NCBI GenBank assembly: GCA_963971285.1
Contig: OZ020248.1
Span: 24,325,873-24,389,872, forward strand
Origin: Astropecten irregularis
Taxonomy: Eukaryota; Echinodermata; Asteroidea; Paxillosida; Astropectinidae
Length of the DNA: 64,000 nucleotides
Direction of reading: 5' to 3'
Every line of letters starts with the position of its first letter. The stretch's first letter is position 1. The notes under the pieces were generated by a model that searched no databases, was not told the DNA's origin, and saw only the letters and a program-made list of their open reading frames with translations. Positions 1 to 64,000 of the stretch are shown here, piece by piece. Both the position numbers and the translations under genes were made by a program.

Positions 1-124
1 ACAGTTTATTCAAGATGTGCTGTGTGCTGTATAACGGTGAGTAGGCCTTCGCTTTATACTTGAAGAATTATACATATTCGTAGTATTTCCGCTCAAATCA
101 TGTACTAATGGAAATAATGTTTGT

Positions 125-410
125 ATCAAATAGGGCTTATATTACATTGATTAAAAAGCCACATCCCCTTTGAGTGATCCCCACGGCACCGTTTCTAAGG
201 TTGCAGCATTGCTAATCATGCGCGTATATTAAATGATCCTTGGGATATAGCGGCATGTGAGTGGTTTCACATAGCAGTTTCTGACAACCAAACGTACAAA
301 AGTAATTGACTATTGGGGACAACGATATAGGGCTGGAATGCCGGTACGGTATTACTGAGGTCGCTGGTTCGAATCCCGCTCCAGTCAATGTTTCCTTGTT
401 CATTCAAGTT
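125..410 (+). repeat. tRNA-derived SINE (family S1), 5'-extended copy
   Basis: A head with TTTGAGTGATCCCCACGG, TTGCAGCATTGCTAAT and GATCCTTGGGATATAGC is followed by a tRNA-like module ending GGTTCGAATCCC (B box) and CTCCAGTCAATG. The same arrangement recurs at 44285-44585 (plus) and, reversed, at 21615-21870, so this is a dispersed SINE and not a tRNA gene. The A-box half is eroded here. Confidence 0.75.
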
Positions 411-714
411 CAATGCCCTAGAACTTTTCTAATAGATATATGGCTGTGGATTATTATTCTGTCACCAGGAATGGTGAATATGATATGTATTCAGCACTTA
501 ACAAAATTACTTCAAAATTTAATCTGTCAGAGAATGCTTTCAAAATTCGACTCGACACCGAATCGAATAACAGTTCGTAGCATATACACCAACTGTTACA
601 GAAAGTACAAGCTCGGCACGCATACAAATTTGGCACGCACGTATACTTTTTATTACTCGTACGTGCATTGAGTGCCAATTAATGATTCTCGGAACGTGCC
701 ATTGATGGACGTAG

Positions 715-1075
715 TTTAAGGTAATATCATACTTTGGTTTTTGTCAACGGAATGCAGATTCATGGGCAAAAAAATATCAAGACAGATACAGTCATCTGTG
801 AAATTTTCAGTCCCATACGGTGCCCACTTTTTGAGAAAACAGTGAAAACGCTCCTGCATTTTCAAATCTATTCACAGGAGCTTTGATTTCTCTGAGATCA
901 AAATTGTTTTTGGTGTTTGGTTTTTACCTTTTTCTGGATAAAAACATCATTTCAGGCAGAACTTTTGGTATGTTTGTACCATCACCATATTTATACCCTG
1001 CAAGCGATAGGCAAATCTGTGAAGATTTCTGTTTTGGTGTACCATCAAAGTATGATTATATTATAGTATCTTTAA
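715..1075 (+). mobile_element. Mite-A copy
   Basis: Mite-A is the commonest repeat here: about 360-370 bp, ends like AGGTAGTATCATACTTTGGT in inverted orientation, outer TTAA, a central near-palindrome around GATCTTTTAAAAGATC, and an internal GAGAAAACAGTGAAAA. No coding capacity. This copy has GGTAATATCATACTTTGG at the left and ends AGTATCTTTAA; its centre is diverged. Confidence 0.8.
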
Positions 1076-1230
1076 ATATAAACTGCTGCAAACTGCTCAT
1101 CAGCCAAAAATGACCTGAAATAATAATTAAAAGGCTTGGGGTTATGAGGGCCTGACGTGTTTCGATCTTAGCATGATCTTTCTCAAAGCCTAAAAGTGAT
1201 GTAAGCCTTTTAAATGATGTAAGACGCATA
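1076..1230 (+). repeat. Fold-C fragment
   Basis: AACTGCTGCAAACTGCTCAT, then GGCTTGGGGTTATGAGGGCC and TTTCGATCTTAGCATGATC. Fold-C is an inverted-repeat family seen in full at 37410-37685; this copy is only the left half. Confidence 0.65.
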
Positions 1231-1705
1231 CAGGACGGTATATTATCCTAGTATAGTTGTAGTATGGATGGTTAAATGTAGCATAAATATCGATGTGAAC
1301 TCAGAATTCAAACAGAATGTAAACATAATTCAACAATATTTGCTTAACATGTGATACTTTCCCTTTTTGTGTATACTTCGAGTTGATTTTTCCCTATTAA
1401 CCTTGTAAATTCATGCCTCGGGATTATAAAACTCAACTTACCTCTTTTCTCAATAATATTGAACAATTGTATTTCTGGGTGTGAAGTTAAGCCAAAGGCT
1501 AAAAAAAAATATGCCTGACCGTATCGAATCAACTTAACTATTTTGAAAAGAAAAAACTTTATATGCGCACCTCCTACTTTCAAAAAGCCCCCCCCCCCTA
1601 TTTGTAGGAATTTCAACTTAAGCGTTAGGAATTCAGGTAACATTTTTTGTTTCTGCATAAAGCACTTTGTGATTATATGCCATGTGAGACGAGTATGTAT
1701 ACAAG

Positions 1706-2075
1706 TCCTACAGATTAAGTCTCGACACAACAACTTACCTATCGGCTACAATTATCCTCTTTTGAGGAACGTTTTTCCGATCAAAAACTCGACCATGGCA
1801 AAAGCGAAAATGCCAAAAACAAAAAACACCACCGAATCAAGCTGAAACTTTCACAATCTTCCTCCGACGCTTGTCGGAGGAAACGTTATGCCCCTGATTA
1901 AGTCTAGACACAACAACTTACCTATATCGGCTAAAATGTTCTTCTCTTTTGGTTTTGTCGAAAACTCCAAGAACTAGAAAAAGCAACCTCCCAAAACAAA
2001 AACCAGCACCGAATCAAGCTGGAATTGTCGACATCTTCCTCTGAAACCTGTCGTCGGAAAGGTTTTGCCACTGTG
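1706..2075. repeat. Diverged tandem duplication, about 195-bp unit
   Basis: The block from AAGTCTCGACACAACAACTT repeats as AAGTCTAGACACAACAACTT near 1900, each followed by CACCGAATCAAGCTG and CATCTTCCTC (or AATCTTCCTC). On the minus strand each unit carries GGTAAGTTGTTG, a donor-like site. It might be a duplicated minus-strand exon, but no protein family was recognised. Confidence 0.6.
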
Positions 2076-2669
2076 AAGGCCCCAGCTAGGAATGGCGGTT
2101 TTACCAGTATACCTTTCATGAAGTCATGTAGATTTGAAATTGCATCTTTGTTTTGGGGCCTATCACGGCATAGTCGGCTCGTGTTCCACAACCATACACC
2201 CCCAGCATGCAGTTCCAAGGCGCAACTGGTGCCGCGATGAGTGACGGACATCACCTCGCGCATTAGGGTCGGGGAGGTTGGGGGCCATACTTGAAGTAGA
2301 GGATTGGATGGGGGATTGGGTGGAAAGATTAAGCTCCATGTGAACGTATAAGAGTGCCACTATGTCCCTTCATCCCACTCATCAAACGCACACAGGTGTC
2401 GAGAATCAAATTTCAAGGTGGTTTTCTTTTTTAACCAGCATAATTATACTCCTCACGGCATGATATCAAATCCACGATTAATTTTACAGTAACACAAGTG
2501 TTGCCCACTTTGGAACCGTACCAATTAGTTGTCAGACGTACTACAAGGACTGTTTTCGACAATGACCTAAAGTTAAGACATTTTAGATTCAGGCGTTTTG
2601 TGCAGTAACCGTTTTTAATTCTTAACTCTCATGACTATGTGTGTCCGAAGATCCAATGTATCACACATA
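2076..2669. other. No recognised feature
   Basis: The part to about 2360 has a balanced composition and long minus-strand open frames, but no recognised protein. The remainder is AT-rich single-copy sequence. Confidence 0.4.
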
Positions 2670-2913
2670 GGGCCAATTTCATAAAACTGTTAAGCACAAA
2701 AATTTGCTTGGCACAAAAATGTATCGCCCAATAAAACAAAACACCATTGAAAATTCCATTTGATATTCATGGTCAGCAAACAACAGCCAAAAAGAACAAT
2801 CACATGTGATACAAAACACATGGAAATTTGGTTGTTAACCCTGTTTTTATTAAGACAGAAATGTCATGCTTAGCGAATTGTTGTGCTTAATAACAGTTTT
2901 ATGAAATTGGCCC
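2670..2913. mobile_element. Mite-D copy (inverted-repeat element)
   Basis: Left end GGGCCAATTTCATAAAACTG with AAGCACAA; right end AACAGTTTTATGAAATTGGC. Arms of roughly 80-100 bases pair, with internal AATGTCATGCTTAGC. Other copies: 24242-24378, 31349-31602, 34397-34638. No open frame. Confidence 0.8.
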
Positions 2914-2989
2914 CTGGACATTCAGTCAAACCCCATTAGAACTCTGAAAGTAATACTGCTTAAAAGAGACTCATCACCACCAAATCAAT

Positions 2990-3140
2990 GACCTGAATTA
3001 TATATAATGCTTAGAGTTAGGCGGATCTGACTTTTCGATCCTATAGAAGAATCTTACTCAAAGGCAATGACTTTAGCCTAGGAGAAAGATCCTGCCATCA
3101 GGGTCGAAACGTCAGACCCTCCTAACTCGAAGCTCCATTC
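2990..3140. repeat. Fold-C copy, both arms
   Basis: TGCTTAGAGTTAGGCGG and CTTTTCGATCCTATAGAAG run into the inverted arm AGAAAGATCCTGCCATCAGG, GTCGAAACGTCAGACCC, TCCTAACTCGAAGC. Confidence 0.7.
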
Positions 3141-3540
3141 ATGGCTCTATTTTTTTACTAGTATACGATAATATATGCATGCATATTTTAGTTATAGGAA
3201 ATTAGCCTTCAAAATATTTCTTCCTGTTTATGAATTATGGATAATATCCAATAACCAAGACGAACATAATGTTATGATTATCAAAAATCATTCCTTTGGT
3301 TTGCAAGACGTGTCTGGGTATAAAGTAAATGCCAGATATGTTTGTTTAGTTGGGCATGTGTGACAAACATTTTCTGCACTTGAAGTCATACAATACAACA
3401 GTTGAGTGATGGCCAGTATGAGTGCAGTATCCCAAACTTCAAAATGCATTTGTACACGTTCGCCCCTTTGGCTATTACTGTATTGGCCTATGTAGCACTG
3501 TCAGTGCCATTGGTTAAACAGCACTTGGTGCTGTATAAGG

Positions 3541-3690
3541 AGCAGCAACAGCAACGGCAAAACTATAAGACAACTGCAGCAGCAGCATAAGCAACAGCAG
3601 CAGCAACTGCATTTACAACTGCATAAAAAAACTGCAGCAGCAACAACAGCAGTAGTAGTAGCAGCAGCAGCAGCAGCGGTTTTGGCAACA
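3541..3690. repeat. CAG/CAA trinucleotide repeat
   Basis: Interrupted AGCAGCAACAGC-type triplets over about 150 bases. They give poly-Gln/Ala or Cys-rich open frames in several phases, a signature of a simple repeat. Confidence 0.85.
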
Positions 3691-4410
3691 ACAACCATTA
3701 ACATGCAATGGCGCAGCAGTACTTATAGCCAAATGAAAATCATTCAAAGGATATGGTTCGAAAGTAGGGCCTAACTATACTTAGTGATCACTTTATAGGA
3801 GTGAAAAAATGGAACATTTTTCATTTCATGCTACATACCGACAAATGCTAACGACATCGTTTTGCTGCAAATCGGTGGGTTGGCGACCCTCAAATTAGCA
3901 TACAGCAAGATTGCAACCTCTTACCATAAGAAAGAAAAATCAAAGAAAGAAATGCGACTTCATTTTCATTTTCCGTATATAATAATAGCCCAACCCTTAC
4001 TCCATAATCACCAAGGACCCTAAGGTTATCACCGTGTTCACCCGTTATAAACTGACCGGGTTCACCGGTGCTGGGAACGGTATAGGTACTCCAGCCGTTC
4101 CCGGTCGATGCAACTCAATACGACGCAACTCATAACGGCCTGATAAAAGACCTCTGGAATGTTGGAAATTTTTGTTTGTTTATTTTGGTTTTGATTCGTT
4201 TTTGATATTTCCGAAACACTTAGAAAAAAAAAGACAAGAAAAATCGTGAGTAGTTATGAAATATAACTCGGTATTTGTGGCTGAATATGCCGAAGGATTC
4301 GTAAATGAAAAGTCAAATGAACACTTAACCGAACAAAAAGGGAAGAAATGCTATAATATAGAGAAATGTATACTTTATTAAGTATTACTAAATTAAGCTC
4401 AGATTTCAAA
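3691..4410. other. No recognised feature
   Basis: Single-copy-looking AT-rich sequence; a short stretch near 4035-4105 (GTTCACCCGTTATAAACTGA, CCGGTCGATGC) is locally GC-richer but encodes nothing recognisable. Confidence 0.4.
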
Positions 4411-4782
4411 TAAAAGGTAGTATCATACTTTGGTTGGAACTGAAACAGAAATTTTCACAGATTTACCTATAACTTACAGGGTATAAAGATGGTGATAGTA
4501 GAAACATACCGTTAAAATGTTTCTGCATGAAATGCTATATTCATCCAGAAAAGAGAAGAAAAAAACAATAAATTGGCCAAAATTATTTTTGACGTTTTAA
4601 AGATAAAAAAGCAAAGGTTTTAAAAAATACTGTCGCCGTTTTCCACTGTTTCCTCAAAAAGTGCATGTGCACCGTATGGAACTGATATTTTCACAGATGA
4701 CTGTTACTGTATCTTCCTGGAAAGTTTTGCCCATGAATCTGTATTTCTTGGACAAAAACCAAATTATTATATTGCCTTTAAA
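4411..4782 (-). mobile_element. Mite-A copy
   Basis: Reverse orientation: AAAGGTAGTATCATACTTTG at the left, a TTACAGGGTATAAAGATGGT block, CAAAAAGTG, and ATTGCCTTTAAA at the right end. Confidence 0.85.
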
Positions 4783-5730
4783 TGTTACAATATTTTCAAG
4801 ATGTTGCTATTATAGCCTACACCTTGAATGAATCGGAAAATATCGGGAAGCGTGGGCCAAGGATTGGAAACGATCCGTGCTCAGTGTTTCTGGTTTGGAT
4901 GACATCACGGGAAGTTGTTAATGTCCCGTGGGCTGTTGGGAGTTGTAAGAGGCGGGGAAAGTTCCAGCCCCCATGCACGATGACAAGGATTGAACTCGAT
5001 AGGGCAAGTATCCAATTACGAATCTGACAGGCAATTAAGTGATATTCTTGTGGGAACTGGCTTAAGAAGAAGAGGAACATGTAGGCGTCCCCGTTTTTCC
5101 ACTTTCCAACTTTCTTTGAAGTTTGGTTCAGCATAACACAACCACAAATACAAGTTATATACATGTAGGCCTACCCTGTTGAAGGTCAATTCAACTACCC
5201 AACATCCAGGCTGAATGACCTGATAGGCCCATAGATTGCTCAGGGTTATAGGAGGGTCTGACGTTTCGGTCCAGTGCAGGAGTCTGTGTGTCCCAGTGAT
5301 TCAGCCCTTGGAAGAGATCAGACTAAGATAAAATGCCAGGTCTTTCCCAAGTAGAAATATGATTAATTTGACAGATGTATATTTCTTATTTTGAAAGAAT
5401 TTCACGTGGCCGAGCTGTCATTTCCAATAGGCTTCAAATGGTACTATAATGCTAGGTTAGTAAAGTTGCTGGAATTTGTTAATTTCGTTTAAAGTCTTTT
5501 CTTTTTCAGATATCCTTTTTTCCTAAAGTGAATTTCGATTAACTTGTTACGAAAATGCTACGCCCCACTTATACAAACCGTCCATTCTCTGTTCCACTAA
5601 TATCAGCGCATGCTTATTATTCGAAAGGCTTGAAAATTCAAAATTTGTGACCTTAATTTATGAATCTATATGAGTCGTTTTTGTATACAACAGATTTAAG
5701 CTACATGCTATTAATTAAAAAGGAAACTCA
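4783..5730. other. Mostly unannotated, with a Fold-C fragment at 5215-5340
   Basis: ATAGGCCCATAGATTGCTC, then AGGAGGGTCTGACGTTTCGG at about 5250-5270 marks a degenerate Fold-C half. The rest gives no supported gene. Confidence 0.5.
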
Positions 5731-6115
5731 CCACTTCTGATGATCCTAAACTGCAGACGGTCGGCAATTTTCCTTTGGCGCGTTTTTTTGTTGTACCTCA
5801 CACGGTGACCGAAGATCCTAGTTGATAATTCGACCGCGTCTCACCCCGATCGTGCAAGCGAGTGGCACCCCAGATTTCGCTCAGATATCGAGACAGACAA
5901 TCGGACAAAAATTGCCTAATTGTTCGCTTCCTGTGCTGGCATGCTCTGTCAAACTCCGTTTCATAAACCGATGTAGTACAAGACTGCTTGTAGCACTGGA
6001 ACCTTTTTCGTCCTATGCAATTAGCTATATGGAGTCAACTCGACTCGAAGCAGAAACTGCTAAAATGACACAACGTCGGCCATTAATATATAGGGCCAAG
6101 CCGGTGACGTCACTA
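5727..6115 (-). promoter_or_regulatory. Possible minus-strand promoter and first exon
   Basis: On the minus strand a perfect CRE (TGACGTCA, near 6107-6114) is followed by CGGCTTGGCCC and a TATATATTAA box, then about 330 bases of GC-richer sequence ending AGAAGTG|GTGAGTTT near 5733. The CRE-TATA-donor arrangement is promoter-like. No encoded protein was recognised, and no next exon was found. Confidence 0.3.
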
Positions 6116-6947
6116 TGAGGCACCGTCAGCAACATGTCATTGAAACTTCGCCAACAACAAATCTCAGTGTTGCCTGCATAAATAGTGCATAATAGATTCC
6201 ATATAAAAGAGTCACATCTTTCTGTGCTGCAAGCGATATACAATGACTGCATACAATCCTCCATTACCTAGACATCAGCCCTCGATATTTTGCAAGATAA
6301 GAATAGTGGCCAACTTTTTTAGAGGTAGAAGGGGGGACTTGTATTTTTTGTTATCTTTTAAATTCGCTACCGTGTACACTATACATGTATATTCTTATCT
6401 TTCTGATTTAGTTTGCGAGAAAGGGTTGGGTTGTGCTAATCAATATTGGAATTTAATTTGCTGCATACTAAATCAATTTTGACCCTCAAATGGTAAAAGA
6501 ACTTTCACTAGGTAGGGCTATAGCTGTTAACAATATGTCATTATTCCCAAGGTCCTTTCCGTATTATGTGGTATATTGCGAGCATTGTATGACTTTGTGT
6601 AACAGCAGCCCAAAGTGCGTGTAAACTTGATGTGTACTTGAGCTGTGTAAATACAAAATAAAACTATGCTGTAAAGAAAGAAGGGCAAGGGTTCAACTTG
6701 ATGATTCGATCCTGACAGGACCTCTCTCAAAAGCTGGAATCACTGTATATAAAAAACAAATCATAATAAAAACAGGCACCACTTCATAGCACGCTCGGCA
6801 ACGGAAGCCCTCATATAACTCAGCAAACAAACGGTACATAACTAACATGAAAATACAATGGTCGTAATTGTTGGTCTTGAATTTACAAACTCTGGGAGTA
6901 GAAATGCAACGCCAAATTCATTTGTACATTAGTTACTCTTCCTGGCG
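6116..6947. other. No recognised feature
   Basis: Moderately AT-rich, with no repeats matched to other parts of the window and no coding signal. Confidence 0.4.
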
Positions 6948-7285
6948 CGGTTCTAGAGCCAATTTGGGTTTTTTTTTGGGGGGGGGGAGCTAGAAGAGCC
7001 ATTATTATTATTATTTTTTTTTTTTTTTTTTGGGGGGGGGGGCTAGAAGAGCCATTATTATTCTTATTTGGGGGGGCTAGAAGACCCAATATGTTGGGTT
7101 CTTCTAACGCTCGCTTCTACTACGTCTTATTAGGGGTCGAAAAACATGCACATATAGCCCACACAATGCGTTTTGTTTTATGTAATTGGCGCTTAATAAC
7201 TGAAAAAATCCAGTATTTTCAAGAATTGTTGTTTTCAATTGCATTTTTTGGGGGCTAGACAAAATTTGCCCCCCCCCTCTAGCGA
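6948..7285 (+). mobile_element. Family-F repeat, uninterrupted copy
   Basis: GCGCGGTTCTAGAGCCAATT, several GGGGGGGCTAGAAGA blocks, then CTTCTAACGCTCGCTTCTAC, TGTAATTGGCGCTTAATAAC and a terminal GGGGGCTAGACAAAA. A second copy at 48695-49180 has an extra insertion, so this one serves as the empty-site reference. Confidence 0.75.
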
Positions 7286-7530
7286 CCATCGACCCATCGA
7301 TCAATCAATCGATCAATTAATCGATCAATTAATCAATCAGTAATCGATTATTCAATTAATTAATCAATACATTTATGTTTCATCGATCAATCAATGATCG
7401 ATCAATCAATTGATCGATCAAATTATAATATCAGTCACTCGGCGAATTAATCAGAAGAGTCAGGCCATCAATTTTTCATTTTAAAAATCGATCAATCGAT
7501 AAATCAAATCGACCAATCGATAACATCGAT
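7286..7530. repeat. ATCGATCA/ATCAATTA simple repeat
   Basis: About 240 bases of interleaved ATCGATCAATCA and ATTAATCAATCA units, repeatedly palindromic at ATCGAT. Confidence 0.9.
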
Positions 7531-9217
7531 GAATTAAATAAAGCAAACACTCGACTCAAATAATATATTTCGAAAACGAAACCACTAGTATTTAATACAC
7601 AATTTCGGAAGTGTCAAATAAAGTACAATATATAAGTAAAGTATATATTCGTGAAAGTGTTCCCTGATTTGAAAGAGCTCACAAACCTGGATTTATATAG
7701 CAGCATATAAGACTATATCTATTTCCACGTGCACAATTACCGTGTAAAGGTGGGATATAACATAAATATTAGCGCCATAAAACACTGACCCCTTAAACAT
7801 ACAGATCAGAAAATAGTGGTAATTCCCATACGCAAGATAAAAACTACGAGAATATGCACTTTGTATTTCAAAACTAATACTGAGAAATGTACTGAGTAAA
7901 TACAAAGTAGGGTACAAAAATACACTGTTCAAAATAACAACCCATCTAAGCATGATACAAACTTCATGCTAGCGATTATATTACATATCCATGTATCAAT
8001 AATCATTTTGTAAGCTTGCAGCTGCCTTATTTAGACAAACAATTTCAAGAGATCTTCAAGTTAACTTTCTAAGGCAGCGAAACAAAGCAAAACAAAAATC
8101 GGTTGCAGTTCTGAAATCTGAGTACTGAAGAAGAACGTTTTCCAGTTGCATTCAACTACAACGTTATTTGTCATATCCCGCAAGAGGGCATTTCGTCACA
8201 CAATAATTCCAAAGGATAACACGGAAAACGCTTCTCTTAATTGTAAACCAAGATTGCACACCGTCCATTTTAGGATCTTTTTGGAGCACAGTATCACACT
8301 TAAAAGCTGGAATTATGCTAATCATGTTTTAAAATTTGCGCAAAACAGATAGTACATATTTTTATAAAGATAATAGTACACATATAGTACTCATATCAAG
8401 ACATTAAAACAGTTGTTTCTTAAACAGTACTGTATTCACACCAAATTTTATACCGATATTTCTGTGATATATACATAACCATTTTGAAATTTTGTCACAT
8501 CTTTTGTAAGAAATAAAGCTTCGAAATTATGTCATCTTTTATAAGAAATAAAGCTGCCTTTGCAAACCAACATAAATTGCACGAACAGATTTCGACCGTA
8601 ACAATAATAATAATTTCATTTATAGAAACAGAAATTGTCTGTCGTTTCCCGAAAAACATGAACACCGATTGTGCGCACGGGTGAAAAGAAATGCAAAAAA
8701 ATGACCAATCGTGTATGCTTGCTCAAATTTAGGAACCTTTTCAACATTTAAAACAAAATATCTTCTTTAATTAGTATAACCTTGTTTATGCTTATCCTAA
8801 ATAATAAAGACAGATGTTTAATATCATATACAGTGCATTTAAAAATATGTTTCCACATTTATAACAGACTCAGTACAACAAGGTTAACATTCTAAGAAAA
8901 ATACACCCAATAATATAAAATATGTGCATATTATAGGCTGTCGTTGCCTTGCATTTTCATGTCTGCATTTACATAAAAACCGTTCAAAAGGTTTGTTATA
9001 TATACACTTATAATTTGTGCAAAAATCCAGGAACTTTAGAAGTAACTACATCATTGCCATTAAACAACCTGGCTGTCCTGTACTGGTGAAAGCTAACTTA
9101 TACTGTAGTTCTATATTTAAAAAAAACAGTAACAAATAGTGCATACCATGTTTGTAAACGCGTAATGAGTTTTCTCCATTTGCAAATACACTCCTCATCT
9201 AGTGTACATGTAATACA
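7531..9217. other. AT-rich sequence without recognised features
   Basis: Long AT-rich stretch with no exon-like composition. Near 8500-8545 the run TTTTGTAAGAAATAAAGCTT is followed by a second copy TTTTATAAGAAATAAAGCTG, a short direct duplication with AATAAA in each; a minus- or plus-strand 3' UTR is possible but unproved. Confidence 0.4.
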
Positions 9218-9578
9218 TTAAAGGTAGTATCATACTTTGGTTTTAATCAAAGAAATACAGATTCATGGGCAAAAATATCAAGACAGATACAGTAACAGTC
9301 ATCTGTGATAATTTCAGTCCCATACAGTGCCCACTGTTTGAGAAAACATTGAAAAACAGCCACTTCTTGGCCACAAGACCACAGTATTTCTGATCTTTTA
9401 AAATATCAAAAAGATTTTAGGTCATTGTTTTACTAATTACTAGCTAAATACACCATTTCAGGCGGAAATATTTTAATGGTATGTTTCTACTGCCACCATC
9501 TTCATACCCTGTAAGTTATACGTAATTCTGTGAACATTTCTGTTTTGGTTTCTTACCAAAGTATGATACTACCTTTAA
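9218..9578 (+). mobile_element. Mite-A copy, near-complete
   Basis: Both ends are intact: CATTAAAGGTAGTATCATAC and GTATGATACTACCTTTAA, with TTAA at both junctions, the expected duplication for a TTAA-targeting element. Confidence 0.9.
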
Positions 9579-9849
9579 TTCCAGTTTGCTCATGAAAATT
9601 CATTGTCCTTTCAAACCAATATAAATCACCACCCCAAAAAAAATAAAAATGAAATCAATTGTCTAAAAAATAAACAGTCGACAGCTTGCCCTGAAAAAAA
9701 AAAAGCAAAATTGTGAAAAATAATACTCAAGCTTAAATTTTATAATTTCGATGGATTTAATGAACCAAGTGATAATTAAAACTGTCATCAAATAACCATA
9801 AGAAAAACTGACTGGATTAATTGAAGTCATTGAAAAGTGAACAAGACAA

Positions 9850-9976
9850 ATTGACTGGAGTGGGATTCGAACCAGTGACCACCGCCAACATAAGCAGATA
9901 GGGCTGGATAGCTCAGTTCAACGAGCACTGATACAGTTTCCGATGGTTGCTGGTTCGAATCCCACTCCGGTAAATT
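9850..9976. repeat. Two tRNA-like SINE heads in inverted orientation
   Basis: Minus: TTGACTGGAGTGGGATTCGA at 9850. Plus: GGCTGGATAGCTCAGTTCAA (A box) and GGTTCGAATCCC (B box) to 9976. The plus unit is about 75 bases like a tRNA but has mismatched stems and no recognisable anticodon arm. Confidence 0.7.
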
Positions 9977-10299
9977 TTCTTTATACAGTTGTGGGTTAAC
10001 GTGGCATAGCCCGTACGTGCATCTGTTCTCAGGCCTTCCAAGTTATGGCTTTAACCGGAGAACTTCATTGGCTGGCTGATACGATGCCATGGAAACCCAC
10101 TCATGTATATATTTTAAACGGAGACACGGAACCACAGGGCTTAGTAGACATGGTAGAAGGCTTGGCCTAACTGTTTGGATGGGATTTTCTTTTGGAAGCC
10201 ATGTATAAGGTTTAGCGTTATATTTTTTGGAAGCTATGTGTAAAATGTGTAAAGAGAACATTTTGCGATAGCTCCTTTAATTTAACCCTAACCCACTTG

Positions 10300-10615
10300 A
10301 GCCTTTTATATAACTACCCTCCTCAATCCTTCAAAATCCTCATAGGGACATAGTACAAAAAATGCATTCCTCCTCAATCCTCCACAATCCTCCAGTGATC
10401 TCATTTATACTCAAAATGAGAGGTACCTGAATCCTGAATCCTTCAAAATCCTTCGGTGGCCATACCTCAAAAAATGCGTTTATCCTGAATCCTTGCAACT
10501 CCTCAAGTGGTCCTCACTTGAAAATGACATTATATCCTGAATCCTCCGAAATCCTCCAAACTACCAGAAGGATTTTGGAGGATTGAGGAGGGTTAGGGCT
10601 AAATTAGAGCTATAT
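10300..10615. repeat. Degenerate AATCCTCC/AATCCTTC minisatellite
   Basis: Repeated CCTCAATCCTTCAAAATCCT units with variable spacing, ending in the inverted motif GGATTTTGGAGGATTGAGG. Confidence 0.75.
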
Positions 10616-10960
10616 TACAGGATTAGTAAAGGTGACAGAACAGCTGCAGTTCATAATTTGATTTGTCATGGAATAAGAACAAACCTGTGAAGTTTTCAGC
10701 TCAATTGATCATTGGAAACAGAAGAAAACAGCAAAAAAAACTGTTGCAATTGTTACGAGAAATTGAGAGGTAATTGTTTAAATTGAGGTTTTGATCTCAG
10801 AGATCAAAACTGTTTTCGGTCTTTTGTTTTCCTCATTTCTGGATAAATACGGCATTTCAGACAGAAACATTTTACCGGTATGTTTGTACCAGGTCTATCT
10901 CTAATTCCTGTAAGTTATCCGTATATCTGTGAACATTTCTGTTTAGGTTTGTTTATGCCA
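10616..10960 (+). mobile_element. Diverged Mite-A/B copy
   Basis: GTAAAGGTGACAGAACAGC and TTCATAATTTGATTTGTCAT at the left; TTTCTGGATAAATACGGCAT and ATCTGTGAACATTTCTGTTT at the right match Mite-A interiors. Confidence 0.65.
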
Positions 10961-11504
10961 ATCCTGTACCGTTCCTGTATACTGTTCCTATTTTTAGGCT
11001 TATTGTATAAATACCACTTGTGATGAACTGAAGCGCGAGTTGTTTGCGTGGTTCCAAAATGTCTCCTTGTTGTAGGCAGCTTCGCGCGACCTACTTCTTC
11101 TCTGTTTGACATGGGGAAAGACAAAGAAAACATGATGTCAGCTTCCCAAAATAGATCGTAGCTCATTAATATGTATAATGTACGCATATCATGTATTTCA
11201 GCGACAACCACTGAAGAATGTTTGGTGAAAGTCAATCGATGTGGCTGTGGCTTTAACTCTCTGGCTTAGTTACTAATCACACTTGCAACTATGGAAGCCA
11301 CGAACCACATATCTCTCCATTATTTGCGGCTACACACAAACATGGCCATAGTATCCAGCATGCTGAAATGCTATTCAATATTGTATTGTCTCATTCTTGT
11401 CTTGTTACTTAATTAACATCAATTAGTATTAATTATGTATTACTTCTTGAACTATACTAATTGGTAAATGAACAAGAGCAATCAATGTTGGACACCACCA
11501 ACAT

Positions 11505-11580
11505 AGGGCTGGATAGCTCATTTGGTAGAGCACCAATTACGGTATTCCGGAGGTCACTGGTTCAAATCCTACTCCAATTA
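11505..11580 (+). repeat. tRNA-like SINE head
   Basis: GGGCTGGATAGCTCATTTGG, TAGAGCACC and a B box changed to GGTTCAAATCC. Same layout as the other S1 copies, with an altered anticodon region. Confidence 0.7.
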
Positions 11581-11609
11581 ATATTATTTGTACTTAAGGG
11601 AGAGAAACT

Positions 11610-11900
11610 TCTTAGCCAATGGGAGCTTGGTAGGCCAAGGCCTTCTCGCCTGAAATCCTGCTCTTTTCAGCCCTGAACTTAGAGTTTCTCAAAATCAATC
11701 AAGCCAGGCTTCTGGATACTACGATCAATGTTGACTCAACCTGTCAATCACAAGTCAGTGCCAGTAATGATCCAGGACAAAGCAGGGGCATGAAACCCAA
11801 GACCCAAGGCAAAGCCGAAGTCTGGACGGGCTTTTCAGTAGTCAGGACCTGACCGGCATTAAAGTTTTTCTCCCTCAGTCAATGGCTACAATCTTTCATA
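11610..11900. repeat. Family-E repeat (pair with 38320-38660)
   Basis: AGCCAGGCTTCTGGATACTA, GATCAATGTTGACTCAACCT, CAGGACAAAGCAGGGGC and GGGCTTTTCAGTAG recur in order near 38425-38600. A dispersed repeat of unknown type without an open frame. It sits directly downstream of the MSRB1 exon on the minus strand. Confidence 0.75.
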
Positions 11901-11946
11901 TATTTTTCTCTTTCCTAGGCATGTTGATTGTGAGTTACAGACTTAC

Positions 11947-12064
11947 CTTTCTTGACCTTCTTAAACTCAAGCGATGATGAGAATATTCAAAATCGCGAGT
12001 TGCCATCAGGCCCGTCCTTCAAGAATTCATGGCCGAGACCGTTGCCACATTTAGAACATGAAAC
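11947..12064 (-). CDS. MSRB1: MSRB1 (selenoprotein R) exon with in-frame TGA selenocysteine codon
   Basis: Read on the minus strand, TTGCAG|GTTTCA at 12064 opens an exon ending AAAG|GTAAGT at 11947. It encodes [19 protein letters not shown], then NSRF, TGA at 11989-11987, then IFSSSLEF. This is the catalytic end of methionine-R-sulfoxide reductase B1, which reduces methionine-R-sulfoxide in proteins; the TGA falls exactly where vertebrate MSRB1 has selenocysteine (RFUIFSSSL). The second zinc-binding CxxC and the GHEF motif are visible. The exon is 118 bases and ends one base into a codon. The upstream exons (N-terminus, first CxxC) and the last exon with the SECIS element were not found; they may lie in the N gap, beyond a misjoin, or unrecognised nearby. 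Ordinary gene callers would break at the TGA. Confidence 0.88.
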
Positions 12065-12691
12065 CTGCAAGAATGCAAGATTAAAAAATTTAAAATTTTT
12101 CCAGATTTATGTTTTTTAGAGAGATTCTCAAAAGTAGCCATACTAACAGTAATTATTGATTATTATCATTAATTATTATTATTAATTACAGGCATTGATA
12201 AAAAATACTAGCTAGCATCAAATTTGAAAAAAAGGGCCCTCGAGTGATAATGCACGAAAGTGACAGAGAAACTTTATCCAAATATTGTGTGTTAACCTCC
12301 CAGAAATGTGGACTGCAAAATCCTTCAAAATTCTTCAAATTTTTGCCAGATTTGGCACGTTTGGAGCTGAATAGTTTGTAGAGCTGTAAAACACTGCCGC
12401 ATGCTTTGAACATTATTTCGTAAGATGTTCTTAACTTCCTTGTTTCATCTCGGACGGGTATGTAAAAGTTTTACAGACATCAGGATCTTCTGTTTCAGTT
12501 TTGTTTTTAAAGTGATTCAGGTCAGTTTCCCTTTTGGCAGGATGTCTGGCTTGACAAGTGGAATGATTTGGTTGGTGGCCTTCTAGCTCTGTTACAGGAT
12601 TCACTGAATGGTATCCAGAATACCAGCTAAAATGTGCAGTGGACTGCTGAGTCAAGCCCAAGTCTCAAGTGACCCCTCACCACCCGTCCAA
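12065..12691. other. Flank between the MSRB1 exon and the gap
   Basis: AT-rich sequence with no recognised exon up to about 12430. A minus-strand frame at 12661-12431 stays open for 76 codons and ends in TAA; its product is unrecognised and lacks MSRB1 motifs. It could be part of a gene continuing into the gap or chance. Confidence 0.4.
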
Positions 12692-12891
12692 NNNNNNNNN
12701 NNNNNNNNNNNNNNNNNNNNNNNNNNNNNNNNNNNNNNNNNNNNNNNNNNNNNNNNNNNNNNNNNNNNNNNNNNNNNNNNNNNNNNNNNNNNNNNNNNNN
12801 NNNNNNNNNNNNNNNNNNNNNNNNNNNNNNNNNNNNNNNNNNNNNNNNNNNNNNNNNNNNNNNNNNNNNNNNNNNNNNNNNNNNNNNNNNN
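12692..12891. other. Assembly gap (200 N)
   Basis: Exactly 200 consecutive N, a conventional placeholder length, so the true distance is unknown. It interrupts the sulfotransferase-like gene. Open frames reported across it are artefacts. Confidence 0.99.
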
Positions 12892-13150
12892 CATCGGGCT
12901 ACCCTTTGATGAGAAGCTTCTGACATGGGAAGCAGGGGATGCGATCACCAAGTCGTGGTTTATCTCGAAACGCTTCTGGGCAGGGAACCTGCTAGGAGGG
13001 TACTACAAGAATGCTCTTGAGAGCTCCTGTTTCCTGAAGCCACGTGGTCTACCAGATCGTTCCTCTTTATCTCCTGACATTCTCCGTTGTGTCGATGCGT
13101 CCATGCCGTACTACGAGAAGATGTATGCTCAGCGAATGAAACCAGAATAA
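12892..13150 (+). CDS. Sulfotransferase-like P-loop protein, C-terminal exon (5' end in assembly gap)
   Basis: Right after the gap, 85 codons run open to TAA at 13148-13150. They begin IGLPFDEKLLTWEAGD and continue KSWFISKRFWAGNLLGGYYK, LPDRSSLSPDILRCVDASM and PYYEKMYAQ. The (G)xPFDxxLLxW(x)AGD motif followed by a Trp-rich stretch resembles the C-terminus of animal and bacterial P-loop sulfotransferase-family proteins, which transfer sulfate from PAPS. The catalytic P-loop half is not visible, so the assignment rests on this tail from memory. Base composition is clearly richer in GC than the flanks, as for a real exon. AATAAA overlaps the stop codon, and a palindromic hairpin lies 170 bases further on. 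Confidence 0.6.
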
Positions 13151-13319
13151 AGCAAGACTTTTCTTATAAACATCGATATCTTTGCCGAGCGTTTTAAACC
13201 AAAAAATGAAGTAATGCATTCAAATGTCCGCTTTTCTTTTGTTAAACCTAGAAGAAAAGTTTACTCTGTGTTTAATCATCGATTCATAGATTATTTAGCA
13301 TCAGTGGGAATATGTATCG

Positions 13320-13394
13320 TACGGAAGTGCATTTAGGACATGAGTAAAACAAGATTATTATTTTTTTTACTCATGTCCTAAATGCACTTCCGTA
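13320..13394. mobile_element. 75-bp palindromic hairpin element with 6-bp target duplication
   Basis: Arms TACGGAAGTGCATTTAGGAC... and its exact reverse complement pair over about 30 bases around a short T-rich loop. GTATCG flanks both sides (13314-13319 and 13395-13400). It lies in the probable 3' UTR of the sulfotransferase-like gene. Confidence 0.85.
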
Positions 13395-13400
13395 GTATCG

Positions 13401-14117
13401 TGTACTCTATCATTATTATAAAGTTCGCACAATTAATGCTTGAAGTATAATAATTTAATTTTTGTCATTGAAAAGTGAACAAAGATAAAATCACGAATCA
13501 AAGGCTTCCATTTCTGTTAAACAGGCGCTTTATAAAAAAATCAATCAATCATTATCATTATTAAAATGTCAATTTCTATTCTCTAAATGTCTCAACTTTC
13601 CTCATTATTTGCATGAGAAGTGTATCTGACACAATATACGGATTTTAGATGTACGTTTCATAAAAAGTAATCATTAGCGATAATGCGCATCGTACATGCA
13701 ATTCTATAAATTCGCACAAAATTATTGAAGAGTAAAGATTTTTATAGTGTATTATTGCGTACATCACACGATTTTGCCTTTTAAAACAATTTCAATCCTA
13801 CTACAGTTTTAGCCCTGTGTGTTATACAATGTACTCATTTTGTTTTATTATACAATTAAGCCTTAGTTTACAGTTAAAAGCACATAAAATAATGATTGAA
13901 TATCCTATATAGTTTCAATGATAATACTATTGTTTTACAACTCGCCGTTTTAGTCAATAACATAAAAGATGTGTTTTTGTTTATGATGACCAAATAATAG
14001 CTAAAAATAGCTTTGACAATAGCGCCTTCCACAAAAAGATCAAAACGCTGTAATATACACAATCATGATCAAATAGAAAAGAAACAAAGATTAGGCGTTA
14101 CGGTGCAAATCAACATA
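13401..14117. other. AT-rich sequence, possible 3' UTR, no gene seen
   Basis: No coding signal; may include the 3' UTR of the upstream sulfotransferase-like gene. Confidence 0.4.
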
Positions 14118-14440
14118 TTTTAAAGGTAACTTCGTTGTCAAAGAAATGCATGCAGATACATGGGCAAAATAAGAAAGATAACAGTCATCTGTGAAATGTT
14201 CAGTCCCATACAGTGGCCACTTTTTGAGAAAACAGTGAAAAAACAACCCACAGTATTTTGTCAATCTTTTCACCGTTCTTTTGATCTTATAAAGATAAAA
14301 CAAAAATCGGTCACTGGTTTTACTTTTTTTCTGGATAAAAAATACAGCATTTAATGCAGACACATATTTATGTTTCGACCATCACCATCTTTATACCCTG
14401 TAAGTTATAGGTAATTCTGTGAAGATTTCTGTTAGTACCT
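14118..14440 (+). mobile_element. Mite-A copy, ends eroded
   Basis: TTTAAAGGTAACTTC, TTTTTGAGAAAACAGTGAAA and ATAGGTAATTCTGTGAAGAT in family order; the right terminus is missing. Confidence 0.75.
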
Positions 14441-15041
14441 ATAAGTCGTTACCTGATAATTGCTGAAAATATCGAAAATGGTGTGGGAGCAAATGATATA
14501 TATTTTTGAATAAAGAAACGATAATTAAGAGCTTTGAAAATTTTTCTCCATGTGTTGTATTGTAATAATTATGTTCAATATTGTACCACATGTAGGCTTC
14601 CCGTCCAGCCGAATAACAATTATACATCAGCTGTCCGCACAATTACTGTTTGAAAGTTCATTAACTAAATGATTATGTATAACTATAAACCAAAATAATA
14701 ATGATCCTGTCCGAAAATTTAACTATTTCGCCTTGAAAAACTTCAGTTTCTTGCCAAAGTTTCAATAGGTTCTAAAACATGCTTTTAATTTTGCCAGCGC
14801 CATTGTCTTTTTGAATACCACACTCACCAAGTAAAGTAATTGTTTTTATCTTAAATATTTTAGTTTGAAACATATCGAGAAAAGAAGATAGATATAATAT
14901 ATAAATCTGTTAGCAGGCAATTTTATGGGCTTTTCGAAGAGGCTTTGAACGGCTAGGCTTGCATGGGATCTAGGCCCTATATTTAATAAGCTACCGCCAT
15001 TTTGTGTCCTAAATGAAACTGGGCCGGGATAGGCCTAGGCC

Positions 15042-15382
15042 TATATAAATAGGATCCTTTCTTCGGCTTCGTCCCTTCATTTCGTTTTGGGCCTCAAATG
15101 GAAGTATCAGAAATGATATAGCCTCGCCTCACTGGCCTGGTCCTGTACTGCAGGCCTAAGTTTTTGTATAACGGACGAGCTGTCACTATCGACAGGTCGA
15201 GCTGTCAACGAACGGTCGAGTTGTCTATCGTCTGGTGCCCTTACCATCGTCGGGTACCGCAGATCCTACAGTATAGTACATACTCAACAACAACACACTG
15301 TGAATGTGATCCGCCTCTCTTTTTCTGTAAATTTTCTTACTTTACGGATTTTATTCGGGAGTGTTTTTATTTATATTTCATC
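15042..15382 (+). promoter_or_regulatory. Possible EXOC7 core promoter and 5' UTR
   Basis: A TATATAAAT run at 15042-15050 lies about 330 bases upstream of the EXOC7 ATG, in a locally GC-richer stretch. If used as a TATA box, transcription would start near 15075. Placement is inferred from position and motif only; an upstream non-coding exon is equally possible. Confidence 0.35.
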
Positions 15383-15433
15383 ATGGAAGACACGGTGCAA
15401 AAGATACAAGACATTGATGAGAAGTTATTGAAG
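15383..15433 (+). CDS. EXOC7: EXOC7 exon 1 (start codon, residues 1-17)
   Basis: The ATG lies in TCATCATGG, a good initiation context, and begins MEDTVQKIQDIDEKLLK. This amphipathic helix matches the family's N-terminal EIEDKLK-type helix. Donor AAG|GTAAGAG, phase 0. Intron 1 is 2.8 kb and holds the foldback element. Confidence 0.85.
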
Positions 15434-18400
15434 GTAAGAGTCTGTATTTAAGTCGTGTTTTCTGTTCAGGAACACGCAATCGTATTAATAATATTAGGAA
15501 AAGTACGTACTGAACCTGATTTCCGTACATGGACGTGACGGACAACAACTGACACCCCGTGCACAAACCCTATGGGTCATTCCGTGTCAATTCAACGCAC
15601 TTTGGAACCCGACAGACTCGGATTTCAATGAAATTTGGTATGCTCATTGGCCTCCATGAGAAACCCCCAGAACCGAAATTTTATGTAATTTGGTCCATTA
15701 CTTTTTGAGATACGGGTTAACGAACTTTTGACTAATTAGCACAATCTGTCGCATTCAAACAGCCATATCTCCAGAAGTAAAGAACCTACAGAGATAAATT
15801 TTACATCATTCTAAAGCTCTTATAATGGCCTACATTTTGTAAAATAAAACCAAAATTTTTTCATGTACGACAAAAGTCAAAAAAATTACGTTAAAATTTG
15901 ACCTTTGACCTCGATTAAAAAAAATGCGTATTTTTCAAAATGCGTAATTTTTTTTTTTATTTTAGCTTGACATGTAAGTAACATCTCCAGAAAAATTTGG
16001 AGTGGGCGCTCATATACTTTTGGAGTTATGATAATTTAAACATCGGATTTCGAGGATAAAAGCTGTAAATATGCATTAACATGTGCACTGTACATATACT
16101 TATGTGCATGTAATCCATGTATAGTAATGCATGTGCACAAATATGAGGTATTTTGGCCTTTCTGGCCATTTTCAAGTAAGTATAACTACAAAACTGTACA
16201 AAAGCCCATCCTTAATCTTTTAGATGTTGCTCTGGGTCCTATATCTTCCGGGGGGGGGGGGGGGGGGGGGGGGGTACGTACTGGAACTGTCAGCCAGGCA
16301 TGTTAACTAACCTAGTCATCTCCGTTCCATCAGAATTTTTATTGTTGCAGATTTCATTCCTTTTGCAAACATCAAGTATAAAACATATCTGGTTTCTGTA
16401 ACAGTTTCCATAATTATTACTATATCCTGAGAGCATCTGTGTTACCTGAAGGAATTTACAGCTTACAGTTTGCCATAATAAGCTGGAAGGAACAATTGCT
16501 AGTTTGCTTAAATACATAATTACACATTACGTAATGCACTCTCGGAATAGTAACAATTGTGGAAACTTCAGTATTACAAAGACTAGACACATGTATAAAA
16601 GATGCCTGCAAAGGAAATGAAATTTGCAACAAAAACTCTGATGGAATGGCGATTACTAGGTTAGGCCCTGTTTGTTTCATGCACAAGATCACGAATCCAG
16701 CGGATCCGGATCCCATTTTAGCGTACCCTGCATAGGACCTTGATCCCCAAATCTGGGATCCTGTGTGTTAAACAAACAGGGCTTTTAGTAAAGATGCTTG
16801 GCTGACAGGTGCACTAGAACCCCCCCCCCCCTTCCCGGAAGATATAGGGCCTAGTGTTTAAAATGCAGCAACATGAAAATGATGAAGGATGGGCTTTTGT
16901 ACAGTTTTGTAGTTGTGCTTACTTGAAAATGGCTAGAAAGGCCAAAATACTTCATATTTGTGCACATGCATTACTATACATGGATTACATGCACATAAGT
17001 ATATGTACAGTGCACATGTTAATGCATATTTACAGCTTTTATCCTCGAAATCTGATGTTTAAATTATCATAACTCCAAAAGTATATGAGCGCCCACTCCA
17101 AATTTTTCTGGAGATGTTACTTACATGTCAAGCTAAAATTAAAAAAAAAATTACGCATTTTGAAAAATACGCATTTTTTTTAATCGAGGTCAAAGGTCAA
17201 ATTTTAACGTAATTTTTTTGTCGTACATGAAAAAATTTTGGTTTTATTTTACAAAATGTAGGCCATTATAAGAGCTTTAGAATGATGTAAAATTTATCTC
17301 TGTAGTTTCTTTACTTCTGGAGATATGGCCATTTGAATGCGACAGATTGTGCTAATTAGTCAAAAGTTCGTTAACCCGTATCTCAAAAAGTAATGGACCA
17401 AATTACATAAAATTTCAGTTCTGGGGGTTTGTCATGGAGGCTAATAAGCATACCAAATTTCATTGAAATCCGAGTCGGTCGGGTTCCAAAGTGCGTTGAA
17501 TTGACACGGAATGACCCCTATGGGCTAACGTTACAGCTAGATGGGATTTAAAGGAAAGAATTCCTCTGACGGCCATGACGGAAACAGGGTTATTTCCTCC
17601 AAGAGTTAACTTATTTGATGCAAGTCATGATGAACTTCAATCTCAGGAGTGAAAACTGGTGTAGCTTATCTAAAAAGTGAGATTTTCAGGTTTTGTTTAC
17701 CTACTACATGTAGGCCTACATACAATTGAATTACAATCCTACATGTACAATTAACGTTTAAGGCCTAACAGTAACAGTTAGGCCTATACACTTCGAATGC
17801 AGCGGTAGCCATTTTTATCAAAACGCCCTCTGTTGGTCCCATAGGTTTGTGCACAAGTGATGGCCGTCAGTGGAATTCTTTCCTGTTATTTTTCTGGAAG
17901 TAGGCCTACATGTAGGCCTAGGTACGTTCTTGCCGACATGACATAATAAAAATTGGCCAATCAGAGTACGGGAACGGCAAAATAAGCATTTGCAGGAAGA
18001 ATGGCAGTGCCAGCAAAATATACCCTGTCTTATTTTATTGTCCAGGTGTAGGGAAATCTTCCCATCACAATGTCACAATAAAAAGGACTACAATATGGTG
18101 ATATTAATTATAATTAATCTTAGTGTGTTGTGAAATCCGCCCACCCAAAGTGAGCTGTACATGTACATGTACATGTATGTGATATCGCATACACGCTAAC
18201 ACAAATAACAGAGAACTGCTTTTTTTTTTAATTCTAAATTTCAGGGAGCAGAGGATCTGACCTTTATTCGAGACAGCCTCAACAAAAGCAGTCAGATGAC
18301 CACAAATATGGTAAAATATTCTATTCACAAATATCTGTGTTTGGCATTTCATCATTCAGTGCCATTTGTTTGGTTTACATCATGTAGTTTCACATAAGCA

Positions 18401-21400
18401 CGATAGGGCTAACATGTTTTAAAGGGAGCATATAGGATTTGCAAGGCCTCCAAAAAAAATTATTGAGTTTGAGACAGAAAATGCACTCAACAGTTCGTTA
18501 ACAGTGCAAACAGTCACCATGGGAAATCTTGGTTTATCAGATGCTGGGTTTTTCAAGCAAATCAAGATTTAGTGTCTTTTCCAAAGATCGTTCGTCCGAA
18601 TGATTTTTGGAACAAACGTAAAGTAAACTATTCTTTATGTTTTATAAGAAAAATCGAGTCGGGTTTTCGCTAGTTTCTCGTGACTCAGATGTCCGATTGA
18701 GCTCAAATTTTCACAGGTTTATTATTTCATGTACATGTTTGATCAGACAAAGTGTGAGTGCAGTCCTCTTGTGACCTTTACCAATCTTGTAAATAATGTT
18801 TAGCAATTGATGTTCTTTGTTTACAACTCATCAGCCAAACCACTACATATGTGTATGTACTATAGCGTTGAACCAAGTGATAACTGTACATCAACATATT
18901 TCTAAGTATCCACCAAATGACCAATTGCATCAACATAATTATTATTGAGCATCTATGTCGGTGAGGAGCTAGCCTAATTTGCATAATTTCATCTCTGTAC
19001 GAATGACAGGTGACTATTCTGACGTCATTTGAGGAGAGGCTGGGTATGCTGGAGCAGAACATCCTTCCTGTTCACAGGGAGACGGTGTCCCTGCAGAAAC
19101 TCCAGAAGAGTATCCTTTCCAGGAGTAATTCTTTGCCTACTAAACAGTTTAATAACAGTGAAACGCCGCTACATTAGGGTGCCCCTTTTTATTACTTTGG
19201 TTCTCATTTCTTGTTCACCTTAAGGGAGCCTTGGTTGATCAAAAAAAAAAAAAGTTTGGTGGAAAAACAAATTTTGGCTGAAAATACACAAAAACCTAAA
19301 GAAAATGATGAGAAATGCTCATTGTATTCACTGTAATCTTGTTTGAACATTTTTTATTATTTCTGTGATAAAAAGTATATCTTTGCACTGAAGGCAAAGT
19401 CATGTACATGTATGTTTCGTAAACTTGTACAAAATGTAGGCCTATTGGCAAAATTTGTCTCCAGAAATTATGAAAAAAAGATTTTCTTGAATATATATTA
19501 TGTCATTCTGGACAGGGTCGGCGGCAAAAAAAAAGGTTTTTTTTTTCTTCGGTCGGAGCCCAAAATATGGGTCGGTCGGAAATGAAACCACAGTAATAAA
19601 AAGGGGCGCCCTTATACATGTTATAACGAACATGGTTGGATGCAAAGATAAATTGTCCGTTATACTTATAGTGGTCGTTCGTTGTAGTGATTTAAAGAAC
19701 CATATTGTGTCCCAAATCTCTGGCTGCGGCTGCAAATAAGACACACGCCTATGGCAGCCACTAGCCAGTGACTGCAGCCATTTTCATAGACTTGTGAGCT
19801 ATATGCGGTCGCAGCCAGAGACTCGGCCTCAGCCTGATTGAAAGTGTTTCCTTAATAGTTTGGTACCCCAGATCTCTCCAACACCCTGTGTGTATTTGAT
19901 GATGTGCTTAGCCACCACGATGCAGTCAGGGATCTAGAGCAGTCCATCAAGGCTGGGTGAGTACCGTATATTGATCATTCTACCACAGCGTATGTAGCAC
20001 CACATTCTTCAGTTTTTAACAATGATATTATGTCCATGCTATCCACCAACGAGTGCCTCTTGTTTGGCAACCTTTTCAGAGCTGGCAATGGCCTGGAGCA
20101 GTACCTCAGCAACATACAGCTGATCGAAGACGCCAAGAACTTCTTTGAGGAGCACAACCCAAGCAGCCCCGATTTTGCCAAAGCCGTGAGTGCCTGCAAA
20201 ATTGTTCAGTTGTTTTGAATTGACCGATAATAATGATTGGAAGTTAATTAATGATAATCAAGTATAGTTACTCGGGGAGACATTCCCATAGGGTTGTGAC
20301 TTTACCTACCTATCGTGTGAAACTGTGTGATTTCTGAAGTTCATCGTATCAATCTTTTTTTCAGAGAATCGGCAATCATAAAAGGGGATTGTTTCAACAG
20401 ATATTTGCAAATCCATTACAGAACCGAGCCCAGTCTGTTATGGGCTTCTTAGTTATTTGCACCAAAAATGCCAACCCAGTGTACCTTACCACTTTAATAA
20501 CAAGCTATCATTTCAATGACATGAGCAACAAAAAACTGCAATGGTATATAAGATTTAAGGGAGGAAAAATGTGGCCGTAATCTGCTTCAGGGGGATTGTC
20601 TCAGGGAAACGCAGCGTGCCGCTCATGAATACAAACCCCAGAATCTGGGGTTGGTGAAAACCATAATAGACTGGGCTTGTTTATCCTGCCATGTGATGTC
20701 AGAGGTTCATCGTATCAATCTTTTTTCAGAGAATCGGCAATCATAAAAGGGGATTGTTTCAACGGATATTTGCAAATCCATTACAGAACCGAGCCCAGTC
20801 TGTTATGGGTTTCTTAGTTATTTGCACCTAACCAGTGTGTACCTTACCACTTAACAAGCTGTCATTTAAATGACATGAGCAGCACAAAACTGCAATGGTA
20901 TATAAGATTTAAGGGAGTGAAAATGTGGCTATAATCTGCTTCAGGGGGATTGTCTCAGTGGAAACGCAGCGTGCCGCTCATGAATACAAACCCCAGAATC
21001 TGGGGTTGGTGAAAACCATAATAGACTGGGCTTGTTTATCCTGCCATGTGATGTCAGAAGTTCATCGTATCAAATTTTTTTTCAGAGAATCACCAATTGT
21101 ACATGGGAAAGGGGATTGTTTTAAGGGAAGATTGCAATTTTTTTTGTTCTCCCACCCCCACCCCCAAATCCCCCTTGCAGACATCGCTGTTTAACACGGG
21201 CAAGGATTCCCTTCAGAATGAATTCCGTGTGCTGCTGAGCCGTCACGGTCAGCCCGTTCCCCCAGCTATGGTGCTGGATCAGATCACCGCAGAGGATGAA
21301 GGTTGGTTGGTCTGTTTGTCAGGATGTCTGTGTTCTACGTGTCCTACTTGCTGGCTTGGAAATCACTCTACTGCATTATGCTGTGCAAAACAAACAGAGT

Positions 21401-24400
21401 TTAATAGATCTTTGATTGTACAAGTAATAAACTGCTGCAAACTGCTCCTCAGCCAGCCAAAATAATGACCTGATATATGTAATATGCTTGAAATTAGGAG
21501 AGGGACTTATACATTTCGATCCTTAGTCATTTTAGTAGCAGGGTCTTTCACAAAACCTTTGAGAAAGATCCTTGTAGTATGGGAATGTCAGGCCCTCCTA
21601 ACTCCATGGATCTTTGTCGTCATTGGAAGGTGAACAAAGACAAATTGACTGGAGTGGGATTCAAAGCTGTAACCCCAAGAATACCGTACTGGTGCTGTAC
21701 CAACTGAGTTATCTAGCTCTATGTAGGCTGTGTCCCAAGTAGTATTTGATCGTTTGGCAGTCAGAAGCCTTGAAACCATTCACATACCGCTATATCCCAA
21801 GTATGATTTAAGATATACCAGCAGCATTAGCAATGCTGCAACATGAGAAATGGTATATGGGGGATCACTCATGGATCTGAATTCTTATGGTTTCTTTTGA
21901 ATTTATTCTGACATTTCCGTTCAGATATCACGTTTACACTTTCCGTTTTTATTTCTTTGTTTTACAGATTTTGCATCGGATAATGTTTCACTCAGCCTCA
22001 GTCAAATGCCTGGTAAGTTAATTAAAGCATTAAAAAAATTATTTAAATGCTCGTAGGCTACGTTATTGTTTCTTTTAACCCTAACCCTCTGCACCCTCCA
22101 ACACACGGCAAGAGCTGTTTACCACAGTCTTCACGGGGGAACTTGATTATTAAGCACTCATTACCATACAAACCGCATTATGTTGTGGTATTCAGGATAC
22201 CACACTTACAACAGGAAAAACAACTTATCCCTCACATGCACATATACCCATTATCTCCTGTGTGAAGAGGAGCAATATGTGACAAAGCGTCTTGCCCAAG
22301 GACACAAGAACCACTAGCCCATGGCTGGATTCGAACCCACAATCTTTAGAGTGAAAACAAGATCTTGAGTACGGCACAACAGACCACTAGGCCACCTGAA
22401 TCCCCCCCATTGAAGACTGACTCTTCCCACGAAGATGTTCCTGCCCTGCATGAAGCTAATGATTTCCCCGCACACCCATAGCTATCTACCGTTCCTCCCC
22501 AAACGTCATCCCACACCACCAACTCTGCCGATGAAACTCATTACACCTGCCAGAGTTGATTACCCTTCCAATCAATTATCACCACCTCCTCGTACCCAGA
22601 GAGTGCCATGGAAGACCTGACTGAGATTGCCAAGTGGCTGAAGGACCACAGCAAGAGCCTGGAGTTCATCGAGATCTACCACTCCACTCGCTCCCACATC
22701 CTGAAGAAATCGGTGGAATTCCTCAAGGAGCATCTGCGGAAGAACTCGGCGGTGTCCAGCGGCAACTTCTCTCCGATGGTGGTCAGTCAGAATCAATTTT
22801 TGTTTTTAATACTCAAGCTCTTCTTCTTCAGCTTGTTTCTTCTCAACGCTTTTCTCAGATGTTCCATCCTTCCAGAAAAAAAATGCTTCTCAAATATCAT
22901 GGAATTTTCATGAATTGGTTTTGGATTGGTGTTTTCTTTTGTCCTCAGACGGCTGGGAAGGTTCACAAGATCAAAGACACGCCCAAAGGAAGGACAGTGT
23001 CCAACTTAAGACCGTAAGTAAGGCAATTTTTTTGACAACCTGCGAAGCTGAGCAAGCCTATTAAATGTAATAGTACCATTCATCCCGTCCGTAGATCGTG
23101 GATCGTGGATCGGTTTGAGGAAACACTGTAATATCCGTTCATACATTCGCACTTCTTATGTGGTCGCACTTCGGGATAGGTCCGAACGTTTCAACTAGCC
23201 TTCTCTAGTCATCATCAGGAGAATAGAGCAGGTTAGTCGAAACGTTGAGACCTAACCAGAAGTGCGACAAAATAAGAAGTGCAAAAGTACTTGATACTTG
23301 ATGTCAAATGTTCTGATAAGATGCAAAAGAAATAACGATTTTTCAAGATCTTGTCATTTGTGCATTTTTGTTCATCCAGGGTTGTTGCTAGGAAGGGTTC
23401 GTCGGCTAGCCAGACCAGCAAAGGAGAAACTTGTAAGACAGATTTCTTTTTTAAATCGTAAAATTATCAGTTTCCGGGACGATTATAGCTACATTAGTAT
23501 TATGTGTCGTAAAGTAATGGATAAGAGATACGTGTAAGAGTCAACAGCGCACGCGCACGCGCATGCCCAATACAACGCGCTCATGCTCACAATTTCGCAA
23601 GCATAGTTTGCGCGTGCGCTGTTGACTCAAGACCGACTCTCCAAAAGTCTCCCATTGACACGAACCTCAAATACTTCCCACAGCCGGTAGAAAGTTCAAC
23701 AGTCTGGCTCCGGCCTCACATGTGGATCTGGACTCAGAGATTGAGAATTACCTGTACTGCATCAGCGGACTACTGAAACTCATGCAGGTAGGGCCAGGGT
23801 GAAGCATGTTTAGCACAGCCATGTTTTGTATGTGAGGGGATAACACATGATTGGTAAAGGTCACAGAACAGTAGTCATAGTTCATGTGATACCACTGCTA
23901 CATTAAAACATCTTAGAAAGTTTGTCTCATAACATTTCCGCCCTCCACAAAAATCAAACACTTTCGAACCCCTGGCTGTGCTCCGTGATCATAATTATGT
24001 CATCACGATTATGTTTTAGCCGCACCTTTTATATGTGCATTCCAAAAGCATCGTTAATTTTTTTTTATCCATTTGTTCCAAGAATTTGTCCAGGAACGGA
24101 ACATGGAGTTTTTAAAGTTTGATTGGTTTGCAATGCACCCAGAAGGAAATGTTTGACTGTCACAGTTATACATTTTGCTGTACCTTGATATTAACTTCAG
24201 ATAAGAATGAGGTGTCAATAATGGCCTTTTATCTGTATTCAGGGGCCAATTTCATAAAGCTCTGCAACTCGATTTGCGACCCGTCATAGCTGCGACGCGT
24301 CGCAATTATGCGATGAGTCCATAGAGAAAGGATGCATCTTAAATCTGCGACGCGTCGTAAGTTTGATTAAATTGGCCCCAGGTCATTTCTTTGTCAAAAA

Positions 24401-27400
24401 TTGCGGTGTGCAAATTTTACCATTCGATTTATTTATTTTGTTTGTTGATTTTGCGTTCTCATCTTTCAGAGTGAGACCCAGATCATGTTGGGACTTATCC
24501 CGGGCGAGCATCAACGCAAGACGTTTGACAAGATCATCGAGAGGGCCATGGAGATGGTCTTCCAAGATGGAGAGGTGAAAGATGAAATCATTCAATGGCT
24601 GGGACTTAAAGAAATAATTTCTCACCTGAATAACCTTAATTAATTCTCACAATCTCACAATCGAGAAAAAAAGCCGAAAATGGACAATTTGCAACACTGC
24701 CAACCTAGGCTGGATAGTCCAGTTGATCGAGTACCGGTACGGTATTCCGTAGGTCGCAGGTTCGAATCCCGCTCCAGTCAGTTGTCTTTGTGTATCCTTA
24801 ATCCAGTCAGCTCCACTTCTGGTTTGTCTGATGGTTATTTGAATGGTTAATACAAAGGGAAACATTGTTTTCACCAACTGGATTTTTAAGAAAGAAAACA
24901 TTTTATAGTTCAAAATTTATTGAACTGCTGCAAACTGCTCATCAGCCAAAATTGACCTAAAATATATAAAATGCTTGGAGTTAGGAGGGCCTGACGTTTT
25001 GATTCCTAGCAGGATCTTTATCAAAAGGTTTTTCATTTAGCCTTTGAAAAAGATCATGCTAGGATCGAAACATGTCAGGCCCTCATTTTGTATAGTTTAA
25101 AATGTTCAATACAAGTTGTAAATTCCTGTAAAGTGCTTATCAACCTGAATGAAGACCTGAAATATATAAAATGCTTGAAGTTAGGAGGGCCTAAGTGACT
25201 TTCATTCCAAGTAGAATCTTTCTCAAAGGCCAAATGACAAGAGGACAAGAACATGTTAAGATACAGAACTTAAAAAAACCCAGGTTTTGAATGAAAACAT
25301 AAACACAACTTGCATCATTTTTGTTTTAATGATAATTGTCGAAGAATGAATATTATATTTATTTTTTTTTTCTTTCAGGCAATTTCCTCGGCTGCCAAGA
25401 GGGCGGTCCTGAAGCATGATTATACCGCTGTCCTGACGGTATTTCCCGTGGCCAAACATCTCAGCCAGATCAGACCGGAGTTTGAGGAAACCCTACAGGT
25501 AAGCCTTCTCTCTCCCTCAGCAAGAGATGACTGAAGAATCCAAGTCACAATTCAGATTATTGCGAGTCTAGTATAGTCATAACTCAATTCCGTCTAAATT
25601 AACATGTTTTGTCCCATGCATAAATAGAAATGAAACGTGAACAAGTGACCTTTAATAATAAGTCTCATTTTAAGCATCAGGTCACATGTACATCAGAATA
25701 AGAATTAAAGTTAAAAGGGAAATTCTTGGAAAGTTGACACATCGTTGAAGCTTGCTAGGAATTGACTGCACTCCCCTCTGTTTGACTTGTATCACCCCTT
25801 CATTTGACTTGGAATGACTGAGTAGTGACATAGAATGACCGAGTAATGACATTAAATTACTGCTATCTGACATGCATGACATAGAATGATTGAACAGTGA
25901 CATAGAATGAGTGAGTAGTGAAGTAGAATGACTGAGTAGTAAAATAAAATGACCAAGTGGTGACATGGAATGACTGAGAAGTGACATAGAATGGCCGAGT
26001 AGTGACAGAATGATCAAATTGTGACATAGAATTGACCAAGTAGTGACATAAAATGACTTCTAACTAACGTAGAATAATTGAACAGTGACAGAACGACCAA
26101 GTTGTGTCATAAGAATGACTGATTAGTGACATAGAATGACAGAGAAGTGACCTAGAATGACCAAGTAATAACCATTCGGTTGATTTGCTTCCTAATCAAT
26201 GCAGGGCACGACGCCGACTACCAGGTCCAAACTACCCACTCTGATTGCCAGTCTTGAGACCACAGGAGCCAAGGCACTTGAAGAGTTCTTTGATGTGGTC
26301 AAGGTGAGTCCGCAACCAGTCTTCAAGAGGACTAATATAAAATCAATGTGCTGTATTCTGGTCCAGACTCGAGTAATTACTAGGCATATGTCTATTGGAG
26401 GCCAATTTTATAGCGCTGCTAATTTTGAGCAATATTCATGCAGACTATAGCAGAAGAATTTGGTTCGCCCTGTTGCCTACATTTCATACATTGTATGTCT
26501 TCATTACACGGTCTCTGTACTATAAGTTGCTGGAAGACCAGCAAGTTCAGTTCTTATGTTTAACAGAACAGAAATGTAAGCACGAAATTGGCCACGAAGC
26601 AGCCTATGGATTGCCCAGGAACCAACCCACAGGGCAAAGTTACATTATAGAAAACTCAGCCAAACCTTACTAGAAGGGACAATACTGAACGGACCAGAAG
26701 AAGAACAACCAAGAGCCAAGAAACCCAAGATCAACGGCCAACAACGAAACCGCCTGTCAGACGAGGACTACCGGTTTGTCCGCGGACTCGCCCTGCCCCT
26801 CCAAGCGCTAGTTGCCAAGAAAGTGTCGATCGACCGAAACCTCCACCATTTGAGAACTGCGGTGGAGAAGGTGGAACCAGTGCACTCTCTGAAGTGCCAA
26901 TTTCCTCTTCCCACGCCTCCCAAAGGTCTTGAGTACCGTCAGGAAATCAAGACCACCTGGGAGAAGGTTCTCACCAAATAGGGGTTGCATCTTCAAGACA
27001 TATGCTGTGATTCTGTGATAGGTGGTCTGTGATTAGTGCAGCATTACAGACCTCATACAAACCACAAAGTCATACGATGACTTGATGTTGAGGGTGTATG
27101 TCTTTGCTTAAATGTTTTGGCTTTTAATATCAGTACTGTCTCTATCTTCTCAGAACGATCCTGACAAGTCCAACATGCCTAGAGACGGCACGGTGCATGA
27201 GCTGACCAGCAACGTAAGTCAGAAACATTTTAACGCCTACTCTTAAACACTTTTCACAGCACTTGAACTTCAGGCATGTCAGATGCTTCCTTTTTCCAGA
27301 AGTTTGATCGGCAAATCGCAGATGGCAGTGGATGTTTGAAATTAAATATTTTGCCTCTTGAAGAAGATATGAGCCAGTGACAGATTTGATGGATCCTTTG

Positions 27401-30400
27401 TTCCGATCCTCATATTCTTGGGAGTAAACACTTTTTGATACTCTCCTCAGTGTACATGTTCCTTTTCATTTCATTATCTAATAACTATTTCATGTCTCCT
27501 TAATTTTTTTCCTTGAGAAATCTATAGTAAATTAATACTCAAATGAATGACTTTTCTTGTTGTCATGAAACAGGCGTTGACGTTTTTGGAGCACCTCCTG
27601 GATTATGTAGACACCACGGCGGCCATGTTGACAGCACATCGAGGTATTAAAGTGCACTTTTAATAGCTAAAGGTTTTTTAAAATAGACATTGATTTCTTA
27701 AATTGTTTCCTGGGAGTTTCAGCTGCTTTGATAAAGTTGATTGAAACCCGTTCAATCCTTTTTTTATTGATCCCCAAAGCTAAAAGATTATAGTTATCCC
27801 CTTTGATAATCCCACTGTTAATCCGGTCTCTACTGCATGTGCCTAAGCCACCAATCAGAAGCATGCTGTCTCCATATTGGACGAGGCATACACCAATCAA
27901 GGACCAAGACCCAACCAAGTACGGATATAAATTGAGACTGTGCAAAGTGTCTTCATCAGCTTGATAAAGGCTAGCAGTCTGCAGCCGAAACGTTGCTACC
28001 TTTCAGCCAACATCGTGATGAGCCATCGAACACTTAGCTTCTAAATAGCTTGATAGTTTTTTAAATTGTTGCAATGTTCTCCTCTTGCAGACCAAGGGTA
28101 TTCCTCCAAGACTCTGGACCCAGAGGCCAACAAGAAGAAAGTTTCTATCTACGTCGGTGAGTTCTGCAAACTATTCTGAAGTGGAGACAAGGGATTGGTT
28201 TGCCAACTGCAAGCTCTCCTTAGCAGCCCAAGCGACCCTCCAAAGCAACGTATAAATTGCAGGGCTCTGGATGTATTAGTCTGCGAGGGATGGACCATGA
28301 TTTGTGACCGTGCCCCTGCCTCTGACTAGTCATTACAGCGAGCGATCGAGCATGGATCACAATGCGTGCAGATTTCCTGATTAATTATGCAAACCAACCC
28401 AGCACTGACCTCTAGGTTTTGACCAATCAAGTTCAACATCCTCAGGACCCAGACGGAAATGTTCTCAAAACAGATCCGATTGCATGCACTCATGTATCAG
28501 ACGGTGATACTCAGACTAGGGTCTGACCTGATGTCAGCCTGTTTCGTTAATTAACTTCATTGCCATGCCATGTTTCAAAGCCTTTTTACATCTGTTTCCT
28601 CTGCTTGTCTGATCTCTTCAGCTAAGGTTCTGGGAGCACTGAGCCTCAACTTGGACCAGAAGGCCAAGACGTACTCGGACCAGTATCTCGGAGCCATATT
28701 CCTACTCAACAACTATCACTACATACTCAAGTCACTCGAGAGGTTGGTGTATCCTGCTTGTTGCTTTCTTTAGATAAAGAACGCCATCAAAACGATAGAA
28801 CCTTCTACATTTGTCTGCTTGTTTGTCTGTTCTGTCTTGTGGTTGCTCACCTCAGTGAGACATGGCATTGCCACCACCTTCTACATTTGTCTGCTTGTTT
28901 GTCTGTTCTGTCAGGTGGTTGCTCACCTCAGTCAGACATGGCATTGTCACCATCTTCTACATGTGTCTGCTTGTTTGTCTGTTCTGTCAGGTGGTTGCTC
29001 ACCTCGGTCAGACGTGGCATTGCCACCACCTTCTACATGTGTCTGCTTGTTTGTCTGTTCTGTCAGGTGGTTGCTCACCTCAGTCAGACATGGTATTGCC
29101 ACCACCTTCTACATCTGTCTGCTTGTTTGTCTGTTCTGTCAGGTGGTTGCTCACCTCAGTGAGACATGGCATTGTCACCACCTTCTACATTTGTCTGCTC
29201 GTTTGTCTGTTCTGTCAGGTGGTTGCTCACCTCAGTGAGACATGGCATTGCCACCACCTTCTATATTTACCTGCTTTTTTTGTCTGTTCTGTTTGTAAAA
29301 GGCATTCTCCAATAAACTATGTGGTATTAATCCTTTTTCTTTCATTTTTATCCCGTAATTTTCATCAGATCGGAGTTGATGAAATTGGTGGTCATCAGTA
29401 CGCCAGACATTGAAACTCATTATGCCGAGATCATCAGAGAACAGAAGAAGGAATATTCAAAGAGGTTAGTACGTCAGCGTCTAGTTTGCGTTCATTCTCT
29501 TGCATTAGGGAGCTTTAAATTGGTGTGAACGTGGACCTCGTTCTCGTAGACCACAAATGCGAGAACGTCGTGCCGAACGTCAAAACCGTAATTTGTGCGT
29601 CCTCGACTAACTCAGACAACGTTGGTCACGACTTGACGCATGCGCAAAGACTCGGCATGATACAGTCGCGTATCAGCAACCTGCAACATGAGAAACAGTT
29701 CTTGGGGATCACTCAAGAATATGGCTTTTTAATCACCGGAATACTGCATCAACGCTCTATAAACTATAGTAGGATTATTTAAGACAGCATTAAGATTAAA
29801 GGTAATATCATACATTGGTTTTTGTCAAAGAAATACAGATTCAAGGCTACAAATATCAAGGACAATACAGTAACAGTCATCTGTGAAAATCTTAGTCCCA
29901 TACGTTGCCCACTTTTGGAGAAACTGTGAAAAACGGCCACAGTATTTCTTAAGTCTTTTTCTCTTTTATTTTTGATCTTTTAAAAGATCAAAAAGATTTT
30001 CGGTCGTTGTTTTACTAATTTCTGGATAAATACATTATTTCAGGCTGAACATTTTTAACAGTATGTTTCTACCACCATCATCTTCATACCCTGTAAGTTA
30101 TACGTAAATATGTGAACATTTCTGTTTCGGTTTCTTACCAAAGTATGATACAACCTTTAACATAAGCAATCAATTTTTCTTTATTTCACTTTTCAATTAC
30201 TTAAAATGTATCCAGTCAGTGTCCCTTGTGGTTTATATTTGACGGTTTTAATTTCAATCGAATTTGACCACACTTAGGTAGGAGATTTTGCAGGACATAC
30301 CTTTATCTTCTTGACTCAATGGGTAGTATCCCTGAGTAATCTCGTTTGCATTATTCATTGGTACTCAGCTGGAATAAAGTCCTATCACACATCCTGGAGG

Positions 30401-33400
30401 TGAACAAGCCGATGTCATCACAGCGCATGGCCCAGGAGGCAGCCAAGCTCAAGGATAAGGAACGACAACAAATCAAGGATAAATTCAAGGTAAGAGGAAC
30501 CGCCATCTTGCAAACCAATAAGATCATTGCTATTTTTGCCAGTTTTGGAAAATTTTATGAACTACTCTAAGATAGAGCCATATTTGTGGCTAAAAAGAGA
30601 ACAAAAAAAACTAAAACATATTTTAGAATGCCACACCACATTTTGCGGATGGCCTGTTTTTTTCTCATCAATGAATTTTGATGTAAAAGAAAAAATACTG
30701 GAGCAGGATTTACTAGAATACTGTACCGGTGCTCTACCAGCTGAGCTACACAGCCCAATGTTAGTGGTGTCCCTAATAGTCAACTATTCATTTAGCAGTC
30801 AGAAGCCATGAAACCAATCAAATACCGCTATGTTCTTTTTTTTAATAAGAATCCTGTTGGTCTGAAACCTGTGGTGATAAAGTTTGTTTCGGGTGCAAGA
30901 GAAAAAAGTTGCTCGGGCGAAAACAAGGCTCATTTGGGAAAATCTGCAGAGATTCGATACCTCTTTTGCAGTGCACTAAACTGAGGAAGTATTTCTGCAC
31001 CTTGCACCTTCATAGCTTAAATTGTTATCTTTTTATGAAACGCTCAAACCTGATAGATTTGTGTGTTCAGTCTTCTGTTTATAAAATAGCTAAGCAAAAA
31101 TATTTTGTGATAAGCAAGGAAGGAAATTTTATTGTACTGGGTATGAGCTAACTTTTCTCCATTGGCAAATAGCACTTGGGTGAGAGATACTAAAATCTTG
31201 TGGGACATACATGTATGAAGGGGTATTGGCTTTGAGGTAAGTCTTGCGACAAAAATTCAGACAACAATTCAGTTTCTGATCATGTCAGTACAAAATTAAG
31301 CAGTCCAATAACCTCCCAATGAGCTGTCATAAAATATTTGAAGATAGGAACAGGACCTAATTTCATAGAGCTGCTTAGGCACAACATTTGCATATTTTAC
31401 AAGCATGAAAAGTCTTCCTTGATCAAACAGGATTACCAACCAAATTTTCATGTGATGTTTACTTCTTTTGACTTGTATTCGGCCATTGTTTGCTGAGCGT
31501 AACATTCACAAGGAGTTTTGGCCGGCATAATGATGTTATTTATCAAGGTTAAGTGCTTAAGCAAATTTTGGTGCTTAAGCGGCTCTATGAAATTGGCCCT
31601 AAAATAAGAAAAACTAGAGAGAAAAACAAAGGAAGAAGTAGAAAATGAAACCAATCTTCAAATTCTATAAATCAAATCAAATTATGTATTAAATCAAATT
31701 AAAATAAGGAAACGTAGCGAGAGAGAAAAAAACGAAGAAGTCGAAAACGAAACCAATGGTTAATTTACAAAACCTCACCTACCAGGAACAATTCACGTAC
31801 AAGGTCAAGGACAAAAAGGAGAGGCAACAGATCAAGGACATCTTCAAGGTCAGAGGTCATAGGTCACACTCATCTCCCCAGGTCATCACTTTCCCCAAAC
31901 CACCAATCAACGCCCCCCAGAAAAGCTGGCACAAATTGGCTGTGCGCCGATCAATAGCTTCTCCATATCAATTCATTGTGTTCACATTTGTTTAAATTAC
32001 GCATTTATATTTCTCAAGACTGACTTCTCTATCAGTTGGCAAAACAAAAGCGTCTCATTTTGGTTTGTCGTCACAGTGCTATTTAAGAGGATTTGGATAA
32101 GTTGAAAATCCATCAGTTGCATGAAAAAGCATTGTTATTATTGGTTTTTCATCAGATTTGATTTATAAATGCAATTTAGACCTGCGCTTCACGGATGTAG
32201 ATGAGCTCTGCATTACTCAGTGCTCGGAATGTCTCAGCAGGAGATCGTGGGTTCGAATCCCACCTGAGCCAATGCATGATTTTTGTTCATGCACACTCAA
32301 AAAGCACTGAGTATGCCGTGCTCATCTACGTTTGCGAAGGGCAAGCCTAATTTGCATAATTGTATGAAAAAAGCCTACCGGTATTTAAAAGAAAAAAAAA
32401 AATTGAAATTCGGATTTTGAGAGACTTGCACGTTTGCCAAGTGATGGTTGAGTCCATTAATTATACAGGTGTGCTCTATCTGATTAATCGGCATGTTGAT
32501 TTCAACACCAAGCAGCAGAACACTACATTCCTGATATTTAAATAAAAACATATTAATGCCTCCCCTCCCCTTAAATTACCACTGCCCACTACACCCCCAC
32601 CAACCCCCAGTCATCCCAGTCAAACTATCACCACCCTGGGCACCCTTCCCTGTTCTCCCCTCCCCACCCATACCCCCCTTCCCACCCCCACCCCACTGAC
32701 TATAAGCACAATCTCAGCATTGCCATATATTTATTTCAAATTAATTTTTTCAAATTTTCAGACTTTTCAATTCACACATTCCTTATTAATTGCAGTACTA
32801 CTAATGATTATTTTACCAAGCAAGCAACATGATTGTAGGACGCTAGTCTGAAATCAAGTCCACTTTTTTTTTTCACAAACTCGGGCTGCATCTAAAATCA
32901 GTTGTCTAGAGCTAGGTCTAGGTCTGGGCCCATTGCAAATGCATTGGAACATAATAGACGTAGCCAAAGCTCTGGAAGTCCATTTCGGGCATAGCTTCAG
33001 TCCAGGGAATGGTGATGAGCCAAACGTTTCTTCCCTTTTTATTCCATTCAGTTCCGGTTAATGGTGAGCAGAAATTTGTTACCGGATAATTAAATCCAGG
33101 TCGGTTAACCTAGAACCGGATAAAAATCCCAGCACTAGTTGCATCCGGCTGTTTGAAGTTCTTCTAAGATGCAAACTTCTCGGTTGAAACATTTCGTAGC
33201 TCAGATAACTACATCTTATGACGCTGTTCCTTTAAACTTCCATCGAAGTTTTTTTGGCCTTCGCCTCAAGAAATTCGCTGGAAAAGAAATACCTTGACAT
33301 ATAAGCGTGCAATTTACATCTTAACCTTGGCTGGTGACAAGTCTGTGCGAGTAACAAAGGAAAACAACCTGATAAAGGTTATTATGGGAAGGGTTTGGAG

Positions 33401-36400
33401 CGTTTTTATCGAGCAGATGTCATGAGCTGCTCTCTGTCACAGCTCAGTGGGGTTTGGGGGTGGAGTGAGTGATGGGGAATGTCCGATTACTGAGCTGGAG
33501 ACTCGAGGGGGCTGGGATTGTTAAGAAATTGCAGTTTTTTGGAGAAATGATGACATTTTGATTGAGGAGTAGTACTTGTAGCTACACATCACCAGCCATC
33601 CGTGATGTGAAGCTAAGCATCCTCAGGGTTTGTCTCTTCGCTGGCTCCTATTTTTTTCCCTCATGTGTCGTCGGGAAATCTTAAAGAGTCGTTGGAAGGT
33701 GAACAAAGCAACTTGACAGTAGCGGGATTCGAACCTGCGTTGTTCGGAATGCAGTACCGTTGCTCTATCTACAAGCTAAGCTAACTGCACCCAGCCCTAT
33801 GTTACACCGTAGCTGTGTCCCAAATTGTCAATTATCTTTGTTGATACAACTTCAAAGAACACAGAAATCAAGGCCAGGGGCCGATTTCACTAACGCTTTG
33901 CGATCATCGCTAAAGCCCAAATCCATCGCTTAACGGAAAATTTTTGTGTACCAAACGTGTATCTTTCCTGAAACATGGGAAGTAACTTCATTGCATTTCC
34001 AATGCAACATCCAGGCATGAAATTAGACAAATTTTTATGAAACTGTATTAGGGAAATTTGCATAATTCTTCAAGTTATCGCTTGGTCTAATTTAGTATAC
34101 GGCCCGTTTACCACAGAAATTGTGCATTTGATCATCATCCTCCATGCACAAAGTTGGTGCCACATTTTGACACCAGCAGAGTTGGGAGAATTCGGCACTC
34201 TTGCTGAATTGGAGAAAAAATTCTCCCTGTCCATGAAATATAATCTTCTATAAAGGGCAGACAGTTTCTATGTGCATTAATAGCACCGATTCTACGCTTA
34301 TGGTAAGCGTAGCCTTGAAACTGGGACTTGAGCGAAATTAAGAAATCACTTCTACTGTAAGTTGAGACCGAACTGTAGCTAAGGATGTTCCCTATCTGGG
34401 GCCAATTTCATAAAACTGTTTAGCACAAAAAATTGCTAAGCATGACATTTCTGTCTTAATATAAACAAGGTTATCAACCAAACTTCCATGTGTTGTGTAT
34501 CACTTGTGATTGCTCTTTGGCTGTTCTTCGCTGACCATGAAAATCAAATGGAATTTTCAATGGTGGTTAGTTTTATTGGGCGAGACATTTTTGTGCTAAG
34601 CACATTTTTGTGCTTAACAGGTTTATGAAATTGGCCCCTGTTTATAAATACCAGTTGTGGTGAATCCTGAGAATATTTATATTTATAGTTTTCAGAGTAT
34701 AGCAGGACTGTTATTTTGATATTTGCAATCTATTTCTTACGATAATTTGTGAGAATGTAGTATCTGTACCTCTTAAAAAAAGAGTTAATATTTGAAGCTG
34801 TTCATGGATTGCAAGTTTCCAACCCCCGTAATTAGATAATGATTTATCATGCGTTTTATGCTTGGCGTGGTTCTACTTGCTTAGTCCGTCCCCCTTTCCT
34901 ATAAAAGTCTGCCTTCTGAGCGATTCCCCTCATTAATGTAGCAGTTCAACCCTGTCCCGTGATCCCATTGCACCAGATGGAAGTCATGCCACAAGAGCAG
35001 TCAAGCACGGCAGTGGAAAGATGACATGAATTTTAATATGAGCCGTCCCCCCCTTAATAAACACGAAGACAGACACATAATATGACATCTGGATGAGAAA
35101 AATAATTATAGTCTGAACCTACATTGCCATAAACAGCATCATAAACCATGTATCAACTCTTTAGAGGTGCACTAATAACTGAAACTACATTCTTGAAAAT
35201 ATCTTTATTAAAGGGATGGTACAGAATTGGTAAGACAAAATACACTTCATGATCACAGATTCACCTAAAACTTACACAGTATAATGGTGATGATAGGAGA
35301 AAACATCACATGAAATGTTTTTGTCTGAAATGCCATATTCGTTGAGAAATAAATGAAACTATTTTCCGATTGGAATAAATCGCTTCGAAGCGTTTTATTC
35401 ATTCATTGAAATGTGTACAGTTCTCCGTACACGGGTTTTCACTATTTTCTCGTGACCCAGATGGCTGATTAACCTCAAACTTCTACAGGTTTGTCAGTTA
35501 AGGTATATGATGGATAACATAATGTGCTTTCACTGTCAGCAACGGTTTTGTCGCAAAAACTAGTTCTGTACCATCCCTTTAAGAAGTAGGATGTATTAAA
35601 AATATCAAGATAGGTGGAAAGAATATTTAGCTATAAGAAACAGAATAGCAAAATAGTACCAGGGTTAATAGCACAGCTGTAATTGGAAATGCATGATATA
35701 CCTGCCAAGCTGAAAGATTTTATCAGATTCAGTCAGAACTTTGACATGAAAAAAGCAAAATGAGATTTTCTGATTGATAAATCAGATTATTTGTACAAGT
35801 ATTATGTATTTCCTGAAGTTTTGAGTGAAAGTAAGATTGGAAATGGTCAATATAGCTAAGGACTATTCTAATAGAAGCAGGGTTGATAAAAATCATGATT
35901 TTTATTAAAAAAACAAAAAAATCGGATTTATTTGATTTAAATCAGATTTTTTGATTTAAATCGATTTTTTTGATTTAATTAAAATCTTAATTGTTTTTAC
36001 GTAATATCATTTTACTATCATAACATTTTGTTTAAAAAAACCCATAAATGATGCCAAATTGCATCTTCTTGTTGCTTGGGCATTGTGGTCATTAAAATGT
36101 AGCCAAAAATCCAAATTGCGTATTTTGTACAGTAAAATTTCATTGTAAAAAAAAAAAACATAAACTGTTTTAAGACACCCTGTTATAGTGGAAAAACTAA
36201 GGCAAAAGGCTTTCAGTAATATATTCTGGTTTTCGTAAAAAAAAATCATAAAATAATGGAAAAAAATCATGGTTGATTTTTATGAGCGATTTTTTTGATT
36301 TGTTTCCATTGATTTAAATCATGATTTAAATCAAACAACCCTGAATAGAAGTAAGATATTTAACATTTATTACTTTACTAGAGCGCCATTTAAGCGACAT

Positions 36401-39400
36401 TAAAAGTAGAATCATACTTTTTTGTAAGGTTAATAGACAGCATGCAGTGTGTTCATAATTTGATTTGTCATGAAATAAAAACAAACCTGTGAAATTTTCT
36501 TTTGTTTTACTAATTTCTGGATAAATAGCGCCTACAGCATTTTAGGTGAAAAAAGTTTAACAGTACATGCATGTATGTACATCTGTGAACATTTCTGTTT
36601 TGGTTTCCTACTAAAGTATGATACTACCTTTAAAGGTAATTTCATACTCCATGAAGTACATGTACCCTCATCGCATATTTATGTGTCCTCAGAATTCTCG
36701 TTGCCGCAAGAAGAGAAGAAAAGCCATATATGATGTAGGTAGAAATATGTTGAGTTCGTTCAAGGTAACTTCATACTTTGGTTTTTGCCAAAGAAATGGA
36801 GATTCATGGGCCAAAAATATCTAGGAAATACAGTCATCTGTGAAATTCCCAATCCCAAATGGTGCCCATGTTTTGAGAAAACAGTGAAAAACTCTCATAG
36901 TACATAGTTGCAAATCTGTTTGCAGGAGTTTACTGTTCTTGGTCTTTGGCATGTTGGCTGGATTCTTTTCCGAGTAAATACATGTGTACACCATTTCAGG
37001 CAGAAAAATTTTAACAATTTAACGTTGTGTTTCCAATGAAATGTTGTTATTTTTCTCCTCAAATCACTCCAAATGATGTGTGCACCACACATTTGCAACC
37101 TTTGTTTTTGCATTATAAATGCATTATTGAAAACAAAAATTAAAAATCCTGGTCCTCTATTTCGGCAAATTGCAAGGATTTTAATATATAAACTCTGAAT
37201 CAAACTCCCTCATAAAAAGTCATAATTTTTACGACCGCTATTTTTTTAATGGGAGTAGATGAATTATTAATTTTCCATATGGCATGACATTTCCATCATG
37301 CATTAATAATCTGTATTGAAAATAATACAAAGAGAGGTCATGTGTTAGATTTGCTGTCACAAACGAATATTAAAACAAATATTAAAACAAATTTTAAATC
37401 TAACATGATATATTTTTTTTAATGCTTGGAGTTAGGAGGGCCTGATGCATTTTGACCCTAGCAGGATATTTATCAAAGACTTAATGACAAGAACAAGAAC
37501 AAGTCTCATACATTTATATGTATTTTTACTTTTATGTTCTTGTCCTCTTGTCATTTAGCCTTCGATAAAGATCCTGTTAGGATTGTAACGAGTCAGGCCC
37601 TCCTAACTCCAAGCATTTGATGTATTTCAGGTCATTATTTTGGCTGATGAACACTTGAGCAGTCTGCAGCAGTTTATTACTTAAAATGATTTTTTTTTTT
37701 TATGATGGCTGCAAATCGCATTGCTTAGATGCTAAAATGTCTTCTCCCAGTTTTCGTTTTTGTATTAATATTACCTCTACAACTTATACTTGTTTTTGTC
37801 AGAGCCACCTGCATTTGTTTGAAGAGTTTTTCTTATGCATTTTTACTTGACTCAGGCGTGACAAAATGAGGGGAAAGTCACCGGATGTTATTAGGCTGTC
37901 CATCCAGCGAATCAAAGACAATGTTTTTGTGGCTTTGATATTCATTTTAATAGAAAAAAATCCTCATTTGTTCAGTTTTTGTCCTAAAGTATCCCAAATG
38001 TTGTATACCATTGGAAAGTTCTCCATACATGTACATGTACACCAACCCATTGCATTGGTAGTCATGTCCCAACTTCAGATTTTTGCAACCAAATAATTAT
38101 GCTCAGATCACATCCTTAAACAGTATTGAGTCTTGGGGTCAATTTTTGTTTTTAAATAATTTTGTTCATTTTATTTCATGCATTTCATTTCTCCAAAGAC
38201 ATCTTGATATCCTGAATTCTTATTGATTTGCACCGTACGACAACTTCTCAACTTGGTTATAAATTCAAAATCAACTTTGATTTTGCAGTATTTATTTTGT
38301 GAGAGAAACTTTATTACTGGTCGGGCCCTACCAATGAAGAGCTTAGTCAGGCCAAGGCTAAGGCCTGAAATCCTCCTGTCAGATGTGAACTTCACTATAA
38401 ATATCGCTCCTTAAAATCAATACAGCCTGGCTTCTGGATGCTGTCCATGATCAATGTGGACTCAATCTGTCAATCAACTTAATAGCGTTACTGTCAAGTA
38501 TGATTCAGGACACAGCAGGGGCTTAAAGTTGATAGTTCAAGGCTGAGAGTTATAGAAGCCCAGGCAAAGCCCAAGCCCTGGCTTTTCAGTGGCTTGTCCC
38601 AACCAGCATTCAAGTTTCTCTCCCTTAGCTCGGCTGGGTCCCAAGTGCTCAAAACATTTCCCACTTGGATGCATCTTAATCATGTAATAACGCCAATGAC
38701 TGCATCCTCCTTCCCAGGGCTTCAATCAAGACTTTGAGGAGCTGTACAAGACCCAGAAGAGCTACGCCATACCCCACGCTGAGCTCCGTGCATCCCTACG
38801 ACGGGAGAACAAGGACCACATAGTGCAGCCTTACCAAGTATTCCGCGACAAGTAAGTACAGTATTTGGTGATATTCCTCCATTTCACCCTATTTTTGCAG
38901 TTTGTGTAATTAGGCCATGTCCCAAAGACTGGCTGCAACCGCAAATAGCACACAAGTCTATTAGCCTTTTTGAAGTATGGCGCGGGCACAATAGGAGGGC
39001 GCAATTTTAAGTGAGTAATTTGAGTCATATTAACACAAAGAATTTTACCCAAACCAAACTGAGTGTGCCCTCCTATTGTGTTCCCCATACCTTTAAAAGG
39101 CTAATTGAAATGGCTGCAGTCACTAGCTAGTGGCTGCCATAGGTGCGTGTGTAGTTTGCAGACAATCACAATCACTTTTTGAGAAAACAGTGAAAAACGG
39201 CCACAGTATTTCTTAAGTCTTTTCTCTGTTATTTTTGATCTTTTAAAAGATCAAAAAGATTTCCGGTCGTTGTTTTGCTAATTTTTGGATAAATACACCA
39301 TTTTAGGCGGAACTGTACGTTTCTAACACCACCATCTGCATACCCTGTAAGTTATAGGTAATGTAAATCTGTGAACATTTCTGTTTTGGTGTCTTACCAA

Positions 39401-42400
39401 AGTATGATACTACCTTTAAAGCATTATAAATAGGCACATCATATATTGACATTGTCAGTCATGATGTCCTTGACTTGCTTATTTCTAGACACAAATGTCT
39501 TCACAGAAGCACTAATCAATACTAACCTTCAATGCTGCTACAGATGGAGTGATAACTCATGTACGTGCATCATTGTGCATTGAGTGAGATCCTTGGTGTC
39601 GTGCAGCAGTTTAATGGGCAGAAAATGGGTTGTGTGTCTTCTAACTGGCACTATACTTGTGTTGATAGGTTGGCTGCGTCTATCTATCTTTAGGGCTTCA
39701 TACTGGATACTTCAGATGGCTGTTTATGGGTTTTTGACTGGCCTGAGCAAAGATACAGTCTGACAGTAGTTGACTTAAAGGAGACCACTTCAAAGGGTTG
39801 GATAACTCAGGTGGTAGCACCAGTATGGCAGTTTATGGGTTATATGGCTAAGGAAAGATGGTTGATTAAAAGGGATGATAATCATGCTGGATAGCCCAGA
39901 TGGCGTGTCAGCACTGGTGTGGCAGTTCATGGGTTGTTTGGCTTCTGAAATGACTGGCACCCAGAGCAAAGATGGTTCCCAGACTAAATGGAGGCCCCAT
40001 CATAGGGCTGGATACTAAGCCCAGACATGCTACAGTAGTGTAGGCGGTAGAGCAGTTTTATGGGTTATGGCTTCTGGCTGGCACCCTGAGTAAAGATAGT
40101 TGACTATAAGGAGGCCCATCATAGGGCTGGATAGCCCGTATGGTAGAGCACCAGTATTGCAGTTTAATGGGTTATATGGCATCTGACTGGCGCCCTGAGC
40201 AGAAATACATGGAGATCCATAGCTTCTGGCTGGCGCCCTAGGAACAGGTAGTTGACTGCAGAAAGGAGGGCACATCATAAAGCTTCACTGCTTCAATAGA
40301 TGGAAGAGCAATCTTCTACATTAGTCCATAGGTCCCACCCTGAGGCTAGATTCTTCATTTGGTCAAAATTTACATAGCACATCCTAAAAAAAACATCATA
40401 GTCAATACCCAAAGCAATTTCCTTGCTATGTATTCATTTTCAAAAAAGAAATTTCTCAGATGTTTACTAGCAAGATGTTTCAATCCAAAAATTTCTCTCA
40501 AAGGCTGAATGTCAGGGGGTAACCCTAACATTGAGGTAAAAAGCTCTAATGGATGAGAGGAGCAGACCCAAAGTGGGCACGGGAGAACAGGTTGCTAGGG
40601 GAACAGGTTGCCAAGGCAACAGGTTCGACATGCCACAGTGCTTGGGGCGCCGGAACGGAAGAATGATGAAAATTGAGAAGGTTTTAAGTGCCGATAAGGA
40701 GGGAAAGGTACAATGGGGAGTACTGGGATATTGGAAAGATCAGGAGGACGGTGATGATAATGGGAGTAATGATTCTGGTTGTCTAGGGAACAGGGATGGA
40801 TGAGCTAAGTTACTGGAAAGAGAAGATAATGAATGATGCAAAATCTTGAAAAGGGTGGAGATTGTGATCTGGAAAAAAGTCAAGAGACAAACCGATTCAA
40901 GTTACTCTCAAAGAGTTTACAAACAAACATGTGGCTCTTTTCAAAACCTCGGCTATGGCTCCAGCTTTGGTTCTTGCTTTGGCTTTGGCTCCGGCTCCAT
41001 TCTGTTTACCCATTTTACTTGAAAGTAGCAGGTACGAAAATAGAGGCTTATGGCTATGGCTGGGAAGTAGAAACTCCATTGTGAACATGAGAAAACCACA
41101 GCCTGTATTTTTAGCTCCTTGATGACAGGTATGTGGTCATTTACATGTAACAATAATGCCCAATTCCTAAAATTAGATTCATCAGACTAATTTTTGTTGT
41201 ATCCGGCAGATGAGCAGACGGAAAATAATCGATATTTTTGCCCCTGTTTTACGTTACGTGTCTCTTCAGTATTTTGCTATTGCGTCTATATCAGCCTTGT
41301 TGACATAATAGAAGCTCCATTCTGCCACAGCTGGTGGCGATCAGCCCATGATGAAACAAGTCTTAAAAAACGGATGTGATCTGCTCTAGCAAAATGGGGA
41401 ATAAGTGTGAGGGAAGTGGGTTTTCATTTGGTAATCATGTGTTAATGTACATGTATTATGGCATATCGGCCATCACACATTTTTGTGATGTGCGATGTCC
41501 CTCCAGCACCATCATTCTTTGTCGACTTGTGCGTATGATAAGCATAGTTCAACTTCATTTGTGAATAATGTGTAATGTGCGCCCCAAGTGTCATGTGTCA
41601 TGGCCACCACCGCATCTCGCCCTGGGTACAAAACCGAATTTATAGAATATGTCACAAGATGAAATTTACAGCATTCCATTAGTCAAAGACTGAAATACAC
41701 ATAAACAAACTCCCAATGCCTATAGTACATATGTACATGTACTGTATGTTTTCCCCTTGTCCATACCAATCAATAGTTAATTTACGGCCGTTTAATAAAC
41801 AAGGTCCACATGTGAAACCACTTATTTTTCCGCCCTCCTATTTTTACAGTTGGCAGTAGTAGTCATTCCGTTGATATTAAACAGTAACCCGAACCAACGG
41901 TCATCATCAGGCGATGTACTTTAGGGATACCATTTTATTCCAAAACGACGGTTAAAAATGGTAATTAAAAGTTAATGACTTGGTAAATGCCTTCAACATG
42001 TTCTTCCGGCTTTTGCTGACGATGACGTAGAGCATTTATCTTGTTGCCACAACGGATCGTACGGAATGGCCGAGGTTGGACGAGGGTGAACTTTAATTGC
42101 TGCCAGTAAACCGTCGCCCGGGAGATAGATTTCTGTTGACGAGGTATGTCAATAGAGGGCACTCTTTGCCGGGTCATTGAACTCAGTGGTGGCGTTAAAC
42201 TTTTTGAACTGCTCGAGCCAGTTAAGTGCTGCCTCGTGCTAGGCATCTGATTCTCATGAATGTACAGGACATGTACATATGTATCATGTACATGCAGGAG
42301 GGTGAATCCCATTGGGTGTTACGTCCCCTCGTCAAGGCATATTTTATTCATGGAAACTTTTGCAAATCTTTATTTATGATGCTCACAGTTTTCCTTTTAA

Positions 42401-45175
42401 TAATACATTTTCTGCCCTTTTTCTGTACTTTTTAGGATTTGCACATGATGTTTTGCACTTTCGAGTGCAAGATTTGTCCTGCTTTTGTATGATTTGGGGT
42501 AGTTTTGTTTGTCTTGTATTTAAAGGTAGTATCATACTTTGGTTTTTATCAAAGAAATACAGATTCGTGGGCAAAAATATCAAGGAAGATACAGTACCAG
42601 TCATCTGTGAAAATTTCAGTCAAATACGATGCTCACTTTTTGAGAAAACAGTGAAAAACGAGTCAGAGTCAGAGTCACACTCAGAAAAAGTGAAAACCCG
42701 TAGAGAAAAAAAAAGTCTATGAAGAAAATGTCAAGGACCCTCCCCCTCACCTCCCCCACCCCCCTTTTCTCGGCAAAAAATGCACTTTTGGCATTTTAGG
42801 AAACACAATTTTGTTTTTAAATCACTTCAATTTTTAGGCAGATCTCTCCTTTGAGAAAAACAAAATTCAACGAAAAACAGCTGAATCCATTGGGTCATTG
42901 ACCTGGGCATGGGGCCGCAGGTGTTACAGCGAGACGTGCTGTCATGTTATGGATAATTAATTGTACATTCTGTACATGTATGCATTGACATGTTGGGGCT
43001 TTCCGAGGGGAGGAGAATTGTCAACATCTTCACTCCTTCGCTGCCGTTTCTAACTCTGTCGATGTTGCTCATCATTTTAAAATCAAACACCATTTTAATT
43101 TTGTTTAAAGGTAATATCATACTTTGGTTTTTGTCAAAGAAATGCAGATTCATGGGCAAAAATATCAAGGAAGATACAGTTACAGTCATATGTGAAATTT
43201 CAGTCCCATACATTTTGAGAAAACATTGAAAAACAGCCACAGTATTTTTAAAATCTTTACACCGTTGTTTTTTTTTCTTTAAAAGATCAAAATTGTTCTT
43301 GGTCATTGGTTTTACTCTTTCCTGGATAAATAGGCCCTGCAGCATTTCAGGCAGAAAAATGTTAACAGTATGTTTCTACCATCACCATCTTCATACCCTG
43401 TATTACATGTAGTTTTCATCAGAGGCTGTCATGGCTATGTACAAAACTAAAATTGAGATTTTCAGAGTTCAGATTGTTTATGCCCCTGTCAGTTGTTTTT
43501 ACATATGTATATGTTTATCATTGGTCTATTAGCACTCTGCACTTGTGCTAAAAAAGCACACCGGATCTCAGACAAACATTGCAACGTGTGGTAGGCGTGA
43601 TTGGGTGCGCGTGCATGCATGGTGTACACTAGTTATGTGTGCGAGTCAATATTTGTCTGACATTCAGGGATTTTGTACATGTATGCACGCGCTGGCCAAA
43701 TCACTCGTGTGACGTCATTAGTGCGGAGCGCTATTCCATCCCTGACATACATGACATAATGAGGAAATGTATAACTTGTTTCATTGAACAATCTCACATT
43801 GTTTGTTTGTTTGTTTGTTTGTTTGTTTGTTTGGGTATCAATATCAATTGGTACTCAGAAATATGGATACATCGTATTGTGTGGGAGGGAGGATGTTGCT
43901 GATGTAATCCCCCCTCCCCCTCCCACACCCTCCCCCTCACCGCAAAAAAATCCAAACAAAATCAGCAGGGAAATGTCCCATATCGTCCCCTCTGGATCAC
44001 CACTCATGCGGAGGATGGGTCCGCTGGCATATGCAAACGTGACATTTATCAAGTGCTCTTGATAAACCTTTGCCAACCACCCTTTCTGATGACCCCTTCC
44101 CTACTGGCTCCCCACAGTGATACATGCTCATTAATAATTTGACAGGCTACTTAGTGAAAGGCGGAGTGGGGGCTGCTTTCTGGATTATTCATCGTCAGAT
44201 TGAATGTTTGAAATATTTAAATTCGCCCGACAATGTGTCAGGACTGCAATAATAAAGGAAAAAAAATGATAAATTCATCATCTTGTTTTTCTTTTATTAA
44301 AAAGCCGCATCCTCTTTGAGTGACCCCCATGTACTGTTTCTCAGGTTGCAGCATTGTTAATGCTGCACTTATCGATAAAATGATCCTTGGGATATAGCAG
44401 TACATGTATGTGTTTGGTTTCATTGACTTCTGGCTGCCAAAGGAATAAAGATAATTGACTAATTATGGACATCACCAATAAAGGGCTGGATTATTTAGCT
44501 CAGTTGGTAATAGAGCGCTGGTACGGTATTCCGGAGGTCACTGGTTGGAATCCTGCTACAGTAACTTTTTCTTTGTTCACTTTTAAAAAACATCTTCTTT
44601 TTAAAAACATTTTTAATCCTTAACCTTCTGCATAAAAAATAAATAACAACAACAATAACATTAGCAACAAGAACAATTGGTCAGATGGTTTTTTAATTTC
44701 ATAATTTCATAAAAGTTTGATTCAAAAATTGAACTTTTGACATTTCAGTATTTGGTCATAATACCATTCAGTTAAGTTGGACCCCCACGTACTAACACTC
44801 TATACATGTAGTGATTTTAACTCAATATTATACACACTTCAAAAAGACTATTTAAAGGGAAGCCATTTTTGATTCTCTACATTTCGTTCTTTATTCAGAA
44901 CATCTTCAGGAATCGTCAGTCTATTCAGAAAATCTTCATTCCCATTAAAGGACGAAGTATAGAGAATCCAAAATGGCTTCCCTTAGTCTTTTTGGAGTAT
45001 TTTGAATACTGAATATTATCACTGGATCACCAAATAATAATTCTATTTTTTCCTCGTTTATTAATTAACCAGATACATGCTCATCAACTTCACCAAGAAT
45101 CCGAGTAAATACATGAAGCTCACTGCCGAAGAGGTTGCGTCGACGATCGACAGATTCTTTGACATCACAGCGTGA
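15383..45175 (+). CDS. EXOC7: Exocyst complex component 7 (Exo70), complete gene, 22 coding exons
   Basis: The spliced reading frame encodes 690 residues, against about 650-735 for vertebrate EXOC7. Exo70 is an exocyst subunit that tethers secretory vesicles to the plasma membrane through PI(4,5)P2 and Rho-family GTPases. Exons: 15383-15433, 18245-18310, 19010-19109, 19872-19956, 20080-20185, 21181-21301, 21968-22012, 22600-22781, 22949-23013, 23380-23432, 23684-23787, 24470-24574, 25379-25498, 26205-26303, 27154-27213, 27574-27643, 28091-28156, 28622-28742, 29369-29464, 30369-30489, 38718-38851, 45073-45175. All junctions are GT-AG and the phase closes at every step. Seen: an N-terminal helix with FIRDSL, then FEERL, AVLTVFP, NMPRDGTVHELTSN, IFLLNNYHYILKSLE, and a C-terminal FTKNPSKYMK in which K669 and K672 align with the rat PI(4,5)P2-binding K632/K635. 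Residues 253-300 form a basic, Ser/Thr-rich linker, the variable region of the family. Introns 20 (8.2 kb) and 21 (6.2 kb) are swollen by repeats. Confidence 0.95.
16251..16274. repeat. Poly-G run
   Basis: A run of over 20 G at the junction of two parts of the foldback arm; the partner arm has a shorter C run at 16820-16832, so the homopolymer length has drifted. Confidence 0.9.
16664..16784. mobile_element. 121-bp Harbinger-like element nested in the foldback arm
   Basis: Left end GGCCCTGTTTGTTT, right end AAACAAACAGGGCTT, flanked by TTA (16661-16663 and 16785-16787). The opposite arm of the foldback lacks it (CTAACCTAG), which confirms a later insertion. The TTA duplication and GGCCCTGTTTG ends fit PIF/Harbinger MITEs. 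Confidence 0.8.
17518..18244. other. EXOC7 intron 1, remainder
   Basis: Repeated TAGGCCTACATGTAGGCCTA palindromes near 17700-17920 and ACATGTACATGTACATG near 18160; no exon. Confidence 0.5.
18245..18310 (+). CDS. EXOC7: EXOC7 exon 2 (residues 18-39)
   Basis: TTTCAG|GGAGCAG to ATG|GTAAAA; phase 0 in and out. It encodes LTFIRDSLNKSSQMTTNM, the most conserved stretch of the N-terminal coiled coil. Confidence 0.93.
18418..18785. mobile_element. Mite-B copy
   Basis: Starts TTTTAAAGGGAGCATATAGG; contains GAGTCGGGTTTTCGCTAGTT, TTGAGCTCAAATTTTCACAG and CAGACAAAGTGTGAGTGC, and ends TGTGACCTTTACC. Related copies: 35212-35582 and 49668-50029. Confidence 0.7.
19010..19109 (+). CDS. EXOC7: EXOC7 exon 3 (residues 40-73)
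   Basis: GACAG|GTGACT to AAGA|GTATCC. It reads FEERLGMLEQNILPVH and LQKLQK, the second part of the N-terminal coiled coil; it ends one base into codon 73. Confidence 0.93.
19500..19620. repeat. Family-J fragment (GTCGGTCGG)
   Basis: GGACAGGGTCGGCGGC, A- and T-runs, then GGGTCGGTCGGAAATGAAAC. It shares its motifs with the inverted-repeat element at 50517-50815. Confidence 0.5.
19700..19850. mobile_element. Family-I inverted-repeat element (empty-site copy)
   Basis: GTGTCCCAAATCTCTGGCTG on the left and CGGTCGCAGCCAGAGACTCG on the right, with CATAGACTTGTG inside. The copy at 38925-39165 (opposite orientation) has an extra element at that internal point. Confidence 0.7.
19872..19956 (+). CDS. 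EXOC7: EXOC7 exon 4 (residues 73-101)
   Basis: CCCCAG|ATCTCT to GCTGG|GTGAGT. It encodes NLSNTLCVFDDVLSHH and ends two bases into codon 101. Confidence 0.94.
20080..20185 (+). CDS. EXOC7: EXOC7 exon 5 (residues 101-136)
   Basis: TTTTCAG|AGCTGG to AAAGCC|GTGAGT. It encodes GLEQYLSNIQLIEDAKNFF followed by an acidic NPSSPDF turn; phase 0 out. Confidence 0.95.
20336..21130 (+). repeat. Tandem duplication with partial third copy in EXOC7 intron 5
   Basis: GTTCATCGTATCAATCTTTT recurs at about 20338, 20705 and 21060, giving units of about 365 and 355 bases. Copy 1 and copy 2 share GGGGATTGTTTCAACAGATA or its one-base variant and CCATAATAGACTGGGCTTG. The third copy breaks off just before exon 6. 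Each unit starts TTTTTTTCAGAGAATC, an acceptor-like site. Confidence 0.9.
21181..21301 (+). CDS. EXOC7: EXOC7 exon 6 (residues 137-177)
   Basis: CTTGCAG|ACATCG to GATGAAG|GTTGGT. It encodes LQNEFRVLLSRHGQPVPP and LDQITAEDE. A degenerate tandem triplication sits just upstream in intron 5. Confidence 0.95.
21425..21610. repeat. Fold-C copy
   Basis: AACTGCTGCAAACTGCTCCT, ATGCTTGAAATTAGGAGAGG, TTTCGATCC, then the inverted half TTTGAGAAAGATCCTTGTAG, GTCAGGCCCTCCTAACTCCA. Confidence 0.75.
21615..21870 (-). repeat. SINE S1, reverse copy
   Basis: Starts GTGAACAAAGACAAATTGAC, TGGAGTGGGATTCAAAGC, includes CAACTGAGTTATCTAGCTC, ends AGCAATGCTGCAACATGAGA and GGGGATCACTCATGG. Confidence 0.8.
21968..22012 (+). 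CDS. EXOC7: EXOC7 exon 7 (residues 177-192)
   Basis: A 45-base micro-exon, TTTACAG|ATTTTG to CCTG|GTAAGT, reading DFASDNVSLSLSQMP. It is accepted because its phase (1 in, 1 out) joins exons 6 and 8 exactly and it matches the acidic connector before the DLTEIAKWL helix. Confidence 0.85.
22262..22405 (-). repeat. SINE S2, reverse fragment
   Basis: AAAGCGTCTTGCCCAAGGAC, ATGGCTGGATTCGAACCC (B box) and GACCACTAGGCCACCTGAAT mirror the plus-strand SINE at 45364-45735. Confidence 0.75.
22600..22781 (+). CDS. EXOC7: EXOC7 exon 8 (residues 192-252)
   Basis: TACCCAG|AGAGTG to GTG|GTCAGT. It encodes MEDLTEIAKWLKDHSKS, FIEIYHSTRSHILKKSVEFL and the KEHLRKNS helix. Confidence 0.95.
22949..23013 (+). CDS. 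EXOC7: EXOC7 exon 9 (residues 253-274, linker)
   Basis: CCTCAG|ACGGCT to AGACC|GTAAGT. It encodes the basic linker VHKIKDTPKGRTVSNLRP, which aligns with the KRKDTPTK region of vertebrate EXOC7, where isoforms differ. Confidence 0.88.
23100..23290. repeat. Inverted repeat with hammerhead-like core
   Basis: Read minus, CTGATGA at 23218-23212 is followed by a potential ACTAG/CTAGT stem and GAAAC at 23092+100 (23192-23188), then GTTCGGAC. A mirrored GTCGAAACGTTGAGACCTAA lies at about 23234. The repeat spans from the CACTTCTTATG block to AATAAGAAGTGC. Confidence 0.5.
23380..23432 (+). CDS. EXOC7: EXOC7 exon 10 (residues 274-292, linker)
   Basis: CATCCAG|GGTTGT to ACTT|GTAAGA. A short Ser/Lys-rich exon (VVARKGSSASQTSKGET) placed by phase continuity (2 in, 1 out). 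Its low-complexity, likely disordered product makes it a candidate for alternative splicing. Confidence 0.8.
23533..23628. mobile_element. Short inverted-repeat element
   Basis: GAGTCAACAGCGCACGCGCA on the left and TGCGCGTGCGCTGTTGACTC on the right, about 95 bases in total, rich in alternating CG/CA that could form Z-DNA or a cruciform. Confidence 0.75.
23684..23787 (+). CDS. EXOC7: EXOC7 exon 11 (residues 292-326)
   Basis: CCACAG|CCGGTA to ATGCAG|GTAGGG. It ends the linker and enters the helical rod with LDSEIENYLYCISGLLKLMQ. Confidence 0.93.
24242..24378. mobile_element. Mite-D relative
   Basis: GGGGCCAATTTCATAAAGC and TTGATTAAATTGGCCCC enclose paired GCGACGCGTCGCA and CTGCGACGCGTCGTAAG. 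Confidence 0.8.
24470..24574 (+). CDS. EXOC7: EXOC7 exon 12 (residues 327-361)
   Basis: TTTCAG|AGTGAG to GGAGAG|GTGAAA; phase 0/0. It encodes LIPGEHQRKTFDKIIERA and the following helix. Confidence 0.95.
24695..24790 (+). repeat. SINE S1 tRNA-like head
   Basis: TAGGCTGGATAGTCCAGTTG, GGTACGGTATTCCGTAGGTC, GGTTCGAATCCCGCTCCAGT. Mutated A box; not a functional tRNA. Confidence 0.75.
24918..25262. repeat. Fold-C, one complete and one half copy in tandem
   Basis: GAACTGCTGCAAACTGCTCA, GCTTGGAGTTAGGAGGGCC, then AAAAAGATCATGCTAGGATC; a second ATGCTTGAAGTTAGGAGGGC starts near 25168 and ends GACAAGAGGACAAGAACATG. Confidence 0.75.
25379..25498 (+). CDS. EXOC7: EXOC7 exon 13 (residues 362-401)
   Basis: CTTTCAG|GCAATT to CTACAG|GTAAGC; phase 0/0. 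It encodes AVLKHDYTAVLTVFPVAKHL, a diagnostic Exo70 motif. Confidence 0.96.
25800..26170. repeat. GACATAGAATGACTGAGTAG minisatellite
   Basis: About eighteen diverged copies of a unit near 20 bases (GTGACATAGAATGACCGAGT type) ending 35 bases before exon 14. The minus-strand frame reads a degenerate LLGHSMSLLSHSMS peptide. Confidence 0.9.
26205..26303 (+). CDS. EXOC7: EXOC7 exon 14 (residues 402-434)
   Basis: ATGCAG|GGCACG to GTCAAG|GTGAGT; phase 0/0. It encodes RSKLPTLIASLETTGAKALE. A minisatellite lies just upstream. Confidence 0.96.
26580..26981 (+). pseudogene. Unidentified coding-like ORF remnant in EXOC7 intron 14
   Basis: A 133-codon frame open from the TAA at 26577 to TAG at 26979-26981 has no ATG, but its composition (GC-richer than the intron) and peptide look coding: RKLSQTLLEGTILNGPEEE, PRAKKPKINGQQRNRLSDED, YRFVRGLALPLQALVAKK, FPLPTPPKGLEYRQEIKTTW. 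A PRAKKPK nuclear-localisation-like motif is visible. I do not recognise the family. It may be the 3' end of a transposon ORF or a fragment of another gene; an alternative terminal EXOC7 exon would need a phase-compatible acceptor that I did not find. Confidence 0.5.
27154..27213 (+). CDS. EXOC7: EXOC7 exon 15 (residues 435-454)
   Basis: TCTCAG|AACGAT to AGCAAC|GTAAGT; phase 0/0. It encodes NMPRDGTVHELTSN, almost identical to vertebrate EXOC7. Confidence 0.96.
27574..27643 (+). CDS. EXOC7: EXOC7 exon 16 (residues 455-478)
   Basis: AAACAG|GCGTTG to CGAG|GTATTA. It encodes ALTFLEHLLDYVDTTAAML, a core helix. Confidence 0.93.
27940..28050 (+). repeat. Repeat fragment with GCAGCCGAAACGTTG motif
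   Basis: CTTGATAAAGGCTAGCAG, TCTGCAGCCGAAACGTTGCT: a GGCT/AGCC stem precedes GAAAC, as in the hammerhead-like core noted elsewhere. Confidence 0.4.
28091..28156 (+). CDS. EXOC7: EXOC7 exon 17 (residues 478-500)
   Basis: TTGCAG|ACCAAG to GTCG|GTGAGT. It encodes a variable loop (DQGYSSKTLDPEANKKK) followed by VSIYV. Confidence 0.9.
28622..28742 (+). CDS. EXOC7: EXOC7 exon 18 (residues 500-540)
   Basis: CTTCAG|CTAAGG to GAGAG|GTTGGT. It encodes GAIFLLNNYHYILKSLE, another diagnostic Exo70 motif. A 76-bp tandem array starts about 45 bp past the donor. Confidence 0.96.
28786..29270 (+). repeat. 76-bp tandem array in EXOC7 intron 18
   Basis: CCTTCTACAT starts units at 28801, 28877, 28953, 29029, 29105, 29181 and 29257. 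Each has TGTCTGCTTGTTTGTCTGTT and GGTTGCTCACCTCAGT. As 76 is not a multiple of 3, the array is open in all three frames with the same Cys-rich peptide, which is an artefact of the repeat. Confidence 0.95.
29369..29464 (+). CDS. EXOC7: EXOC7 exon 19 (residues 540-572)
   Basis: CATCAG|ATCGGA to AAGAG|GTTAGT. It encodes SELMKLVVISTPDIETHYAE and a charged helix. Confidence 0.93.
29684..29790 (-). repeat. SINE S1 fragment, reverse
   Basis: CCTGCAACATGAGAAACAGT and GGGGATCACTCAAGAATATG match the S1 head in reverse. Confidence 0.6.
29796..30160 (+). mobile_element. Mite-A copy, complete
   Basis: ATTAAAGGTAATATCATACA to GTATGATACAACCTTTAA with the central GATCTTTTAAAAGATC palindrome. Confidence 0.9.
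30369..30489 (+). CDS. EXOC7: EXOC7 exon 20 (residues 572-612)
   Basis: ACTCAG|CTGGAA to TTCAAG|GTAAGA. It encodes SWNKVLSHILEVNKP and KLKDKERQQIKDKFK. An internal possible donor, GAG|GTGAAC at 30399/30400, would end it after SHILE in phase 0 and could pair with the exon-20-like sequence at 31786. Confidence 0.94.
30690..30835 (-). repeat. SINE S1, reverse copy
   Basis: TACTGTACCGGTGCTCTACC, AGCTGAGCTACACAGCCC (A box), then CAGTCAGAAGCCATGAAACC. Confidence 0.75.
31349..31602. mobile_element. Mite-D copy
   Basis: CCTAATTTCATAGAGCTGC on the left and GCGGCTCTATGAAATTGGCC on the right, with inverted AAGCAC and TGCTTAAGC motifs. Confidence 0.7.
31786..31848 (+). CDS. EXOC7: Candidate alternative EXOC7 exon 20b (duplicate of the exon 20 tail)
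   Basis: Bases CTACCAG|GAACAA to TTCAAG|GTCAGA frame a 63-base, phase 0/0 exon ending VKDKKERQQIKDIFK. This closely repeats the end of exon 20 (LKDKERQQIKDKFK) 1.3 kb upstream. Added after full exon 20 it would insert 21 residues. Joined to exon 20 shortened at 30399 it would replace the last 30 residues of exon 20 with 21. The open frame, the splice sites and the amino-acid-level similarity argue for use. Transcript evidence is missing, so it could also be a decaying duplicate. Confidence 0.6.
32195..32340 (+). repeat. tRNA-derived repeat of a different head type
   Basis: GATGAGCTCTGCATTACTCA, GGGTTCGAATCCCACCTGAG (B box), and an inverted echo AGTATGCCGTGCTCATCTAC downstream. Confidence 0.55.
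32550..32700. repeat. Pyrimidine-rich CCCCACC tract
   Basis: About 150 bases dominated by CCCCTCCCC and CCCCACCCC on the plus strand; the minus strand is G-run rich and could fold into G-quadruplexes. Confidence 0.75.
33700..33850 (-). repeat. SINE S1, reverse copy
   Basis: GCGGGATTCGAACCTGCG and GCTCTATCTACAAGCTAAGC, then AGCCCTATGTTACACC. Confidence 0.7.
33875..34120. repeat. Mite-D relative, diverged
   Basis: AGGGGCCGATTTCACTAACG and AAGCCCAAATCCATCGC start it; GCTTGGTCTAATTTAGTATACGGCCCG-like sequence ends it. Arms are weakly paired. Confidence 0.4.
34397..34640. mobile_element. Mite-D copy, complete
   Basis: GGGGCCAATTTCATAAAACT and ATGAAATTGGCCCC close about 240 bases, the reverse complement arrangement of the 2670 copy. 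Confidence 0.85.
35212..35582. mobile_element. Mite-B copy with intact ends
   Basis: TTAAAGGGATGGTACAGAAT and GTTCTGTACCATCCCTTTAA are inverted. The interior shares CACAGTATAATGGTGATGAT with Mite-A and CACTATTTTCTCGTGACCCA with the 18418 copy, so Mite-A and Mite-B are related. Confidence 0.85.
35878..36343. mobile_element. hAT-type MITE with perfect 8-bp target duplication
   Basis: Ends CAGGGTTG and CAACCCTG; subterminal ATGATTTAAATCA-type repeats; flanked on both sides by AATAGAAG (35870-35877 and 36344-36351). An 8-bp duplication with CAGGG ends is characteristic of hAT elements. There is no transposase; the 36007-36270 minus-strand frame is low complexity. Confidence 0.92.
36400..36634 (+). 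mobile_element. Mite-A copy, internally deleted
   Basis: CATTAAAAGTAGAATCATAC to AAGTATGATACTACCTTTAA in only 235 bases. It abuts another Mite-A start (AGGTAATTTCATAC) at the shared TTTAAA. Confidence 0.8.
36761..37035 (+). mobile_element. Mite-A copy, 3' truncated
   Basis: AAGGTAACTTCATACTTTGG, GAAATGGAGATTCATGGGCC, TTTTGAGAAAACAGTGAAAA, AGGCAGAAAAATTTTAACA; the right terminus is absent. Confidence 0.75.
37410..37685. mobile_element. Fold-C, complete inverted-repeat copy
   Basis: Left arm ATGCTTGGAGTTAGGAGGGC, CTAGCAGGATATTTATCAAA, TAATGACAAGAACAAGAAC; right arm GTTCTTGTCCTCTTGTCATT, TTAGCC, GATAAAGATCCTGTTAGGAT, GAGTCAGGCCCTCCTAACTC, then a 3' tail GACACTTGAGCAGTCTGC-like to TTTATT. The tail AAACTGCTGCAAACTGCTCA also appears reversed in other copies, so it belongs to the element. 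Confidence 0.85.
38320..38660. repeat. Family-E repeat (pair with 11610-11900)
   Basis: GGCCAAGGCTAAGGCCTGAA, CAGCCTGGCTTCTGGATGCT, GATCAATGTGGACTCAATCT, GACACAGCAGGGGCTT in the same order as at 11.6 kb. It ends 60 bases before exon 21. Confidence 0.75.
38718..38851 (+). CDS. EXOC7: EXOC7 exon 21 (residues 613-657)
   Basis: TTCCCAG|GGCTTC to GACAA|GTAAGT. It encodes GFNQDFEELYKTQKSYAIP, matching the vertebrate GFNDGLEELCKIQKAWAIP block, and ends two bases into codon 657. Confidence 0.96.
38925..39165. mobile_element. Family-I element carrying a nested inverted-repeat insertion
   Basis: GTCCCAAAGACTGGCTGCAA ... CACACAAGTCTAT is interrupted at about 38960 by an element with ends TAGCCTTTTTGAAGTATGG and CCATACCTTTAAAAGGCTA (to about 39104), with inner arms CACAATAGGAGGGC and GCCCTCCTATTGTG. 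The host resumes GAAATGGCTGCAGTCACTAG. The uninterrupted arrangement is seen at 19700-19850. Confidence 0.8.
39172..39419 (+). mobile_element. Mite-A copy, 5' truncated
   Basis: Begins inside the family at CACTTTTTGAGAAAACAGTG and runs to GTATGATACTACCTTTAA. Confidence 0.85.
39540..40345 (+). repeat. Tandem array of tRNA-like A-box units
   Basis: Repeated GGGCTGGATAGCCCAGATGG-type heads, each followed by CACCAGTATGGCAGTTTATG, GGGTTATATGGCTTCTGACT, GGCGCCCTGAGCA and AGTTGACTATAAGGAGGCCC. At least four full units of about 125-145 bases are visible and older ones upstream. The A-box half of S1 is kept while the GGTTCGAATC B box is lost. Confidence 0.8.
40346..42518. other. EXOC7 intron 21, no exon recognised
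   Basis: Holds a GGCAACAGGTTGC-type short repeat near 40590-40625, GGCTTTGGCTCCGGCTCC-like imperfect repeats at 40950-41000, and a GC-richer stretch at 42000-42230 whose minus-strand frame is open but unrecognised. Confidence 0.45.
42519..42660 (+). mobile_element. Mite-A, left half
   Basis: TTAAAGGTAGTATCATACTT to TTTGAGAAAACAGTGAAAAA, then unrelated sequence. Confidence 0.85.
43104..43401 (+). mobile_element. Mite-A copy, right end missing
   Basis: TTTAAAGGTAATATCATACT to CACCATCTTCATACCCTGTA; lost beyond that point. Confidence 0.85.
43530..43745 (+). mobile_element. Family-G element (also nested at 48913)
   Basis: TAGCACTCTGCACTTGTGCT, CTCAGACAAACATTGCAACG, GAGTCAATATTTGTCTGACA, then GTGACGTCATTAGTGCGGAG and CGCTATT. 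Confidence 0.75.
43800..43833. repeat. (GTTT)n microsatellite
   Basis: Eight perfect GTTT units. Confidence 0.95.
44285..44585 (+). repeat. SINE S1, fullest copy
   Basis: TTTGAGTGACCCCCATGTAC, GGTTGCAGCATTGTTAATGC, GATCCTTGGGATATAGCAG, then AGGGCTGGATTATTTAGCTC, GGTAATAGAGCG and GGTTGGAATCCTGC, closing with TTTTTCTTTGTTCAC. The A and B boxes are near consensus but interrupted. Confidence 0.8.
44845..45000. mobile_element. Short inverted-repeat element before exon 22
   Basis: AAAAAGACTATTTAAAGGGA, AGCCATTTTTGATTCTCTAC on the left; ATAGAGAATCCAAAATGGCT, TCCCTTAGTCTTTTTGG on the right; about 155 bases. Confidence 0.85.
45073..45175 (+). CDS. EXOC7: EXOC7 exon 22 (residues 657-690 and stop)
   Basis: AACCAG|ATACAT through TGA at 45173-45175. 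It encodes FTKNPSKYMK and DRFFDITA, the conserved C-terminus with the phosphoinositide-binding basic patch. No clear AATAAA was identified in the next 200 bases, so the 3' end of the transcript is unplaced; a SINE begins near 45364. Confidence 0.95.
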
Positions 45176-45363
45176 AGAGAACGTCTTCTTAAGGATGTTG
45201 TAAATACATGTACAATGTACAGGTGAGTTTTTCATCTTTAACTTGTTGCCAAACATGCCGAATATAATGGCGGAAGAACTATTTTTTACAGGGATTGCAA
45301 ATATTTTCACAGATTTGCGTACAATTTAGACAAATGTTTTTCCTAGCAAGTTTCCATTTTTTT

Positions 45364-45735
45364 TACATCAGGGTGTTGTGGGATGCTGTGGCTTAGTGGT
45401 CTGGTGTGTCATACTCGAGGTCTTGTGGTCAATCTACAGATTGTTGGTTCTTGTGGTGCTTGTGTCCTTGGGCAAGACGCTTTGCCACATATTGCTTCTC
45501 TGCACTCAGGTGTAAATGGGTACCTGTGAGGGTTAAGATGGCTTAAGTTTGTGCTTGATTAGCCTTTGTGTGCCTTACAGCAGCTACCTGGGGCTGTATG
45601 CTTCCAAGGGACGAGTTTAGATAGTTTCAGGAATGTAAATGTAGCCCGGAGGATAATAGTAATATGCGCCGTGAGCGTTGAAAGACAGATTGTGCGCTTT
45701 TTAAGAACAGTATCTACCATTATTATTATTCATTG
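45364..45735 (+). repeat. SINE S2, full-length copy
   Basis: GGATGCTGTGGCTTAGTGGT (A-box region), GTGTCCTTGGGCAAGACGCT, AAATGGGTACCTGTGAGGG, CCTGGGGCTGTATGCTTCC, TATGCGCCGTGAGCG and an ATTATTATT tail. The TTGGGCAAGAC block is a recurrent SINE motif. It lies 190 bases past the EXOC7 stop and may be part of the 3' UTR. Confidence 0.85.
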
Positions 45736-46254
45736 CAAATGAAAGGATCTTACCCCAATCTCATGGCATTGCATGGCATGTTAAATATTACCAATGGGTA
45801 ATTCTTCCTTAGTCTTTGAGTATAAAGCAAAAATCAGCCAAGAACCAGTCCCAAAGCAATGTACATCACATGTACATGTAGGTTAGTCGGTAACCTTCCA
45901 ACCTTTCCTATGCTTCTTAGTGCTATGTAGCTCAATGATACGGGATCCTGTTGTTTACCAGCTTACACCATATTACAAGTCAAGAGTTGCGATGATAATC
46001 GGACACCAGAGCTTGATTCATGCCCCTCCTTGATTTCCCGTCAAAACATCCCCCTCTCCTGCCTCCCCCAAAAACATCCCCCTCCCCTGCCTCCCCCATC
46101 TGCAGAATCTGTTTTTAATGGTCGTAATCTCTTGCTGTTGCATCAGTGTAATTCAGAGCTAATAACATCTGTTTTATGTCAGTCTGGACGTCTGTTTACA
46201 AAATTCATCTCTTGTCTTCAGTTAATAAGGCTTTTAAGGGCTATTTTGGCACCA
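45736..46254. other. No gene seen
   Basis: A short CATCCCCCTCCCCTGCCTCC duplication at 46047-46098; otherwise unremarkable. Confidence 0.4.
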
Positions 46255-46620
46255 TTTAAAGGTAGTATCATACTTTGGTAGTTTACTGAAACACAAATTT
46301 TCACAGATTTAATACCTATAGGCCTAACTTACAAGGTACATTTAGATGGTGATGGTACATTGTACATGTAGAAACATATCGTTTAAGTTTTTCTGCCTGA
46401 AATGCAAGAAAAGGGTAATACCAATTATGACCAAAAACAATTTTGATCTTTAAAAGATCAAAAATAACGGTGAAAAGATTTTTAACAAATACCGGGGGCG
46501 TTTTTTAATGTTTTCTCAAAAAGTGAGATTTCACAGATGACTGTTGCTGTATCTTTCTTGATACTTTAGTTCATGAATCTGCATTTCCTTGACAAGAAAA
46601 CAAAGTATGATATTACCTCT
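46255..46620 (-). mobile_element. Mite-A copy
   Basis: TTTAAAGGTAGTATCATACT, TTACAAGGTACATTTAGATG, GATCTTTAAAAGATC, AAAGTATGATATTACCTC. Confidence 0.85.
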
Positions 46621-47810
46621 AACCCGGCCTACATTCTTCGTTTCTCATTTTTGTCAATCAATCATGATATCACATGCACTTAACTACATGTAATTGGTCG
46701 GTGTAGTGGTATGGGTTTACCATTTGCTTCTTAATGGACAGTTTTTTAATCTACTGGTGATTTATACTCAAAACATGTAGTTTGATAGCGGTGTTTTTTC
46801 GTGCGAGATTATTTTAGGCCCTAATACTTGGGTGAGAAAACAAAAAAGCTACGGTCTGTTTTTCTGATGAGTATAAATTGAGAAGATTGTAGACACTGAG
46901 TTTGGGAAAGCACTAATGAAACGTCATGATATCTCGGTTGCTGTAGACAATTCAGAAGAAAAAAAAAACTACTAAAAATGGCAGAAATACGTTTGTGATA
47001 TCAGTAGATTTTGCCAATTACAGATGGAGCCTAATTGCACACTTTGAATTCCAGGTCCCGATTACGTAGGACTTGTCTGCGTTGATTTACGACAGAATAA
47101 ATTTCAATCGCCCATTTTTAACCGGCAATTTCACCGGCCGAAAGTAACTGCCCGATATGATATGTGTTTTTAATTTTTTGCGGTAGAAGTAAAAATGCAT
47201 GCAAAATGTATGTGATTGTATTAAAGTGTGTAGACCATTCGTGCATTGACCAAACATTGAGGTGAAATACAGAAATTTGTGATAAAATTGAAAGGGTTTT
47301 ATCAGCTTTTTTTTTACAAGGTCTGCATGTTTTGTGGAACCCAACCATGGTCATGGGCAAAGAGAAATTAATCTGAGATTTATCGGAGGGATGTTTTGCG
47401 ACCCGTCTCATTTCCAGTCGTCTGATTTATTGGCAATTTACTGAAGAGAGCCAGTAATCTAAACTGAAAGTCGGGTAGGCAGATAAGAAATTGACTCTGT
47501 TTATTTGTCCTTTCTTAAAGTCACAGTCATATCAATGACAGTACATGTAGAAGTTGAGAAAAAATTGTTTTAAAGGGTCTCTGCAATGAGAATATTATGG
47601 CTTGAACATGTGCCAATAAAAAAACTGTACATGGGGACTGTGATTTTACCCACTTCCTCACACTGATTCAGGGTTAAAAACAGGGTTTTTTTGTTTGTAT
47701 GCTAATTATCATTTCCATATTCATGAGCAAAACTGTGATGTCATCTGGGGAACTGAGAGCAGTAACCAGAACAGCTGTACAGAGTACAACCAAAGACCAA
47801 AAACAGTTTT
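46621..47810. other. No gene seen
   Basis: AT-rich intergenic sequence without matched repeats. Confidence 0.4.
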
Positions 47811-48012
47811 GATATGTTTGACCTCGGGGAGATCAGAACTCCTGGAAATAGATTTGAACAAACTTTAATAGCGTTTTTTCACTGTTTTCTCAATAGGTGG
47901 GCACCGTATGGGACTTGAAATTTCACAGATGACTGTTGCTGTATCTTTCTTGATATAATGGCCTGTGAATCTGCATTTCTTTGACAAAAACCAAAGTATG
48001 ACAATTATGATA
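47811..48012 (-). mobile_element. Mite-A, partial
   Basis: CCAAAGACCAAAAACAGTTT, CACTGTTTTCTCAATAGGTG, GGGCACCGTATGGGACTTGA, ACAAAAACCAAAGTATGACA; the left half is absent. Confidence 0.75.
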
Positions 48013-48694
48013 TTATGATATTTATGACACATCACAAGTGTGAACTAAATTCATTGATGACTAATGTATGATATGTAAATTGGAGTGAAAACAATTTTCC
48101 CTCGCTAGAGCTGATCTTGGGAATCATATGTTGAGGGTTGGGCAACTTGGGGGAGGGCAAACAAAATTAAAAATCTTGTGGTTTGATTTTTGTTAAATTT
48201 AAGCCTAAAATCTCAATAATCATTTCCCTCTCATGCAACTGCCTCTTTAAAAGGCGATTACGGTTTCGTTTTCGGAAAGTAATTTTGTTCCCATGTTTGT
48301 TTGTTTTTTAAAAGCTGCTCACTTCGGAGATTATACCGACAAACGGACAAGTGGACCTTTTTACCTATCACGTTTTGCCAATAAATCAAGTCGTTATTTT
48401 GTTTTGGACGGCGGGATCTGGCGGATATCTATCTCTCGACAACAGCGACTAAACGCCCCCCCCCCCCCCCACTCTAACCGCCGCCTCCTCCTTTTTTTTC
48501 TCCAATTGATTGTGGGACAATTCTAGCCGTGGTGCCGCGCTGGCAGACAATCACGCTCATTAAAAAGCGGAGTTTCGATTGCACACACAGACCAGACGGA
48601 CGGAGACAAAATCCTCCAAAAAGCAGCAACCTTGATTGATCATGGGAAGGCTGGCATTAGGTATATATGTATATAATCATCACGGCAACCAAGG
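48013..48694. other. No gene seen
   Basis: A GC-richer part at 48240-48600 has a short poly-C run and open frames without recognisable product. Confidence 0.4.
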
Positions 48695-49180
48695 CGCAGC
48701 TCTAGAACTAATATTTTGGGGGCGGGCTAGAAGAGGGATTAATTTTTTGTTGTGGGGGGGGGGGGGGGGGGGTATGGTGGGGAACAAGAAGAGCCCCTTA
48801 TTTTGGGGGGCTAGACCATGTACACCCTTCTAACACTCATTTCTGTTAAATGTCTTATTTGGAGTAAAAAACGCATGCACCTATTCCCTACACAACGTGT
48901 TGTTCATGTAATAGCGCTCCGCTCTTGCGCTAAAAATTGCACCGGACCTCAGACAAACATTGCATTTGCAACCATGAACACGTGCGTGGGGGTGCGCGTG
49001 CATGGGCACTACATGTACATATGTATGTGTGTGAGTCAATGTTTGTCTGACATCCGGGGATTTTGTGACGTCATTAGTGCGTAGCGCTATTGGCGCGTAA
49101 TAACTGAAAAGATCCAGTATTTTCCAACTTTCATTTTTTTTTCAATTGCATTTTTTTTGGGGGAGGGGGCTAGACTCCCC
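48695..49180 (+). mobile_element. Family-F repeat interrupted by family G
   Basis: CGCAGCTCTAGAACTAATAT, poly-G runs, CCCTTCTAACACTCATTTCT, TGTAAT, then the insertion 48913-49089 (AGCGCTCCGCTCTTGCGCTA to GTAGCGCT), then TTGGCGCGTAATAACTGAAA. The reference copy at 6948-7285 reads TGTAATTGGCGCTTAATAAC without interruption. Confidence 0.85.
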
Positions 49181-49667
49181 CGTAGGACCGCGCCTGCCGC
49201 AATCGTCGCAAAATGTCACGCACGTTGGGGCTACAGAGGGTGGAGGTGGTGGGGGCGGGCTTATGGGGAAAAGCTTTATATTCAATCATTTATTGTTTAT
49301 GTGTGTATATTATACAGTATATATAGCCCAACAGTTGAGCAAGGGCTACAGGGTAAATTAGCTGTTGCAGACTGTACTACGAGCTACATAGCCTGGCCAT
49401 GCTGCCATGCGATCTGGTCTCGGCCTCTTTTCCAATTAAAAGATAGGTGGGGGGGGGGTTGGTAATATTCCAGAGACTTGCCGAGGGGTGAATCCTTGAA
49501 CGGCTGATACGAGTCGGTTAGCTACGTATCCTTGAGGGCATGTGGGAGGGGAAGGGGGGTGTTTTATTGAGGTTATTGGCAAGCACTACGTAACCACCAA
49601 TCAGGTTTGACCTTCTCACAGTAACCTGGTTTGTCCTGCTCAGATTGAATGAAACAGAGCGAATGGT
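49181..49667. other. No gene seen
   Basis: G-rich runs (GGTGGGGGCGGGC, GGGGGGGGTTGG) with G-quadruplex potential; nothing coding. Confidence 0.4.
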
Positions 49668-50029
49668 TTAAAGGTACAGTACATGATGGGTAAACATACC
49701 CAAACAGAAATGTTCACAGATTTACGTATAACTTCCAGGGTATGAAGATGGTGCTGGTAGAAACATACTGTGAAAATATTGCTGCCTGAAATGGTGTATT
49801 TATCCAGAAATTAGTAAAACATTGACAGAAAACAGTTTTGATCTCGGGGTATTGAAAACCATTCTTTGTGTTTTACATTATAAGAAAAAAATTGAGTCGG
49901 GTTTTCACTATTTTCTTGTGAATCTGATTGAGCTCAAATCTTCACGTTTATTATTTCATGTACATTGCTGGATCAGACAAAGTGTGAGTGCTGCTCTGTG
50001 ACCTTTACCAATCATGTATTATACCTTTA
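49668..50029. mobile_element. Mite-A/Mite-B chimeric copy
   Basis: The left half (TTTAAAGGTACAGTACATGA, GGTATGAAGATGGTGCTGG) is Mite-A-like, the right half (GAGTCGGGTTTTCACTATTT, CAGACAAAGTGTGAGTGC) Mite-B-like, ending TATTATACCTTTAA. Confidence 0.75.
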
Positions 50030-50516
50030 ATGTAGAAAGGAAAGGAAAAAAGTCTCTATGCCTGTTGAAGGGAGATCAAGTATGAAGTATCAGATGCAGT
50101 CTGAATGCCAATGAACACACCATCGCTCCCCAGCATTCATCTTTGGCACGCGCATCTTTTGTTGGCATTTCAGCCGGCTGCGAGGGGAATTATGGGTAGT
50201 GGCAGGTGGGTGACAGAGCGCTTTGTTCCGTTCATCAAGAAATCAAGACAGTTTTTATTTCTCTTCTTTTTTTCTCGGGGCCATCAGAGCAACAGCAAGC
50301 CTGTCGAGTTCACCTATGAGTTAAAGATGTATAGCAGTCTGCATAATTAATTTGTAATCGGATTTCAAATTTTCACGTTAAGGTCAAGTTGTTTTGCTTC
50401 TAACGGCTACTTATTGCAGGAAAAAAAGAGAGAAGTTGTTTTTTTACATTTACATGTAATAAAGGTAAAAACTAAAGGATGATGCTGATAGAATTGTAAT
50501 GCTGAAAAAAATTATT

Positions 50517-50815
50517 TTGTTGCCCTCAGCGACCGACCGTAAAATGCCAAAACTTTGGGTCAGGATTTTTTTTTTTTTTTTTTTGAGTCCTAAAGTATAA
50601 AAAATGTAAGATTTAGCAGTAATATTGGATATACTGAAAGAACTGTTTACTCCAGGTTCTCTTTTACTGTTGTGTCATTTAATATATTTCATATTTTATA
50701 TATGTATGTGAACGACACAGTATTTATTCTTAAATGTTTGAAAGTCGGCCAAAAAAAAAAAATCGACCGACCGACTGACCCAAAATTTTAATTTTTCCAC
50801 TTGAAGGCAACACAA
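50517..50815. mobile_element. Family-J inverted-repeat element
   Basis: GTTGCCCTCAGCGACCGACC, CCAAAACTTTGGGTCAGG on the left; CGACCGACTGACCCAAAAT, TTGAAGGCAACACAAC on the right. Confidence 0.75.
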
Positions 50816-51539
50816 CAAACTTTTTTTCCGGCCTAATGAGATTCAGAGACAAGTCCACTTCCAACCTGCAAATAAACAACAGACTCATTAAATGGCTTCA
50901 GATGGTTAATCTGTGTTTACGAGAACGGTTTGAGAGAAGAGCATTCGAAGTTGAGGATGCAATTTAATGTCTAACGAGTAAAGACCCCCGTTTAATACAC
51001 AGCTCATCATGATCATGCACAGTGGCATTATAGGTGTGATTTTATGGGAACGTTAATATTAACTGATCGATGAGTTGCGTTAAGAGCGATTTGTTTCCTT
51101 AAAGGGCAATTATAGTAGCAGTTTTGCCTTGCCCAAGGGCAGGTGTACGAGGTGTGGAAATGTCATTTGAAAGGGCGCCAAGGGAAATGGCCTGGGGCAA
51201 CGAAGGCTGTCACCTTCGTTGCCTTCGCGAAGTTCCTGCCCTGAAATTCTGTTTTTGATTTGTTTCCCCTCCCGAACCTCATGCGTTTTGTTTAGGATTC
51301 ATGCATAGTCCATGGCCAGGAACTTTTAGTTCTCTATAAAGTAGGCGATATCACACAATACATGAAGGCCTTATTCACGTTGCATCCGTTTTGTATTCCA
51401 AGCACTGCAATCAAAGCGAGGCTTGGCTTCACAATAGTGTGGTACCTGTTTTCTTTTTAGAATTGGTGGTTTGTTTTTTCGTACGTACATGTACTTCCGC
51501 AATTCTATTTTGTTCGCACTTCTCGTAAGGTCTCTATTG
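50816..51539. other. No gene seen
   Basis: A short palindrome AACGAAGGCTGTCACCTTCGTT near 51199 is the only structure noted. Confidence 0.4.
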
Positions 51540-51703
51540 AAAGACTTAAGAAATATTGTGGCCGTTTTTCACTGTTTTATCAAAAAGTGGGCACCGTATG
51601 GGACTGAAATTTTCACAGATGACTATTACTCTATCGTCCTTGATATTTTTGCCCATGAATCTGTATTTCTTTGATAAAAACCAAAGTATGATACTACCTT
51701 TAA
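51540..51703 (-). mobile_element. Mite-A, partial
   Basis: CACTGTTTTATCAAAAAGTG, GGGCACCGTATGGGACTGAA, AAAGTATGATACTACCTTTA. Confidence 0.85.
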
Positions 51704-52099
51704 AGCCTCCGTTTCGTAAACGGCCTATGTATAGTATACATCTACATGTATGCTCATTCGTTTCATTTAATTACTTCAGGCTCTATACTGTTCATGTGTA
51801 CCTAACCTATGTGTCAATTGCAGGCCTCAAATTTCATTCCAAACTTATTTCATGTATATCCCGGCAGTCTTGTAAAGGTAATTATACTTCATATCCCCCC
51901 TTAACCATTCCCGAAGCCACGTACTGTATACATGGCCCGTACCGAACTAATCAAAGCCGATGAACTTAATCAAGCATTTATATCAGTCGTGGCAAGGAAT
52001 AGGACTGTAATAATCTGCCTGCCAAATGTCAGCAGTGACGGCGGCTATGTGTGCATATGTGTGTGTGATGCATAATGCATGACCGAATTGTTACCGGAC

Positions 52100-52255
52100 C
52101 AGGGCTCGATTTCACCAAGCCCTGCGATCGATCGTAACTCGAGTTACGAAGGATAACCCATCGTAGGGGGCTATCCCACGTAGGGCTTCAATGCATCAAA
52201 AGTCCTACGATTGATAGTAAGTTACGAAGAGTTTGGTGGAATCGTCCCCAGGGGC
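52100..52255. mobile_element. Inverted-repeat element (CAGGGCTCGATTTCACCAAG)
   Basis: Left end GGGCTCGATTTCACCAAGCC, right end GAGTTTGGTGGAATCGTCCC, with inner GTAACTCGAGTTACGAAGG and AGTAAGTTACGAAG. Related in layout to Mite-D. Confidence 0.7.
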
Positions 52256-52598
52256 CCCGACTCGATCAGCCCTCCTCCTCACAATGCATTTCAAATGTCA
52301 GGAGTGGAACGAACCTGTGGCTGCATGGCCCAGCGCAGCACCGACCGACCGTATCATCACGGTATAGTGTCACATATCGCAGCATGCGGGGTCCAATATA
52401 TCCACTCTCTAGCTCGGTCACCGTCAGCCTGTCATTTACTCTCAAACACGAGATGACATCTATCCCACTCACGGTTCTTTTACAATCACTCCATCTCCTG
52501 ATGCTTAACTCCACATTTTGTTGCCGTTTTTTTCCTGATCTAACAATCTCGTCTCTTCAATTAAAGCAAGTCATGAGCCATTTTGAGTTCACTTTTCT
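52256..52598. other. No gene seen
   Basis: Open frames on both strands but no recognised product. Confidence 0.4.
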
Positions 52599-52975
52599 TT
52601 AAGGTACTATCATACTTGTACTTTGGTCGCAATACCAAAACAGAAATCTTTACAGATGCACCTGTAATTTACATGGTATAAAGATGGTGATGGTAGAAAC
52701 ATACTGTTAAAATTGTTCCATCTGAAATGCTGTATTTATCCAGAAAAGAGTAAAACCAATGAGCAAAAAACAATCTGATCTTCGGAAGATCAAAAATCCT
52801 GTGAAAATATTTTAAAATACCATGGGCATTTTCACTCTTTTCTTTAAAAAGTGGGCATCGTATGAGACTGGAAATTTCACAGATGACTGTTACTGTATCG
52901 ACCTTGATATTTTTCCCCATGAATCTGCATTTCTGTTACAAAAACCAAAGTATGACATGTATGATATTACCTTTA
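52599..52975 (-). mobile_element. Mite-A copy
   Basis: TTAAGGTACTATCATACTTG, ATGGTATAAAGATGGTGATG, GATCTTCGGAAGATC, ATGATATTACCTTTA. Confidence 0.85.
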
Positions 52976-53312
52976 GGCCCTAAGTCATGTAAGTGAGAAT
53001 CGGTGTTTCATATTTTTGAGGTTGAACTGGCGACTGTACGTAGCTCTAGGTTTTTTTGCCTCTTGGGAAAGTCCTTTTATGCTGAACGTATTCCGTCGTA
53101 TTCATGGTAGAAGATCACCCCACTGCTTAGGTAACACATGCTGGGATCATTTGCATTCCAAATCAAAACTGACATGATGAAATTACCCCCGCGAATAGAT
53201 TACGTATGGTGAAATTACATCTACCCCCCATGCTTGTGTAGATTTATCCATGATGAGATTACTCCCATGCTGAGATTACACACGCTGATGCTTACAACTC
53301 TCCCGCTTGAGT

Positions 53313-53683
53313 TTAAAGGTATCATACTTTGGTAGCATGATACCAAAACAGAAATTTTCATAGTTTTACCTACTGTATAACATACAGGGTATAAATATGG
53401 TGATGGTAGAAATATGCCATTGAATACTTTATGTTTGAAATGCTGTATTTATCCAGAAAAGAGGAAAACCAAAGACCAGACACAATTTTGATCTCGGGGT
53501 GAGATCAAAACTTCTGTGAATAGATTTGAAAATACTGTGAGCATTTTTGGCTGTTTTCCCCAAAAGTGGGCACCATATGGGACTGGAAATTTCACAGATG
53601 ACTGTTCATCTTTCTTGATATTTTAGTCCATGGGTCTGCATTTCTTTGGCAAAAACCCCAAATCTGAAGTTTCCTTTATTTAA
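53313..53683 (-). mobile_element. Mite-A copy
   Basis: TTTAAAGGTATCATACTTTG, CAGGGTATAAATATGGTGAT, TTGATCTCGGGGTGAGATCA; the right end TTTCCTTTATTTAA is worn. Confidence 0.85.
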
Positions 53684-53845
53684 ACATGACGGCATTTTCT
53701 GTCATGCGCAAATTAACAGCTGTTAATTTGTGCATGCTGTGATAACTCTTGTGCTTATTTAGTTGATACCCAGTTGCTATTATGACGAGTTTGTGCATGT
53801 GATGTAGTATCATTATCATACTGAGTTTGCCAATGAATAGATCAT

Positions 53846-54113
53846 TAATGCTGAGATTGCTCTCATGCTGAGTTTGCTCTCATGCCGAGTTTGCTCTCGT
53901 GCCGAGTTTGCTCTCATGCTGAGTTTGCTCTCATGGTTAGAGTCTGTTCTCGTGCCGAGTTTGCTATCCTGCCGAGTTTGCACTCATGCCGAGTTTGCTC
54001 TCAGTCTCATGCTGAGTTTGCTCTTGCGCTGAGTTTGCTCTCATGCCAAGTTTGCTCTCATGGTTAGAGTCTGCTCTCGTGCCGAGTTTGCTATCCTGCC
54101 GAATTTGCTCTCA
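53846..54113 (+). repeat. 17-bp GAGTTTGCTCTCATGCC minisatellite (left part)
   Basis: About fourteen units of TGCTGAGTTTGCTCTCA. The array continues at 57387-57420 after the 3.27-kb element, so it was the insertion target. Confidence 0.9.
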
Positions 54114-54124
54114 CCCTTATAGAA

Positions 54125-54590
54125 AATTAAGCTTGCGGCAAGCTTATTAAGGTTGCGGCAAGCTTAAAGAAGCTTGTACGGTACTTCTGCAAGCTCACGA
54201 CAAGCTCCTGGCAAGCCTGCAAGCTTATGCAAGCTTACCAACAAGCTTGCGGCAAGCTTGTATTGATCAGCGCGCAGCTTGCTGTCGCCTTGCAAGCTTG
54301 CCAGCAACATGGCTGCAAGCTTGCAAGCTTGCCAGCAACATGGCTGCAAGCTTGCAAGCTTGCCAGCAACATGGCTGCAAGCTTGCAAGCTTGCCAGCAT
54401 CATGGCTGCAAGCTTGCAAGCTTGCCAGCAACATGGCTGCAAGCTTGCAAGCTTGCCAGCAACATGGCTATAAGCTTGCATGGTTGGCTGCAAGCTTGCA
54501 ACCAAGTTGCTGTCAGCTTGCAAGCTTGCCAGCAATATGGCTGCAAGCTTGCAACCAAGTTGCTGTCAGCTTGCAAGCTTGCCATGAGAA
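54125..54590. repeat. 31-bp CAAGCTTGC subterminal array (left)
   Basis: CCAGCAACATGGCTGCAAGC recurs every 31 bases (for example 54301 and 54332), joined by CTTGCAAGCTTG. The long KLASLPATWLQAC-type open frames on both strands are by-products. Confidence 0.93.
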
Positions 54591-55839
54591 ACATATGGAT
54601 CATGCAAACAATTAACTGCACAATTAGGACCCAACCAGACAGAATTATCAAACACCCTTTTTGTTTAATTACTTTGATAATTAATTAAGTAATTTGATTT
54701 TGAAAGTTTTCCCAGACATAAAAAGCATAAAAAGACATAATTAAATTTGGATATGATCAACCTGCATGGCCAATTAATTAATCAAGAGTTCTATCTTCTA
54801 TTAAATTAATTCTTCCTATGGAATTCATGGCAATTAAGTTTTTTAATCAAGAGTCCTGCATACATATACACATAAATTATTAGTACCAATGAAAAGTTTA
54901 GTTATTGTATTTTGAAAATTGTCCCAAATTCCCATGAGGATTCAAAGAAAATTGTTTAAGGTCTAGCTCTACATAATTTACTGATCTGCATTTATTTTAT
55001 AATTTAAAGTAATGTCACAGCAGCAGGCTGTGCAGTGAGGGTTCAGCTAGTATTACAATATATAGTTCATGATTTGACAAGCTTTTGGATGACTTGTTTT
55101 TTTTTGTGTTTTAAATTGTCAAGTGCCTTGTTATTGTATTCACCACTATTTATTATTAGTTAGGATTATTAGTCATTCATTTATCTCTGTATTATTTTTG
55201 AAGATTTTTCATTTAGGTTTTTCATTGAAAGAGCTTGCTCAGGTCATATGCATATTCATTGTTTTAGCCAGCACAGTGTTTCTTCCAATAAACATGTGTG
55301 CAAGAGGATTAGACAGTTAATGTAAACAAACTTATCTTAGGAATGTCACAGGTGGGTGTCAAGTGACCACACTGACCTCTGGTATGCCACATGTATACAA
55401 GTAGCCATTTTGTCAGCACTGTCCACTGTCACAGTGCATAACCATGGACATGATGGAGGTAGTACTCAAAGCCAACATTTTCTTCTTCCTAATTCACCCT
55501 GATTGAGACCCTATAGAGACCCCAACTTGGTAAGTTAACCTTTCTTTATATTTTTTTATTGTTTGCTAGTAACTTTGATTATAGTTTTGACCATTATTTC
55601 AAGTGATTTTGGCCAGCGAGGCCTACTTTTGTTTGGATAAATTGTGCTTTATTACGTGTGTATTTATGCATTGTGCAAAGTTGCATTTGTTATGTACACA
55701 AAGACAAGTTGTCTTATTGTTTTTCTCTGTTCTGTATTATTAAATTGCAGATATATAGCTGAATCACATGTGCCACTACATTCAAGTGAACCTGTTTCGT
55801 AATTCGGTGGAATATATTGAGAATATACATCTTTTTGGA

Positions 55840-56520
55840 ATTCTGGAGTGAAGCTGGAGTTTGCCAACAAAGAGAAGCAACTGAAGCTAGAGGAGTTGCA
55901 GGAGACCACCAAGGTTGAAGCAATTAATGAGGATAGAGAGGGGTAAAAAGCTGGAACAACGTACTACAGCCAGCAAGTGCTGCAGAGTCTCATCACCAGA
56001 GTGAAATTTAGATGGATGACAATATCGTCAGTTCCTGAAAAGTGCATCTCCCAACTAGCAGAGTTAAATAGAGAACAGCTGCAATATCCCCTGTGCCGAA
56101 ATTCATTCAATTCGCTAATCAACAGCCAACCCCTTGATGCAGACATCACCAAGCTAAACTTCCTTCATCAGTATGTAACCGGAAAGCCACAGCATCTCGT
56201 CGAGCACTACCTGCTCATTGGCACGGAGGAAGCATACATCAGGGCAAGAGAGGTGGTGACGGAGAGATACGGAAACAGCAGCGTAGTCAGTACAGCTTTC
56301 ACGAGTAAGCTGTGACAGTGGCCAAGGATATCACCAAGAGATTCAGCGGGCCTAAGAGATTTCTCTGATTTTCTGGAGAAAGTCCATGCAGCACGAGCCA
56401 CCACAGTGTGGTACCACACCTACATGTAGCCTGGGAGTGTTCGACTATGCCAGCGAGCGCACCTTATCAAGAAGTTGCCATTCAATCTTGAGGCCAATTA
56501 GTGGCGGGACAAGATTGACG
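55840..56520 (+). pseudogene. Decayed BEL/Pao-type gag fragment (DUF1759-like) inside the transposon
   Basis: A coiled-coil segment (FANKEKQLKLEELQE) near 55865 is followed, after a stop codon, by a frame at 55977-56315 with FNSLINSQPLDADITKLNFL, YVTGKPQHLVEHYLL and AREVVTERYGNSS. This is the order of the DUF1759 domain of BEL/Pao retroelement gag and domesticated relatives (LxYLxxxLxGxA, YxxAxxxLxxRYG). After a frame change, SPRDSAGLRDFSDFLEKVH near 56331-56385 continues it. Stops and frame changes show it is broken. No protease, reverse transcriptase or LTR was seen. Confidence 0.7.
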
Positions 56521-56914
56521 TTTTTAAGAATTTTAGAATTTCAGGTTTTTATGTATACCTGCTGTGTACAAAAGTATAGGAAATTTCAGCGTTTTCTTGG
56601 TGTTTTTGGATTTTGTGTGTGTGTGGCCACTAACATCCCTGTAAATGTGAACAAGTGCTTCAATAAATTTTTTGTAAACTTTATTATAATAAAATTGCCC
56701 AGAGTTTCATTGCAGTTAAAATCTATTTTCTCCACCTGTTAATGACCCTGCAAGGTATGTACGATGTACATTGTTATTCTTGGAAAACTTTACAGGTACA
56801 TAGGGATATGTATGTAGCTGCAAGGTTGCCAATTCTGCTGCTTGTCTGCAACAGAGTTTGCCATTTGTTAGGTTAATTAAATAATGCTTGGGCAATAGCC
56901 TGCCTGCCTGCAAT

Positions 56915-57365
56915 TAGCTTGGATGTTTACATATCTGCCAGCTTGCAAGTTTATTTGCAAGCAAAGAAAACCTTCTATTGCAAGCTTGTGGCAAGCTTGC
57001 TACAAGCGTGCAGATATAATTTTCGTATGGGGATACAAGCTTGCTGCAAGCATAATACAAGCAGCTTGCTAGTGAGCAAGCTTGCCGGCAAGCACCAGGA
57101 TAAAAACTGCAAACTTGAAAACAAGCTTGCTGCAAGCTTGCCGCAAACTTGAAAACAAGCTTGCTGCAAGCTTGCCGCAAACTTGAAAACAAGCTTGCTG
57201 CAAGCTTGCCGCAAACTTGAAAACAAGCTTGCCGCAAGCTTGCCCTCATTTGCATTTTTGGAACCCTGCAAGCTTGCTGCAAGCATAATACCAGCTTGCC
57301 GGCAAGCATAATACCAGCTTGCCGGCAAGCTTGCCGGCAAGCTTGCTGTAAGCTTGCCGGCAAGC
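56915..57365. repeat. 34-bp CAAGCTTGC subterminal array (right)
   Basis: ACAAGCTTGCTGCAAGCTTG with CCGCAAACTTGAAA repeats at 57121 and 57155, then GCCGGCAAGCTTGCCGGCAA palindromes. Confidence 0.93.
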
Positions 57366-57420
57366 ACCATTATATTTCTATAAGGGCATGCTGAGTTTGC
57401 TCTCATGCTGAGATCGCTCT

Positions 57421-58289
57421 AATGATCATACTTAAATTACACAGAATGAAATAAGAGAGACTTTATCTGATAACAAGCACAAGATACATGTATATACTGT
57501 AAAACCATACACAATCTCCTATGATACGTAATACAGTCATATTCAACTGCATCACATGTACACAGACCAACAGCTCTATAGCGTGGAGACTTACAAAAAG
57601 AAATCGAATTTGAATCAAATCAATAATTCATTTGAAATTAATAATTCATTGACAAAAGGACCTGAAATTCCCCCTGGGTGCGGCGCCAATTTCTATCCAT
57701 ATTGCTGTGTATCTGTTTAAAGCCATGCGTACTTTTGTCACCGTTTCTTCACACATAATATACATGTATATATACCCCTGAGCATGTACTCAGTTAGCTA
57801 CTGTCAGAGTCGTTTATTTTTTTTTAAGGTTTTGGATTTAAAGACTTAATGTCGTAAGGACAAGAACATGCAAGGGAAAATAAATATAGATGTGGATAGA
57901 TAATGAGTTTATAACCTCAAAAATTCAACTTTTTTTAATCAATACACAATAAAAACATGTTTCAGGGCTGTTTAATAACGAATCGTACCACCTCTAAATG
58001 TTTTCCCTACATCCCTAAAGTCTCACACACAAGTCTATGGCTGTGACTGTAGCCACTTCCCATAGACTCCCATGTTATACAGTATCAAGCCTTAGCCAAT
58101 TCAGAACAAGGTGTACCTCTAAAATTCAGCAAAACCACAAATCATTAGCAGTGGGCTTTTAGCTTGCGGGACTTGCCTTGTAACATGGCTCACTGTCAAA
58201 TAGGGTCGAAATTACAAAGTACAAAGTGTAGGTGGATGGTTTGTTTGACACCTTCCACCTCCCCAGCTACTAGAAAACAAAAATAAAAA
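57421..58289. other. No gene seen
   Basis: A family-I fragment (CACACAAGTCTATGGCTGTG, CACTTCCCATAGAC) near 58025-58070; otherwise AT-rich. Confidence 0.45.
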
Positions 58290-58460
58290 TCAATACAAGT
58301 AATAAACTGCTGCAAACTGCTCATCAGCCAAAATAATTACTTGAAATTTATGAAATGCTTGGAGTAAGGAGGGCCTGATGTTTCGACGTTCCCTTCCTTT
58401 AGCCTTTGATGAAGATCCTGCAGGGGTCGAAACGTCAGGCCCTCCCAACTCCAAGCAAAA
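58290..58460. repeat. Fold-C copy
   Basis: TAATAAACTGCTGCAAACTG, TGCTTGGAGTAAGGAGGGCC, then TTGATGAAGATCCTGCAGGG, GTCGAAACGTCAGGCCCTCC. Confidence 0.85.
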
Positions 58461-59965
58461 ATAAAAATCCTTTTCCAAAACATGTAAGATGGATGACGAG
58501 GTCTAGAGTTTGTTCCATCCTTAAACCAGGAGGAACACAAGAAAGGTGGCGGAGTCTGGTTACCTCTTCTTCAGTCTAAAAAGCTAGAAGACACTCCGAC
58601 TCCGACTCTAACCTCCTCCCTGTTTTGCATTCAATTGTGTCTTCTCTTCTCTCTCTAGCAAGCAAGGAGACCCTGACATTTCCAACATTCACAATGCTCC
58701 GTTCTCCGATTTCTCTCGCCCGCATCCTTGTCTGAGTCTTCACATGGATTTTTGTCTTTGGTTGTTTTCATTTGGACTTGTCGAGTTTTACTGGCGTGCG
58801 TGCTGCATGTGTTAAAATCCTAGTAAGGGTGCATTTGTTGTTGTTGTCTTGCTCTAACGCGACTGCATGCCGGAAATGGAATATTCAGAAATCAACCTTT
58901 GCAAACTATTTCGTTTTTTTTATCAGGTTTTTTTTAACTACTTTGAAAGCTTTATGCTAAGCAGTAATGAAAGTTTGGAGAAGATGTGATATGCAATGTG
59001 CGTGTGATCACAAATGTAATACTGTAATAAAAACTTTATGCTAAGTTTATATGAAAATGAATGTTGGACCAAATATGTACTACATGTAAATGATTTTGTT
59101 AATATGACGATGACTGTAAGATCGATGATGTAATAAAATATTACATGTACATGTAGGTCAATGATATCATATGTTAGAATCAATGTTAGGCCAGAGACAG
59201 TACATGTACACGTGTATGTATGTACCCCGGTATGTGATATGGCAATTGAAAGTTCAACAATAGGCCCTATGGCAATGAATGCTGTAACCAAGATACAACG
59301 TGACATTGAATGTTAGATCAAAGATTACATGTATGTATGCCAGTGAAGGTAGGACCGAGATGTACCACAATATGTTGAGCAGGTCAGTTCAGTTTTTCTT
59401 CTAAGGAAATTGAAACTTCAGAATGCACATCCTCGTGGGTGTTTCATTGTTGGAGGTTCTGCCTATCCGCCTGAACATGTTCCACGTGTTATACACTGAA
59501 CAAACAAACCATGCCCCTATGCGGCTGTCAATTCAGTGAGCTCGTGAAGGAATCAGGTCCTTCTATTCCTGAGTGAACGGCGGGGCAATTAGCGTCAATT
59601 CTTGGCACCTGCGACCCCTAGAGGAGGGGGGAGGGTTCCTGGAAATATTGACGGCCAGAATATGATACTCGTTTTGGGATGGACTGGACTGGATGGACAT
59701 AGGCAGCTGACCATCACGTCAGGGATTCCCGACTCCATCATTATCACTTGACCATCAGCGTGGTTTGACGATGCTTGACTTGAACTGTCTGTCAGTGTCA
59801 GCTAGTGAACTGTTTATCAGAGATGGTAGCAATTAGGAGTCAAGGCTATCCCCTAATTTGTCTAGTGTTTGACATAATTATCCATTAATTATGTCATTTC
59901 TGTAGTCATAGAGGAGTATGCACTCAACCATCCGGGCCCAATTTCACAAAGCACTAAGACTGACC
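58461..59965. other. No gene seen
   Basis: A CTCTCTCTAG|CAAGCAAGG acceptor-like site at about 58660 precedes a short open stretch, but no protein was recognised. A Mite-D-like left end (GGGCCCAATTTCACAAAGCA) occurs at 59934. Confidence 0.4.
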
Positions 59966-60152
59966 TTAAAGGTGCTATCATACTTTGGTATTAAGAAACC
60001 AAAACAGAAATGTTCACAGATTTACCTATAATTTACAGGGTATGAAGATGGTACTGGTAGAAACATACCGTTAAATTCTTTCCGCCTGAAATGGTGTATT
60101 TATCCAGAAATTAGTAAAACAACGACCGACAATCTTTTTGATCTTTTAAAAG
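59966..60152 (-). mobile_element. Mite-A, half copy
   Basis: TTAAAGGTGCTATCATACTT to the central CTTTTTGATCTTTTAAAAG, then unrelated sequence. Confidence 0.85.
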
Positions 60153-60639
60153 TACAGTATTACCCCTTGCCCTACTGTGCCCCCCTATCCTATTAAAAAT
60201 CCAACCACCAACCAGTTATGAAATTTTGTTATAAAGTCTTGCTTGCTCCCCGCATCACCCCGGATATCTGAAAAAACGAAAATGTATCATTGAGTACACA
60301 GCAGTTAATCGTTGCCATGACGACCATTCTTCCTCTTGAAGTGTGATGGACCCAGCCGCATATTGTCCGCGACAGGTCACTTAGTGAGGGCAGGTTGGAA
60401 TATATATGGCCAGGCCAGCCAGTTCGGGGGACGGACGTCCCGAGTGAAAATTACAATTTCTTGGCTGTGCAGTGTATGTGCACGTAGGCAGTGGTGATTA
60501 GTTTGGAGGTGAATGTTGTTAAATTGGCTGGGTCAGTCATGGTGAGGATATTAGTTGAGTCTACTAGGCAGGGTCTACATGTATTTCTACCTCCATGGTA
60601 AGACAGGGCTCTTCACTGAGGGAAGATCATGCCTCCACC

Positions 60640-61900
60640 TGTATCCTCTGGCTATTACCCTAGTAGTGCCCCTGTCTATTAATTGCCTGAGTGTCCCTGA
60701 CTATCACCCTGTGCCTAGCTGGCAATTGCCCTAGTCCCTGACTATATATTGCCCCAGTACCCCTGACTATCACCCTGTGCCTAGCTGGCAATTGCCCTAG
60801 TCCCTGACTATATATTGCCCCAGTACCCCTGGTTATCACCCTACTGCCTAGCTGGCAATTGCCCTTGTGCCCCTGACTATATTGCCCCAGTACCCCTGAC
60901 TATCACCCTAGTGCCTAGCTGGCAATTGCCCTAGTCCCCCTGGCTATTACCAGAATACCCCTGACCATCACCCTTGTGCTCCTGGTTATTGCTCAAGTGC
61001 CACTAACTATCACCCCAGTGCCCCTAACTATCACCCCAGTGCCCCTAACTATCACCCTAGTGCCCCTGACTATCACCCCAGTGCCCCTAACTATCACCCT
61101 AGTGCCCCTGACTATCACCCTAGTGCCCCTAACTATCACCCCAGTGCCCCTAACTATCACCCCAGTGCCCCTAACTATCACCCCAGTGCCCCTAACTATC
61201 ACCCCAGTGCCCCTAACTATCACCCCAGTGCCCCTAACTATCACCCCAGTGCCCCTAACTATCACCCCAGTGCCCCTGACTATCACCCCAGTGCCCCTAA
61301 CTATCACCCCAGTGCCCCTAACTATCACCCTAGTGCCCCTAACTATCACCCCAGTGCCCCTAACTATCACCCCAGTGCCCCTGACTATCACCCCAGTGCC
61401 CCTAACTATCACCCCAGTGCCCCTAACTATCACCCCAGTGCCCCTAACTATCACCCCAGTGCCCCTAACTATCACCCCAGTGCCCCTAACTATCACCCTA
61501 GTGCCCCTGACTATCACCCTAGTGCCCCTAACTATCACCCCAGTGCCCCTAACTATCACCCCAGTGCCTCTAACTATCACCCTAGTGCCCCTGACTATAG
61601 TGCCCTTACTATCACTCTCATGCCCTGACTATCACCCCTAGTTCTAGTGCCCCTGACTATCACCCTAGTGCCCCTAACTATCACCCCAGTGCCCCTAACT
61701 ATCACCCCAGTGCCTCTAACTATCACCCTTAGTGCCCCTGACTATAGTGCCCTTACTATCACTCTCATGCCCTGACTATCACCCCTAGTTCTAGTGTGCC
61801 TGACTATTACCCTAGTGCCCCTGACTATCACCCTCAGTGATGCCTAGTGCCCCTAACTATCACTCTTATGCCCTGACTATCACCCTAGTGTCCCTGACTT
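60640..61900. repeat. 21-bp GCCCCTAACTATCACCCCAGT minisatellite
   Basis: Roughly 50 units; 60976-61600 is nearly regular, the flanks are degenerate, and 61600-61780 contains a larger duplicated block (TAGTGCCCTTACTATCACTC twice). With a 21-bp unit both strands stay open (VPLTITP and GVIVRGT repeats), which explains the long frames without implying a gene. Confidence 0.95.
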
Positions 61901-62929
61901 TTTCTACAAAGCTATTAAAGCGCACAAATCAATACACATGTTATAATTATTGATAAAAAATATAACAGGATAATTGAGAGAGAAAACAAAACAAACGGAG
62001 TAGAATTATGACATGACGTTGTGGAATCTTAGAAAACCTAACCGGCTCCACAGAGGATACGAAAAACAAAATATTTGACCCTTCTCTGAAGCAACCTGAT
62101 TCCTGAACTGCTTAACGCTAAAGCAAACCCACTGGAGTGATTACTTGAGTTTTTCATGCAGTCGACCCTGGAGGGGCGGGGAGGGGGCATTTGTGCCCCC
62201 CCCCCCTCCACTTTTCCCGCTCACAGAATAGTATTTTGGAGAGAGAAGGGGGAAACCAAAGAGGCTATATTGATTTATCGCATACTCACTTCAGTTCGAT
62301 CCCGCCACGCTGGCTGGTTGGCTAGTTTCTCAGCAACGCTGCTAGACCCTGGAACGTAATTGAAAAACTACACAGCAGACATTGTCTAGGAGAAAAGTTG
62401 AGAGATGGGGGATGGGGTGTCAATTACATATTGACATATAGGCAATTTGTTGAGCAGATTCCCGCAGTGAGAATCAATGGCTATGGATCTCCGTATCGTT
62501 CCATCTCCAGCTGAGGGAAACAATAAGACAGTGCAGGAGGAATTAAGCTAAGGGCAGACGCCAAGTTGATGATGTTAAAGTCTGCATTAAGTACAGAGTC
62601 AGTCGAAGAGTGTGTACACACACGTAGCTATTCGTGTGGATCAGCCTGGGTAGTGCCGTGACGTACATGTACGTTTGTTTAGTTTTTTTCATCCACTTAG
62701 CCCGGAATCTTCGCGTTAAAAACCTCAGTGACGTAATTTTGCAATTTTTTGAAAAGATCAGAATCGTAAATAACATGAGGCTGGTCAAACAATTTTGTAA
62801 CAAAGTTTCACTTGACAGAGGTGAGTGACCTCATAATGTTTGTATGGGGCAGTGCCGTGTTTAATAAGTGACGCTAGTCGGGGAGTCGACTCTAGTCTGG
62901 CTTAAGTTACAGTTTCTTGGTATTTCGAC
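61901..62929. other. No gene seen
   Basis: Intergenic; a short poly-C run at 62200 and no recognised repeat. Confidence 0.4.
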
Positions 62930-63259
62930 TTAAAGGTAGTATCATACTTTGGTAGCATACTGAAACAGAAATCTTCACAGATTTACCTTACAGGGTATAA
63001 AGATGATGATGGCAGAAACATACCTATACCGCTAACATTTTACTTCCTGAAATGCTGTATTTATCCAGAAAAGAGTAAAATCAATATTCCAAACTGCCAG
63101 AAACAATTTTTATCTTTTGAAGATCAAAAATAATGGTGAAAAGATTTTAAAAACACTGTGGGCGTTTTTCACTGTTTTCTCCAAAAGTGGGCACCGTATG
63201 GGACTGTAAATTTCACAGATGACTGTTACTGTATCTTATTGATAAGAAGTTACCTTTAA
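62930..63259 (-). mobile_element. Mite-A copy (left of a head-to-head pair)
   Basis: TTAAAGGTAGTATCATACTT to GAAGTTACCTTTAA. Confidence 0.85.
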
Positions 63260-63620
63260 AGGTAATATCATACTTTGGTTTTTGTCAAAGAAATACAGAT
63301 TCGTGGGCAAAAATATCAAGGAAGATACAGTAAAAGTAATCTGCGAAAATTTCAGTCCCATACGTTGCCCACTTTTTGAGAAAACAGCGAAAAACGGCCA
63401 CAGTATTTCTGAAGTGTTTTCTCTTTTATTTTTGATCTTTTAAAAGATCAAAAAGATTTTTGGTCGTTGTTTGACTAATTTCTGGATAAATACACCATTT
63501 CAGGCTGAAAAATTATAACGGTAGGTTTCTATCAGCACCATCTTCATACCCTGAAAGTTATACGTACATCTGTGAACATTTCTATTTTGGTCTCTTACCA
63601 AAGTATGATACTACCTTTAA
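63256..63620 (+). mobile_element. Mite-A copy (right of the pair), complete
   Basis: TTAAAGGTAATATCATACTT to GTATGATACTACCTTTAA. It shares the TTAA at 63256-63259 with the previous copy. Confidence 0.9.
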
Positions 63621-64000
63621 GTCACTTTGAACAAATGACTCGACTCAACATTAGTATAATAGAGCCACTGACTAAACAAGTAGTCTAGTCGCAGAAAACT
63701 GGGAACTCGTTCTGAAAACAACAACAACAACAATCCCTCTTTAACTTTCGATTCATTAAAAATCCCTGTTCTACTTAAGAGCTTTAATTGTTTATTATTA
63801 TTTAGGGGCGGGGATTGGAGGGGGGAGGTTGCAGGTTATTGTGTCGAAAAGAAAAGGCAATAATGAGCGATGGCGGAAACGTGCTTCGGAGACAAACTGA
63901 AAATGTCAACAGTTCACATTGACGTAGTTTCATGTAGTTCCCATCCTTGAATTTCCTATTACACACACAGCTGCATGCATGAATGCGCTATGTATGAACA
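63621..64000. other. No gene seen
   Basis: A short ACAACAACAACAA run at 63718; otherwise nothing. Confidence 0.4.

Follow-up and report, generated by a model that had tools for sequence, protein, structure and literature searches.

The window analysed here, a stretch of 64,000 nt on the forward strand of Astropecten irregularis (GCA_963971285.1, OZ020248.1:24,325,873-24,389,872), contains a transposable element inserted into a minisatellite, and its ends, subterminal arrays, interior and retroelement passenger are listed in Table 1. A sequence-only reading had described it as a non-autonomous terminal-inverted-repeat transposon, and this is borne out by its paired ends, the 2-bp target duplications, many dispersed copies whose flanks are unrelated, and another element of the same genome that has an intact Transposase_21 frame. 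We refer to the group to which this element belongs as family A.

Table 1. Features of the family A element and its insertion site (positions in the window)
Feature	Position	Strand	Basis or remark
Complete family A element, non-autonomous, TRC/CACTA-type	54114-57386		3273 bp; paired ends, target duplication, dispersed copies with different flanks
Left terminal inverted repeat CCCTTATAGAAA	54114-54125	+	18-base left end CCCTTATAGAAAATTAAG exact at 16 genome places
Right terminal inverted repeat CCCTTATAGAAA	57375-57386	-	27-base right end exact at 18 genome places
Target-site duplication CA, left copy	54112-54113		CA flanks both ends
Target-site duplication CA, right copy	57387-57388		CA flanks both ends
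17-bp ATGCTGAGTTTGCTCTC minisatellite, the insertion target	53848-54113, resumes 57387-57424	+	Tandem Repeats Finder
Left subterminal array, CAAGC/GCTTG and CAAGCTTG motifs	54126-54584		17 CAAGCTTG
Right subterminal array	56941-57365		15 CAAGCTTG
31-bp tandem unit, 6.2 copies	54289-54480	+	Tandem Repeats Finder, 97% matches
34-bp tandem unit, 4.0 copies	57109-57244	+	Tandem Repeats Finder, 99% matches
Left interior	54600-55008	+	Seen only in family A, family B and partial copies
Decayed 5' LTR, BEL/Pao-type, from terminus TGTCAC	55013-55846	+	74-77% identity to LTR in 5 of 6 fetched stretches
Gag remnant, truncated, internally deleted, with stop codons	55848-56518	+	Comparison with retroelement stretches and copies
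DUF1759 (PF03564) match	56094-56306	+	Residues 50-120 of frame 55947-56312, E = 6.3e-9, above cut-off
Right interior	56539-56962	+	Also retroelement-free beside a TRC-type end at C11:19528177, there without 56579-56662
Relic of older right end	57018-57031	+	AATTTTCGTATGGG in the window copy; AATTTTCGTAAGGG in six other copies

The inverted ends noted from the letters are 12 bp long, and exact CCCTTATAGAAA occurs in the window once at each end, on opposite strands, and nowhere else; when up to 2 mismatches are allowed, 11 sites are seen against 7.95 expected, and the remaining 9 are at chance level. Across the insertion, the 17-bp ATGCTGAGTTTGCTCTC register is continued best when one CA is deleted. 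Both minisatellites of the earlier description, with their different units, were recovered by Tandem Repeats Finder. All 32 occurrences of CAAGCTTG in the window are found within 54242-57345, inside the subterminal arrays, where 1.54 were expected by chance for the whole window and 5 was the maximum among 100 shuffles. Both arms, taken as single-stranded DNA, fold far beyond their shuffles (z = -11.28 and -11.37). The domain scan covered 65 of the 70 stop-to-stop frames of at least 25 aa overlapping the core (the five others are inside the arrays), and besides DUF1759 it gave just three weak matches (E 0.02-0.036); Transposase_21 was absent from the core frames, as expected for a non-autonomous copy.

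The host genome contains at least 20 further copies of family A, some of them truncated, and seven copies of a sister family B, and at ten other loci the match to the window element extends over at least 3,070 of its 3,273 bases, at 89-96%. Twenty loci were fetched for the copy analysis, giving 16 two-ended A copies with the window copy included. Exact 2-bp target duplications flank 13 of these 16, whereas across 10,000 flank shuffles the count averaged 2.54 and never exceeded 9; two copies (L012 and L025) are without a clean duplication, and a third (L031) reads as 3 bp. In family B, exact 2-bp duplications are present in 7/7 copies, the mutual identity is 96.4-100%, and family B has been recently active, because copies 100% identical occur at different places. 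No two of the 23 copies share flanks (criterion, >60% in 60 bp), and paralogous empty sites, at which one copy of the duplication is absent, were found for six of the 23, with a one-base junction difference for L034 and two extra bases for L025. The genome search proposed with the sequence-only reading, for other copies with the same ends, was thus positive, and all 21 copies examined carry part of the same retroelement piece. Retroelement-carrying copies account for 18 of the 19 left A ends (≤1 mismatch) and 20 of the 21 right A ends (≤3 mismatches), the others being a solitary truncated end and a solitary right-end piece, respectively.

Genome-wide, CCC ends followed by AAGCTTGC gave 57 matches at 48 distinct places, with 0 for the reversed control, and the array pattern gave 195 sites, likewise versus 0. 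Among the 50 array sites listed of these 195, 33 are in A or B copies, nine in a 12.4-kb element described below, four in solitary end pieces and two beside ends on C10, and the other two (C9:5703877 and C9:5703951) are at places that the end search did not cover. The CCC-end pattern also matches at C1:12194894, C11:15161383, C18:11519471, C19:5385096 and C22:4879264. At C10:2877380 (L063) a family A-like end with a short array was found, but the 5.4 kb contained neither a second end nor any open frame >112 aa, and at C8:19477932 (L064) there is a B-like end sequence without arrays.

The 12.4-kb element, at C1:35871069-35883486, has CCC ends with CCCTCACAAAAA at both and a TA duplication, CAAGCTTG is confined to its end regions (30 and 15 occurrences), and its intact open frame of 864 aa matches Transposase_21 (E = 1.4e-11). 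Its left end is 73% identical to that of family B over 464 aligned columns, arrays included (E = 2.7e-75), and its ends are closer to those of B than to those of A. It is likely to be the autonomous partner. The search for an autonomous version, as first suggested, thus found a Transposase_21 element whose end architecture is the same, but none bearing exactly the A ends among the 19 left and 21 right ends above; cross-mobilisation of family A by the C1 element is therefore inferred. In the 10 kb around two other transposase genes (C20:10903693 and C1:10655401; L058 and L059) CAAGCTTG is absent, but these stretches may stop short of the element ends, so that both genes may still be partners. 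The transposase loci of 3.2-3.5 kb (L050-L057) are too short to judge, L051, which is inside the C1 element, being itself without CAAGCTTG.

For the left interior, the 31 genome matches (all 30 candidates scored) are confined to copies of family A or B and to partial copies, and no TRC source was found among them. The right interior is also matched at C9:4820426 and C29:9972693, and part of it, about 56535-56645, is a short dispersed repeat elsewhere. At C11:19528177, read over 6.5 kb, one end was seen together with three matches to the interior of the C1 element. One of these three is also matched beside the C8 end and could therefore belong to a dispersed repeat. Moreover, an older CCCTTACGAAAAT-type right end is buried inside the present CCCTTATAGAAA-type right arm of family A, and its retention within the right array indicates that family A acquired a new outer end.

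The decayed DUF1759-like segment of the first description is upheld by the profile match, and we take a DUF1759 gag to indicate BEL/Pao. The "captured gag fragment" needs a correction, for a gag remnant is present but the piece consists of a 5' LTR plus part of gag. In all six retroelement stretches compared, the similarity begins ≤3 bases from the first base of the LTR and ends inside gag; in the sixth (L042) the LTR matched in two pieces. At C20:16768157-16775888, where the LTR and gag-side stretches were compared, an LTR pair is 99.88% identical over 828 bp, and one of these LTRs has a stretch like the DUF1759 segment of the window downstream. The stop codons in gag are common to 17 aligned copies (16 fetched and the window), so the gag had already been inactivated when the family spread. 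By eye, the segments absent in comparison with L039 do not coincide with GT-AG boundaries, and a splicing or cDNA origin of the piece was rejected.

Because the similarity starts at the LTR terminus, the passenger is more likely to have arisen by integration of a BEL/Pao element and subsequent deletion than by the Pack-MITE-like capture first suggested. Among the copies, neither one with the complete retroelement nor an empty pre-insertion core was found, and it is the LTR start that points to integration followed by deletion. Alternatively, template switching of the type described for Pack-TIRs (gap filling or FoSTeST) could have brought in the fragment, with no integration and deletion. Such mechanisms are described in animals (PMC8277862, in the part of the text available), and only a 5' LTR and partial gag are present, with no 3' LTR; however, capture needs no start at an LTR terminus, and this was the left breakpoint in 6/6 comparisons, so we regard template switching as unlikely. 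On the right side, gag extends about 56 bp further in family B, which shows erosion after a shared event and does not indicate its mechanism.

The strong single-strand folding and the internal repetition of both arms could suggest a foldback-type element in the style of Drosophila FB or Galileo, moved by folding of its repeated arms. Foldback elements have long, internally repetitive inverted repeats with the same unit at both ends, whereas here the true inverted repeat is 12 bp, the units beyond it are unlike (31 vs 34 bp) and the arms align at about 66%; in addition, both the duplication of 2 bp and the motif shared with a Transposase_21 element are consistent with CACTA/TRC. This makes the foldback reading very improbable. 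That the arrays are just satellite DNA lying by coincidence on either side of unrelated sequence, with ends arising by chance, is scarcely conceivable. Such arrays can spread as minisatellites, and two of the 50 array sites listed are away from examined ends, but the other 48 (of 195 in total) are in copies, in the C1 element, in solitary end pieces or beside the C10 ends, and paired ends with target duplications at unrelated places refute it. PiggyBac, considered for the CCC start, has TTAA as its target, which is not the case here. Three hits to CCCTTATAGAAA followed by AAGCTTG in a scan of viral contigs were judged to be chance, given a gapped pattern of 19 bases and the very large size of the collection.

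Taken together, the element very probably belongs, as a non-autonomous member, to the animal CACTA (TRC) group, and would have received its BEL/Pao passenger by integration and deletion and later gained an outer right end. By likeness to plant CACTA elements, it can fairly be inferred that the arrays would bind transposon proteins. Proteins of the autonomous element would bind the CAAGCTTGC palindromes that cluster in the subterminal region of each end and draw the two ends together, and the transposase would then cut at CCC...GGG and paste the element via a 2-bp staggered cut, much like the proposal for TNPA and TNPD of maize Spm. A BEL/Pao retrotransposon would have integrated into a TRC element as a passenger, a deletion starting within gag would then have taken the 3' part of the retrotransposon, and the TRC element, now shorter, would have stayed mobile since its ends were intact. 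Later, family A would have received its new outer right end, with the old one left as a relic inside the right array. We tentatively suggest, as a possibility that is more doubtful than probable, that CAAGCTTG arrays are exchangeable end modules, in which recombination or end-bypass between TRC arrays swaps the outer ends and hence the partner transposase, family A being one product.

CACTA elements in the literature found are described mainly from plants. Here an animal genome has a complete set, with two non-autonomous families, a candidate autonomous element whose transposase frame is intact, and end arrays that are all based on a single palindrome. What subterminal clusters do can thus be tested directly in an animal. 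Moreover, a dead retrotransposon fragment can be multiplied by a DNA transposon, and repeat annotation may miscount it as retrotransposon copies. The buried old right end is a concrete trace of end replacement.

Literature listings on CCCTTATAG with 'transposon' and on related topics gave no description of this family, in keeping with the sequence-only reading, which knew of no described family; the kind, however, is described as the animal CACTA 'TRC' elements with CCC ends and 2-bp duplication (PMC1636069 and PMC4298943, as far as the available text goes). In the accessible part of PMC1636069, SmTRC1 of Schistosoma mansoni and its relatives in Tribolium and Aedes are placed in the CACTA superfamily, and they share with families A and B the CCC-initial inverted ends and the 2-bp duplication with paralogous empty sites, with the C1 element Transposase_21 in the autonomous element, and the occurrence of shorter derivatives. 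SmTRC1 is given there a 54-bp inverted repeat, the internal motif AAAGGGGAAATAAAG and a 3' tandem-repeat region, whereas the window element has a 12-bp inverted repeat and then CAAGCTTG arrays at both ends; the word 'subterminal' is absent from the text of that paper. Spongebob/EnSpm-4N1_HM of Hydra has the same CCC-initial ends, 2-bp duplication and TRC/CACTA assignment, but its end sequence is CCCAGCCAACATTGAC, and CAAGCTTG arrays are unmentioned in the available portion of PMC4298943. With the plant CACTA elements (Spm/En, soybean Tgmt*) the window element shares asymmetric clusters of direct and inverted subterminal motifs at both ends, which in Spm are recognised by TNPA (available sections of PMC2613891 and PMC8978399). 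The plant elements differ in their CACTA-initial ends, 3-bp duplications and other motif. As to the cargo, which had been thought unusual in animals, 370 Pack-TIRs with foreign sequence are already reported from 100 animal genomes and can likewise be multiplied by transposition within terminal-inverted-repeat elements; by definition their content is non-TE sequence, is bounded by TIR elements and has an unambiguous parental copy (PMC8277862, available text), whereas the cargo in the window is a retrotransposon piece, LTR and gag, starting from the LTR terminus. Compared with BEL/Pao LTR retrotransposons, the source of the passenger with LTR and DUF1759 gag, the window element has no second LTR or recognisable polymerase domain, and its gag is decayed. 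Family A is thus a well-supported addition to the described animal CACTA/TRC elements and no separate type of element.

The element at 54114-57386 of the window (3,273 bp) carries CCCTTATAGAAA at 54114-54125 and the same motif inverted at 57375-57386, with no other exact match in the window. The 64-kb window has 32 CAAGCTTG octamers, every one of them inside the element, 17 in the left subterminal region, 15 in the right one and none in the 2.3-kb core, and the tandem units are of 31 bp (6.2 copies) and 34 bp (4.0 copies). The inverted ends and the two subterminal minisatellites built on the CAAGCTTG palindrome, as described in the sequence-only reading, are thus confirmed. The insertion site is a 17-bp minisatellite, the register of which fits best once the element and one of two flanking CA dinucleotides are removed. 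In the host genome (475.7 Mb in 168 contigs, with the window at C11:24325873-24389872), alignments that cover 3,070 or more of the element's 3,273 bases, with 89–96% identity, were obtained at no fewer than 10 further loci; these counts are lower bounds, since 40 of 622 candidates were scored. Twenty loci (L012-L031) were fetched with their flanks and form, together with the window copy, the sample of 21 copies of family A. Both ends are kept in 16 of the 21, and 13 of these 16 show an exact 2-bp duplication (CT, GA, TT, AA, TT, TG, AA, TT, AA, CA, AA, TG, CA), whereas 10,000 shuffles of the right flanks gave 2.54 on average and never more than 9. Further copies with the ends of the window element do exist. 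L012 has a damaged right end and no exact 2-bp duplication, in L025 the duplication reads CC with two additional bases, and the diverged copy L031 has a 3-bp duplication. A further locus, L045 (C12:9774599), was excluded from the copy counts as a probable segmental duplicate of L030, its extra insertion having the same length and place. The two (C12:9483063 and C12:9774616) are oppositely oriented and separated by about 290 kb, each with a 5.6-kb insertion at the same place, probably as an inverted segmental duplication.

The sister family B comprises seven loci (L032-L038) the ends of which are CCCTCACAAAAATGTAAGC and ...TTTTCGTAAGGG; each of the seven is flanked by a 2-bp duplication (TA, AT, TA, CA, GA, TT, TA). 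It is about 80% identical to family A across element positions 517-1727, and its copies are 96.4–100% identical to each other. L032 does not differ from L033 over 3,123 bases (100% identity), while their flanks are different; family B has therefore moved recently. No pair among 23 copies (16 of family A and 7 of family B) has flanks that are more than 60% alike over 60 bp; paralogous empty sites were found for six of the 23 (L019, L022, L025, L034, L038 and the window copy), those of L034 and L025 being imperfect. Family A is a mobile family.

The assignment of the window family to the TRC/CACTA type is well supported. TRC elements, presented in PMC1636069 as animal and fungal relatives of CACTA, have CCC-initial ends and a 2-bp duplication, the two features by which a Hydra element is placed in TRC in PMC4298943, and both are present in the family of the window element. 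Moreover, a search for Transposase_21, the domain of TRC/CACTA elements, gave 15 matches in the host genome (13 above cut-off) and none in the 14 control genomes. An intact Transposase_21 frame of 864 aa (C1:35872948-35875539, E = 1.4e-11) lies in a 12.4-kb element on contig C1, which has CCCTCACAAAAA ends at C1:35871069 and 35883486, TA flanking both, and 30 + 15 CAAGCTTG octamers, only in its two end regions. Its left end aligns with that of family B at 73% identity over 464 columns, arrays included (E = 2.7e-75). The C1 element is the strongest candidate for an autonomous partner, of the kind that the sequence-only reading proposed to look for; no autonomous element with the exact family A end was found in the host genome. 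No CAAGCTTG occurs in the 10 kb read at each of two other Transposase_21 loci, stretches that may stop short of the element ends. Short matches of the Transposase_21 type are numerous and clustered within about 2.4 Mb at C11:19175361-21585676, and several of them contain stop codons.

The arrays are closely tied to the ends. In 12 fetched family A and seven family B copies, every copy has 12–19 CAAGCTTG in its left half and 14–24 in its right half, never more than 700 bp from an end; the per-copy count leaves aside eight family A copies whose ends are damaged or which hold a large insertion, and the window copy was counted separately (17 + 15). Genome-wide, CCCTYAYRRAAA followed by AAGCTTGC within 25 bases gave 57 matches at 48 distinct places (reversed control, 0), and CAAGCTTGCNGCAAGCTTG gave 195 sites (control, 0). 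Among the 50 of these 195 sites listed, 33 are in family A or B copies, nine in the C1 element, four in solitary end pieces (L048, L049) and two beside C10 ends. None of these 48 is an array away from any ends, which would speak against the element as first read; the remaining two listed sites are at C9:5703877 and C9:5703951. L063 (C10:2877380) and C10:2883644 have identical 45-base family A-like ends, 6.26 kb apart in the same orientation; L063 has a short array, and its second end is absent from the stretch read.

Within its core, the window element carries a degenerate LTR (55013-55846) and a gag that is truncated and includes DUF1759; the gag segment noticed between the arrays is real. 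BEL/Pao elements, from which this passenger derives, are known only from animals, which points to an animal host. The LTR is 74–77% identical in five of six fetched retroelement stretches, while L042 matches in two pieces, and in all six the match starts no more than 3 bases from TGTCAC, the terminus of the LTR. The gag region is matched at 78–83% by four of the six; the exceptions are L040, which is a 3' LTR stretch, and L044, in which only the LTR is seen. L039 and L040 form an LTR pair (99.88% identity over 828 bp) bounding some 7.7 kb of contig C20. Two segments of L039 are missing from the window copy, one of about 290 bp between gag and the matched LTR part and one of about 390 bp within gag; neither gap falls at splice-like boundaries. 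With regard to the sharing of the fragment among copies, LTR sequence is present in 21 of 21 family A copies and the whole DUF1759 stretch in 17. Two of four gag-frame stop codons show no difference among the 17 aligned copies (window and L012-L027), the third is TAA for TAG in L016, and the fourth is split by a gap in L024; gag was therefore dead before family A spread. At the right junction, gag extends about 56 bp further in family B than in family A; both thus come from a shared event followed by separate erosion.

The left interior (54600-55008) has 31 matches, all in family A, family B or partial copies that also have LTR sequence, and no retroelement-free copy with family A ends was found in the host genome. 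A retroelement-free version of the right interior is found at C11:19528177, next to a TRC-type end and its CAAGCTTG arrays, where element positions 2426-2465 and 2550-2849 are matched (the second at 77.8%) and the 6.5 kb read has no match to L039. Three pieces of this locus match the interior of the C1 element; one of the three, possibly a dispersed repeat, has a further match beside a C8 end. The right interior is thus probably transposon backbone. C11:21486371 appears to resemble this locus, and about 107 bp of the right interior (56535-56645) occur alone at about seven other places. Furthermore, a former right end lies inside the right array of family A, as AATTTTCGTAAGGG in L015, L016, L020, L028, L029 and L030 and as AATTTTCGTATGGG in five other copies, window included (11 of 21 copies by strict pattern). 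It resembles the right ends of family B and the C11 locus, and is followed by about 350 bp more array and then the present CCCTTATAGAAA end; thus, family A seems to have gained an outer end when one already existed.

Other repeats of the window are listed below. The dispersed family of about 350 bp has at least nine window copies in both orientations, mostly 70–90% identical; at another genomic site, L038 of family B has inserted into a further member. The tRNA-like match is perhaps a tRNA-derived SINE. An open frame at 22560-22910 resembles an exon from a gene for exocyst Exo70 and gave no Pfam match above cut-off.

Repeats and RNA-like features elsewhere in the window
Feature	Position	Remarks
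~350-bp dispersed repeat family	715-1056, 4413-4788, 9218-9581, 29796-30160, 39173-39419	
~350-bp dispersed repeat family, further copies	43104-43400, 52597-52958, 53313-53678, 63256-63620 and others	
Large inverted repeat	15568-16310 and 16785-17523	arms ~740 bp, 92% identity, ~475 bp between
21-bp minisatellite, 35.7 copies	60996-61745	several frames open on both strands
76-bp tandem repeat, 6.5 copies	28800-29292	three frames open
tRNA-like match	24708-24780	Rfam tRNA, 33.4 bits; relatives elsewhere in window

A CACTA-type working of the element is most likely by analogy: a DNA-binding protein on the subterminal palindromes would pair both ends, and a transposase would cut and paste the element, as in CACTA elements. 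That the arrays are bound, that the ends are cut and that the C1 element is the partner are inferences. CCCTTATAGAAAA may resemble the Spm end. In the case of maize Spm, PMC2613891 states that TNPA recognises subterminal repeats and calls end cleavage by TNPD proposed but not proven. Animal CACTA elements, subterminal clusters in CACTA elements and foreign cargo in animal terminal-inverted-repeat elements are already known, the last from PMC8277862. The informative twists here are a DNA transposon multiplying a retrotransposon fragment and the old end buried in family A.
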